From an uncultured Sulfitobacter sp. (GTDB lineage: Bacteria > Pseudomonadota > Alphaproteobacteria > Rhodobacterales > Rhodobacteraceae), in contig CALKXT010000138.1 of NCBI GenBank assembly GCA_938003685.1, positions 1-40,828 on the forward strand: DNA of 40,828 nt, in the 5' to 3' direction. The notes below the pieces were generated by a model, which saw nothing but the letters and a program-made list of their open reading frames with translations, searched no databases and was not told the DNA's origin. This document shows, piece by piece, positions 1-40,828 of the stretch; the first letter of the stretch is position 1, and each line of letters begins with the position of its first letter. The position numbers and the translations under genes are program-made.

Positions 1-737
1 AACACGTCACTCGCTTGTGCAGTCCACTGCGCATGCAGGTCTGCATTGCTCAGCGTGCGCAACCCAAGTTTTACCAGCTTCTCGTTGCGTGCAGTGGCAC
101 CCGCGCCAAAACTTTCGCTTACACGTGGCCACCAATACGCAATAGCGTCGCTGATCTGTGCCGCGTTCCCCTGTGCGTTGAGTTTCTCAACACCTTCGAT
201 GGCAAGCTCCGTATGGCGACGCTCGCGTGGGGCGATTTCGCGGATGGCCTCTGCAAACGGTTGGTACGAACACCGCACGAATTCTGAAAGCTGTACGCCC
301 ACGGCGAGACCCATGAGCATGTTCATTACAACTGCATCTGTCCACCCATTCAACGGATAGTTCAGAACCGAAAGCCGCATGTCATGCGCGCTGCGGGTGC
401 GGGTGGTGCCGGGTGCCGTATCGCGGGGCAGGCGGTCTGTCCATGGATGGTGATTGGCATATTTGTCTGTGTTGGCACCAAACTCACCCATCAAGCGCAG
501 AACTTTGTCCGCGTTGTCGGTCTTTTCCAAAACAATGCGCGCCGCTGCTATGCGCTCTTTGATGCCCGGACCTGCGTTGATCACATCGGCAAAGCCCGCA
601 GCGCCAGCCAATTCACTGTCCACGAATGTCGCCATGATTTTCATGATCTCACCGCGATAGCGCGTTGGCACATTCGCAGGGTTCGTCAGGCGCCCGCCTT
701 GTGCAAGATAATCAGCGATGTTCATTTCTTCGGTCAT
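1..737 (-). CDS. PaaA/PaaC-like ferritin-fold protein, partial (3' end outside window)
   Basis: The reverse strand reads open from an ATG at 737 to the window edge, giving about 245 residues without a stop. The protein resembles the phenylacetic acid catabolic family (PaaA/PaaC, ferritin-like). A late helix carries an ERRH motif (E172, H175) like the second E-x-x-H iron pair of PaaA. The region that should hold the first pair (DEAGH in PaaA) reads KTDNAD, so half of a diiron site seems lost. It starts 11 nt after the paaE stop and is therefore probably the last visible gene of the paa operon. It could be a structural or regulatory partner of the PaaABCE epoxidase, or an oxygenase for another CoA thioester. 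I do not know a characterised function. Family confidence is good; role is open. Confidence 0.75.
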   Translation of the reverse strand, partial: MTEEMNIADYLAQGGRLTNPANVPTRYRGEIMKIMATFVDSELAGAAGFADVINAGPGIKERIAAARIVLEKTDNADKVLRLMGEFGANTDKYANHHPWTDRLPRDTAPGTTRTRSAHDMRLSVLNYPLNGWTDAVVMNMLMGLAVGVQLSEFVRCSYQPFAEAIREIAPRERRHTELAIEGVEKLNAQGNAAQISDAIAYWWPRVSESFGAGATARNEKLVKLGLRTLSNADLHAQWTAQASDV

Positions 738-748
738 GATACGGAATC

Positions 749-1816
749 CTATTGATCGTAATCGACAACAACGCGGTCGCTGACGGGGAAAGACTGACAA
801 GAAAGGACATACCCACGTCGAACCTCATAGTCCTCAAGCGCGTGATTTGCGATCATCTCTACTTCGCCCTCAAGCACCTTGCACTTGCACGTTGAACAGA
901 CGCCAGCCTTACAGGCGTAAGGCGCATCCAGCGCATTTTCGAGCGCAGCATCAAGGATCGTCTGATCCTTATCCATGGTGAAGCTACGCGCAGACCCATC
1001 CATGGTGATGGTTGCTTCGGTGGATTTTGCTTGTGAACCTAGATCTGCACTGCCTGCTTTGCGGGTCAATCGGCCCGGCTGCGCACTGGCGAACAATTCA
1101 AACTTGATCTGATCGTCATTAAGCCCGTGTTCTTTCAGCGCGCCGGCAATCGCCAACATCATCGGCTCTGGACCGCAGATAAAGGAGGTGTCGATGCTTT
1201 CGATGTCGATCCAATTGGCAAACAATGCTTTGCATTTTTCGCCATCAATGCGACCTGTGAACAGATCAATATCCTGTGCATCGCTTTCCAAGACATGGAT
1301 AACAGTCAGACGTTGCATGTATTGGTTTTTGAGGTCTTCTAACTCTTCGCGAAACATAATCGTGTTCACACCGCGATTGGCATAGACCAGTGTGAACGTG
1401 CTTTGCGGCTCGCGACCCAAGACTGTTTTCAGGATAGAAAGCACAGGTGTGATGCCAGAGCCGCCTGCAAAGCCCAGATAGTTTTTGCCTACATTGGGTG
1501 CGATAGGTGTATGAAAACTACCCATCGGCTCCATCGCTTCAAGGGTCATGCCAGCTACAAGCGCATCGTTGGCCCAAGTAGAAAATGCACCACCTTCAAC
1601 CTTTTTGATCCCAACTTGTAAGGTGCCGTCGTCTTTGCCCGAACAGATCGAATAAGAGCGGCGAACTTCGGTCCCATCAAAATCCTGACGAAAGGTCAGA
1701 TACTGGCCTTGGATGAAATCGAAGTCACCACCGTTCACCGGTTTCAGGGTGACCACAACCGCATCGCGGATCGTTTTATGAACTTCAGTGACAGTCAATT
1801 CATGAAAGCGTGCCAT
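749..1816 (-). CDS. paaE: Phenylacetyl-CoA epoxidase reductase subunit PaaE
   Basis: PaaE passes electrons from NADPH through FAD and a plant-type [2Fe-2S] cluster to the PaaAC oxygenase, which epoxidises phenylacetyl-CoA in the cytoplasm. The N-terminal ferredoxin-reductase domain shows the FAD motif RRSYSICS. The nucleotide-binding loop reads GFAGGSGITPVLSI. The C-terminal ferredoxin domain has the C-x4-C-x2-C set (CKAGVCSTC) and a later fourth cysteine (LSCQS). I chose the ATG at 1816 because AGAGAGG lies about 8 nt upstream; a start 24 nt earlier would add eight residues without an evident binding site. That gives 355 residues, normal for PaaE. It follows paaD after a 14 nt gap. Confidence 0.95.
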   Translation of the reverse strand: MARFHELTVTEVHKTIRDAVVVTLKPVNGGDFDFIQGQYLTFRQDFDGTEVRRSYSICSGKDDGTLQVGIKKVEGGAFSTWANDALVAGMTLEAMEPMGSFHTPIAPNVGKNYLGFAGGSGITPVLSILKTVLGREPQSTFTLVYANRGVNTIMFREELEDLKNQYMQRLTVIHVLESDAQDIDLFTGRIDGEKCKALFANWIDIESIDTSFICGPEPMMLAIAGALKEHGLNDDQIKFELFASAQPGRLTRKAGSADLGSQAKSTEATITMDGSARSFTMDKDQTILDAALENALDAPYACKAGVCSTCKCKVLEGEVEMIANHALEDYEVRRGYVLSCQSFPVSDRVVVDYDQ

Positions 1817-1830
1817 GCGCAGACCTCTCT

Positions 1831-2289
1831 CTAGATACATTTAAAATAATCGAAAGGCTCAAGGCAGTCTTTGCACTGCCATTGCGCCTTGCACGGGGTC
1901 GACCCAAACTGGCTGATCCGCGCGACATGGGTGGATTTGCAGCGTGGGCAACATTCAGGACCACCCGCAGCACGGGGCGGGGCGATGCCATATTCCATCA
2001 GTTTCGCGCGCGCCTCTTCTTTGAGCCAATCAGAGGTCCATGGTGGGCTGATCTGGTTTTTGATGCGAATGTCATCCAACCCGCGATCCCGCAACGCCGT
2101 TTCAATATCAAGTGATATCACTGATGTTGCAGGGCAGCCTGAATAGGTGGGCGTCACGGCCACTTCTACGGTATCGCCGTCCCATCGCACGCCGCGCACA
2201 ATGCCCAAATCAACAACAGATATCACCGGAATTTCCGGGTCAGGAACATCGGCTAGCCAGTCCCAAATCGTGTCGACGCTGGGTTTCAT
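1831..2289 (-). CDS. paaD: Epoxidase maturation protein PaaD (MIP18/DUF59 family)
   Basis: PaaD is an accessory protein of the phenylacetyl-CoA epoxidase, thought to help insert or maintain Fe-S clusters. The N-terminal half is a DUF59/MIP18 domain with the family signature DPEIPVISVVDLGIV and a TYSGCPAT motif containing its conserved cysteine. The C-terminal tail has two CxxC pairs (CPRC and CKDC), typical of PaaD and probably metal-binding. The protein has 152 residues, close to the usual length. Its ATG lies 1 nt after the paaC stop, so the genes are likely translationally coupled. Confidence 0.93.
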   Translation of the reverse strand: MKPSVDTIWDWLADVPDPEIPVISVVDLGIVRGVRWDGDTVEVAVTPTYSGCPATSVISLDIETALRDRGLDDIRIKNQISPPWTSDWLKEEARAKLMEYGIAPPRAAGGPECCPRCKSTHVARISQFGSTPCKAQWQCKDCLEPFDYFKCI

Positions 2290-2290
2290 C

Positions 2291-3052
2291 TTACCAGCTG
2301 GCCCCAGGATAAGCGCGCTGCAACCACTGCATCTGCGTCAGTATGTGACCCAAGTGTTCACTATGTTGAAAGCCTGATTTGCCGCCCTGATGGGCAAAGT
2401 TACTGTCAGGGATCGCCAATGTCGCTTCGGACAACACCTGACCAATATGCGTATCAAAACCTACACGTAGCTTCGTCAAATCAGGCGCGATGCCCGCCTC
2501 TGCCATCGCAGTGTCCACTGCATCGGGTGTGAACAATTCACCAACGTAAGGCCATAGAAGATTCAGCGCCTTTTGCATGCGTTCGTGGCTTTGTGCCGTC
2601 CCATCACCCAAAGCGATCACTGTGTCGCCAGAGCGTTCTACATGATATTGTACTTCTTTGATCGCCTTCGCGGCAATCTCGGCCACGCGCTGTTCGCTTG
2701 AGTTTTGCAATTCTGTGAGCATGGCAAGGTGCCACGCATCAAACAGAAATTGGCGCATCATTGTCTGGCCGAAATCTCCGTTTGGCTGTTCGCATAGCAA
2801 GCAATTGCGAAAATCCCATGCGTCACGCAACATCGCGATGTCATCGGCACTGCGCCCCTCACCTTCGACTTCGCCAGCAAGACCCAGCCACATCTGCGTT
2901 TGACCAATCATGTCTAACGCTGTGTTTGCCAGTGCTATGTCTTCTTCCAATATAGGCGCATGGCCGCACCATTCGCTGACGCGGTGGCCGAGAACGAGGG
3001 TGTTGTCCCCCATGCGGCACAGGAATTCAAAGTAAGCAGTAGTGTCGGTCAT
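2291..3052 (-). CDS. paaC: Phenylacetyl-CoA epoxidase structural subunit PaaC
   Basis: PaaC is the ferritin-fold subunit that forms the heterodimeric core with PaaA but lacks a working diiron site. The 253-residue translation has the family N-terminus FLCRMGDNTLVLGHRVSEW and the typical helical pattern, including LTELQNSSEQRVAEIAAKA. The reading frame can begin at a GTG at 3055 or at the next codon, an ATG at 3052. I chose the ATG because it overlaps the paaB stop by one base (TGATG), the usual coupling arrangement. It sits between paaB and paaD. Confidence 0.95.
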   Translation of the reverse strand: MTDTTAYFEFLCRMGDNTLVLGHRVSEWCGHAPILEEDIALANTALDMIGQTQMWLGLAGEVEGEGRSADDIAMLRDAWDFRNCLLCEQPNGDFGQTMMRQFLFDAWHLAMLTELQNSSEQRVAEIAAKAIKEVQYHVERSGDTVIALGDGTAQSHERMQKALNLLWPYVGELFTPDAVDTAMAEAGIAPDLTKLRVGFDTHIGQVLSEATLAIPDSNFAHQGGKSGFQHSEHLGHILTQMQWLQRAYPGASW

Positions 3053-3390
3053 CACATCGCCCCTACTTCATCTGGGATGTCGAAAAAGGTTGGATGACGG
3101 TAGACTTTGGATTCAGACGGCTCATACAGAGGGCCTTTTTCAGAAGGCGAAGACGCCGCAATATGGCGCGCTTCGACAACCCAGATGCTGACACCTTCGT
3201 TGCGGCGTGTATACACATCGCGGGCGTTCTTGATCGCCATTTCTTCGTCAGGCGCATGCAAACTGCCCACGTGGCGATGGCTCATGCCGTGCTGCCCACG
3301 AATGAACACTTCCCACAACGGCCATTCCTGACGCTTGGCTTTTGTCTGTGTTGCAGGTGTCTCGGGATATGCTGAATTTGGAGAGCTCAT
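3052..3390 (-). CDS. paaB: Phenylacetyl-CoA epoxidase subunit PaaB
   Basis: PaaB is the small bridging subunit of the PaaABCE multicomponent oxygenase. The 112-residue protein contains the conserved core [20 protein letters not shown], then a short segment on alignment of vitamin-like repeats ending in the hydrophilic [12 protein letters not shown] stretch. The N-terminus is somewhat longer than in enterobacterial PaaB, with a Pro/Thr-rich leader of about 20 residues. The ATG overlaps the paaA stop by 4 nt (ATGA), and its own stop overlaps paaC by one base. Confidence 0.95.
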
Positions 3391-4361
3391 TCTGCTGCAA
3401 CCTTTCTGATTTTACGTTTCTCCGCATGGGCCATCATGCCATCGCGCACCCATTTGCCATCGTCCCACGCCTTGTTGCGCGCGGCGAGGCGTTCGGTGTT
3501 GCACGGTCCGTTGCCTTTCAAGACCTCGAAAAATTCATCCCAGTTAGGTTCGGCAAAATCATAGCCACCCTTTTCGTCATTCCATTTTAGTGTTTTGTCT
3601 GGAACGGTCAGCCCAAGGTATTCAGCCTGCGGGACGGTCTGGTCGACAAACTTTTGACGCAGTTCGTCATTTGTGTTCATCTTGATTTTCCATTTCATTG
3701 ACTGCTCAGAATGGGTGCTTTCGGCATCTGAGGGGCCGAACATCATCAAGGATGGAAACCAAAGGCGGTTCAATGCATCCTGGGCCATTTTCTTTTGGGC
3801 TGGCGTGCCATTCGCCATCTTCATCATGATGTCATAGCCTTGGCGCTGATGGAAAGATTCCTCTTTGCAGATGCGGACCATCGCGCGGGCATAAGGGCCA
3901 TAAGATGTGCGTTGCAGCGGTACTTGGTTCATGATTGCGGCACCATCAACCAGCCACCCCACAGCGCCCATATCGGCCCATGTAAGAGTCGGATAGTTGA
4001 AGATCGACGAATATTTCATCCGCCCATCCAACAGCATTTCGGTCAATTCATCGCGGGTGACGCCAAGTGTTTCCGCACCGCAATACAGGTATAATCCATG
4101 CCCGGCCTCATCCTGTACTTTTGCCAACAGGATCGCTTTGCGTTCAAGCGTCGGTGCGCGGGTGATCCAATTGCCTTCGGGCAGCTGACCCACGATTTCA
4201 GAATGTGCGTGTTGACCCATCTGACGGATCAACGTCTTGCGATACCCCGCAGGCATCCAATCTTTAGGTTCAATTTTTTCACCCGCATCGATACGCGCCT
4301 GAAAGGCAATTGCCTCTGCGCTTTCGTCGGTGGATTCGGATTTTACCATCTGTGCATACAT
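3387..4361 (-). CDS. paaA: Phenylacetyl-CoA 1,2-epoxidase catalytic subunit PaaA
   Basis: PaaA holds the diiron centre that epoxidises the ring of phenylacetyl-CoA, the committing step of aerobic phenylacetate breakdown. The 324-residue translation shows both iron-binding helices: [15 protein letters not shown] with E-x-x-H, and [14 protein letters not shown] with the second E-x-x-H. Length and motifs match canonical PaaA. The ATG at 4361 has a strong GGGAGGA about 7 nt upstream. It lies 20 nt after the thiolase stop and overlaps paaB by 4 nt, so it is the first epoxidase gene of the operon. Confidence 0.97.
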
Positions 4362-4381
4362 TAGAAATTCCTCCCGAGGTC

Positions 4382-5584
4382 TTAGATACGTTCAATAATG
4401 ATAGCGCTGCCTTGGCCCACGCCCACACACATTGTGCAAAGCGCATAGCGCCCGCCACCACGTTTTAACTGGTGGGCCGCCGTAAGGACCAAACGCGCAC
4501 CGGACATGCCAAGCGGATGACCCATCGCAATGGCGCCCCCCCATGCGTTGACGCGCGGATCATCATCGGCAACGCCCAATTCTCGCAACGTGGCAAGGCC
4601 CTGCGCAGCAAAGGCTTCGTTCAATTCGATCACGTCCATCTGATCAATTGTCAGGCCGGCACGTGCCAGTACTTTTTGGCTCGCCGGGACTGGGCCGACC
4701 CCCATGACGCGAGGGGCGACACCTGCGGACGACATGCCAACAATGCGCGCCATCGGGGTTAGCCCATGCTGCTTTGCGGCGGCCTCTGACGCAATCAGTA
4801 AGGCTGCGGCACCATCATTTACGCCGCTGGCGTTACCCGCTGTGACACTCATGTTAGGGCCATTCACACCTTTGAGGGTCGACAGCTTCGCCGCATCCGT
4901 GCCGGGGCGGGGGTGTTCGTCCGTGTCAAAGATGACCGGGTCACCCTTGCGCTGGGGGATGGCAACGGAACATAGCTCATCCGCGAATGACCCTGCTTTA
5001 TGTGCAGCGGCCCACCGGGCCTGTGAGCGTGCGGCAAAAGCGTCTTGATCTGCGCGGCTTATGCCATAATCCTCTGCGACGTTGTCCGCAGTCTGTGGCA
5101 TCGAATCCACGCCATATTGCGCTTTCATCTTTGGGTTAATAAAGCGCCAGCCAATCGTGGTGTCATAGACAGTGTTGGCGCGGGTGAACGCGCTGGTGGC
5201 TTTGGGCATGACGAAAGGTGCGCGGCTCATGCTTTCTACACCACCTGCAACGGTCAGGTCATAATCGCCTGCCTTGATGCCACGTGCGGCAAACCCGACA
5301 GCATCCATGCCACTGGCGCACAGACGGTTGATCGTCGTGCCGGGCACATCTTCTGGCAATCCTGCCAGCAATGCGGCCATGCGCGCCACATTGCGGTTGT
5401 CTTCACCAGCTTGGTTCGCAGATCCATAAATAACGTCGTCGACACGGGACCAATCAACGCTAGGGTTGCGCTCCATCAATGCGGTGATGGGCAACGCGGC
5501 AAGGTCATCTGTGCGCACGGACGATAATGCACCACCATATCGACCGATTGGTGTTCTGACGCCATCACAAATCAAAGCTTCCAC
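4382..5584 (-). CDS. paaJ: 3-oxoadipyl-CoA/3-oxo-5,6-dehydrosuberyl-CoA thiolase
   Basis: This thiolase would cleave the 3-oxoacyl-CoA intermediates at the end of the phenylacetate (and beta-ketoadipate) pathway, releasing acetyl-CoA. Visible motifs are the acyl-accepting cysteine in [11 protein letters not shown], the histidine region [16 protein letters not shown], and the C-terminal catalytic cysteine in [11 protein letters not shown]. The longest frame begins with a GTG at 5593, but that codon lies inside the AGGGAG binding site. A GTG three codons later, at 5584, has this site about 8 nt upstream and gives an N-terminus like PaaJ/PcaF ([17 protein letters not shown]). The length is 400 residues. 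It is first in the paa operon. PcaF activity cannot be excluded because the two are close homologues. Confidence 0.9.
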
Positions 5585-5607
5585 GAATAGCACTCCCTAG
5601 AATTAGT

Positions 5608-5649
5608 CGACCGTATGGTCGGTATAGGTTGACAAATGGATTCGTTCAA
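5608..5649 (-). promoter_or_regulatory. Candidate paaJ promoter with TetR-type operator
   Basis: On the minus strand, TTGAAC (5649-5644) and TATACC (5626-5621) are separated by 17 nt and could be -35 and -10 elements. Immediately downstream, and touching the -10, is the inverted repeat CGACC-GTAT-GGTCG (5608-5621). It resembles operators of TetR-family PaaR repressors, which contain CCGAC/GTCGG arms. This placement suits repression lifted by phenylacetyl-CoA. No TetR gene is in the window, so the regulator would lie elsewhere. This is inference from base pattern only. Confidence 0.4.
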
Positions 5650-5797
5650 CTAAAAAGTTACGAAAATGTATGCTCAATAGAAATTACGTAACACATTAAG
5701 ATCATTTTTTCTGACGCTAAGAAAGACACCCTTTATCCTATCATTTGGATATCATGATCTTAACCGAGGTTAAATCGTTCTACACTGGAGATCTTAT

Positions 5798-6961
5798 ATG
5801 AACATCCTTCCCCTCATCGCTGAAAGTAAGGACGAGTTGGCCGAGATTTTTCGCGACCTGCATGCGCATCCTGAAATTGGGTTCACCGAAGCGCGTACAA
5901 GCGCCATCGTTGCGGATCTTCTGCGCGCATATGGTGTTGATGAAGTGTATACGGGTCTGGGCAAAACGGGCGTTGTTGGGCTTGTCCACGGGAAACAAAA
6001 AGGCAATCGCCGTGTAGGATTGCGCGCTGATATGGATGCGCTGCCGATCCATGAAGTTTCTGGGCTTGAATATAGTTCAAAGAATGACGGCGTTATGCAC
6101 GCTTGCGGTCACGACGCACACACAACAATGTTGCTGGGAGCGGCAAAACATTTGGCTGCGACCCGCGATTTTGATGGCACGGCCGTAATTGTTTTCCAAC
6201 CCGCCGAAGAAGGGTTGGGCGGCGCGCGCGCAATGATCGCGGATGGACTGTTTGAGCAATTTCCATGTGATGAAATCTATGGCATGCACAACTGGCCCAG
6301 CGGGCAACTTGGCCGCGTGGGCATCTGCAAAGGGACTGCGATGGCGGGGGCCGCGTTTTTCGACATTACTGTGACGGGTCAAGGCAGTCACGCAGCCATG
6401 CCATCTCAAAGCAAGGACGCCTTGATCATAGCAGCCAGCCTTGTGGTAGAATTACAAACCATTTTAAGCCGCAATATGCCTGCACTTGATGCCTGCGTCC
6501 TGTCCGTCACACAACTCAACGCTGGGGCTGCCTATAATGTGGTGCCCGAGGTTGCGACGCTGGCAGGTACAATCCGTTATTTCAAAGACGAAGTGTATGA
6601 ATTGGCAGCAGCGCGGATGCAGGCCATTTGTGATGGTTTTGCGCTTGCGCATGACGTGGAGATAAAATTGGAATTGCGCAATGTCTTTGATGTTCTGCTG
6701 AACGATCACGATCTGTCAGATGCCTATCTTGAAGCCGCCGCAGAGATTGTCGGCCCCGAAAACGTCTTTGGTGATGACGCCCCTTTGACAGGTTCAGAGG
6801 ACTTTGCCGATATGCTTAAAATTGTGCCCGGTGCATATTGTGTAGTGGGCCATGCGGGCACAGCCGCTTTGCACAATCCTGCGTTCACGCTGGATCCTGA
6901 GATCCTACCTATCGGTGCCTCAATCATGGCGCGGATGATTGAAAAGCGTCTGCCATTGTAA
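5798..6961 (+). CDS. M20 family metallo-amidohydrolase (hippurate/IAA-amino-acid hydrolase type)
   Basis: Cytoplasmic M20D peptidases hydrolyse the amide bond of N-acyl amino acids such as hippurate or indoleacetyl conjugates, using two metals. The 387-residue translation shows LRADMDALPI, the metal motif ACGHDAH (C103, H105), the QPAEEG pair (E137/E138) with the catalytic glutamate, the lid-domain GQGSHAAMP, and the late TGSEDFADM region. The ATG has GGAG about 7 nt upstream. The gene is divergent from the paa operon and separate from the TRAP operon downstream. An aryl-acetyl or benzoyl conjugate would be a sensible substrate beside paa genes, but the substrate is not readable. In the gap after it (6962-7241), a small hairpin GCACC/GGTGC at 6966-6981 lacks a T-run; I see nothing else there. 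Confidence 0.88.
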   Translation: MNILPLIAESKDELAEIFRDLHAHPEIGFTEARTSAIVADLLRAYGVDEVYTGLGKTGVVGLVHGKQKGNRRVGLRADMDALPIHEVSGLEYSSKNDGVMHACGHDAHTTMLLGAAKHLAATRDFDGTAVIVFQPAEEGLGGARAMIADGLFEQFPCDEIYGMHNWPSGQLGRVGICKGTAMAGAAFFDITVTGQGSHAAMPSQSKDALIIAASLVVELQTILSRNMPALDACVLSVTQLNAGAAYNVVPEVATLAGTIRYFKDEVYELAAARMQAICDGFALAHDVEIKLELRNVFDVLLNDHDLSDAYLEAAAEIVGPENVFGDDAPLTGSEDFADMLKIVPGAYCVVGHAGTAALHNPAFTLDPEILPIGASIMARMIEKRLPL

Positions 6962-7241
6962 TGTCGCACCTTGAATGGTGCCAGAGGTATAGAATGAATT
7001 TGGACCACTTGCCGCTTCATAGCCACTGACAGAAAGGACACCGAAACACCAATAATACATGTGAATCAATAAAAGGTCCAACACCTGCCATTCCAGCACC
7101 AAAATGAGCGTATTCTGGGGTGGATATCGACGGGTTAAGAAGTATGGTCGATATTGCAAACACATGATTTCCTGGCCAAACCCGGCTACAGAATTCGAAC
7201 CTAATGTTGCACAAAAATAGTTCTGAGGGAGGAACACACCA

Positions 7242-8288
7242 ATGACGAAAACAAATGCTATCAAGCGTTTGCTGGGCGGCGCGGCCGCAGCTGCTATGCT
7301 CGCAACCGGTGCTTATGCACAAGAAGTAACTTTGAAGTTGCACCAGTTTTTACCAGCACAAGCGAACGTGCCAAAGCTGATCCTTGATGTTTGGGCCGAC
7401 AAAATTGAGGCTGACTCAGAAGGACGCATCAAGATTGACCGCTTTCCTTCAATGCAATTGGGCGGCACACCTCCCGGTCTCTTGGATCAGGCGATTGATG
7501 GTGTTGCGGACATCGTTTGGACGGTTGTTGGATATACGCCCGGTCGTTTCCCATCTGCCGAAGTTCTAGAACTTCCATTTATGGTCGAAGATCCACGCGC
7601 AGCGTCTTGTGCCTATTGGACAATGTTCGAAGAACACATGGAAGACACTGAATTCAAAGGCGTCAAAATCCTCGGTACATGGGTGCATGGCCCCGGTATG
7701 TTCCACACTGCCGATCCGGTTGAAACGCCTGCCGACCTTCAGGGTATGAAAATCCGTGGCGGTTCGCGTCTTGTGAACGAATTGCTCACACTATCGGGCG
7801 CCACACCTGTTGGCATGCCAGTTCCAGCGGTTCCAGAAGGCCTGTCCAAGGGCGTGATTGATGGCACGACCATCCCATGGGAAGTAACTGGTGCTTTGAA
7901 AGTTCCTGAGCTGGTTGAAAACCACACAGAATTCGAAGGCCCTGCGCTGTACACCCTCGGTTTTGTGGTTGCGATGAACGAAGGTGTTTACAACGGCATG
8001 CCCGCTGATCTGCAAAAGATCATGGATGACAATTCAGGTATGAAACTATCTGTCTTTGGTGCAGGTGTTCAGTCTGACTCAGATGCGCCTGCTCGCGCAG
8101 CAGCGGTTGAACTGGGTAACAACATCATCACGATTTCTGACACATCTGAGTGGCAGACGCTTGTGAACCCGATCTATGACACATGGATCGCTGACATGAA
8201 GTCCAAAGACATTGATGGTCAGGCTCTTATTGATCAGGCGCGGTCCCTGATGGGCGGAGAGTGCAAAGGCGCTACCTCCGAAATGTAA
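7242..8288 (+). CDS. TRAP transporter periplasmic substrate-binding protein (DctP family)
   Basis: This is the periplasmic receptor of a TRAP transporter, delivering a carboxylate-type solute to the QM permease below. The first 26 residues form a signal peptide (basic start, Ala-rich core, cleavage after AYA). The mature part has the DctP fold, including the conserved arginine in LQGMKIRGGSRLVNELL that normally salt-bridges the substrate carboxylate, and the following VPAVPEGLSKGVIDG segment. The start has GAGGGAGG about 10 nt upstream. Length is 348 residues, normal. Genes for QM follow at once. Substrate is unknown; an aromatic or acyl acid would suit the neighbouring hydroxylase and M20 hydrolase. 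Confidence 0.92.
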   Translation: MTKTNAIKRLLGGAAAAAMLATGAYAQEVTLKLHQFLPAQANVPKLILDVWADKIEADSEGRIKIDRFPSMQLGGTPPGLLDQAIDGVADIVWTVVGYTPGRFPSAEVLELPFMVEDPRAASCAYWTMFEEHMEDTEFKGVKILGTWVHGPGMFHTADPVETPADLQGMKIRGGSRLVNELLTLSGATPVGMPVPAVPEGLSKGVIDGTTIPWEVTGALKVPELVENHTEFEGPALYTLGFVVAMNEGVYNGMPADLQKIMDDNSGMKLSVFGAGVQSDSDAPARAAAVELGNNIITISDTSEWQTLVNPIYDTWIADMKSKDIDGQALIDQARSLMGGECKGATSEM

Positions 8289-8345
8289 TGACGACCCGTG
8301 GCGGCCCTTTACTGGTCGCCACGATTTCTCTGGGGAAGGGACACC

Positions 8346-8930
8346 ATGCATAGCTTTATCAACAAGCTGTCACGGCTTTTTGCCGTCTTGGGGGGTATCG
8401 TACTAACGATTTTGATCGTTATGGTTTGCCTGTCGATTTTGGGACGGTCGTTAAACTCGATGTTGAACGGCGAATTGATGCAATCGATGATGCCCGCCGT
8501 TGCCAACGCGCTTTTGGCAACTGGGGTTGGCCCTATAAATGGTGACTTTGAACTTGTTGAGGCGGGAATGGCCTTTGCGATTTTTGCGTTTCTTCCACTT
8601 TGTCACATCAATGGTGCCCATGCGTCTGTTGATATCTTCACATCCAAGCTGCCTCTAAAGGTAAATCGGTTTTTGCGTATGGTGATAGAAATCGTATTTG
8701 CTGCCATTCTGATTATCATCGCCTACCAGCTGTTTCTTGGAATGCTGAGCAAGCAAAATTCTGGCCAAACCACCCTATTGTTACAGTTTCCTGTGTGGTG
8801 GGCCTATGCCCTAAGTGTCGTAGGTGCAGTGGTTGCAGCATTGGTCGCGCTTTACACAGCAATCATGCGGATATTAGAATTCTCAACTGGCAAGGAAATG
8901 CTGCCAGATGAAATGGGAGCGGACCATTGA
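8346..8930 (+). CDS. TRAP transporter small permease subunit (DctQ family) with extra loop
   Basis: DctQ is the four-helix membrane subunit that supports the large permease. The 194-residue protein shows a first helix at about residues 12-35 and three further hydrophobic segments. Between helix one and two there is an unusual hydrophilic/amphipathic stretch of about 30 residues (roughly 36-68, containing LNGELMQSMMPAVANALL) not seen in ordinary DctQ. The second-helix segment continues with CHINGAHASVDIF, a standard DctQ motif. I chose the ATG at 8346 with GGGAAGGG just upstream, rather than an in-frame codon at 8298. The stop overlaps the TTG of dctM by 4 nt. Confidence 0.88.
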   Translation: MHSFINKLSRLFAVLGGIVLTILIVMVCLSILGRSLNSMLNGELMQSMMPAVANALLATGVGPINGDFELVEAGMAFAIFAFLPLCHINGAHASVDIFTSKLPLKVNRFLRMVIEIVFAAILIIIAYQLFLGMLSKQNSGQTTLLLQFPVWWAYALSVVGAVVAALVALYTAIMRILEFSTGKEMLPDEMGADH

Positions 8931-10423
8931 GTGATATAACAGTTGGGCTGTTGTCCTTTCCGGCCCTGATGGTTCTAATTTTCCTGCGGGTTCCAATTGG
9001 CCTTGCGATGTTTCTCGCGGGACTTGTCGGTTTGGTTGTCATTACCGGCGATACAAGCTTGCCGCTGGCGCGCCTCAAGGCTGAAACCTATTCAACATTT
9101 TCTAATTACTCGCTGTCGATTGTGCCAATGTTCCTACTGATGGGCCATTTCGCGACACTCGGCGGGATGAGTCAGGCACTCTTTAATGCCGCATCCAGTT
9201 TCATTGGTCACCGCAAAGGCGGCGTTGCGATGGCTTCTGTTGGTGCCTGCGCGGGCTTTGGTGCGATCTGTGGTTCATCCCTTGCAACGGCTGCCACGAT
9301 GAGCCGCGTCGCATTGCCCGAACTGCGCCGCTATGGATACACAGGCGGTTTTTCCACGGCGACCCTTGCTGCGGGCGGCACCCTTGGCATCTTGATCCCA
9401 CCCTCAGTGGTTTTGGTGATCTACGCGATCCTCACGGAACAGAATATCGCCAAACTGTTCCTTGCCGCTTTCATCCCCGGTGTTCTCGCCGCCGCCGGCT
9501 ACATGGTCGCAATTTCTATTTACGTGCGCGTGAACCCCGGTTCAGCAGGCACGCGCCCACGCGAGGCCTATTCGAAACGCCTCAAAGCACTCATTGCCGT
9601 TTGGCCAGTGTTGCTTGTCTTCTTGTCTGTGGTTGGTGGTATCTACCTTGGCTGGTTCACCCCCACCGAAGGGGCCGCAGTGGGTGCGGCTGGAACAGGG
9701 ATAATCGCATGGCTTGCCGGGGGGCTGACTTTTAAATCCCTCGCAGAGAGTTTTCATGTGACTGCGCGCGCCACAGCGATGATCTTTTTCATCGTGCTTG
9801 GGGCTGCTTTTTACAATGGGTTCCTTGCCTTGACTCAACTTCCGCAAGAGGCTGCAACATGGGTTGGTGAAAGTGGCTATAGCCCTTGGATCATCTTGAT
9901 TGTGATCCTTGTGTTTTATTTGCTGCTGGGCTGTCTGATGGACAGCTTGTCGATGATCCTACTGACAATTCCTATCTTTTGGCCCGTCATTCAGGAACTC
10001 GACTTTGGCCTTGTCAGCATGGTTGATCTGCAATCTGCGCGCCTATCAGATCTGGTTGCTGCAGGTGCAGAAATGCCAGCGGCTTTGCTGACCGATGCGC
10101 AAACCATGCTTGCCAGTGGTCAGGAACTAACCCGCGAGATCACGCGTGAATTGGGCCTGCGGGGCGTATCTGAGGGTGTCTTGAACCGCATCAACATCGA
10201 ACGCACAGCAATCTGGTTTGGTATTCTTGTCCTGATCGTTGTTGAGGTTGGGTTGATTACGCCACCAGTGGGGATGAACTTGTTTGTTATCAACGCTATG
10301 GATCGTAAAACGCCCATGGTCGAAACCTACAAAGCGGTGATGTATTTTGTGGCATCCGACATAGTACGTGTTGTGATCCTTGTCGCGTTCCCAGTGATCA
10401 CCTTGATACTCATTCCGTGGTAA
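8927..10423 (+). CDS. TRAP transporter large permease (DctM family), enlarged, TTG start
   Basis: DctM carries the transport path and couples solute entry to the Na+ gradient. Family motifs include VPMFLLMGHFA, GFGAICGSSLATAATM, GGTLGILIPPSVVLVIYA, GWFTPTEGAAVGA and the C-terminal VEVGLITPPVGMNLFVI. At 498 residues it is longer than the usual 420-440. The extra part, about residues 361-427, sits between the helix ending PIFWPVIQELDFG and the ERTAIWFGILV segment, and is charged and helix-prone. The start is a TTG at 8927 overlapping the dctQ stop (TTGA), with GGGAG 7 nt upstream; no in-frame ATG fits better. Confidence 0.9.
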   Translation: MSDITVGLLSFPALMVLIFLRVPIGLAMFLAGLVGLVVITGDTSLPLARLKAETYSTFSNYSLSIVPMFLLMGHFATLGGMSQALFNAASSFIGHRKGGVAMASVGACAGFGAICGSSLATAATMSRVALPELRRYGYTGGFSTATLAAGGTLGILIPPSVVLVIYAILTEQNIAKLFLAAFIPGVLAAAGYMVAISIYVRVNPGSAGTRPREAYSKRLKALIAVWPVLLVFLSVVGGIYLGWFTPTEGAAVGAAGTGIIAWLAGGLTFKSLAESFHVTARATAMIFFIVLGAAFYNGFLALTQLPQEAATWVGESGYSPWIILIVILVFYLLLGCLMDSLSMILLTIPIFWPVIQELDFGLVSMVDLQSARLSDLVAAGAEMPAALLTDAQTMLASGQELTREITRELGLRGVSEGVLNRINIERTAIWFGILVLIVVEVGLITPPVGMNLFVINAMDRKTPMVETYKAVMYFVASDIVRVVILVAFPVITLILIPW

Positions 10424-10450
10424 TTATTGAATTCTGTCCCAAAGAGGCAA

Positions 10451-10480
10451 CATTGGCCGGACTTCAGCATTTGGCCAATG
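10451..10480. repeat. Perfect 8-bp inverted repeat between TRAP operon and monooxygenase
   Basis: CATTGGCC at 10451-10458 and GGCCAATG at 10473-10480 are perfect inverted arms separated by 14 nt. The element lies in the 95-nt gap between the dctM stop and the monooxygenase ATG, with no T-run after it. It could be an operator, an mRNA-stabilising hairpin, or a weak attenuator that sets the ratio of transporter to enzyme. The sequence alone does not decide. Confidence 0.4.
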
Positions 10481-10518
10481 CGGTGAGCACGACATAACGA
10501 CAAGATCGGGAACGAGAT

Positions 10519-12141
10519 ATGAGACCTGCCGGGCGCGGTGAAACCTCTTCGCTTTACTTTGACTATCCGCATTTTGATGCACCTGATCCGTCAGAACGCG
10601 GCACCAACGCACCGGTCCTCATTGTCGGGGCTGGACCGATTGGCCTGACAGCGGCGCTTGCTTTGGCAAAAGAGGGCATTGCGTCTGTCGTGTTCGACAA
10701 TAAGGCCACCTTTAACGATGGCAGCCGGGCGATCTGTGTTGCGCGCCCCAGCTATTATATCCTGTCTCAAATCAATGCGATTACCCCGTTTCTAAAAAAG
10801 GCATTACCATGGACAACTGGGCGGACGTTCTTTCGCGACAAGCAAATTCTTGAATTTCAAATGCCGGACAGCGCAGATGAAAAATACCGTCCGATGTATA
10901 ATATTCAGCAGCAATTTATTGAACAATTCCTGTTTGACGCGGCTGATGCCAGTAACCTAATCAATGTACGCTGGCAAAGTGAAGTGACCAATGTTGCGGA
11001 TACCGATGCGGGTGTCAGGGTGACCATCACCGACCCTCATGGTGACTACACCGCTGATGCGGATTGGCTGTTGGCCTGTGATGGTGCGCGCAGCACCGTT
11101 CGCAAGATGAGAGGCCATCGGTTACAAGGCGAAAACTATGGTGGACGTTATGTGATCGCTGACATTCGGATGGACCATGATTATCCAACGATCCGGCGTG
11201 CCTTGTTTGATCCCAAAAACCTACCGGGTATGACCGTTCTCATCCACAAACAGCCTGATAATATCTGGCGCATTGATTATCAAATCATGGATGGTGCAGA
11301 TGAGGGTATGGCCCTGAGTGAAGATGAAATTCGCGCTAAAGTCTCTGCTGTTCTCAAAGACATCGGCTATGACGGCTCATGGAAATTGGAGTGGTGGAGC
11401 ATATATTCTGCCAATACACTCGCCTTGGATGATTACCGCGATGGGCACGTCTTCTTTGTCGGTGACAGTGCCCACATCGTGCCTATCTTTGGTGTGCGCG
11501 GGTTGAACAATGGCCTTGCCGATGCGGCCAACATCGGTTGGAAGCTGGGTTGGGTTCTGAACGAACAAGCGGGTGAAACGCTACTGGACAGTTACACACC
11601 TGAACGGCGCGGGGCGACATTGGATGTGTTTGCAAATGCCTCCAAAAGCGCGCGGTTCATGACGCCAAACACGCATGGTTTCAAAGTGATGCGCGACGCG
11701 GCATTGTCATTGGCCCTTGCCCATCCCTTTGCGGGTGAGCTGGCTAATCCACGCCAAATGACTGCATTCGCCTATAGTGAAAGCCCGGCTATTTTGCCCG
11801 ATGATCCCAGTTTCTGCGCAGAACCCTATATTGGCGCGTTGATGCCAGACGCAGAGGTCAATGACGGTTTCCTATCTGACAGACTGGGTAAGGGTTTCAC
11901 TGTTTTATGCTTTGACGCAGACCTCGCCCAACAGATCAAAGACAAAGGCGTGCCCCCTGATTTACTCCATGTTGTCACAGTCGCTTACCCATCCTCCGTC
12001 GCGGATAAATTCGCAGCCCAGGCGCAGTCCGTCTACCTCATTCGTCCTGACATGCACATCGCAGGGCGTTGGCATAGCGCGTCAGCAGAACAGATTATCG
12101 CCGGATACAACGCCGTCATCTATACAGCAGGAACCACCTGA
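10519..12141 (+). CDS. Class A FAD-dependent aromatic monooxygenase (MhpA/PHBH fold)
   Basis: Enzymes of this fold hydroxylate phenolic rings using NAD(P)H, FAD and O2. The 540-residue protein shows the Rossmann FAD motif VLIVGAGPIGLTAALALA (GAGPIG at 37-42), the DG motif LLACDGARSTVR (188-189), and the second FAD motif FFVGDSAHIVPIFGVRGLNNG (GD at 315-316). The long C-terminal third, with segments such as GKGFTVLCFD, matches the thioredoxin-like tail of MhpA-type hydroxylases. Ahead of the FAD motif is a 30-residue leader. It overlaps the small downstream gene by one base. Its substrate is likely an imported aromatic acid, supplied by the TRAP system upstream, but this is inference from position. 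Confidence 0.88.
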   Translation: MRPAGRGETSSLYFDYPHFDAPDPSERGTNAPVLIVGAGPIGLTAALALAKEGIASVVFDNKATFNDGSRAICVARPSYYILSQINAITPFLKKALPWTTGRTFFRDKQILEFQMPDSADEKYRPMYNIQQQFIEQFLFDAADASNLINVRWQSEVTNVADTDAGVRVTITDPHGDYTADADWLLACDGARSTVRKMRGHRLQGENYGGRYVIADIRMDHDYPTIRRALFDPKNLPGMTVLIHKQPDNIWRIDYQIMDGADEGMALSEDEIRAKVSAVLKDIGYDGSWKLEWWSIYSANTLALDDYRDGHVFFVGDSAHIVPIFGVRGLNNGLADAANIGWKLGWVLNEQAGETLLDSYTPERRGATLDVFANASKSARFMTPNTHGFKVMRDAALSLALAHPFAGELANPRQMTAFAYSESPAILPDDPSFCAEPYIGALMPDAEVNDGFLSDRLGKGFTVLCFDADLAQQIKDKGVPPDLLHVVTVAYPSSVADKFAAQAQSVYLIRPDMHIAGRWHSASAEQIIAGYNAVIYTAGTT

Positions 12142-12323
12142 TGGAGCACCAAGACCTAGAAGATATCTATACCACGCTCGCGCTCAAAATCGATGACGTT
12201 GGGAAAGAGCACAGCGAGGTTTTTCTCGCAAAACTCATCTTATTATTGGCACATAAAAACGGCGACGCAGATGAGGTGAAGCGCTGTATCGATGCAGCTG
12301 CAAAAGATATCGTAGCAAAATAG
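12141..12323 (+). CDS. Small DUF2783-like protein, monooxygenase partner
   Basis: This 60-residue, mostly helical protein contains DLEDIYTTLALKIDDVG and EVFLAKLILLLAHKNGDA. It resembles DUF2783, small proteins often encoded directly after class A flavin monooxygenases. Its ATG overlaps the monooxygenase stop by one base (TGATG), so the two are probably co-translated. There is no membrane segment and no cysteine cluster. A role as an accessory or stabilising subunit is inferred from gene pairing; no activity is known to me. Confidence 0.75.
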   Translation: MEHQDLEDIYTTLALKIDDVGKEHSEVFLAKLILLLAHKNGDADEVKRCIDAAAKDIVAK

Positions 12324-12795
12324 CCCGCCAACAAAATACAGCTATTACTGTGAACTAAAACTTCTGAATTAGGCGTTCGAAATCGCCAACCGCATCCCTT
12401 AGAAAAACGATGTCATATCTGGCGGTAGAACGCGATGTGGCAGTTCCAGCCTGCCGTTTGGTTAGGGTGTCCCAGTGTTGTACCTTGCGTCCTCGTAAGT
12501 GTTGCGGCAATCAATGAAATGCAAAGTGTCTAACTTGAAATGATGGGGGATTACCTTCACACTCTTCACAACATGGGTTCTGAAAGATCCAAAAAGTGAT
12601 GGTGTCGAACTGTATACTATTCTTCTTTGCCTTAGTGTTTTGAACACCCAACGTCATACGGCAAGCAAGAAAGAACTTGATCCTTTACTACGACCTTACC
12701 ACCCTCGATGAGGCTAATGTCCTCAAAAAACACGCAGGAGCTTGACCTTATCTTTTTAGTATTCGCCGCCGCGCAGCCCGAAGGGACTTAGAACT
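12324..12795. other. 472-nt gap without a convincing gene; possible decayed coding DNA
   Basis: No ORF here has both a plausible start and protein-like composition. On the minus strand, around 12350-12480, the phrase ending YDIVFLRDAVGDFERLIQKF before a stop faintly recalls the C-terminal ligand-binding part of AsnC/Lrp-type regulators, but the frame is short and has no intact upstream part. I treat it as possible gene debris. The last ~100 nt should hold the promoter of the Rieske operon, with an AAGGGA binding site at 12781-12786. Confidence 0.3.
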
Positions 12796-14046
12796 TTGAC
12801 AGGATTTTTGGTCGTTTGCATGGTTACTGTTGGGTATTCGATGGTGGCAAAACGCTTGTCATCGTCCATGCTGACGGCGCCGATGGTGTTTATATGTGTT
12901 GGTGTGGTTCTATCCATATCGGGATTGTTGTCGGAACATGATACGCACGTGCTACTACATCCAGTGGCTGAGATTGCCCTCGTCATTTTGTTGTTTCTGG
13001 ATGCTGCACAGATTGATCTGGTGGCGCTGCGCAAACGGCATGTCTGGCCGACGCGCATGTTATTGATCGGGTTGCCTGCTGCGGTTGCATTAGGGTCTTT
13101 AGCGGGGGCAATTCTGTTTCCAGCTTGGCCCTTTGCAGCTGTTGCGCTAATCGCAGCGATCCTTGCGCCCACAGATGCAGCACTTGGTCAGGCGGTGGTA
13201 ACAAACCCAAATGTTCCGATGCGCCCGCGGCGTGCATTGACTGTGGAAAGTGGATTGAACGATGGTTTGGCACTGCCGGTCATTTTGTTTTTTGCCAGTC
13301 TAACAGCAGCCGAAGCAACAGCGCAGGGTGAGGAGTGGCTGATTTTTGGTGCCAAACAAATATTGTTAGGTCCTCTGGTCGGTATATTGGTTGGTGCAGT
13401 TGGGGGTTTGGTCCTTTTGCGTGCCAAAGCGCTACGCACAACATCTGACACGTATGAAGGAATTGGCGCGCTTGCCTTGGCCGGTGCGGCCTATCTGGGT
13501 GCGGTCCAAATTGGCGGCAATGGGTTTATTTCTGCGTTTGCAGCGGGGTTGGCGTTTGGCGGTATCATCAAAGGCGCGTGCAAATTTGTTTACGAGTTCA
13601 CCGAAAGCGAAGGTCAGCTGTTAGCATGGGCGGCATTCTTGTTGCTTGGGGGTGCATTGGTGCCTGACGCAGTGGCGCATCTGACGTGGCAAATGCTGGC
13701 ATTGATACTGCTCAGCCTGTTTGTTGTGCGTCCATTGGCGATCTGGGTTTCTTTAATCGGCACAGATGCAGCACCAATCACGCGTTTGTTTTTTGGCTGG
13801 TTTGGACCACGCGGATTGGCGACAGCCCTGTTCGCTTTGTTGGTCGTTGAACAAATTTCACATGAATACGGCGAGCAGATATTACACATCGCCGTGAACG
13901 CGGTCTGGATAAGTGCGTTGTTGCATGGACTAACTGCCGCACCCGCTGCCAAATGGTATGGTGCAAAAATGGCGGACATGGGGGATGTGGCCGAAACTCA
14001 AGACATCAAAGGCAGTGCGCTGCCGATCATCACAAAAAGCGATTGA
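12796..14046 (+). CDS. Na+/H+ antiporter-like membrane protein (CPA1 family), TTG start
   Basis: The 416-residue protein is almost entirely hydrophobic, with about twelve membrane segments and the fold signature of CPA1 monovalent cation:proton antiporters. VALIAAILAPTDAALGQAVV contains the PTD motif near the transport site, and VESGLNDGLALPVILFF carries the ESGLND motif of this family. A later segment, FFGWFGPRGLATALFALL, holds the conserved arginine region. The start appears to be TTG at 12796, with AAGGGA 9 nt upstream. It lies 28 nt before the Rieske/FMN gene and on the same strand, so it is probably the first gene of that operon and may couple its redox work to ion flow. The coupling is inference. 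Confidence 0.85.
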   Translation: MTGFLVVCMVTVGYSMVAKRLSSSMLTAPMVFICVGVVLSISGLLSEHDTHVLLHPVAEIALVILLFLDAAQIDLVALRKRHVWPTRMLLIGLPAAVALGSLAGAILFPAWPFAAVALIAAILAPTDAALGQAVVTNPNVPMRPRRALTVESGLNDGLALPVILFFASLTAAEATAQGEEWLIFGAKQILLGPLVGILVGAVGGLVLLRAKALRTTSDTYEGIGALALAGAAYLGAVQIGGNGFISAFAAGLAFGGIIKGACKFVYEFTESEGQLLAWAAFLLLGGALVPDAVAHLTWQMLALILLSLFVVRPLAIWVSLIGTDAAPITRLFFGWFGPRGLATALFALLVVEQISHEYGEQILHIAVNAVWISALLHGLTAAPAAKWYGAKMADMGDVAETQDIKGSALPIITKSD

Positions 14047-14074
14047 TGCAAAACCATTGATAACAGGGACAGCT

Positions 14075-15685
14075 ATGACAAAGACAGCCATCTACAAACT
14101 AAGCGCGCTAGCAGACAGAAAACCAGAATACGCTCTCGTCGGTGAGGTTGATCTTGTCGTGGTCCGTTTTGATGATGAAATTTCCGTGTTTTACGGGCGT
14201 TGTCTGCACCGCGGCGCGTTGATGTCTGACGGTCATGTGCGTGGTAAGGATTTGATCTGTGGTGTACACAACTGGGATTACCGGTTGGACACAGGTGTGT
14301 CGGCTTATGCCAATCAGGAAAAGCTGCCCAAGTTTAAATCATGGGTTGAAGGGGATGACATTTGCGTAGATGCCGACGAAATCAACGCATGGGGTCAAGA
14401 GAATCCGCAGCCCTATAACCGCGATGCGTATCTAGGGCTGTATGCGGACACGAGCCATGGCACTGACGAAGAACCTTACACGGGGCTGATTCAGCAATAT
14501 GCGCGCAGCGGGTTAACCAAGACGGGACATCACGGCGCGATGACGTCAATGGGTGTACCTCGCAATGAATTGCCCAATTGGGACGATATTCAAATCTTGA
14601 CGGCACAATTGGCAAAGCCGCCCCTGTTAGACCAAGACCCTGTTGGGACTGAAGTGATCATCGGACCTAACGCCAAAAAGCCACTGCGCCTCGAAATTCC
14701 ATTGTTTGTCTCTGACATGTCGTTTGGGGCCTTATCAGAAACCGCCAAAGTGGCACTGGCTGTCGGGGCGGAAATGGCAGGTACAGGCATTTGTTCTGGT
14801 GAAGGCGGCATGCTACCTGAAGAACAGGCTGCCAATAGCCGCTATTTTTATGAACTGGCATCGGCGCGGTTCGGATTTAGCTGGGATAAGCTGGATCATG
14901 TGCAGGCTTTTCATTTCAAAGGCGGGCAGGGGGCCAAGACTGGGACAGGTGGTCACCTTCCGGGCAACAAAGTGCAGGGCAAAATTGCAGAGGTCCGTGG
15001 ACTTGAACCGGGAAGCGCAGCGGTTTCGCCACCACGCTTTCCCGAATGGACCGACGTTGGCCAGATCAAGGAATTTGCCGATCAGGTACGCACGCGCACG
15101 GGTGGTATTCCGATTGGCTATAAACTTAGCGCACAGCACATCGAAAAAGATATCGATGCCGCATTAGAGGTTGGTGTGGACTACATCATTCTTGACGGGC
15201 GTGGTGGTGGTACAGGTGCGGCCCCAATCATTTTCCGTGATAACATTTCTGTTCCGACGATCCCGGCACTTGCCCGCGCCCGCGCGCATCTGGACAAATT
15301 GGGGCGCGGTGATGTTTCACTGGTGATTACTGGTGGCCTGCGAAAACCCGCCGACTTTATCAAAGCGCTGGCGATGGGGGCGGACGCGATTGCGGTGTCC
15401 AATTCGGCCATGCAAGCGATCGGGTGTCTCGCGATGCGCGCCTGTAATACCAACAATTGTCCTGTCGGTATCGCAACACAAAAGCCAAATCTGGTCAGCC
15501 GATTGTTGGTCGATCGATCCGCACAGCAACTTGCAAATTTCTTTAGCGCGTCTACTGAATTGATGCAGGTGATGGCGCGGGCGTGTGGACACGATCATGT
15601 GTCAAAGTTCAACCAAGACGACCTTACCACATGGAAACGTGACATGGCTGACCTGACGGGTGTTGCCTTTGGGGGCATCTCGTGA
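14075..15685 (+). CDS. Rieske [2Fe-2S] domain fused to glutamate-synthase-type FMN/Fe-S barrel
   Basis: Residues 1-100 form a Rieske domain with C43-x-H45 and C62-x2-H65 as ligands (motif C-x-H-x16-C-x2-H). From about residue 160 the protein is a TIM barrel of the glutamate synthase central/FMN family, with VSDMSFGALSETAKVAL, FKGGQGAKTGTGGHLPG and LDGRGGGTGAAP. It also has the 3Fe-4S cysteine triplet C451-x5-C457-x4-C462 (CNTNNCPVGIATQ). The glutaminase domain of true GltB is absent. So it has FMN and two Fe-S centres in one 536-residue cytoplasmic chain, but no visible ammonia source. I chose the ATG at 14075, with AGGGAC upstream, over an extension into the antiporter gene. It overlaps the next gene by 4 nt. 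Reaction unknown. Confidence 0.85.
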   Translation: MTKTAIYKLSALADRKPEYALVGEVDLVVVRFDDEISVFYGRCLHRGALMSDGHVRGKDLICGVHNWDYRLDTGVSAYANQEKLPKFKSWVEGDDICVDADEINAWGQENPQPYNRDAYLGLYADTSHGTDEEPYTGLIQQYARSGLTKTGHHGAMTSMGVPRNELPNWDDIQILTAQLAKPPLLDQDPVGTEVIIGPNAKKPLRLEIPLFVSDMSFGALSETAKVALAVGAEMAGTGICSGEGGMLPEEQAANSRYFYELASARFGFSWDKLDHVQAFHFKGGQGAKTGTGGHLPGNKVQGKIAEVRGLEPGSAAVSPPRFPEWTDVGQIKEFADQVRTRTGGIPIGYKLSAQHIEKDIDAALEVGVDYIILDGRGGGTGAAPIIFRDNISVPTIPALARARAHLDKLGRGDVSLVITGGLRKPADFIKALAMGADAIAVSNSAMQAIGCLAMRACNTNNCPVGIATQKPNLVSRLLVDRSAQQLANFFSASTELMQVMARACGHDHVSKFNQDDLTTWKRDMADLTGVAFGGIS

Positions 15686-16059
15686 GCCAAGCTGAAATAA
15701 TTTTGATGGCGTTGCGCATTTGGGGCAGCATTGGTGCTGTGGTGGCGGCCATATTTTTGACCATTGGCATCGATCGAATAGATGAAGATGCCAGAGGCAC
15801 CTATGTTTTTCGTCCTTTGTTGATCCCTGGCGTGCTGGTGATCTGGCCGTTTGTATTGTGGCGCTGGTATATCTACGAAACGCAGGGCGAGGTTTTGCAC
15901 CGCCGATATGCGCCACCGCGCAAGGCTCATTTTGCAGTGGGCATGATACTGCCCGCAGGGATAGCACTGATCATTCTTACAGGGCTGAACATCCGCCAGA
16001 CATGGCCATCCGACGTTGAACCCATCCGTCTTTCTGCGCCCTTGGAGGTCAGCCAATGA
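15682..16059 (+). CDS. Small membrane protein of the Rieske operon
   Basis: This 125-residue protein has three likely membrane helices: residues 8-28, a second around FRPLLIPGVLVIWPFVLWRWY, and a third around FAVGMILPAGIALIILTG. A basic stretch (HRRYAPPRKAHF) lies between the last two. It begins with GTG at 15682, overlapping the previous stop by 4 nt (GTGA), and overlaps the next ATG by 4 nt. I do not recognise the family. Its place directly before the cytochrome-b-like gene suggests a membrane subunit or assembly partner. Confidence 0.75.
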   Translation: MSQAEIILMALRIWGSIGAVVAAIFLTIGIDRIDEDARGTYVFRPLLIPGVLVIWPFVLWRWYIYETQGEVLHRRYAPPRKAHFAVGMILPAGIALIILTGLNIRQTWPSDVEPIRLSAPLEVSQ

Positions 16060-17126
16060 GCGTTAAATACGTCCCCGTTCAATGGAACAAAAACAAATGG
16101 ATTTATGATTGGGTGATGCTGCTGGGTGTTGCAGTTTTTCTGTACGTTTTCCTGTACGCTTCCCCCGGCATCTTGAGCCATGAACGTCCGATCAATCCAC
16201 AGGTCCACAATGCGCGTGCCTTTGGCGCCTGCGCATTTGTGATGCTGACTGTGATTTTGTGCATCGGTCCGTTGGCGCGGCTAGATAAGCGGTTTTTGCC
16301 ACTTCTGTACAACCGCCGCCATTTTGGTGTGATGACCACCTTTGTCGCGATCACACATGCATCTTATATCATTGATTGGTATTTTGCGTTTGCAAGCTCG
16401 GATAAATACGAAGCCTTGCTGTTTGCCAACACAAGTTATGGGCAATTATCGGGCTTCCCTTTCGAAGTCTTTGGCATTTTCGCGTTGAGCGTATTGATCA
16501 TTCTGGCCGTGACCAGTCATGATTTCTGGATGAAGTTCCTGACTGCACCGGTTTGGAAGCGCATCCATTATCTGATTTACCCGGCCTATTTGTCAGTTGT
16601 AGCACATGTCAGTTTGGGCATTTTGCAAGACCAACAAGCTCATGCCTTTACTGTGATATTTATCAGCGGTGCAACGGCAGTTGGTGTGCTGCATCTACTC
16701 GCGGCTATACATGAACGGCGTCAAGATAAAGCCATCACAGCGCAACCCGCTACATGGATCGATGTTTGTGATGTCAGTGATATGACCGAAGGGTTTGCCC
16801 GCATCAAACTCCTACCTGATGGCAAAAGGGTCGCGGTGTTTCTGATGGACGGACAATTGAGCGCCATTTCAAATGCGTGTGCGCACCAAAACGGCCCGTT
16901 GGGCGAAGGACGCATTATCGCCTGTCTGGTGACTTGTCCGTGGCATGGCTTTCAATACAATGTACGCAATGGGCAATCCCCAGCGCCGTTCACTGAAAAA
17001 GTTCCAACCTACAATTTGCGCATGCAAGGGACATCCGTGCAGGTGGACCCAAATGCCAATCCACCTGGCACGCCAGTTGATCCTGTCCCGTCACCTTTGC
17101 ACCCGCAAACGGAGGGGGCGACATGA
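16056..17126 (+). CDS. Ferric-reductase-like cytochrome b membrane domain with C-terminal Rieske domain
   Basis: Residues 15-220 form about six membrane helices resembling the ferric reductase/MsrQ (YedZ) family. Candidate haem-b ligands are H101, H171 and H184; the 13-residue spacing of the last two matches what I recall of MsrQ. From residue 230 follows a soluble Rieske domain with C275-x-H277 and C294-x2-H297 (motifs CAHQNGPLGEG and CPWHGFQYN). The tail is proline-rich. The fusion would put a cytochrome b and a [2Fe-2S] cluster in one membrane protein and could pass electrons between a soluble partner and the quinone pool. ATG overlaps the preceding stop by 4 nt, and the next ATG overlaps its stop by 4 nt. 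Partner and direction are inferred. Confidence 0.83.
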   Translation: MSVKYVPVQWNKNKWIYDWVMLLGVAVFLYVFLYASPGILSHERPINPQVHNARAFGACAFVMLTVILCIGPLARLDKRFLPLLYNRRHFGVMTTFVAITHASYIIDWYFAFASSDKYEALLFANTSYGQLSGFPFEVFGIFALSVLIILAVTSHDFWMKFLTAPVWKRIHYLIYPAYLSVVAHVSLGILQDQQAHAFTVIFISGATAVGVLHLLAAIHERRQDKAITAQPATWIDVCDVSDMTEGFARIKLLPDGKRVAVFLMDGQLSAISNACAHQNGPLGEGRIIACLVTCPWHGFQYNVRNGQSPAPFTEKVPTYNLRMQGTSVQVDPNANPPGTPVDPVPSPLHPQTEGAT

Positions 17127-17884
17127 GCAGCAACAACAAACCTTTCTTTGTCGGATATTTGTCTGCACCCGGTCCCTTGCGGCGTTTTCTGCTGGCAATT
17201 TGCGTCTTGTTCATTGTGGGGTTCGCTGCACTTGGCCTCACGCTTGGTGTGGCCCAGGACGACCCGGGACCCGGGGCATTTAGGTTCGATTATGGCCGCC
17301 AGACTGTTACGGGGGTGATTGAACTCACACCCTACCCATTGGTACGCGTTACCATCGGCAATGATCGGATCAAGCCGGGCACAACCTTGATGTTAGCAGG
17401 GCAAGGCAAAAGCAGTGTCGACAAACGTGCTATTCCGCTGGAAGGGCAATTGGCAAAAGTTTCCGGCGTAGTTTTGCAACGCGGAGATTTAAACATGTTG
17501 CAACTGCGTGGTGGCAGGAATGGTATTTCCGCAGTTGAGGGTGCGGCATCAAAACAAACGCGTGAACCATTGGGTCGCTGGAAACTTGCGGGTGAGATTT
17601 GTGATGGCAAATGCCTTGCGGGTGCGATGCGTCCAGGACGTGGGCTGGCACACAAGGCGTGTGCTAACCTGTGTCTGCTTGGCGGGGTGCCACCCGTCTT
17701 TGTGTCGACCCAAGAAGTTGATGGATCAGAGTTCTTGCTGATCACCGGGCCTGATGGTGATGCGCTGCCCAAATCCGCTTATGATTATGTCGCGCAGTTT
17801 ATCACTGTTGAAGGTGATGTTGAACGACGTGGCGATCTGTTGGTGTTTCGAATGGATCCCGATACATTGGAGGTTCTGGAATAA
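17123..17884 (+). CDS. Membrane-anchored protein with conserved-looking four-cysteine motif
   Basis: One N-terminal membrane helix (about residues 20-44) follows a basic region, so the remaining 200 residues probably face the periplasm. The centre has a beta-rich stretch (residues 55-145). Then comes a compact motif with C160-x3-C164, H177 and C180-x3-C184, followed by GGVPPVFV. This looks like a metal, Fe-S or disulfide site rather than chance. I have a vague memory of similar sequences in uncharacterised proteins but can name no family. It overlaps the preceding gene by 4 nt and the next by 1 nt, so it is part of the operon. It might receive electrons or help build the cytochrome. Confidence 0.78.
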   Translation: MSSNNKPFFVGYLSAPGPLRRFLLAICVLFIVGFAALGLTLGVAQDDPGPGAFRFDYGRQTVTGVIELTPYPLVRVTIGNDRIKPGTTLMLAGQGKSSVDKRAIPLEGQLAKVSGVVLQRGDLNMLQLRGGRNGISAVEGAASKQTREPLGRWKLAGEICDGKCLAGAMRPGRGLAHKACANLCLLGGVPPVFVSTQEVDGSEFLLITGPDGDALPKSAYDYVAQFITVEGDVERRGDLLVFRMDPDTLEVLE

Positions 17885-18165
17885 TGCGCCGTATTACAAC
17901 TATGACCATTGTCGCTATTTTGGCTGCAATCATGTTCTACCTTTCGCGGTTCTGGTTTCTATCACTTTGGCCAAGATCGGGCTTGTTTGGTGTTGAACAA
18001 TTGCGCCCTCAAGGGGGGCTGTTGGCTGGATGGTTGCGCGGTACAGATGCCGCGCCTTTTGAACTGATGATCTGGGCGATTGGCTGCTTTATTGTGCTGA
18101 CCTATGCCCAAAAGTTCTACGACCGCCTCATTACGAAATTTAATGCAGGAGAATCCCATGATTGA
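17884..18165 (+). CDS. Small two-helix membrane protein of the Rieske operon
   Basis: This 93-residue protein has two hydrophobic segments, about residues 6-27 and 58-76, joined by a loop with GGLLAGWLRGTDAAPFE. Its ATG overlaps the upstream stop by one base. Its own end overlaps the Rieske-thiamine enzyme by 8 nt. I do not recognise it. The size and place suggest a membrane anchor or docking subunit for the soluble Rieske-ThDP enzyme that follows. Confidence 0.7.
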   Translation: MRRITTMTIVAILAAIMFYLSRFWFLSLWPRSGLFGVEQLRPQGGLLAGWLRGTDAAPFELMIWAIGCFIVLTYAQKFYDRLITKFNAGESHD

Positions 18166-20137
18166 TGAAAGCCTCGATTGGATCAGCGTCGGCCACATTG
18201 ACGATTTACCCGAAGGCCGCGTGAAAACAGTAACCGCAAGGACAACTTCAATTTGCCTTGTGCATTTTGACGGGCAATGGGCTGCGATGAACAACCACTG
18301 CCCGCACCAACGTGGTCCGTTGGGGGAGGGCTCAATTGAAAAAGGTGTGGATGATAAATGCTGGATCCGCTGCCCATGGCATGGTTGGGACTTTGATCCC
18401 TTGACGGGTAAACCGCCGGGCGGGCACGAGGACAGTGGGCAAGACACGTATCCCGTAGACATCCGTAACGGAGAGATTTTTGTAGGGATTGAGGCCGAAG
18501 CACCCCATGAACGCACAGTAACGGATGTGATGGTGGACACTCTTGCGAACTGGGGTGTGCAGTCGGTGTTTGGCATGGTGGGACATTCCAATCTTGGTCT
18601 GTCGGATGCGATCCGCATCGCGGTGAGTGATGGGAAAATGACCTATTATGGCATCCGCCACGAAGGGGCAGCGGCGTTTGCCGCATCAGCCTATGGTAAG
18701 TTAACGGGCACACCTGCGGCTTGTCTGACCATTGCTGGACCCGGGGCGACCAACCTGCTTACAGGCTTGTGGGACGCAAAAGTTGACCGCGCGCCAGTAT
18801 TGGCGTTGACAGGTCAGGTCCAAACGCAAGTCATGGGACCGGGGGCGTTTCAAGACATTGACCTGCTATCAGCCTTTGCCGCTGTCACTGCATTTTCGCA
18901 GCCCGTTTTGGGCAGCTCAAACCATGCAGAATTAGCATCGCTGGCTTGCAAAACGGCAATCGTAGAACAGAATGTAGCGCATCTGATCTTCCCTGATGAC
19001 GTTCAAACCAACCCGTCTGATCAAGCTGCAGGATCACCCCAAGGACGTGTCACTCAGGCACCGATCCTGCCTGCGCAAAGCGAGATTTCCAAAGCAGTTG
19101 AGATGATCAAGGGTGCCAAACGCGCGTTGATCGTTGTGGGGCATGGCGCATATTCGCACCGTAACGATATTATTGCCTTGGCCGAAAGCCTTGGCGCGAC
19201 GGTGCTGACAACATTTAAAGCCAAAGGGCTTATTCCCGACAGTCACCCCAACGCGGGCGGCGTTCTGGGGCGTTCTGGCACGCCCATCGCAAGCTGGTTT
19301 ATGAACGAAGCCGATTTGATCATCGCGCTTGGCACCAGCTTTTCAAATCACACAGGCATCAACGCTGGAAAACCGATCATTCAGGTCGACCATGAGCGCA
19401 TGCAATTGGGTAAATTCCACCCTGTTGCTTTGCCAATTTGGGGCGATGTTGGTGCGTTCTGCGATGCGTTACGCAGTGCAGATTGCGAGAATTCAGCTGC
19501 TGATAAACAAATCCCTGAACTGGCAGTGCGTTGGGACATTTGGAGGCGTGAAAAGCAAACGCGCTTGCAGGAAAACCTTGGCAAAGGCATCCACTCCTTT
19601 GCGATTTTCGAAGCGCTTGGCCGATTGGTGCCGGACGACACGATCTTTGCTGTGGATGTGGGCAACAACACATATTCCTTTGGCCGCTATCTGGAAACCA
19701 AGGGCAGCCAGCGCGTGTTGATGTCGGGGTATCTGGGGTCCATAGGGTTTGGATTGCCTGCCGCGATGGGCGCGTGGGCCGCCACGCAGGACAAAGCCGA
19801 TTTGAAGGGTCGCAAAGTCGTATCGATTTCTGGTGATGGTGGGTTTGGTCAATACCCAATGGAGTTTACGACAGCCGTAAAATACGGCATGGATATCACC
19901 CATATCCTTTTGCATAATGGTGAACTTGGAAAGATATCCAAAGAGCAAAAATCGGGCGAATGGCCCGTTTGGGAGACCAATTTACAGAACCCTGGCTTTG
20001 CGGCCTTTGCGCGGCTTTGCGGTGGGCATGGCATCAAGGTAACCGACCCAACTGATATTGAGACCGCCATTCAGGAAGCGTTGGATCACAAAGGTCCGGC
20101 ACTTGTGGAAATCATGACAGATGCTGATCTGGTCTAA
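18158..20137 (+). CDS. Rieske [2Fe-2S] domain fused to pyruvate-oxidase-like ThDP enzyme
   Basis: Residues 1-110 form a Rieske domain with C48-x-H50 and C72-x2-H75. The spacer is 21 residues, longer than the 16 in the two other Rieske proteins here. From about residue 118 the chain is a full ThDP enzyme of the POX/AHAS type. It has a PYR domain with VFGMVGHSNLGLSD and the cofactor-activating E169 in RHEG, a central domain (residues 315-440), and a PP domain with GDG at 559-561 and N587. The VGHSNLGLSD region resembles pyruvate oxidase PoxB more than acetolactate synthase. PoxB's C-terminal membrane helix is absent. It might oxidatively decarboxylate a 2-oxo acid and pass electrons to the Rieske cluster. 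The ATG at 18158 has GCAGGAG 7 nt upstream. Confidence 0.85.
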   Translation: MIDESLDWISVGHIDDLPEGRVKTVTARTTSICLVHFDGQWAAMNNHCPHQRGPLGEGSIEKGVDDKCWIRCPWHGWDFDPLTGKPPGGHEDSGQDTYPVDIRNGEIFVGIEAEAPHERTVTDVMVDTLANWGVQSVFGMVGHSNLGLSDAIRIAVSDGKMTYYGIRHEGAAAFAASAYGKLTGTPAACLTIAGPGATNLLTGLWDAKVDRAPVLALTGQVQTQVMGPGAFQDIDLLSAFAAVTAFSQPVLGSSNHAELASLACKTAIVEQNVAHLIFPDDVQTNPSDQAAGSPQGRVTQAPILPAQSEISKAVEMIKGAKRALIVVGHGAYSHRNDIIALAESLGATVLTTFKAKGLIPDSHPNAGGVLGRSGTPIASWFMNEADLIIALGTSFSNHTGINAGKPIIQVDHERMQLGKFHPVALPIWGDVGAFCDALRSADCENSAADKQIPELAVRWDIWRREKQTRLQENLGKGIHSFAIFEALGRLVPDDTIFAVDVGNNTYSFGRYLETKGSQRVLMSGYLGSIGFGLPAAMGAWAATQDKADLKGRKVVSISGDGGFGQYPMEFTTAVKYGMDITHILLHNGELGKISKEQKSGEWPVWETNLQNPGFAAFARLCGGHGIKVTDPTDIETAIQEALDHKGPALVEIMTDADLV

Positions 20138-20323
20138 TCACACATGAAGAGCAGGTACATGGCTGGCAAAAGCTCCTTGATCCGTCTTGTGGCTGCACCC
20201 TTGATCAAGAAAAAGTGTAAAATGGCACTAAGGAAACGAGAAATGCTGTGACTTGAGGTTTGGAATGAATGTTCACTGAATTTGACAAAGCAGCCTTCAA
20301 AAGTTCAATAAGGTTTTCCAACT

Positions 20324-21850
20324 ATGCCAATGCTGTCTCTCTTTGATCCACTCATAGAGAATTCCAAATGGTTAGCGGTCGCCGCTGTCGTTGTTCTGGG
20401 TGTATGGCTGTTTGGAAAGCAGACCGCATTGCTAAGACGTGTGGTAAAAATCCATCCGGTCAAATCTGCATTGGTAGACTTGATCGCTGCCCCCATGATG
20501 ATCTTGCTGTTCGGGAGCTTCGTTCAGAGAATTTCGACAATTTACGGCCCTGCAGGTATCAACGGTCGGATCGCTGACTTTGTATTTCTAATCTTATTAC
20601 TGTCCACCACATGGTGCCTTGCCCGTTTGGTCGAACTGTTTTTCTTGTCTATCTACAAACAGGATGACGCGTCCTATTTACCCGGCTTACAACGCGGTCT
20701 TTTGTTCAGTGGGTTTCTGTTCGCGGGCCTTGTAACTTTCTTATACCTGCAAGGCTATTCAATCACGGGTCTATCTATCTCGACCGGCGCAGTTGCAGCA
20801 TTGGTTGCCTTTGCTATGCAGCAAACCCTAGGCGATTTGTTTTCAGGTATCGCCTTGAGCATCGAACACCCCTTCAAACTGGGAGAACGCATTCGCCTTT
20901 CCGATGGTTCTGAAGGCAAGGTTGTTGATATTAACTGGCGCGCAACACGACTGCTTGCCTGGGATAATTCAACATTGGTAGTGCCAAACAGTGATTTGGC
21001 CAAACAAGGATTCACTAACCTTCATGGCTTTGATCATCCTTATGCGCCTTGGTATGAAGTTAAGATACCAGCAGAAGTAGACCCCCGCCTTGCCCGCGCA
21101 ATACTGCTTGAGGCCGCGTTGAAGTGCAGCAAAATCCTAAAATTCCCACTTCCTGTTGTGCGTCTTACCGACGCAACCACCGTTCCTTATACCTATATGA
21201 TCTGGGTGCATTTTCCGAATTATCCCTCAATGTTTGCAGGGCGTGAACAGCTTTTTCAAGAAATCCACTATGCTTTGAAAGATGTCGGTGCCCAGGTTTC
21301 ACCAAGTATAAATGAACTTCACACCCGACGGGCCGACACCATGCAAGTTGAGCCTCCAACAACGATACTGGCTCTCAAGATGCTCGATATCGCCAAATCT
21401 CTTTCAGACAAAGAACTGGAAGACGTCGCTGAGATGAGCAATCACATAACCATTGAGGCAGGTACAGTAATTATCTCAGAAGGAGAGGTTGCGCAATTTA
21501 TCGACGTCATAATTCACGGAGTCGTTGAAACCAGCGTCATGACGGCGACTGGTGTGCCTAGAGTTGTTGATCAACTCAGGTCCGGGCAATATTTTGGGCT
21601 GACCTCAATGCTCATGGATTCCCCGTCGTTTATGCAATTTAGCGCATCAACGAATGTGACACTCATTCGAATTAATATTGAGTGTTTGCGCAAGATACTC
21701 GTCAATCGACCCGATCTGCATGATGAATTTGCGATCATCATGAAACAGCGCATAGACAATGCTCAAAATGCACGATTGGCAAGCGCCCAAACCGGTAAAC
21801 GCTTTACGGTCAAGGACTTCTTGCACCGTATGGAGCAATGGGGCTCGTAG
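20324..21850 (+). CDS. MscS-family channel with C-terminal cyclic-nucleotide-binding-like domain
   Basis: N-terminal residues 15-165 hold about four membrane helices, the last forming the MscS pore-lining type (AVAALVAFAMQQTLGDLFSGIALSIE). The MscS beta domain follows, with GERIRLSDGSEGKVVDINWRAT and VPNSDL, then an alpha/beta part up to residue 340. Residues 350-480 resemble a cNMP-binding fold, as in bCNG channels. Its phosphate-binding cassette is degenerate: FGLTSMLMDSPSFMQFSA (424-441) lacks the usual FGE glutamate and the PR arginine. A 186-nt gap separates it from the Rieske operon, and it faces a GntR gene end to end. It probably responds to membrane tension; ligand control is uncertain. 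Confidence 0.85.
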   Translation: MPMLSLFDPLIENSKWLAVAAVVVLGVWLFGKQTALLRRVVKIHPVKSALVDLIAAPMMILLFGSFVQRISTIYGPAGINGRIADFVFLILLLSTTWCLARLVELFFLSIYKQDDASYLPGLQRGLLFSGFLFAGLVTFLYLQGYSITGLSISTGAVAALVAFAMQQTLGDLFSGIALSIEHPFKLGERIRLSDGSEGKVVDINWRATRLLAWDNSTLVVPNSDLAKQGFTNLHGFDHPYAPWYEVKIPAEVDPRLARAILLEAALKCSKILKFPLPVVRLTDATTVPYTYMIWVHFPNYPSMFAGREQLFQEIHYALKDVGAQVSPSINELHTRRADTMQVEPPTTILALKMLDIAKSLSDKELEDVAEMSNHITIEAGTVIISEGEVAQFIDVIIHGVVETSVMTATGVPRVVDQLRSGQYFGLTSMLMDSPSFMQFSASTNVTLIRINIECLRKILVNRPDLHDEFAIIMKQRIDNAQNARLASAQTGKRFTVKDFLHRMEQWGS

Positions 21851-21866
21851 AGATCACGTTGGGTAA

Positions 21867-22547
21867 TCAAGCCAGCAGGAGCTTTCCGTTCTCGCTGATA
21901 CCCTCCCGGATATCGCATTCTGTTGAAGCGAGTAGGGAAGCAACATTTCGAGATCTCAGCGCCGCCAAAATTTCTTTGTGGTGGTCGATTTTATAAAATT
22001 CATGGACTCCTTTTACGACCTGTCGCTGAAAGGGGCCAATTTGCAGCCACACGCTTTCAATCACCGGGACAGAGACTTGGTTTGGGTGAACGGAATACAA
22101 CATTCGATGAAATTTTTGATTTAGAATTGTCAATGTATCAAGGTCCTGCATCGCTAGCGCCTGATCCATGTCATCATCGAGCGTCTGCATCTTATCGATG
22201 ACAATGTCAGATATGTATGGCAGCGACCGTTCAGCCGCGTGCGTTTCTAGCGCAACCCGAAGCGATACAAGTTCCTCGAACCGACCCAATGTCATCTTTG
22301 GAACAGTCATACGACGGTTTGGTAATATCTCAATTGCGTTCTCTGAATTCAGCCGACGCACGGCTTCGCGAATGGGTGTCGGGCTTAACCCCATGGCATC
22401 AGCCAAACCGCGCATCGTCAACTGTGTGCCGGGTTCAATAGTTCCAACCATGATCGCATGACGCAGGCGCGCATAGACGGCTTCTTGGTCAGTCGTGTCT
22501 TCGCTGAATGATATTTCGGGAATGTTCAACTTTTGAGAGTCGGGCAA
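21867..22547 (-). CDS. GntR family regulator, FCD (FadR-like) subgroup
   Basis: The 226-residue protein has an N-terminal winged helix (EAVYARLRHAIMVGTIEPGTQL then LADAMGLSPTPIREAVRRL) and an all-helical FCD ligand domain from about residue 85 (EELVSLRVALETHAAERS, LTILNQKFHRMLYSVH, with metal-site-type D/H residues). It is divergent from the glutamine-synthetase-like gene and likely controls that operon. The frame appears to start at TTG 22547, with AGGTGA about 5 nt upstream; I see no in-frame ATG or GTG there. The ligand is probably an intermediate of the amine pathway, but none is named by the sequence. Confidence 0.88.
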   Translation of the reverse strand: MPDSQKLNIPEISFSEDTTDQEAVYARLRHAIMVGTIEPGTQLTMRGLADAMGLSPTPIREAVRRLNSENAIEILPNRRMTVPKMTLGRFEELVSLRVALETHAAERSLPYISDIVIDKMQTLDDDMDQALAMQDLDTLTILNQKFHRMLYSVHPNQVSVPVIESVWLQIGPFQRQVVKGVHEFYKIDHHKEILAALRSRNVASLLASTECDIREGISENGKLLLA

Positions 22548-22570
22548 ATGGTCACCTGTTGCTGCTACGC

Positions 22571-22661
22571 TATCACAAATACCACTAGGGGTATCTTTGG
22601 CGCATGTAAAAAGAAATCAAAAGTTCACAAATGATATCACATAGATTAGTAGTGTATCACA
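22571..22661. promoter_or_regulatory. Divergent promoter region with three TATCACA repeats
   Basis: The heptamer TATCACA occurs at 22571-22577, 22635-22641 and 22655-22661. The last two start 20 nt apart, close to two helical turns. A 16-nt element with inverted arms ATACC/GGTAT spans 22579-22594, and TGATATCA is a palindrome at 22632-22639. All lie between the GntR gene and the GS-like gene, so they are candidate operators of that regulator. The AAAGGAG site of the GS-like gene follows directly. Confidence 0.4.
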
Positions 22662-22672
22662 AAGGAGATTCC

Positions 22673-24022
22673 ATGCCCACTACAGATATTAAAAAATGGC
22701 TAAGTGATCGGCCAGAAATCCAGTCGATATTTGCCTGTGTCTGCGATTTGAACGGGACGCTGCGCGGTAAACGTATTCCCGTAGACCAAGCTATCAAAGT
22801 TGTTGAGGGCGGCGTGCGCATGCCCCTGTCTGTGGTTAGTGTTGATGTCTGGGGCGAAGATATCGAAAACAGCAAATTGGTTTTCGAAACTGGTGACTCT
22901 GATGGGCTGTGCGATTTCACCGGGCGGGATTTGCTACCGATCTCTTGGACCGAACGTCCAACGGCAATGGCGATGCTTTGGATGCGTCAAGAGGATGGTA
23001 CGCCCTTTGCAGGTGATCCCCGCCGTGCGCTCAGCACTGTTGTTGAGCGCTACAAGGCACGCGGGTTGACGCCTGTGGTCGCAACTGAGCTTGAATTCTA
23101 CCTTTGTGACCCCTCTGACGATCGGCCCAAGGCACCACATTCACCAGTGACAGGTAAGCGCCTAGATTCAGATGGTGCATTGTCGCTTGATGAGCTTCAG
23201 CATTTTGATGGGTTCTTGAATGACGTCTATGACGCCTGCAAGGAACAAGGTATTCCTGCGGACGCCGCCATTTCTGAAAATGGGGCAGGGCAATTTGAGA
23301 TTAATCTGCTGCACGTGGATGAACCCCTAAAGGCTGCGGACGATGCAGTGCTGTTCAAGCGCTTGGTGCGCGGTGTTGCGCGCAAACACGGGTTCGCAGC
23401 GACGTTTATGGCTAAGCCTTACGGTGACCGTGCAGGAAGCGGATTTCACGTACACTTTTCCATGCTGGACGAAAACGGCAACAACGTGTTCGACAATGGC
23501 GGCGAAGCAGGCACGCCGCTGATGCTGAATGCTGTCGCTGGTTTGCTTGCCACGATGCAAGAAAACAGCCTGACATTTGCACCTCATGAAAATTCATATC
23601 GGCGCCTGATGCCCGGTGCGCATGCCCCGACTGGTGTCGCGTGGGGCTATGAGAACCGTACCGCCGCTATTCGTATTCCCGGCGGCAGCCACAAGGCGCG
23701 CCGCATTGAACATCGTGTCGCAGGTGCCGATGCGAACCCTTATCTGGTACTTACAAGCATCTTAGGCGGTGCATTGTTGGGCATCGAAAATGAGATGATC
23801 CCAACGCCAGCGATTGTTGGCGATGCCTATCGACTTGATCTACCGCACCTGCCTTTGGATTGGGCCAGTGCGATTGAGGCCTTTGAAGACGGCAAGCACG
23901 TAGCAGATGTCTTTTCGGCACAACTTCAAACCATGCTGGTCGAGTGCAAGACGCAAGAACTCAAAAAGTTCGCACGCCATGTCACCGACTTTGAATATCA
24001 TTCTTATCTGGAGGTGGTCTGA
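22673..24022 (+). CDS. Glutamine synthetase-like gamma-glutamyl-amine ligase (PuuA-type)
   Basis: PuuA-type ligases use ATP to join glutamate to an amine, activating it for oxidation. The 449-residue protein has the glutamine synthetase catalytic core: TELEFYL, the NGAGQFEINL loop, GSGFHVHFSM, LMPGAHAP and the ENRTAAIRIPGG arginine motif. The family N-terminal beta-grasp is present (VCDLNGTLRGKRIPV). There is no Tyr-adenylylation site of GlnA. The ATG at 22673 has AAAGGAG about 6 nt upstream; the longer frame beginning at 22631 lacks one. It overlaps the FAD oxidase by one base. The amine could be a polyamine, an alkylamine or an amino-alcohol. Confidence 0.88.
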   Translation: MPTTDIKKWLSDRPEIQSIFACVCDLNGTLRGKRIPVDQAIKVVEGGVRMPLSVVSVDVWGEDIENSKLVFETGDSDGLCDFTGRDLLPISWTERPTAMAMLWMRQEDGTPFAGDPRRALSTVVERYKARGLTPVVATELEFYLCDPSDDRPKAPHSPVTGKRLDSDGALSLDELQHFDGFLNDVYDACKEQGIPADAAISENGAGQFEINLLHVDEPLKAADDAVLFKRLVRGVARKHGFAATFMAKPYGDRAGSGFHVHFSMLDENGNNVFDNGGEAGTPLMLNAVAGLLATMQENSLTFAPHENSYRRLMPGAHAPTGVAWGYENRTAAIRIPGGSHKARRIEHRVAGADANPYLVLTSILGGALLGIENEMIPTPAIVGDAYRLDLPHLPLDWASAIEAFEDGKHVADVFSAQLQTMLVECKTQELKKFARHVTDFEYHSYLEVV

Positions 24023-25332
24023 TGGCTGCTCAACCGAAACACTACGCTGGCGATGGTAGTCATACGTCAAGCTATTATGCGGCCTCTGCAAATCCGGCGC
24101 CTGAACGTCCCGCGCTAACAGGCGCAAACGAGATTGATATTTGCATCATTGGTGCCGGGTATTCGGGCCTGTCCACTGGTCTGCATCTTGTCGAAAAAGG
24201 TTACAAGGTCGCCATCATCGAAGGCGCGCGCGTTGGCTGGGGCGCGTCGGGACGTAACGGCGGTCAGATCGTCAACGGCCTCAATGCCAGCCTTCAGACG
24301 ATCAAAAAACGCTATGGGCAGGACACCGCGACCTTTGTTGCTGGGCTGGTCCAAGAAGGCGGTAAAATCATCCGCGAGCGGATCAAGACCTATGACATCA
24401 AGTGTGACCTGAAAGAGAAGAACATTTTCACAGGTTTGACCAAGGCGCACATGAACGAGCTTGAAGAGCGTCAAGAGCTTTGGAAGACCTACGGCATCGA
24501 CAACCAAGAGATGTTGGACAAAAACCAACTGCGTGAACACATCAATTCTGACCTCTATGAAGGTGGGTTGATTGACCATTCGGGCGGTCACATGCATCCG
24601 CTTAATCTGGCACTGGGTGAGGCGGCCGCCTTTGAAAAACTAGGCGGCACCATTTACGAAATGTCAATGGTGACGGGCGTTGATACCGATGCTGTAAAAC
24701 CTGTTGTCACAACGGCCACAGGCAGCATGACATGCAATACACTTGTGCTGTGCGGCAATGCCTATCTTGGTCATGTGGTGCCGACACTTACCTCTCGCGT
24801 CATGCCTGTGTCCACGCAAGTAATGGCAACAGAACCTTTGGGCGACGAACTGGCCCAGTCATTGCTCCCCGGTGACGCATGTGTCGAAGATATCCGCTAC
24901 ATTCTGGATTATTATCGCCTATCCGGTGATAAACGCATGCTGTTTGGCGGTGGTACGGTTTATGGCGGCGCGGACCCAAGTGACATCAAAGCAAAGTTGC
25001 AAACCAACATGGCAAAAGTGTTCCCGCAGCTAAAAAATACCAAGATCGACTACGCGTGGAGCGGAAATTTCGCTTTGTCATTCAGTCGCGTACCGCAAAT
25101 GGGCCGTATCGGAAACAACACCTATTTTGCGCATGGCTATTCAGGTCACGGTGTCACCGGATCGCATACGTTTGGGCGCATCTTGTCAGAAGCCATCGAC
25201 GGTGATCTGACACGTTTTGACGTATTCGAAAACGTGCCTTGGTATCCATTCCCCGGCGGTCGTATGTTCCGGGTTCCATATTCCGTTGCAGGATCTTGGT
25301 GGTACGGGTTGCGCGACAGACTCGGAATCTAA
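24022..25332 (+). CDS. FAD-dependent amine oxidase (PuuB-like, DAO fold)
   Basis: The 436-residue protein has the DAO/GlyOx fold with the N-terminal FAD motif IDICIIGAGYSGLSTGLHLVEKG and a flavin-lining GWGASGRNGGQ element, as in PuuB (gamma-glutamylputrescine oxidase). A late YFAHGYSGHGVTGSH segment covers the C-terminal FAD contact. With the PuuA-type ligase directly upstream (one-base overlap, TGATG), it would oxidise the gamma-glutamylated amine to an aldehyde. A paralogue at 39283-40677 (TauY) shares the fold but belongs to taurine oxidation. A bidirectional terminator follows it. Confidence 0.87.
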   Translation: MAAQPKHYAGDGSHTSSYYAASANPAPERPALTGANEIDICIIGAGYSGLSTGLHLVEKGYKVAIIEGARVGWGASGRNGGQIVNGLNASLQTIKKRYGQDTATFVAGLVQEGGKIIRERIKTYDIKCDLKEKNIFTGLTKAHMNELEERQELWKTYGIDNQEMLDKNQLREHINSDLYEGGLIDHSGGHMHPLNLALGEAAAFEKLGGTIYEMSMVTGVDTDAVKPVVTTATGSMTCNTLVLCGNAYLGHVVPTLTSRVMPVSTQVMATEPLGDELAQSLLPGDACVEDIRYILDYYRLSGDKRMLFGGGTVYGGADPSDIKAKLQTNMAKVFPQLKNTKIDYAWSGNFALSFSRVPQMGRIGNNTYFAHGYSGHGVTGSHTFGRILSEAIDGDLTRFDVFENVPWYPFPGGRMFRVPYSVAGSWWYGLRDRLGI

Positions 25333-25379
25333 AATCAGAACCGACCCGCTTGGGTTTAGAGCAAAGCCATACTTATTGG

Positions 25380-25415
25380 ATTGGGTTCGAGGTCATAAAT
25401 GGCCTCGAACCCAAT
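25380..25415. terminator. Bidirectional terminator hairpin between convergent genes
   Basis: A perfect 13-bp inverted repeat, with arms ATTGGGTTCGAGG (25380-25392) and CCTCGAACCCAAT (25403-25415), encloses a 10-nt loop. It lies between the FAD oxidase (stop 25332) and the converging TRAP dctM (stop 25442). The T-run is short (TTTCG), so it may act as a stability element too. Its symmetry suits both directions. Confidence 0.7.
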
Positions 25416-25441
25416 TTCGTTAGCATGACCGCAATCGCAGA

Positions 25442-26755
25442 TTAGAACAGGATGCTTGGTAACCACAACGCGATTTGCGGGAACAAGAACACCAAAGCCA
25501 GTCCAAGGATTTGCAACCCAACAAAGGGAATTGCACCCCAATAGATGTCGACAATTGTCACCTCTTTGGGGGCCACCGACCTCATGTAGAAAAGGTTATA
25601 TCCAAAGGGTGGCGTCAGATAAGCAGACTGCATGCTGAGGATAAACAGCACGGCAAACCACGTAGTATCAAAACCCAGATCCCGCACAATTGGCACAAAC
25701 AAGGGCACGGTGATGAACACAATCGCGAAGTCGTCCAAGAACATACCAAGGACGAAATATGCGACCAGCATCGAGATGATGACCAAGTTCGGTGATAGAT
25801 CGTAGTCTTCGATCAATTCACCCACAACGGCACCCGCGCCAACGCCCACATATATCTTGGAAAAGAACACCGCCGCGATGGTGATCCACATCAGCATACC
25901 CATCAGCTTTGTTGTGGACAGCATGACATAGCGCATCATGTCCCAACTCAGGCGGCGTTGGACCGCAGCTATGAGCAAGGCACCAAAGGCACCAATTGCC
26001 GACGCCTCTGATGGAGAAGTAATGCCACCAATGATACACCCCAGAACCGTAAAGATCAGCAAGCCAGGTGCGATTAGAAATCGCAGCGATTTGAACTTCT
26101 CAGCAGCAGTAAACTGTTCCTCGGCGGGCGGGCCAAGTGTCGGGTTTATGCGGCAGCGGATCAGAATGTAGAAAATATAGATTGTCGCCAGCATCAGTCC
26201 CGGCAACAGGCCGGCCGCAAACAGTTTGCCTACGGAATCGCGGCTGAGGAAGGCGTATATGATCATCAAAACACTAGGTGGGATCAGAAAGCCAAGCGCG
26301 CCACCGGCCATAATGGTGCCAGTGACCAATCGTTTATCATACCCACGATTCAGCATCGCGGGCAGGGCGATAATACCAAGGCTGACTGTTGCGGCACCTG
26401 AAACACCCGCCATCGCGGCGATCAAAGCGCAGATAATGACCGTCCCAATGCCAAGACCACCGGGCAAGCCGCCCATCAACTTATGGATCATCTCGAACAG
26501 ATCATCGGTAATGCCAGAGCGTTGCAACACCAAACCCATAAAGATGAACAGCGGCAGTGCGACCAGCAAGAAGTTATCCATGGCGCTAAACGTGGAGGAA
26601 ATCAGCAGATCAAGCCCACCATCGCCGTAAATAGCATATGCGCTACCAATGCCGCAGATTGTCAGTGCCCAAGCCAGCGGCGCGCCAAGCGCCATCAGGG
26701 CGAGCATCGACGTGAACATGATGGCTGTGATGACCAACGGGTCCAGATTTTCCAT
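25442..26755 (-). CDS. TRAP transporter large permease (DctM family)
   Basis: The 437-residue protein has about twelve membrane helices and DctM motifs: ALPLFIFMGLVLQRSGI, AAMAGVSGAATVSLGIIALP, GGALGFLIPPSVLMIIYA, GGITSPSEASAIGAFGA and AYLTPPFGYNLFYM. It is a normal length, unlike the enlarged DctM at 8927. It follows the DctQ gene after 41 nt and ends the minus-strand operon dctP-dctQ-dctM. Substrate is not readable. Since it lies between the PuuA/PuuB-like genes and the ATP-grasp gene, it may import the amine or amide those enzymes use. Confidence 0.92.
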   Translation of the reverse strand: MENLDPLVITAIMFTSMLALMALGAPLAWALTICGIGSAYAIYGDGGLDLLISSTFSAMDNFLLVALPLFIFMGLVLQRSGITDDLFEMIHKLMGGLPGGLGIGTVIICALIAAMAGVSGAATVSLGIIALPAMLNRGYDKRLVTGTIMAGGALGFLIPPSVLMIIYAFLSRDSVGKLFAAGLLPGLMLATIYIFYILIRCRINPTLGPPAEEQFTAAEKFKSLRFLIAPGLLIFTVLGCIIGGITSPSEASAIGAFGALLIAAVQRRLSWDMMRYVMLSTTKLMGMLMWITIAAVFFSKIYVGVGAGAVVGELIEDYDLSPNLVIISMLVAYFVLGMFLDDFAIVFITVPLFVPIVRDLGFDTTWFAVLFILSMQSAYLTPPFGYNLFYMRSVAPKEVTIVDIYWGAIPFVGLQILGLALVFLFPQIALWLPSILF

Positions 26756-26796
26756 TAATATATCCTTAGGCGGGTGGCAGCACGCTGCGCCCGAAA

Positions 26797-27402
26797 TCAG
26801 CGTTTTTCGGAAGGGGCGGCAACGTCTGCTTTGGTCGCAGTGGCCAACAATTCGGGGTCAATATCGACTTCTGTTTCGCGCTCGCGCGGATCATCGTAAT
26901 CAATGTTCAACACCGTCAGCACGGCACGCAGCAGTTCAGCAATATTTTGCAACAGAACAAGGCCAACGGCGACAGGAATAACTGTCTTGATCGGGTACAA
27001 CGGCGGTTGCCACATGCTCTTGTTAGAATACTCCAGCACAGCCCAGCTTTCGGCCGCAAATACAATTGCCAGCTTTAAAAAGATTGAAAGCACCACAAGA
27101 CCGGCAGAAAAAATCAGTACATCACAAAATGCCTGACCACGTTTGGGTAACACACCCCAGATAACTTCACTACGTACATGGCCGCGGTGACGTAATGTAT
27201 AACATCCCGCCAACATGCAAAATGCACCATAGAGCATGGTGCTGGTTTCATGAGCCCAGAGGGTCGGCGCGTTTAGGAAATAGCGGGACACGATTTCGAC
27301 CATCAAGACCCCGATCATCCCCAGCGTTAACCAGGCGATGGCCCGCCCGACAAATTCGGACAGGCCATCCTGGGCGACAAGATATCTTGTCACCAAGCTC
27401 AT
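26797..27402 (-). CDS. TRAP transporter small permease subunit (DctQ family)
   Basis: The 201-residue protein has four hydrophobic segments, including LGMIGVLMVEIVSRYFLNAP and SAGLVVLSIFLKLAIV, with the family RYFLN and HRGHV elements. A polar C-terminal tail of about 30 residues, rich in Glu and Asp, follows the last helix. I chose the ATG at 27402, which overlaps the dctP stop by one base (TGATG), over an extension of 29 residues. It sits between dctP and dctM. Confidence 0.9.
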   Translation of the reverse strand: MSLVTRYLVAQDGLSEFVGRAIAWLTLGMIGVLMVEIVSRYFLNAPTLWAHETSTMLYGAFCMLAGCYTLRHRGHVRSEVIWGVLPKRGQAFCDVLIFSAGLVVLSIFLKLAIVFAAESWAVLEYSNKSMWQPPLYPIKTVIPVAVGLVLLQNIAELLRAVLTVLNIDYDDPRERETEVDIDPELLATATKADVAAPSEKR

Positions 27403-28424
27403 CACAGACGCCCTTGCGCCTTGGCGTTCGCAACCAACAGTTCGATCAATTTCGCATTGCGCTCTGAACGTGTTGCCTCTTCTTGCCACACTTCCTGTGC
27501 CGCAACGGTCAGCTCATTGGAATCTGACTCAGGCAAAATGGCAAATTCGAACACATCACCTTTATCGACAACAGATTGGTTCCCTTCGGCAAGCCAATCG
27601 TTGATGTCTTGGGCAAACTGCGCTGTGGCTTCTTGCATGATCACCTTATGCTCATCCGAAAGGGCGTTCCACTTTTCTGGGTTCGCCAAGAAAGTTTCGG
27701 TCCAGCCCGGCATCAACATGTTCAAACGTGTGTAATGCGTTGCAGTTTCGTTCAGCTTGAGCTGCTCGTATTCGATTGGTCCGCCATAGATAGCACCGTC
27801 GATAACGCCTGTGGACATTCCGATGTAAAGTTCGCCAGCAGGCAGGTAAACAGTGGGAATATCAAAGTGTTGCAATACCTTAGCAACATTTGATGTTGCG
27901 CGGATCTTGCGTGTTTTCAAATCGGCAAGAGAAGTAACCGGTTCTTTGGTCAACAAGTCGTAGTCGTGACCATAGCCTTTACCAAGGTAAACAACACCAG
28001 CTTCAGTGTAAGCTTCCGTCAACAATGCATCGACAGGTTCGCTGTCAAAAAATGCTTTTGCTTCTTCCAAGCTGGTCCAGCCACCAGGCAAGCCCGCTTC
28101 GATATTCCCGATATCCACCTGACCTGACCAATAGCCACCGTGGCCATGTGCGATATCAATCGACCCTTTTTTAGCAGCGTCCAAGAGTTGATCGCTCGCG
28201 ACCAATTCACTACCATGAAAGACTGTCAGACGCAGATCGCCGCCCGACTTCTCCTTAACAGTGTCTTTGAATTTCTTGAGAATGGGGTCAATTTCGGTGC
28301 CGTAAAACGTGTGGAACCGCAGACGTGTTGTATCCGCAGAAGCAGCTGACGCAAAGGCAGTCAACGCCACAACGCCAGACATCGCAACCACCGCGGCACG
28401 GCGTGTGAACAGATTCATGTTCAT
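27402..28424 (-). CDS. TRAP transporter periplasmic substrate-binding protein (DctP family)
   Basis: A signal peptide covers about residues 1-30 (basic start, hydrophobic core, ASAASA then DTTRLR). The mature protein has the DctP fold, with the substrate-contacting arginine in LADLKTRKIRATSNVAKVL and the YLPAGELYIGMSTGVIDGAI segment. The total is 340 residues. GGAGGA lies about 9 nt before the first of two ATGs, so I keep the first. The solute should carry a carboxylate or sulfonate if the arginine acts as usual. Divergent from the ATP-grasp gene, with a 386-nt gap. Confidence 0.92.
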   Translation of the reverse strand: MNMNLFTRRAAVVAMSGVVALTAFASAASADTTRLRFHTFYGTEIDPILKKFKDTVKEKSGGDLRLTVFHGSELVASDQLLDAAKKGSIDIAHGHGGYWSGQVDIGNIEAGLPGGWTSLEEAKAFFDSEPVDALLTEAYTEAGVVYLGKGYGHDYDLLTKEPVTSLADLKTRKIRATSNVAKVLQHFDIPTVYLPAGELYIGMSTGVIDGAIYGGPIEYEQLKLNETATHYTRLNMLMPGWTETFLANPEKWNALSDEHKVIMQEATAQFAQDINDWLAEGNQSVVDKGDVFEFAILPESDSNELTVAAQEVWQEEATRSERNAKLIELLVANAKAQGRL

Positions 28425-28810
28425 TAAGTAGATCCTCCAGATCGAGCGCTTTTGCGCTACTTTTATATTTGGGAACGGACAATCTTTGACTGCCGTTTGT
28501 TTCCACCCCGAAAAACGTGGCTTGGACCAAAGGCTACATCATAGACTATACTGTCGGCAATCATAATGTTATTGAATGCCCATTAATGCACTTGAAATGT
28601 CGCCAAAGCTTAGATTCCAGCAACAAATGCAAAGAGATAGATTTTTTGAATTTCAAGAGCCTTCAAGCCAAATTACGTCAGCCGCGCATTTTTTTGGCAA
28701 AGACAGCAGGGCGAATCTCGTTAATGATACGTCAAAGTCACCAAGCGGCTCAAAACCGTAATGATACGCCACCGCACGATAAAAAAGCGACCAATGGGAG
28801 AGAGTTAAAG
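28425..28810. other. 386-nt divergent intergenic region with a hairpin and repeats
   Basis: No gene is convincing here; the open frame leading into the ATP-grasp gene has no protein-like composition. Near dctP is a short stem, AGCGC/GCGCT with a TTTT loop (28445-28458), in what would be its 5' leader. Near the ATP-grasp gene the 10-mer TAATGATACG occurs twice, at 28722-28731 and 28759-28768, 37 nt apart. These repeats could bind a regulator. The last 15 nt hold the GGGAGAG ribosome site. Confidence 0.4.
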
Positions 28811-30265
28811 ATGGCCGAGACAAAAGAGAAGCTAGTCGGATTGACAGAAATCTATCGCTATTTGCGGCGCAACAAGACGCCGATTTATGTGGTAATGCCG
28901 ACACCGTTCAACCTGATGGGGTTGGATCAATGGGTCGGCGGATTGGAATTCGTTAACTACTTTGATGTCTTTGACGGCCAACACCCACGGATCTTTAAGC
29001 CAACCCAGATTGGAGCGCCAGTTTTCCAGTCGATGGAAGATGTTGGGAACTATCTGGTCGACCATCCCGAATTTCGCGCGCGTGTCGCTGAACGCGATCC
29101 GGGTTTGGCGGTCTTTGTGATGTTCGATGAGAAAACCGAAGAACTGTGCGAGGAACTTGGCGTCAAAATTGCGCTGCCTTCGAACGAGTTGCGCCACCGC
29201 TTGGACAGCAAGATCGAAACCACACGTCTAGGAAATGAAGCAGGCGTTGAAAGTGCGCCTAATGTGATGGGCACGGCGGATACTTACGCCAAGCTGAACA
29301 AACTGGCAGCCACCGCTAAGTTGGGTAAAGATTTGGTGGTTCAGACACCTTATGGCGATAGCGGTCGCACGACCTTCTTTATCAAGTCAAAAAAGGAATG
29401 GGATAAGTTCTCAAGCAAGATTATCGGTGAAGAATTGAAGGTGATGAAGCGTATCAATCACCTACCAGGAACGATCGAGGGTTGTGCAACACGACACGGC
29501 ACTCTTGTTGGCCCAGTCATGACCGACATCACGGGTTTTGAAGAAATCACACCCTACAAAGGTGGCTGGTGTGGCAATGACATTTCGCCTGCAATTCTAC
29601 CGGATGGCGTACCTGACAAGGTGCGCGAGATGGCCCGTAAGCTGGGCGATCGACTTTATCAAGAGGGTTACAAGGGTGTTTTCTGTACCGACTTCCTTCT
29701 CGATACCGACACCAACGAAGTTTATCTGGGTGAGATTAACCCACGGGTTTCTGGGGCATCACCGCCGACCAATTTGATCACCTCTACCTATGGGGGCTGC
29801 CCGATGTTCCTGTTCCATCTGTTGGAATATATGGATGTTGAGTACGAGATTGATATCGAAGAAGTACAAAGCCGCTGGAACCACTACGATTACTGGACTC
29901 AACTGATCCTCAAACAAACCGAAGATAAAGTTGAATTGATCACGCAGGCACCACGTTCCGGTATATGGAAGATGGATGATGACGGCGCGATTGAATTCGT
30001 GCGGGCGGGCCACAATATCAACGCCTTGGGTGACGAAGAAGAAGCATTCTATCTGCGTGTCTATGGTGCGGGCGAATATTGCTATCATGGTGCTGATCTG
30101 GGCTGTATTTTGGCGCGAGGTCGGATGCAATCGGATGACCGCGAACTGCTAGACCGTGCAAAACATTGGAACAGCGCGATCAAAGCAGAATTCAAGTCTG
30201 TGCCGTTAACCGCAGCCACCGAAGTTGCAATGCCTGCGGATATGACTGCGGGAAAGTGGTTCTAA
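28811..30265 (+). CDS. ATP-grasp ligase (biotin-carboxylase-like)
   Basis: The 484-residue protein has an ATP-grasp fold. Its central segment KLGKDLVVQTPYGDSGRTTFF looks like the glycine-rich ATP loop. The metal-binding end reads FCTDFLLD (D294 region) then LGEINPRVSGAS (E308, N310). The C-terminal 150 residues are less typical. Annotation by similarity would probably say biotin carboxylase-like, but I see no biotin carrier gene nearby, so an amide- or peptide-bond-forming ligase is more likely. I chose the ATG at 28811, with GGGAGAG about 9 nt upstream. Downstream are a small orphan on the other strand, an Ntn hydrolase and an amidase, a pattern of making and breaking amide bonds. Substrate unknown. 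Confidence 0.83.
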   Translation: MAETKEKLVGLTEIYRYLRRNKTPIYVVMPTPFNLMGLDQWVGGLEFVNYFDVFDGQHPRIFKPTQIGAPVFQSMEDVGNYLVDHPEFRARVAERDPGLAVFVMFDEKTEELCEELGVKIALPSNELRHRLDSKIETTRLGNEAGVESAPNVMGTADTYAKLNKLAATAKLGKDLVVQTPYGDSGRTTFFIKSKKEWDKFSSKIIGEELKVMKRINHLPGTIEGCATRHGTLVGPVMTDITGFEEITPYKGGWCGNDISPAILPDGVPDKVREMARKLGDRLYQEGYKGVFCTDFLLDTDTNEVYLGEINPRVSGASPPTNLITSTYGGCPMFLFHLLEYMDVEYEIDIEEVQSRWNHYDYWTQLILKQTEDKVELITQAPRSGIWKMDDDGAIEFVRAGHNINALGDEEEAFYLRVYGAGEYCYHGADLGCILARGRMQSDDRELLDRAKHWNSAIKAEFKSVPLTAATEVAMPADMTAGKWF

Positions 30266-30291
30266 ACCCACTGTGTCTCGCTTTTGAGTTG

Positions 30292-30341
30292 CCCCAACAA
30301 TACCCTGTCACGCCTTTGGTGTTCTTGGGGGATTGTTGGGG
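30292..30341. terminator. Hairpin after the ATP-grasp gene
   Basis: Perfect 10-bp arms CCCCAACAAT (30292-30301) and ATTGTTGGGG (30332-30341) lie 30 nt apart, starting 27 nt after the ATP-grasp stop. A smaller stem can form inside the loop. There is no T-run. It sits between that gene and a small converging gene, so it may stop or buffer transcription from both. Confidence 0.5.
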
Positions 30342-30372
30342 TTCAATAATTCATTGAAAAATGCGAGGCGCT

Positions 30373-30723
30373 TTATTCAACGGGGGGCAATTCTGACTCC
30401 CCGTTCGGTTCCCCGACCTTGTCAATATCGTTGCGTACCCAAAAAAACGCAAAGCCCATGCCGCGTAGCCAAACCTCAAGCCTGTCCAAGCTGCCCCATT
30501 CGCGCGGCATGCCACGTGCGCTTTCGAGTGACATCCAATGGTCATCAACCAGAAAAAACACCGTCCATGTGTAAGGGTTGCGATTCTGATCGCCGTACCC
30601 GCCACCCTGAATAGTGCGCCGCACCCGCACAACCGTCGGATACTGTGTGATCCGGTAGGTCGCAATCAGGTTGGGAATGTCGTTTTGGCGAATAGTGCCG
30701 TTAGGTATTGGTGATTGTAGCAT
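30373..30723 (-). CDS. Small orphan protein, unknown function
   Basis: The 116-residue translation has normal composition: aromatic-rich beta strands (NPYTWTVFFLVDDHWMSLES) and a segment SLDRLEVWLRGMGFAFFWVRND, which looks like a structured core. I do not know the family. Its ATG is at 30723, with no membrane segment or signal peptide. It is transcribed against the genes on either side, between the ATP-grasp and C45 genes. A second reverse frame overlapping it (to 30351) looks like noise. The neighbouring gap (30724-30858) shows nothing beyond the C45 gene's leader. Confidence 0.6.
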   Translation of the reverse strand: MLQSPIPNGTIRQNDIPNLIATYRITQYPTVVRVRRTIQGGGYGDQNRNPYTWTVFFLVDDHWMSLESARGMPREWGSLDRLEVWLRGMGFAFFWVRNDIDKVGEPNGESELPPVE

Positions 30724-30858
30724 GCGCTGTTCTTGACAATTCAGGCCTAAAAGTCAATAAAGCGACACCATGCTCTATGGTGTTTTCCCCTTAATTACAG
30801 AATCGGGGAGCTTCGCGCAAAGCGAACGCAATCTTTTTGCAAGAACCACGGACAGATA

Positions 30859-31950
30859 ATGAACCTGAACTTCAGAAGCCTGACAGAAGAACGCCCTTCT
30901 GACGCCTTGCGGCAAGTGTTTGCGCATGGCTGGCCAGGTTGGTCTGAATGGATGCGTAAACGCCATACCACCAGCACAACGGATGTACGCGATGCGCGTC
31001 TTGCCCTGCGTCGACATATGCCTGAATTTGAAAGCCTTTGGGACACTTGGGTCGACGTTTGTGGCGATGATCCTGATGCTGCCTTGTTCCTTAGTTTTTG
31101 GTCACCACCCCGCTATCTAGTGCATTGTTCACAGGCCGTGTTTATTGACGATCAAGGCCCGCTGTTGATCCGCAACTACGACCTTGATCCCAAGCTCAAT
31201 GAATCCACACTATTGTCGACCAACTGGCGCGGGCGGCGTGTCATGGGGATGGTTGAAGGGATCGTAGGATTGGCGGACGGCATGAACGATGCTGGTCTGG
31301 CTGCATCACTCACGTTTGGTGGACGCACAGTCAGTTCCAACGGTTTTGGTATCCCGCTGATCATCCGCTACGTTCTTGAGATGTGCGCAGATGTGCAACA
31401 AGCCGTTGAAGCGCTGCGTGCTGTGCCGTCTCATATGTCTTATAACGTCACGGTGGCTGATGAGGCTGGCGATTGGGCAACCGTTATGATGGCACCTGAC
31501 AGGCCAGCAATTGTCACGCACAGCCCGTTTACAACCAATCACCAACTTGGTGTTGAATGGCCACGCCACGGCAGGTTTTCAAATACTCAGGGGCGTGCGG
31601 ATCACCTTGAGACGGTCTTTGAAAATGCGAATCTGACCACCGATCAATTGATCGGTGAATTCCTGACCGCGCCGCTGGCCAGCACTGGATATGACAAAGG
31701 TTTTGGCACGATTTATACAGCCGCATATCGCCCGCAAGCACGGACAATGTCATTGCTTTGGATGGATGGTTCCTACGAAAATCATGATCTGGAGGGCATC
31801 ATGCCAAGCGAACGCTTGGTTCATTATTCGCCAACTGGGTCACAAAGTATTTCTCATGGCTTGAGCCAACAATTCGCTCCGTCGGATGAAAAAAAATCAC
31901 ATTATGCGGCCCCCTTTTTTGGCGGACTGCCCCTTCCCACTACAGCTTAA
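30859..31950 (+). CDS. C45-type N-terminal nucleophile hydrolase/acyltransferase-like protein
   Basis: The centre of this 363-residue protein resembles the C45/AAT family (acyl-CoA:6-APA acyltransferase, carcinine hydrolase), whose members self-cleave before a cysteine that then attacks an amide. The matching motif is HCSQAVFIDDQGPLLIRNYD. It has a candidate nucleophile C90 followed by Ser, then the family's RN-[YM]-D element near residues 105-108. Residues 1-89 would be the pro-segment. Cytoplasmic, as there is no signal peptide. The ATG at 30859 has a weak ribosome site. It lies 38 nt upstream of the amidase, so they may form one operon. It probably hydrolyses an amide of an amine or amino acid. 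Confidence 0.78.
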   Translation: MNLNFRSLTEERPSDALRQVFAHGWPGWSEWMRKRHTTSTTDVRDARLALRRHMPEFESLWDTWVDVCGDDPDAALFLSFWSPPRYLVHCSQAVFIDDQGPLLIRNYDLDPKLNESTLLSTNWRGRRVMGMVEGIVGLADGMNDAGLAASLTFGGRTVSSNGFGIPLIIRYVLEMCADVQQAVEALRAVPSHMSYNVTVADEAGDWATVMMAPDRPAIVTHSPFTTNHQLGVEWPRHGRFSNTQGRADHLETVFENANLTTDQLIGEFLTAPLASTGYDKGFGTIYTAAYRPQARTMSLLWMDGSYENHDLEGIMPSERLVHYSPTGSQSISHGLSQQFAPSDEKKSHYAAPFFGGLPLPTTA

Positions 31951-31988
31951 GTTCGCACAGCGGGCCCACTCAATAATCAGGAGAGCAC

Positions 31989-32849
31989 ATGTCTCGTTTT
32001 TCAATTGCCGGCATCCAGATGCACATCACGATGCACAACAATATCGCTGAAATGCGCAAGCGCATGGAGATCCTGTTTAGCCTGTACCCTTGGGTGCAGA
32101 TGGTTGTGTTCAGTGAACTGGCACCGCACGGCCCAAACAAGACAGCCGCCCAGCCCATCGAAGGCAAAATCGAACAGGATCTGGCCGAACTTGCCCGACG
32201 TTTCGACTGCTGGTTGATACCGGGCAGCTACTTTGAAAAAGACGGTGACAAGATTTACAACACCACACCTGTTTTCAACCAGGCTGGCGAAGTTGTAACG
32301 CGCTATCGCAAAATGTTCCCTTTCACGCCTTACGAAGAAGGCGTGACACAGGGTGAGGAATTCTGCGTCTTTGATGTACCGGGTGCGGGCCGTTTTGGTG
32401 TGTCGATTTGTTACGATCTGTGGTTTCCCGAAGTTACACGCACGCTGACATCTATGGGTGCCGAAGTGATCATCAACCCCGTATTGGCAAGCTTTGTTGA
32501 TCGTCCTGCTGACCTAGCAATTGCGCAAGGATCTGCCGCCATGTTTCAAAGCTATATCTTTCATATCAATGGTCTGCTTGCCGGGGGTAATGGCTATTCG
32601 ATGATAATTGATCCCGCCGGGCAAATCCTGCACCGCGGCAATGTCCAAGAAGAGATGATACCGATCGAGGTGGATTTTGAACTTGTCCGTCGTTCACGCC
32701 GCGAAGGCATCTTGCGTATGGGGCAGCCCCACAAAAGTTTCCGCGACAATCAGGTGTCATTCCCTGTTTATGAGCCAGGCTTTGACCGCAGCTACCTCGA
32801 CAGTCTTGGACCTTTGGTGAAACCCGGCCGGCCTGCGCAACAAGGCTAA
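31989..32849 (+). CDS. Nitrilase-superfamily amidase (carbon-nitrogen hydrolase)
   Basis: Carbon-nitrogen hydrolases cleave amides with a Glu-Lys-Cys triad. Here the triad is E43 (VVFSELAPHGP), K108 (TRYRKMFPF) and C141 (SICYDLWFPE). The 286-residue length is usual for the family, and the last part (GQPHKSFRDNQVSF) is typical of aliphatic amidase or N-carbamoyl-amine hydrolase branches. AGGAGA sits about 6 nt before the ATG. It follows the C45 gene closely. With the PuuA/PuuB-like pair and the hydantoinase remnant downstream, N-carbamoyl or formyl amines are possible substrates, by inference. Confidence 0.87.
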   Translation: MSRFSIAGIQMHITMHNNIAEMRKRMEILFSLYPWVQMVVFSELAPHGPNKTAAQPIEGKIEQDLAELARRFDCWLIPGSYFEKDGDKIYNTTPVFNQAGEVVTRYRKMFPFTPYEEGVTQGEEFCVFDVPGAGRFGVSICYDLWFPEVTRTLTSMGAEVIINPVLASFVDRPADLAIAQGSAAMFQSYIFHINGLLAGGNGYSMIIDPAGQILHRGNVQEEMIPIEVDFELVRRSRREGILRMGQPHKSFRDNQVSFPVYEPGFDRSYLDSLGPLVKPGRPAQQG

Positions 32850-32924
32850 TCAATTCTCCAAACACGCAAAATTATAGAAATCTGTCCAACTGCGAAACTG
32901 GCGGAACATCCAAAGGAAAATACA

Positions 32925-33407
32925 ATGGCCCAGAAAAAAGCAAAGCCAGCGCCAGTGCCACGTGGGTTTAGGTCACTTACACCACACGTCATGGCCAAAA
33001 ATGTTGGTGAGGCGGTCGCAATGTATCGGGCGGCCTTTGATGCCAAACTGGTATCATCCCAAACCATCCCTGACACAGAAACTGTCATTTTTGCAGTACT
33101 CAAGATTGGCAATTCGCAATTAACGGTCGGGCAGGGCGATCCATTTGGCACAGGATCAGTCAGCCTTCATCTTTATGTCGAGGATGCAAAGGCGACATGG
33201 GAAAACTCAGTCGAAGCAGGTTTTATCATCACAAACCCGCTTAAAGAACGGTATTGGGGTGACCTGACGGGCTTACTGTCTGACCCGCTGGGTGTGCAGT
33301 GGAGCATCGGTCAACGTGTCGTAAAGCTAAGCGCCAAGGAACGCAAAGACAGAGCAAAAGAGGCGTTGGAAAATGTGGCCAAGGACGCGAAAAAATCCAC
33401 TAAGTAG
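32925..33407 (+). CDS. VOC-family protein (PhnB-like)
   Basis: The 160-residue protein is a single-fold VOC (glyoxalase/bleomycin-resistance) protein of the PhnB-like type. LTPHVMAKNVGEAVAMYRAAFDA is the first beta-alpha unit, LHLYVEDAKATWENSVEAGF the second, and RYWGDLTGLLSDPLGVQWSI closes the fold. The N-terminal 12 residues and the last 25 (KERKDRAKEALENVAK) are basic or charged extensions. A metal-site histidine can be assigned, but not the rest. It follows the amidase after a 75-nt gap with its own AAAGGAA site. A role cannot be read from the sequence. Confidence 0.75.
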   Translation: MAQKKAKPAPVPRGFRSLTPHVMAKNVGEAVAMYRAAFDAKLVSSQTIPDTETVIFAVLKIGNSQLTVGQGDPFGTGSVSLHLYVEDAKATWENSVEAGFIITNPLKERYWGDLTGLLSDPLGVQWSIGQRVVKLSAKERKDRAKEALENVAKDAKKSTK

Positions 33408-33461
33408 AAAACGTGGATTTATAAGCGATCTTTATCGTTTGGAAACAACATTATGCGAGTT

Positions 33462-33596
33462 TTTTTCGATCATCAAATCAAACTGATCGAACCGGTTCTA
33501 ATATGCGATTTCCAGACTATCGCGGAACCCTTCGGTCGTGATCAGCGCTGTCTTTTCGCCCTTGCGCTCAATGTGGCACTTTTTAAGCCTCGGACC
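33462..33596 (-). pseudogene. Decayed HyuA/hydantoinase (oxoprolinase-type) fragment
   Basis: In one minus-strand frame the sequence reads HIERKGEKTALITTEGFRDS, then LEIAY, a TAG stop at 33500-33498, then NRFDQFDLMIEK. This matches the N-terminal ATPase region of HyuA/5-oxoprolinase proteins, which reads like LERKGAKTALITTKGFRD followed by LEIGRQNR and YDLFVEK. There is no start, the frame is broken by a stop, and the rest of the protein is absent. The stretch 33408-33711 otherwise shows no gene. A hydantoinase operon probably stood here and was lost. Confidence 0.75.
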
Positions 33597-33711
33597 CTAT
33601 AATTACCCATTGCAGAGATGCGTTAACGTCATTCTTCAAGACGTCCCAGCATGAAGGTTCGGTCCAGTTGGGTCAATTTAGGCGAATTCACGATAGGCCT
33701 GTTAAAAAAAT

Positions 33712-35193
33712 TTACAGGTCTTTTTTCGCTGCGACCTTCGCGGCAATCAATCGCACGCCTTCTGGGATTTTCTCGAGAGGTATCGAGGAATACCCCAATC
33801 TGAAAAACCCTTTCGGTTGATCATCACCGCTAAAAAAGGGCGCACCGGGTTCTATGACAACGCCGTCGTTTAAAAGATCTTTGGCGAGCGTTTTTGTATC
33901 AATCCCATCCGGCGTTTTGACCCAAAGACTTGTGCCACCAAACTGTGCTGCGCCTGCAATTTCTAGATCTGTCTTACCTATTGCGTCAACCACCGCCGCG
34001 CGACGCTTCGCAAACTCTCGTCGCATGTCCCGAATGAGGAGATCGTAATGGCCCTGGGCTAAAAAGTATGCGGCTGTTCGTTGTAGATGGCCCGGTGGAT
34101 GTCTTAACATCATGGAACGCAATTCGCGCGCCTCAGCAATCACCCGTTCTGGTCCAACGAGATACCCTAACCTCAAGCCCGGAAATAGAGCTTTTGAAAA
34201 GCTGCCCGCGTAAAGAACGCGTTGGTTTGTATCAATCGCTTTGAGGGCGGGGCTTGGGGGTTCGATAAAGCTCATCTCAAATTCATAGTCATCTTCAACA
34301 ATAACGAAATCTTGCTCTTGAGCCTGCTCTAGCAATCGGATTCGACGCTCACGTGACAGCGTGGCACCGGTCGGTGCATGATGACTCGGTGTTATGAAAA
34401 CAGCCTGTGTACCAATTGGAATTTTATTGGGTTGCAGTCCGTATTGGTCAACATCGGTCGTTGTAATGTCAGCTCCGCACCAACGAAGAGCTTGCAGCGT
34501 ATCTGGATATCCTGGATTTTCGCAAACTGCCTTCAAAGGTCTGCGAGTTAGAAGTTCAATCGCCAACCAGATTGCGTTTTGAGCACCTACAGTGACAAGA
34601 ACCTGTTCCTGACTCGCTGTTATCCCACGACGTGGCAGCATTCGGGACAGAATGTAGTCGACAAGTAAGGGATCATCGGTCGCATCGTTACTGGCCATAA
34701 AGTCGAAGTCGCGAGTACCCATGGCCTGCCGAGCGCATTCGCGCCATGCGGTATGCTTGAAAAGTGTCGAATCCATCTCACCGAAAACAAATGGATAGGG
34801 AAGAGAACGCCAGTCTTTTGGCTTGACGATACGCTTTCTGGCAACGAGGTTTTCGGATAGTATGTTTTTCCAAACCTCACTATTTGAGATGGGTTCTTTT
34901 AGGTTACCTCTTGGTATGCGCGGTATCGCTCCAGAGTCGGTCACAATGTATCCGCTGCGGCTTTGTGTCTCGAGATAGCCTTGGTCGACCAATTCTTGAT
35001 AGGCTAGTGTTACGGTCATTCGAGCCACACCAAGGTGTTCTGCGAGTTTACGCGAGGATGGCATGAGAGCACCGGGCAACGCCTGAGCAGAAAGGATAAT
35101 CGCTATCACCTTCTCTCGTATCTGGGTTTGCAATGGTCTTTTCGAATTGCGGTCGAGAAAGAATATGTCTGCCGAGATGCGAGGTTTTGCCAT
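33712..35193 (-). CDS. tauR: MocR/GabR-type regulator TauR (taurine-responsive)
   Basis: The 493-residue protein has a GntR winged helix (PLQTQIREKVIAIILSAQAL, HLGVARMTVTLAYQELVDQG) fused to an aminotransferase-like domain. Motifs include the PLP-binding lysine context AGSFSKALFPGLRLGYLVGP and VITPSHHAPTG/VIVEDDYEFE elements. MocR proteins use PLP as sensor and act on their own and adjacent operons. It is divergent from the TRAP-tauXY-xsc operon, so TauR is the best name; in Rhodobacter capsulatus TauR controls taurine genes. The ATG at 35193 fits. The stop (33712) lies in an AT-rich hairpin-like stretch with no clear terminator. Another MocR type is possible but less likely in this setting. 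Confidence 0.87.
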   Translation of the reverse strand: MAKPRISADIFFLDRNSKRPLQTQIREKVIAIILSAQALPGALMPSSRKLAEHLGVARMTVTLAYQELVDQGYLETQSRSGYIVTDSGAIPRIPRGNLKEPISNSEVWKNILSENLVARKRIVKPKDWRSLPYPFVFGEMDSTLFKHTAWRECARQAMGTRDFDFMASNDATDDPLLVDYILSRMLPRRGITASQEQVLVTVGAQNAIWLAIELLTRRPLKAVCENPGYPDTLQALRWCGADITTTDVDQYGLQPNKIPIGTQAVFITPSHHAPTGATLSRERRIRLLEQAQEQDFVIVEDDYEFEMSFIEPPSPALKAIDTNQRVLYAGSFSKALFPGLRLGYLVGPERVIAEARELRSMMLRHPPGHLQRTAAYFLAQGHYDLLIRDMRREFAKRRAAVVDAIGKTDLEIAGAAQFGGTSLWVKTPDGIDTKTLAKDLLNDGVVIEPGAPFFSGDDQPKGFFRLGYSSIPLEKIPEGVRLIAAKVAAKKDL

Positions 35194-35213
35194 AGTTAAT
35201 AGTTGATTACAGA

Positions 35214-35245
35214 CTGGTCTAAGTCAATAAAAAATCTGGCCCTAA
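35214..35245 (+). promoter_or_regulatory. Two direct repeats resembling TauR (MocR) boxes
   Basis: CTGGTCTAAG (35214-35223) and CTGGCCCTAA (35236-35245) repeat in the same orientation, with CTGG starting 22 nt apart, near two helical turns. I recall CTGGACYTAA as the TauR direct-repeat consensus in Rhodobacter capsulatus. The second copy matches 9 of 10 positions and the first 7 of 10. They lie just upstream of tauR's start and 100 nt before the TRAP gene, so they can serve both. Confidence 0.55.
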
Positions 35246-35348
35246 CGCAACGTCAGAGAATCCACTTATCGATCACTCAGCTTGGGGTGGATGACAAGCA
35301 TTCTCTGCAAGCAGAGCGCTAAGGCGCAAGCAACAATGGGAGTACTTA

Positions 35349-36365
35349 ATGACATACTTTTCGCGGATCATGGCGTCGACGGCTATTGCCCTAAGCGCAA
35401 CATTCATGAGCGTTGGCATGGCCGATGCAAAGAACTTTAAAATTGCGGTTGGCGACAGCGGCGGCAGCAGCCAAGAAGCAACCGGTCTAGGATTTGTTTC
35501 AGCCCTTGAGGAACTGTCTGGTGGCAAGCACACTGCAACATTGTTCCTGAACGGCCAACTGGGTTCAGAGCAAGACACTGTAAACGAAGCGGCCATTGGT
35601 ACGCTGGATATGTCGATCCTCGCGATCAACAACGTCACACCGTTTTCACCAACTGTTGGCGTGTTTTCACTGCCTTACGTAATCCTAAGCTTGGAAGATG
35701 CTGAGAAGCTGACCCAAGGCCCAATCGGTCAAGAGCTGACTGAAAACACAATCAACGATGCTGGCGTGCGCATCATTGCATGGACATACACAGGCTTCCG
35801 GGTTCTGACGAACTCTAAGAAACCGGTTAAATCCGTTGCTGACTTGCAGGGTTTAGTGATCCGCGTTCCCAAGAACGAAATCATGATCGACACCTACAAG
35901 GCGTGGGGCATCAGCCCAACACCAATGGCGTGGTCAGAAACCTTTGCGGGTTTGCAGACCAAAGTTGTTGATGGTCAGGACAACCCTTACACAACCATCA
36001 ACGCGATGAAGTTTTATGAAGTACAAAAGTACGTCACAAACATCCGCTACATCTTCTCAATCGAGCCGTTGATCGTTTCCGAGCAGGTGTTCCAAGAATT
36101 GTCCGCCGAAGATCAGGCGATTGTTCTGGAAGCGGGCAAAGCAGCGACAGCCGCTTCTGCGCAGTTCCTGCGTGAGAAAGAAGCAGAGATCAAAGAAACA
36201 TTGATCGCTGAAGGTATGGAAATTTCGGATCCAGAGAACAACGAAGAAGAGTTCATCAAGCTGGCAACCGAAGCTGTATGGCCAAAGTTCTACGAGAGCA
36301 TTGGTGGCATCGGAAAGCTGAACGCTGTTCTGGCTGAAATCGGCCGCGATCCTGTCTCTGAATAA
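35349..36365 (+). CDS. tauK: TRAP transporter substrate-binding protein, taurine cluster (DctP)
   Basis: The signal peptide spans about residues 1-27 (MASTAIALSATFMSVGMADA type core). The mature 311 residues follow the DctP fold, with the binding arginine in LQGLVIRVPKNEIMID and the AWSETFAGLQTKVVDGQDNP segment. It begins a plus-strand operon ending in xsc, so taurine or a related sulfonate is the likely solute; this is inference from context, with TauKLM of Rhodobacter as precedent. GGGAG lies 9 nt upstream of the ATG. Letter assignment within TauKLM is my best guess. Confidence 0.9.
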   Translation: MTYFSRIMASTAIALSATFMSVGMADAKNFKIAVGDSGGSSQEATGLGFVSALEELSGGKHTATLFLNGQLGSEQDTVNEAAIGTLDMSILAINNVTPFSPTVGVFSLPYVILSLEDAEKLTQGPIGQELTENTINDAGVRIIAWTYTGFRVLTNSKKPVKSVADLQGLVIRVPKNEIMIDTYKAWGISPTPMAWSETFAGLQTKVVDGQDNPYTTINAMKFYEVQKYVTNIRYIFSIEPLIVSEQVFQELSAEDQAIVLEAGKAATAASAQFLREKEAEIKETLIAEGMEISDPENNEEEFIKLATEAVWPKFYESIGGIGKLNAVLAEIGRDPVSE

Positions 36366-36427
36366 GGTGCAGACAAAAAGTTGGGAAGCGTCATTTGGCG
36401 CTTCCCTCAACTGAAAGTGAGGGGCAC

Positions 36428-36976
36428 ATGACGAAATTCTGGTACATCATTGACAATATAGAGAGCTACATCTGTCGAACGTTGCTCGCAATATTTGTGT
36501 GTCTCCTCATGTTGCAGGTGATCGTTCGAACCTTGTTCGACTTCTCCTTTTCATGGGTCGAAGAGCTTTCGATCTACATGTTTGTTTGGTTTGTGTTTTT
36601 TGGTGCAAGTTACGCTGCAAAAAAAGGCGCACATAACCGTGTGACCTTTCAGTTCAAATTCCTGCCCAACAGTTACATCAAGTACATTGAAGCATTCGCA
36701 GATCTGTTTTGGGTCTTCTTCAACGTCTATTTTGTCTATCTCTCGATTGATTTTATCTTCAACAAAATGAACAAGTTCCAGTCATCCCAGACAATGGGGT
36801 TCCATCTTAGCTGGGTCTATATCGTTCTGCCCATAGCTTTCTCATTGATGACGTTCCGCGTCCTTCAAGTGAACTACAAGAAGATCATTCTTGGCGAAGA
36901 CCTGCGCGACCCAGATGCAATTGATCTCGAAGAAATTCGTGCAGAGACAGCAAACCCTGATCAGGAGAAGAAATAA
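36428..36976 (+). CDS. tauL: TRAP transporter small permease subunit, taurine cluster (DctQ)
   Basis: The 182-residue protein shows four membrane segments (LLAIFVCLLMLQVIVRTLF first) and the DctQ motif WVEELSIYMFVWFVFFGASY, followed by KKGAHNRVTF. The C-terminal 25 residues are acidic. The ATG at 36428 has GTGAGGGG just upstream; an in-frame codon at 36395 would add 11 residues. The stop overlaps the dctM start by one base (TAATG). Confidence 0.9.
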   Translation: MTKFWYIIDNIESYICRTLLAIFVCLLMLQVIVRTLFDFSFSWVEELSIYMFVWFVFFGASYAAKKGAHNRVTFQFKFLPNSYIKYIEAFADLFWVFFNVYFVYLSIDFIFNKMNKFQSSQTMGFHLSWVYIVLPIAFSLMTFRVLQVNYKKIILGEDLRDPDAIDLEEIRAETANPDQEKK

Positions 36977-38316
36977 TGGAATCCCAAATTATCCTCATCC
37001 TTTTTGGTGGCTTCCTGCTTTTGATGTTCATCGGGGCACCGATCACGGTTGCACTTGGTGTGTCGACGCTGATCTCATTTTTGTATCTTGATGAAAATCC
37101 CATCAAGTTTGTCCAAATCGCCTTTACCTCCGTGGGGTCTTTCCCGCTCATGGCGCTTCCTGCTTTCATTCTTGCGGGTGCATTGATGGAAGCTGCGGGG
37201 CTATCGCGACGGCTTATCAATGTTGCAGAAAGTTTCGCGGGACCGTTCACAGGCGGTATGTCTGCGGCAACGGTATTTGCATGCTTGTTCTTCGGCGCGA
37301 TCTCTGGTTCGGGCCCTGCAACGACAGCTGCTGTCGGCATGTTGATGATCCCTGCCATGATCCAACGTGGTTACGGACGCAGCTATGCATCCGCAATCAC
37401 TGCATCCTCGGGTGGCTTAGGCATTGTTATTCCACCTTCGATCCCGCTCATCATTTTCGGTATTGCGGCACTTGGTATGCCCGCCCCGCCGGCCGCTGTT
37501 GAACAGTTCGGTCAGTTCCAAACTGTTTCAATCCCGAAACTGTTTATTGCAGGCTTCATGCCAGCCTTTCTGATTGCAGGCAGCTTGCTTCTCATGAACT
37601 ACTTTCTTGCGAAAAAGCGCGGCTACAAAGGATCATCAGAGGGTTGGTCAGCGCGCAACATCTGGTGTGAATTGTACCGGGGTTTCTGGGCGCTAATGGC
37701 ACCTGTCGTAATTTTGGGGGGTATCTATTCCGGCTTCTTCACACCAACCGAAGCTGCGATCGTTGCGATTTTCTACACATTGATTGTCGGGGCCTTCATC
37801 TACCGTGAACTCAGCTGGCAAAAGCTGTTTACGGCACTTGAGACAACAACTTGGCTGACTGGCCGTGTCTTGTTGATCATGTTCACCGCAACGGTGTTCG
37901 GGCGTCTTTTGGTTGAAAACCAGATCCCTGCCATCATTGCAGACGGCATGCTGTCGGTCACAGATAACATCTATATCATCTGGGCGTTGGTTATCTTCTT
38001 CCTGCTATTTGTCGGCATGTTCATGGAAACTTTGGCAACGATCCTGATCCTCGTTCCAGTAATGTTGCCAGTGGCCTATAGCGTGGGCATCGACCCCATC
38101 CACTTTGGTGTAGTGATGGTGTGTTGCCTTGGTATTGGTTTCCAAACACCCCCGCTGGGCGAGAACCTGTTCATCGCATCAGGCATATCAAACATCTCGA
38201 TTGAGAAGATTTCTGTGGCGGCCTTGCCATTCGCCTTTGTCAACACAATCGCGATTTTCATCATCGCTTTCTTTCCCGAAATCGCGCTTTGGCTTCCCCG
38301 GTTCTTTGGCTATTGA
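36976..38316 (+). CDS. tauM: TRAP transporter large permease, taurine cluster (DctM)
   Basis: The 446-residue protein has the DctM pattern of about twelve helices. Motifs include GAISGSGPATTAAVGMLMIPAM, SSGGLGIVIPPSIPLIIFG, SGFFTPTEAAIVAIFYT and the C-terminal GIGFQTPPLGENLFIASGI. The ATG overlaps the dctQ stop by one base. It feeds the oxidative TauXY enzyme and Xsc made from the genes just downstream. Size and motifs are ordinary. Confidence 0.92.
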   Translation: MESQIILILFGGFLLLMFIGAPITVALGVSTLISFLYLDENPIKFVQIAFTSVGSFPLMALPAFILAGALMEAAGLSRRLINVAESFAGPFTGGMSAATVFACLFFGAISGSGPATTAAVGMLMIPAMIQRGYGRSYASAITASSGGLGIVIPPSIPLIIFGIAALGMPAPPAAVEQFGQFQTVSIPKLFIAGFMPAFLIAGSLLLMNYFLAKKRGYKGSSEGWSARNIWCELYRGFWALMAPVVILGGIYSGFFTPTEAAIVAIFYTLIVGAFIYRELSWQKLFTALETTTWLTGRVLLIMFTATVFGRLLVENQIPAIIADGMLSVTDNIYIIWALVIFFLLFVGMFMETLATILILVPVMLPVAYSVGIDPIHFGVVMVCCLGIGFQTPPLGENLFIASGISNISIEKISVAALPFAFVNTIAIFIIAFFPEIALWLPRFFGY

Positions 38317-38340
38317 TCGCAATCCAGAAAGGAGTTTCCC

Positions 38341-38844
38341 ATGAAATCGACAATTACACATATTCTATGCGCGACTGATCTATCCAAGCATTCGGCCTTT
38401 ACCTTGTGCCATGCGGCAGGTCTGGCCGCCGCAACGGGAGCGAAGTTGCATATGGTGCATGCCGTTCAACCCATGAGCGACGACGCCAAGATCACCTTGC
38501 AGATGTTTATGCAGACTACTGGTTCTGCGGAAACAGCGATGAATGCCAGACATGAACACGCGAGATCGGTCATGGCAGAACGGCAAAAACATTTTTGGGA
38601 TCATGTTGCTGAAGAAGATAAGGAAATCCAAAAGCAGGTCGAAACTATTGAGCTTGTGGATGGGTATCCAGCCGAAGTAATCCTGCGCCGTGCGACCGAA
38701 CTCAAGTGCGATCTGATCGTGCTCGGCGCACATGAACACGGGTACTCGCAGACCTTCCTTGGCACCGTTGCAAAGCGCGTGCTACGCCGCTCGAAAATAC
38801 CAACACTGGTCGTTCCTTATTTGGACAACGGTACAATTTCTTAA
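38341..38844 (+). CDS. Universal stress protein (UspA family), TRAP-associated
   Basis: The 167-residue protein has the UspA fold. It starts MKSTITHILCATDLSKHS and ends with the ATP-binding pattern LGAHEHGYSQTFLGTVAKRV and IPTLVVP (G-x2-G-x9-G-type motif in variant form). Similar Usp proteins, such as TeaD, sit beside TRAP transporters and adjust their activity. It follows dctM after 24 nt with AAAGGAG before the ATG, so it probably serves the taurine importer. Confidence 0.88.
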   Translation: MKSTITHILCATDLSKHSAFTLCHAAGLAAATGAKLHMVHAVQPMSDDAKITLQMFMQTTGSAETAMNARHEHARSVMAERQKHFWDHVAEEDKEIQKQVETIELVDGYPAEVILRRATELKCDLIVLGAHEHGYSQTFLGTVAKRVLRRSKIPTLVVPYLDNGTIS

Positions 38845-38869
38845 CCCATACAACATTCAGGAGACTACA

Positions 38870-39256
38870 ATGTCCAATACACTCACTGCTAAAGACCTTG
38901 CCGATACATTCGACGCATTCAACCGCCACGACGTTGACGGCGTCATGACCCACTTTGCTGACGACTGTGTTTTCTACACTGTTGGCGGTGACGCGGTTTA
39001 TGGCGGCAAGGTCGAAGGTGCGGCAGCAATCGCAACTGCTTTTTCAGCTGTCTGGGCTGGCATGAAAGATGCGCATTGGGACCACCACAGCCACTTTGTG
39101 CACGGTGATCGCGCCGTATCTGAGTGGACGTTCTCCGGTACTGGCGCTGACGGCATGCGCGTTGAAGCGCAAGGCGCTGATTTGTTCACTCTTCGCGATG
39201 GCAAAATCATCGTCAAACAAGCGCTTCGCAAATCCCGGCCACCGTTCAAAGCATAA
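38870..39256 (+). CDS. tauX: Taurine dehydrogenase small subunit (TauX, NTF2/SnoaL-like)
   Basis: The 128-residue protein has a SnoaL/NTF2-like cone fold: ADTFDAFNRHDVDGVMTHFADDCVFYT, then HSHFVHGDRAVSEWTFSG, and a final GKIIVKQAL strand. In Rhodobacter, TauX is the small subunit of taurine dehydrogenase, encoded next to the FAD subunit TauY, as here. I chose the ATG at 38870, with CAGGAGAC upstream; the longer frame extends back into the Usp gene. Its exact role in the enzyme is not known to me. A small accessory with no catalytic part is possible. Confidence 0.8.
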   Translation: MSNTLTAKDLADTFDAFNRHDVDGVMTHFADDCVFYTVGGDAVYGGKVEGAAAIATAFSAVWAGMKDAHWDHHSHFVHGDRAVSEWTFSGTGADGMRVEAQGADLFTLRDGKIIVKQALRKSRPPFKA

Positions 39257-39282
39257 GTTCACCTCGCTCATGGAGCAGTAAA

Positions 39283-40677
39283 ATGCCGAATAGACCAAAG
39301 CACTGGCCCAAAGCCAGCTATGATCCGCGCTACGATCCCATTACGGATGCAGGTCCCGGTCACAACCGGGACTTCGCGCCAACCTATTGGATTGGTACTG
39401 CGGGAACACCGCCAGAGGACGATGGCCCTGTTTCTGGCGATATGGATGTAGATGTTGTTGTTATCGGATCGGGATACACTGGTCTGTCGACAGCCATTCA
39501 CCTTGCAAAAGAGCACGGCATCAAAGCCACTGTACTTGAAGCAAATACTGCTGCTTGGGGCTGCTCCACTCGAAATGGTGGGCAGGCGCAGATCTCATCT
39601 GGGCGCCTCAAGCGTTCCGAATGGATCAAGCGTTGGGGTGTAGATGTTGCCAAGAAGATGCACGGTGAAGTCGTCGAAGCTTTTGAGCTGTTCAACGACT
39701 TGATCGGGTCCGATGACATCGATTGTGATCCGCAGACCGGCGGCCACTTTTATCTGGCACACCGCGCAAAAGTCATGCCAAAGCTGGAAAAAGAATCCGC
39801 AGTGATGAACGAGATTTTTGGGTACAAATCTCGAATTATCGGGCGCGAAGAGCTGCATGAAAACCATGTCCGTGACCAGGAAGCGCATGGCGCGATGTGG
39901 GAACCGGATGGAACCTCAATTCATGCAGCAAAGCTGGCGTTTAGCTATGTGCGTCTGGCTCGCAAATTGGGTGCGACTATTCATCCTGCCAGCCCTGTTA
40001 TGGGTTGGAAAACCATTGACGGTGTACATCACCTGACAACACCCGGCGGCACCGTGCGGGCACGCGCCGTTGCTTTGGCAACTGCGGGCTACACGCCGCC
40101 AGGATTGAACGAAAAGACAAAACACCGGCTGATGCCAATTCTATCAAACTCGATCGTAACCCGTCCACTAACGCAAGAAGAAAAGGCGGAGTGCGGCTTT
40201 CAGACAAAATCTCCGTTGACCGATACGCGCACCTTACGGCACTACTACCGCTTTCTGCCCGACGACCGTGTCCAGATCGGCAGTCGTAGTGCGATCACCG
40301 GACAAGATGCGGAAAACCCAAAGCATCTGGCACTTTTGCAAAAGGGGCTGTACCGGAAATTTCCGGCGCTCACCGACATTGATCTCGATTATTCTTGGTG
40401 GGGATGGGTGGACGTCAGCCATGACATGATGCCACGCATCTTCCAGCCGGATAAGAAACAGACGATCTTCTATGCCTTGGGCTATGGCGGCAACGGCGTG
40501 ATGTATTCCGCCCAAGCTGGCAAGCGCTTGGCGCAGTTGGTTGCTGGCGAAGGTAAGGAGCTCGACCTCCCTATCTTTACCTCGCCGCTTCCGAGCCACG
40601 GCATCCTGACACCCTTCCGCCGAATGGGTCAACGGATGATGTACCCCTACTATTATCTTCGCGACGAAATTCTCTGA
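39283..40677 (+). CDS. tauY: Taurine dehydrogenase large subunit (TauY, FAD-dependent)
   Basis: The 464-residue FAD protein of the DAO fold has the dinucleotide motif VDVVVIGSGYTGLSTAIHLA and a TAAWGCSTRNGGQAQ flavin-lining element. A late YALGYGGNGVMYSAQAGKRL segment covers the C-terminal FAD site. It would oxidatively deaminate taurine to sulfoacetaldehyde and ammonia, passing electrons to a cytochrome-type acceptor. It lies between tauX and xsc with GGAG about 8 nt upstream of the ATG. About 60 N-terminal residues precede the FAD motif, longer than in the PuuB-like paralogue at 24022. Confidence 0.87.
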   Translation: MPNRPKHWPKASYDPRYDPITDAGPGHNRDFAPTYWIGTAGTPPEDDGPVSGDMDVDVVVIGSGYTGLSTAIHLAKEHGIKATVLEANTAAWGCSTRNGGQAQISSGRLKRSEWIKRWGVDVAKKMHGEVVEAFELFNDLIGSDDIDCDPQTGGHFYLAHRAKVMPKLEKESAVMNEIFGYKSRIIGREELHENHVRDQEAHGAMWEPDGTSIHAAKLAFSYVRLARKLGATIHPASPVMGWKTIDGVHHLTTPGGTVRARAVALATAGYTPPGLNEKTKHRLMPILSNSIVTRPLTQEEKAECGFQTKSPLTDTRTLRHYYRFLPDDRVQIGSRSAITGQDAENPKHLALLQKGLYRKFPALTDIDLDYSWWGWVDVSHDMMPRIFQPDKKQTIFYALGYGGNGVMYSAQAGKRLAQLVAGEGKELDLPIFTSPLPSHGILTPFRRMGQRMMYPYYYLRDEIL

Positions 40678-40700
40678 CACCTGACAAAAGGATACCCCCC

Positions 40701-40828
40701 ATGAAAATGACAACTGAAGAGGCCTTCGTTAAGGTCTTGCAAATGCACGGGATTGATAATGCTTTTGGGATCATTGGCTCTGCCATGATGCCGATTTCTG
40801 ATCTGTTCCCAGCGGCCGGCATCAAGTT
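40701..40828 (+). CDS. xsc: Sulfoacetaldehyde acetyltransferase Xsc, N-terminal fragment (runs off window)
   Basis: The visible 42 residues begin MKMTTEEAFVKVLQMHGI and continue FGIIGSAMMPISDLFP, which matches the strongly conserved start of Xsc. Xsc is a ThDP enzyme that cleaves sulfoacetaldehyde with phosphate into acetyl phosphate and sulfite. AAAGGAT lies about 9 nt before the ATG, 23 nt after tauY. The catalytic parts lie beyond the window, so completeness cannot be judged. Confidence 0.93.
   Translation, partial: MKMTTEEAFVKVLQMHGIDNAFGIIGSAMMPISDLFPAAGIK

Follow-up and report, generated by a model that had tools for sequence, protein, structure and literature searches.

The window analysed here is a stretch of 40,828 nt from a Sulfitobacter sp. 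contig (CALKXT010000138.1), and its positions 12796-20137 hold seven genes on the forward strand, g1 to g7 (Table 1). A spacing of 28 nt separates g1 from g2, and from there on each gene overlaps the next: by 4 nt at g2/g3, g3/g4 and g4/g5, by 1 nt at g5/g6 and by 8 nt at g6/g7. Pfam places three Rieske domains in the operon, each on a different partner (g2, g4 and g7), out of five Rieske matches in the draft genome, which is 84.6% complete. The Pfam search gave no family above cut-off for g3, g5 or g6. A preliminary description had already reported the three Rieske fusions, the gene positions and the overlaps, and all were confirmed when we re-read the ORFs with Pfam.

Table 1. Genes of the operon, with positions in the window.
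Gene	Description	Position	Strand	Evidence
g1	CPA-type cation/proton antiporter, 416 aa, TTG start	12796..14046	+	PF00999 Na_H_Exchanger 1.4e-33
g2	N-terminal Rieske + glutamate-synthase-type FMN/[3Fe-4S] barrel, 536 aa	14075..15685	+	PF00355 2.8e-11, PF01645 Glu_synthase 3.1e-88
g3	Small membrane protein, 125 aa, GTG start, three hydrophobic stretches	15682..16059	+	sequence
g4	YedZ/MsrQ-type ferric-reductase-domain cytochrome b + C-terminal Rieske, 356 aa	16056..17126	+	PF01794 Ferric_reduct 5.9e-12, PF00355 5.8e-14
g5	One membrane helix + two OB-like domains, 253 aa	17123..17884	+	AlphaFold2 mean pLDDT 83.8
g6	Small membrane protein, 93 aa, two hydrophobic stretches	17884..18165	+	sequence
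g7	N-terminal Rieske + PoxB-like ThDP enzyme, 659 aa	18158..20137	+	PF00355 4.5e-17; TPP_enzyme domains 1.3e-34, 4.5e-33, 3.2e-32

The overlaps recur among relatives whose ORFs passed the length filter, in 31/31 for g2/g3, 70/71 for g3/g4, 62/67 for g4/g5, 71/73 for g5/g6 and 22/32 for g6/g7. The Rieske ligands are invariant in g2 (C43, H45, C62 and H65; 38/38 aligned rows), g4 (C275, H277, C294 and H297; 60/60) and g7 (C48, H50, C72 and H75; 37/37), in alignments that are selected subsets of full-length homologues only (59 rows for g5). Because these ligand columns are invariant, the triple-Rieske gene set exceeds chance. The order g2 to g7 is found in 24 of the 80 named loci listed, themselves 80 of 276 encoding stretches, and in 13/30 order loci; the two sets share some genomes. 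Cultured marine strains in which the six genes lie together include Actibacterium mucosum (L120) and Pseudaestuariivita atlantica (L123). The preliminary description had let its idea of a single system depend on the six overlapping genes being found together elsewhere and on the ligands being kept among homologues. As worded, the idea survives on both counts, since the gene order recurs and the ligands are conserved. What stands is that genes 2 to 7 recur together; their unity is less firm, as they make up two or three modules that are also found apart.

In all three Rieske motifs Cys is missing from both of the positions that form the disulfide in respiratory (bc1/b6f) Rieske proteins, a criterion set out in an excerpt of PMC2946596. 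In g7 (C68, invariant) and g4 (C290) a Cys does precede the second ligand pair by four residues, and the g4 Rieske domain is closest to dioxygenase ferredoxins. With the disulfide Cys missing and the g4 domain nearest to these ferredoxins, the sequences of the g2 and g7 domains fit a low-potential ferredoxin/oxygenase type, which would be suited to accepting electrons from flavins.

Genes g3 to g6 are an alphaproteobacterial membrane core. Both g4 and g5 occur in 80/80 of the named loci listed. The small protein g6 is recognised in all 80 of these, in 26/30 order loci, in 2/13 class loci and in 0/3 Rhizobium loci, while g3 is present in 77 of the 80 named loci listed; two of the contigs that lack it (L108 and L134) start inside g4, and L122 is the third locus without it. 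In g4, R87, H101, H171 and H184 are invariant (60/60 aligned rows). This residue pattern, together with an NCBIfam model match below cut-off, upholds the earlier view of g4 as MsrQ/YedZ-like, and its spacings of 14 and 13 match the YedZ set given in an excerpt of PMC3591440. That excerpt also names a ferric-reductase domain joined to Rieske among predicted domain architectures, and the g4 fusion itself is therefore not new. For YedZ-type cytochromes it describes a single expected heme at the outer face, a position that suits a periplasmic acceptor no less than quinone. No gene for the MsrP molybdoenzyme is present in the operon.

The OB-like domains of g5 are predicted to be periplasmic by the positive-inside rule. 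The pattern C160-x3-C164...H177-x2-C180-x3-C184 is invariant (59/59 aligned rows), and the HMM search of g5 gave a chance-like match only. Small secreted proteins are relatives of the C-terminal domain (E 1.1e-7 to 3.3e-4), and in several loci they adjoin SCO1-like genes; both of the SCO1-like genes tested were SCO1/SenC by Pfam. The core could on this evidence be a transmembrane reductase, in which Rieske-tagged g2 and g7 would pass electrons through the g4 heme to periplasmic g5 for metal or disulfide reduction, in a STEAP- or MsrPQ-like manner. The constant pairing of g4 with g5, the four Cys and one His kept in g5, the YedZ/STEAP set of R87, H101, H171 and H184 in g4, and the SCO1-like genes beside relatives of the g5 C-terminal domain all agree with such a role. 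However, the 70 largest neighbour clusters contained nothing that we recognised as a periplasmic substrate or as a catalytic partner, and the predicted g5 fold, compared with the PDB by Foldseek, gave weak matches only, none to a solved structure at E <= 0.001. Nor did two loci outside our locus counts help: two small proteins of L069 were searched against Pfam and matched no family, and the weak g5 match of L070 (genome G099) has no neighbours of this kind. We regard a transmembrane reductase as rather unlikely.

The solved structures nearest to g7 are quinone-dependent pyruvate oxidases, with acetolactate synthases and 2-hydroxyacyl-CoA lyases scoring close behind, and by fold g7 agrees best with PoxB 3eya, whose chain has 23 residues fewer than that of 3ey9. 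E169, the catalytic position in the RHE motif, is invariant (37/37 rows). The alignment with PoxB stops at PoxB residue 527, and five more g7 residues take it to about 532 of 572. As an excerpt of PMC7245740 places the lipid-activation helix of PoxB at residues 558-568, this C-terminal membrane helix is absent from g7. According to the same excerpt, PoxB F465 aids electron transfer from ThDP to FAD; its counterpart in g7 is Lys592, invariant in 37/37 rows. The NCBIfam pyruvate oxidase score was 374.6 against a cut-off of 742, and the sequence of the middle domain appears compatible with FAD binding, which is not decisive. The invariant Lys and the missing membrane helix leave the earlier assignment of g7, as a POX-type enzyme that yields reduced flavin, not established. 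Relatives of g7 were collected by a single-sequence search; for a profile made from the g7 alignment the cut-off of 1e-80 was too strict and gave no match.

In g2, C451, C457 and C462, which align with the [3Fe-4S] Cys of GltS, are invariant (38/38 rows). K288, E243 and R308, which we take to be GltS active-site positions, are kept in the same 38 aligned rows. We assume the 2-oxoglutarate ligands of GltS to be Lys, Gln and Arg, with K288, H294 and R308 as their g2 counterparts. The Gln of this substrate position is replaced by His294 in 38/38 rows, and the substrate is therefore probably not that of GltS. By Pfam, g2 has no amidotransferase domain, only Rieske preceding the barrel, and the operon has no amidotransferase gene. 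A second barrel in the same genome, presumably an N-methylglutamate synthase as named by eye, is 35% identical to that of g2. Glutamate synthases consume electrons, and with K288, E243 and R308 conserved one could imagine flow from the quinone pool through g4 and the Rieske domains to the barrel, driving a reductive amination-like reaction, with g7 producing or consuming the 2-oxo acid. But both flavin and low-potential Rieske centres have potentials below that of ubiquinone, so such flow would be uphill, and the His in the pocket and the lack of any amidotransferase domain or gene also count against it. We think this reversal very improbable.

In some relatives the g2 barrel follows tandem CDGSH domains instead. 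The 17 relatives of this form are 69-72% identical to the g2 barrel, and the eight that were read keep the K288/H294/R308 pattern; the CDGSH form of the L152 barrel was confirmed by Pfam. The core is absent from the genomes with the CDGSH form (0/17) and present in 24/31 of those with the Rieske form (p 1.6e-7). For this comparison G010, with a partial barrel containing a stop, was excluded, and G133, with an interrupted g2, was entered as a Rieske form. The barrel tree was unrooted, the outgroup branches being saturated. Type 5 CISD proteins consist of tandem CDGSH and a glutamate synthase FMN domain, as an excerpt of PMC3174974 describes.

Scoring the best four or five enzyme candidates per genome at E <= 1e-100, we found the core in 31 of 292 genomes of the order, with the weak g5 matches of G244 and G099 excluded, g7 in 26 and both in 24 (Fisher p 9e-27, kinship ignored). 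Core and Rieske-form g2 coincide in 24 of the 31 Rieske-g2 genomes (Fisher p 6e-23, kinship ignored), and seven have no core. All eight genera with g7 also hold a core genome (8/8; p 3e-9). In G031 and G102 g7 occurs without the core, and in G102 it lies beside a CDGSH barrel. Within the window's own genus (15 genomes) the full set is confined to the window's genome, one more has the core and 13 have none. Joint transfer of linked genes may be another cause of this co-occurrence. The antiporter g1, nearest to the NCBIfam potassium/proton antiporter models with a score far below cut-off, is an optional member that travels with g2: it is present in 12 of the 80 named loci listed and 6/30 order loci, never without g2.

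The core is also found without either enzyme. Within the fetched flank this holds for 34 of the 80 named loci listed; 10/13 class loci have neither g2 nor g7, nor do 5/31 core genomes at E <= 1e-100, and from the last two counts it follows that the core has other uses. Perhaps, then, the genes are neighbours and not partners: g1, g2 and g7 would form an operon for metabolism, with Rieske domains that work with other partners or add stability, and the core would be independent, often situated between g2 and g7. In L151 g1, g2 and g7 are indeed consecutive with no core between them, loci L153-L156 have g2-g7 pairs apart from the core, and untagged enzymes can sit upstream of the core, all of which would suit such independence, as would the core loci without enzymes. 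Yet the separated pairs still share a genome with the core (G059, G169, G230 and G259), and the CDGSH-form barrel never accompanies it. Mere proximity seems to us quite unlikely.

Enzymes of two families that carry no Rieske domain were seen directly upstream of g3. An AMP-binding ligase lies 19-43 nt away in L128, L133, L139 and L140 (Rhizobiaceae or Hyphomicrobiales), and an SDR 14-52 nt away in three Rhizobium loci (L036-L038). Elsewhere these two families gave remote or distant matches. We clustered the ORFs of 117 loci and the window and examined the 70 largest clusters (five or more loci). Besides the operon and antiporter, the largest were antisense ORFs, Roseobacter/Tateyamaria synteny and mixed families (ABC, SDR, AMP-binding and TRAP), and these 70 gave no pointer to a substrate. 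By eye, neighbours in the Roseobacter group look tungstate- and tricarboxylate-transport-like. A search of the open-licence literature for a link to homarine gave only a paper on another subject.

On balance we lean towards a modular system in which the Rieske-tagged cytosolic enzymes g2 and g7 feed one membrane cytochrome, g4, and then probably quinone. The proposal builds on the observed architecture, invariant ligands, gene order, co-occurrence, domain swap and missing PoxB helix. The C-terminal Rieske domain of g4, facing the cytosol, would be the port through which electrons enter the core, and g2 and g7 would pass single electrons to it from Rieske to Rieske. The Rieske domains would thereby stand in for the exits used by the relatives of these enzymes, CDGSH on the barrel and the membrane-binding helix on PoxB. 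From the g4 heme, whose periplasmic face g5 may cover, electrons would most likely pass to the quinone pool. The two enzymes probably serve one pathway, in which a step on an amino acid, imino acid or 2-oxo acid would be followed by ThDP-dependent decarboxylation.

Searches of the open-licence literature turned up no such system, operon or combination, and from its sequence the operon looks like an undescribed route wiring metabolism into the membrane of marine alphaproteobacteria. If so, it would be a new way of coupling ThDP- and flavin-dependent metabolism to the bacterial membrane, and would explain what a conserved operon of unannotated genes, found repeatedly in these bacteria, does. A wider generalisation, which we offer tentatively and with some doubt, is that the core is a Rieske-cytochrome b hub for interchangeable cytosolic enzymes with matching Rieske plugs. 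Enzymes would gain or swap a His-ligated [2Fe-2S] tag where the hub is present, and several metabolic oxidations would thereby reach the membrane through a common entry distinct from complex I, ETF-QO and direct quinone reduction. A barrel that bears CDGSH in some genomes and Rieske in others would then be a natural experiment on how the [2Fe-2S] tag sets the electron partner. We know of no assay for type 5 CISD proteins, and their function would become approachable.

Known systems close to g4, g7 and g2 share some features with them and differ in others. With YedZ/MsrQ and STEAP, g4 has in common the ferric-reductase domain, in which Arg stands where the canonical first His would be and the three His of YedZ are kept, but it adds the C-terminal Rieske domain. 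The three ThDP-enzyme domains of g7 are shared over 536 residues with E. coli PoxB and C. glutamicum PQO, whereas the N-terminal Rieske domain is extra to these pyruvate:quinone oxidoreductases. The FMN barrel and three [3Fe-4S] Cys of g2 are those of the glutamate synthase large subunit and the N-methylglutamate synthase barrel; unlike glutamate synthase, g2 is without the amidotransferase domain, has His for the pocket Gln and has gained Rieske. The type 5 CISD proteins have the same barrel and likewise carry His-ligated [2Fe-2S] clusters in the N-terminal part, but as tandem CDGSH domains where g2 has Rieske, and in genomes that lack the core.

The seven plus-strand genes of the preliminary description were seen again in the sequence, with a gap of 28 nt between g1 and g2 and then overlaps of 4, 4, 4, 1 and 8 nt through g7. 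Four of the proteins have Pfam assignments (see table), and the three remaining core proteins, g3, g5 and g6, matched no Pfam family above the cut-off. Three of the five Rieske matches in the draft genome (3.40 Mb, 219 contigs, completeness 84.6%) fall inside the operon. The next gene 3' of it, 186 nt on, encodes a mechanosensitive channel.

Features of the operon, the window and related loci
Feature	Location	Strand	Assignment	Basis
Operon g1-g7	window 12796-20137	+
g1			cation/proton antiporter	Pfam
g2			Rieske + Glu_synthase	Pfam
g4			Ferric_reduct + Rieske	Pfam
g7			Rieske + three ThDP-enzyme domains	Pfam
Phenylacetate catabolism genes	window 749-5593	-	two PaaA_PaaC proteins, reductase; thiolase	Pfam; thiolase by eye
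Mechanosensitive channel	window 20324-21850		C-terminal cyclic-nucleotide-binding domain
582-aa ORF, preceding the next two genes	window 28517-30265		ATP-grasp-like	by eye; no Pfam match at 1e-5
AAT-family acyltransferase	window 30859-31950
Carbon-nitrogen hydrolase	window 31989-32849
Second GltS-type barrel of the window's genome	contig C198:1254-2438		35% identical to g2
g5-like secreted protein, second small protein, SCO1/SenC	L069:7726-9304		SCO1/SenC; no Pfam family for the two small proteins	Pfam
CDGSH-GltS (type 5 CISD) genes, 17 relatives	L152, L158, L159, L166-L170, L223-L231

With g5 as the marker, we surveyed genome draws of the order, class and phylum that overlap in content. In the order draw 33 of 292 genomes match (31 strongly, the window's own included), in the class draw 17 of 385 (16 near full length) and in the phylum draw, whose class make-up is unlisted, 10 of 398; these ten all belong to the same class or nearer, and seven matches are near full length. 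Five of 72,556 plasmid records match, every one Rhizobium, at 44-46% identity. Among named genomes 276 stretches encode g5, and the best 80 of these are all titled as alphaproteobacteria, the nearest as Roseobacter and Litoreibacter. In these best 80 of 276, g4 and g6 are always present, g3 is found in 77, g7 in 37, g2 in 33 and the antiporter g1 in 12, each time together with g2; 34 have neither enzyme within the flanking sequence examined, some of it cut short where a contig ends. The six overlapping genes do occur together in relatives: 24 of the best 80 have both g2 and g7, all in the order g2-g3-g4-g5-g6-g7 on one strand. The overlaps are also kept (g2/g3 in 31 of 31, g3/g4 70 of 71, g4/g5 62 of 67, g5/g6 71 of 73, g6/g7 22 of 32), and conservation in the aligned sets is striking, with at least 77% identity to the window protein for g2 and at least 69% for g7.

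Across the 292 genomes the core (g3-g6) is found in 31 and g7 in 26, with 24 common to both (Fisher p 9e-27); Rieske-g2 is found in 31, 24 of them with the core (p 6e-23), and together with g7 in 23 (p 2e-24), while genus-level values are 1e-9 to 3e-8, all ignoring relatedness and joint transfer. The exceptions are G031 and G102, with g7 and no core, and G002, G130, G139, G147 and G278, with the core and neither enzyme. G002 belongs to the window's genus; apart from these two, the 13 others drawn from that genus all lack core, g2 and g7 at the thresholds used, so the system is patchy.

The Rieske ligands are kept among homologues, being invariant in every aligned row of g2, g4 and g7, and the two cysteines that form a disulfide in respiratory Rieske proteins (criterion from a legend in PMC2946596) have no counterpart in the motifs. 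Both g7 and g4 have an extra Cys four residues ahead of the second ligand pair. The g4 domain is nearest to dioxygenase ferredoxins, whose centres have potentials near -150 mV. As described earlier, g4 is an MsrQ-like cytochrome: R87, H101, H171 and H184, with spacings of 14 and 13, correspond to the YedZ/STEAP set, for which PMC3591440 proposes a single surface-proximal heme. Its hydropathy has five clear stretches and, by our reading, a weaker one near H101, a count that would place the Rieske domain in the cytosol.

In the g2 barrel all three cysteines of the GltS cluster are retained, as are Lys and Arg at the GltS substrate site; the Gln of that site is an invariant His. The classification of g7 as a POX-type ThDP enzyme needs qualification. 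E. coli PoxB is nearest by sequence (213.7 bits), and the predicted fold (mean pLDDT 80; 58 residues below 50) retrieves 3eya first (E 6.9e-41), then acetohydroxyacid synthase (5.8e-38) and 2-hydroxyacyl-CoA lyase (1e-37). However, g7 ends where PoxB's C-terminal segment starts and has an invariant Lys592 in place of F465, so it is no PoxB and pyruvate is an unsafe guess at its substrate. The His and Lys substitutions suggest that the substrate may be acidic.

We read the predicted structure elements of g5 as one helix and two OB-like domains; four cysteines and one histidine are invariant. A comparison with solved structures found no relative, and there is remote kinship with small secreted proteins that adjoin SCO1-like genes. 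In L069, L194, L195, L196 and L198, secreted proteins akin to its C-terminal domain accompany a second small protein and SCO1/SenC (Pfam for L069 and L195, by eye for the others).

Another 18 genomes match g2 in the barrel part only. Seventeen encode tandem CDGSH motifs ahead of a barrel 69-72% identical to that of g2, with the same His in the eight compared (CDGSH verified by Pfam in L152); the remaining one, G010, matches only in part and is excluded from the count. None of the 17 gave a second match at E <= 1e-100, so no genome was seen to carry both forms at that threshold. The core is found in none of the 17 against 24 of 31 Rieske-form genomes (p 1.6e-7, too small because seven of the 17 belong to one genus). 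A tree of 21 Rieske and eight CDGSH barrels, unrooted as to which form is older, separates them by one 100/100 branch. The CDGSH barrel gene of L152 overlaps one encoding a Rieske-ThDP protein; the two enzymes can therefore be neighbours regardless of the barrel's tag. One Rieske-GltS gene (L165, G133) is interrupted, its two matching parts about 200 bases apart. L161 and L162 come from two genomes of the same genus, neither with the core; each has a gene for a YedZ-like protein, 27-28% identical to g4, at a distance of about 2-3 kb from the one for Rieske-GltS, and in L161 its neighbour is an MsrP-like gene (by eye). By eye, the second barrel of the window's genome resembles N-methylglutamate synthase; its neighbours are genes for two small GltS-like subunits and for a protein like glutamine synthetase.

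Most simply, the Rieske domain would be a common plug shared by two enzymes and the membrane cytochrome. Electrons would pass from the flavin of g2 or g7 through the enzyme's Rieske centre to that of g4 and its heme, then to quinone or g5; FAD in g7 and quinone as acceptor of g4 are putative. Flavin, Rieske and quinone potentials favour this direction over the reverse. The electron path of the preliminary description is plausible, with comparative support chiefly from the tag swap and co-occurrence, and from the sequences we lean towards Rieske-to-Rieske transfer from g2 and g7 to g4.

The gene set foreseen as a single system recurs, but is made up of modules that can be found separately. The g1-g2-g7 genes occur without the core in L151, and in G059, G169, G230 and G259 the g2-g7 pair and the core lie at different places of one genome. 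Because g2 and g7 are adjacent without the core in L151-L156, we infer that they act in one pathway. In L129, L144 and L149, g7 is beside the core on the opposite strand. Ten of 13 mapped class loci have neither enzyme nearby (g6 recognised in two of 13). On three Rhizobium plasmids an SDR gene precedes g3-g4-g5, and a separate ThDP gene lacking Rieske lies close by on the opposite strand. In L128, L133, L139 and L140, whose records are titled Rhizobiaceae or Hyphomicrobiales, the gene in g2's position encodes an AMP-binding ligase and lies 19-43 nt upstream of g3. Neither ligase nor SDR has a Rieske domain, which favours the core as a hub and disfavours a Rieske tag on all partners. The core clearly has other uses besides g2 and g7; a hub with interchangeable Rieske-tagged enzymes as a general wiring principle is a more tentative proposal. 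Untagged enzymes upstream of the core slightly lower the weight of Rieske-to-Rieske transfer and of this general principle and raise that of another reading, in which core and g1-g2-g7 are neighbours and not partners; we nevertheless consider this last reading improbable. The core's other uses and the few genomes with the enzymes and no core also count against Rieske-to-Rieske transfer.

Elsewhere, in L203, L036-L038 and L195, a ThDP enzyme lacking Rieske and a TPR protein are encoded near the core or g5-like small proteins; some of these loci also have a membrane protein resembling OpgC, or else a CoA transferase, the names being given partly by eye. The core of L206 and L211 adjoins a SPASM-domain protein (Pfam in L206, by eye in L211) and a second, small protein that looks YHS-like by eye.

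This is a conserved, modular yet patchy Rieske-linked redox system of alphaproteobacteria, more extensive than first reported. A search of open-licence papers found no description of such an operon; the FRD and Rieske combination is mentioned in PMC3591440. Tandem CDGSH motifs with the barrel form the type 5 CISD architecture described in PMC3174974; this architecture shares its barrel with g2 but has CDGSH at the N-terminus where g2 has Rieske. Elsewhere the tags differ, with CDGSH on the barrel's relatives and a membrane helix on PoxB, whereas here both g2 and g7 carry Rieske.
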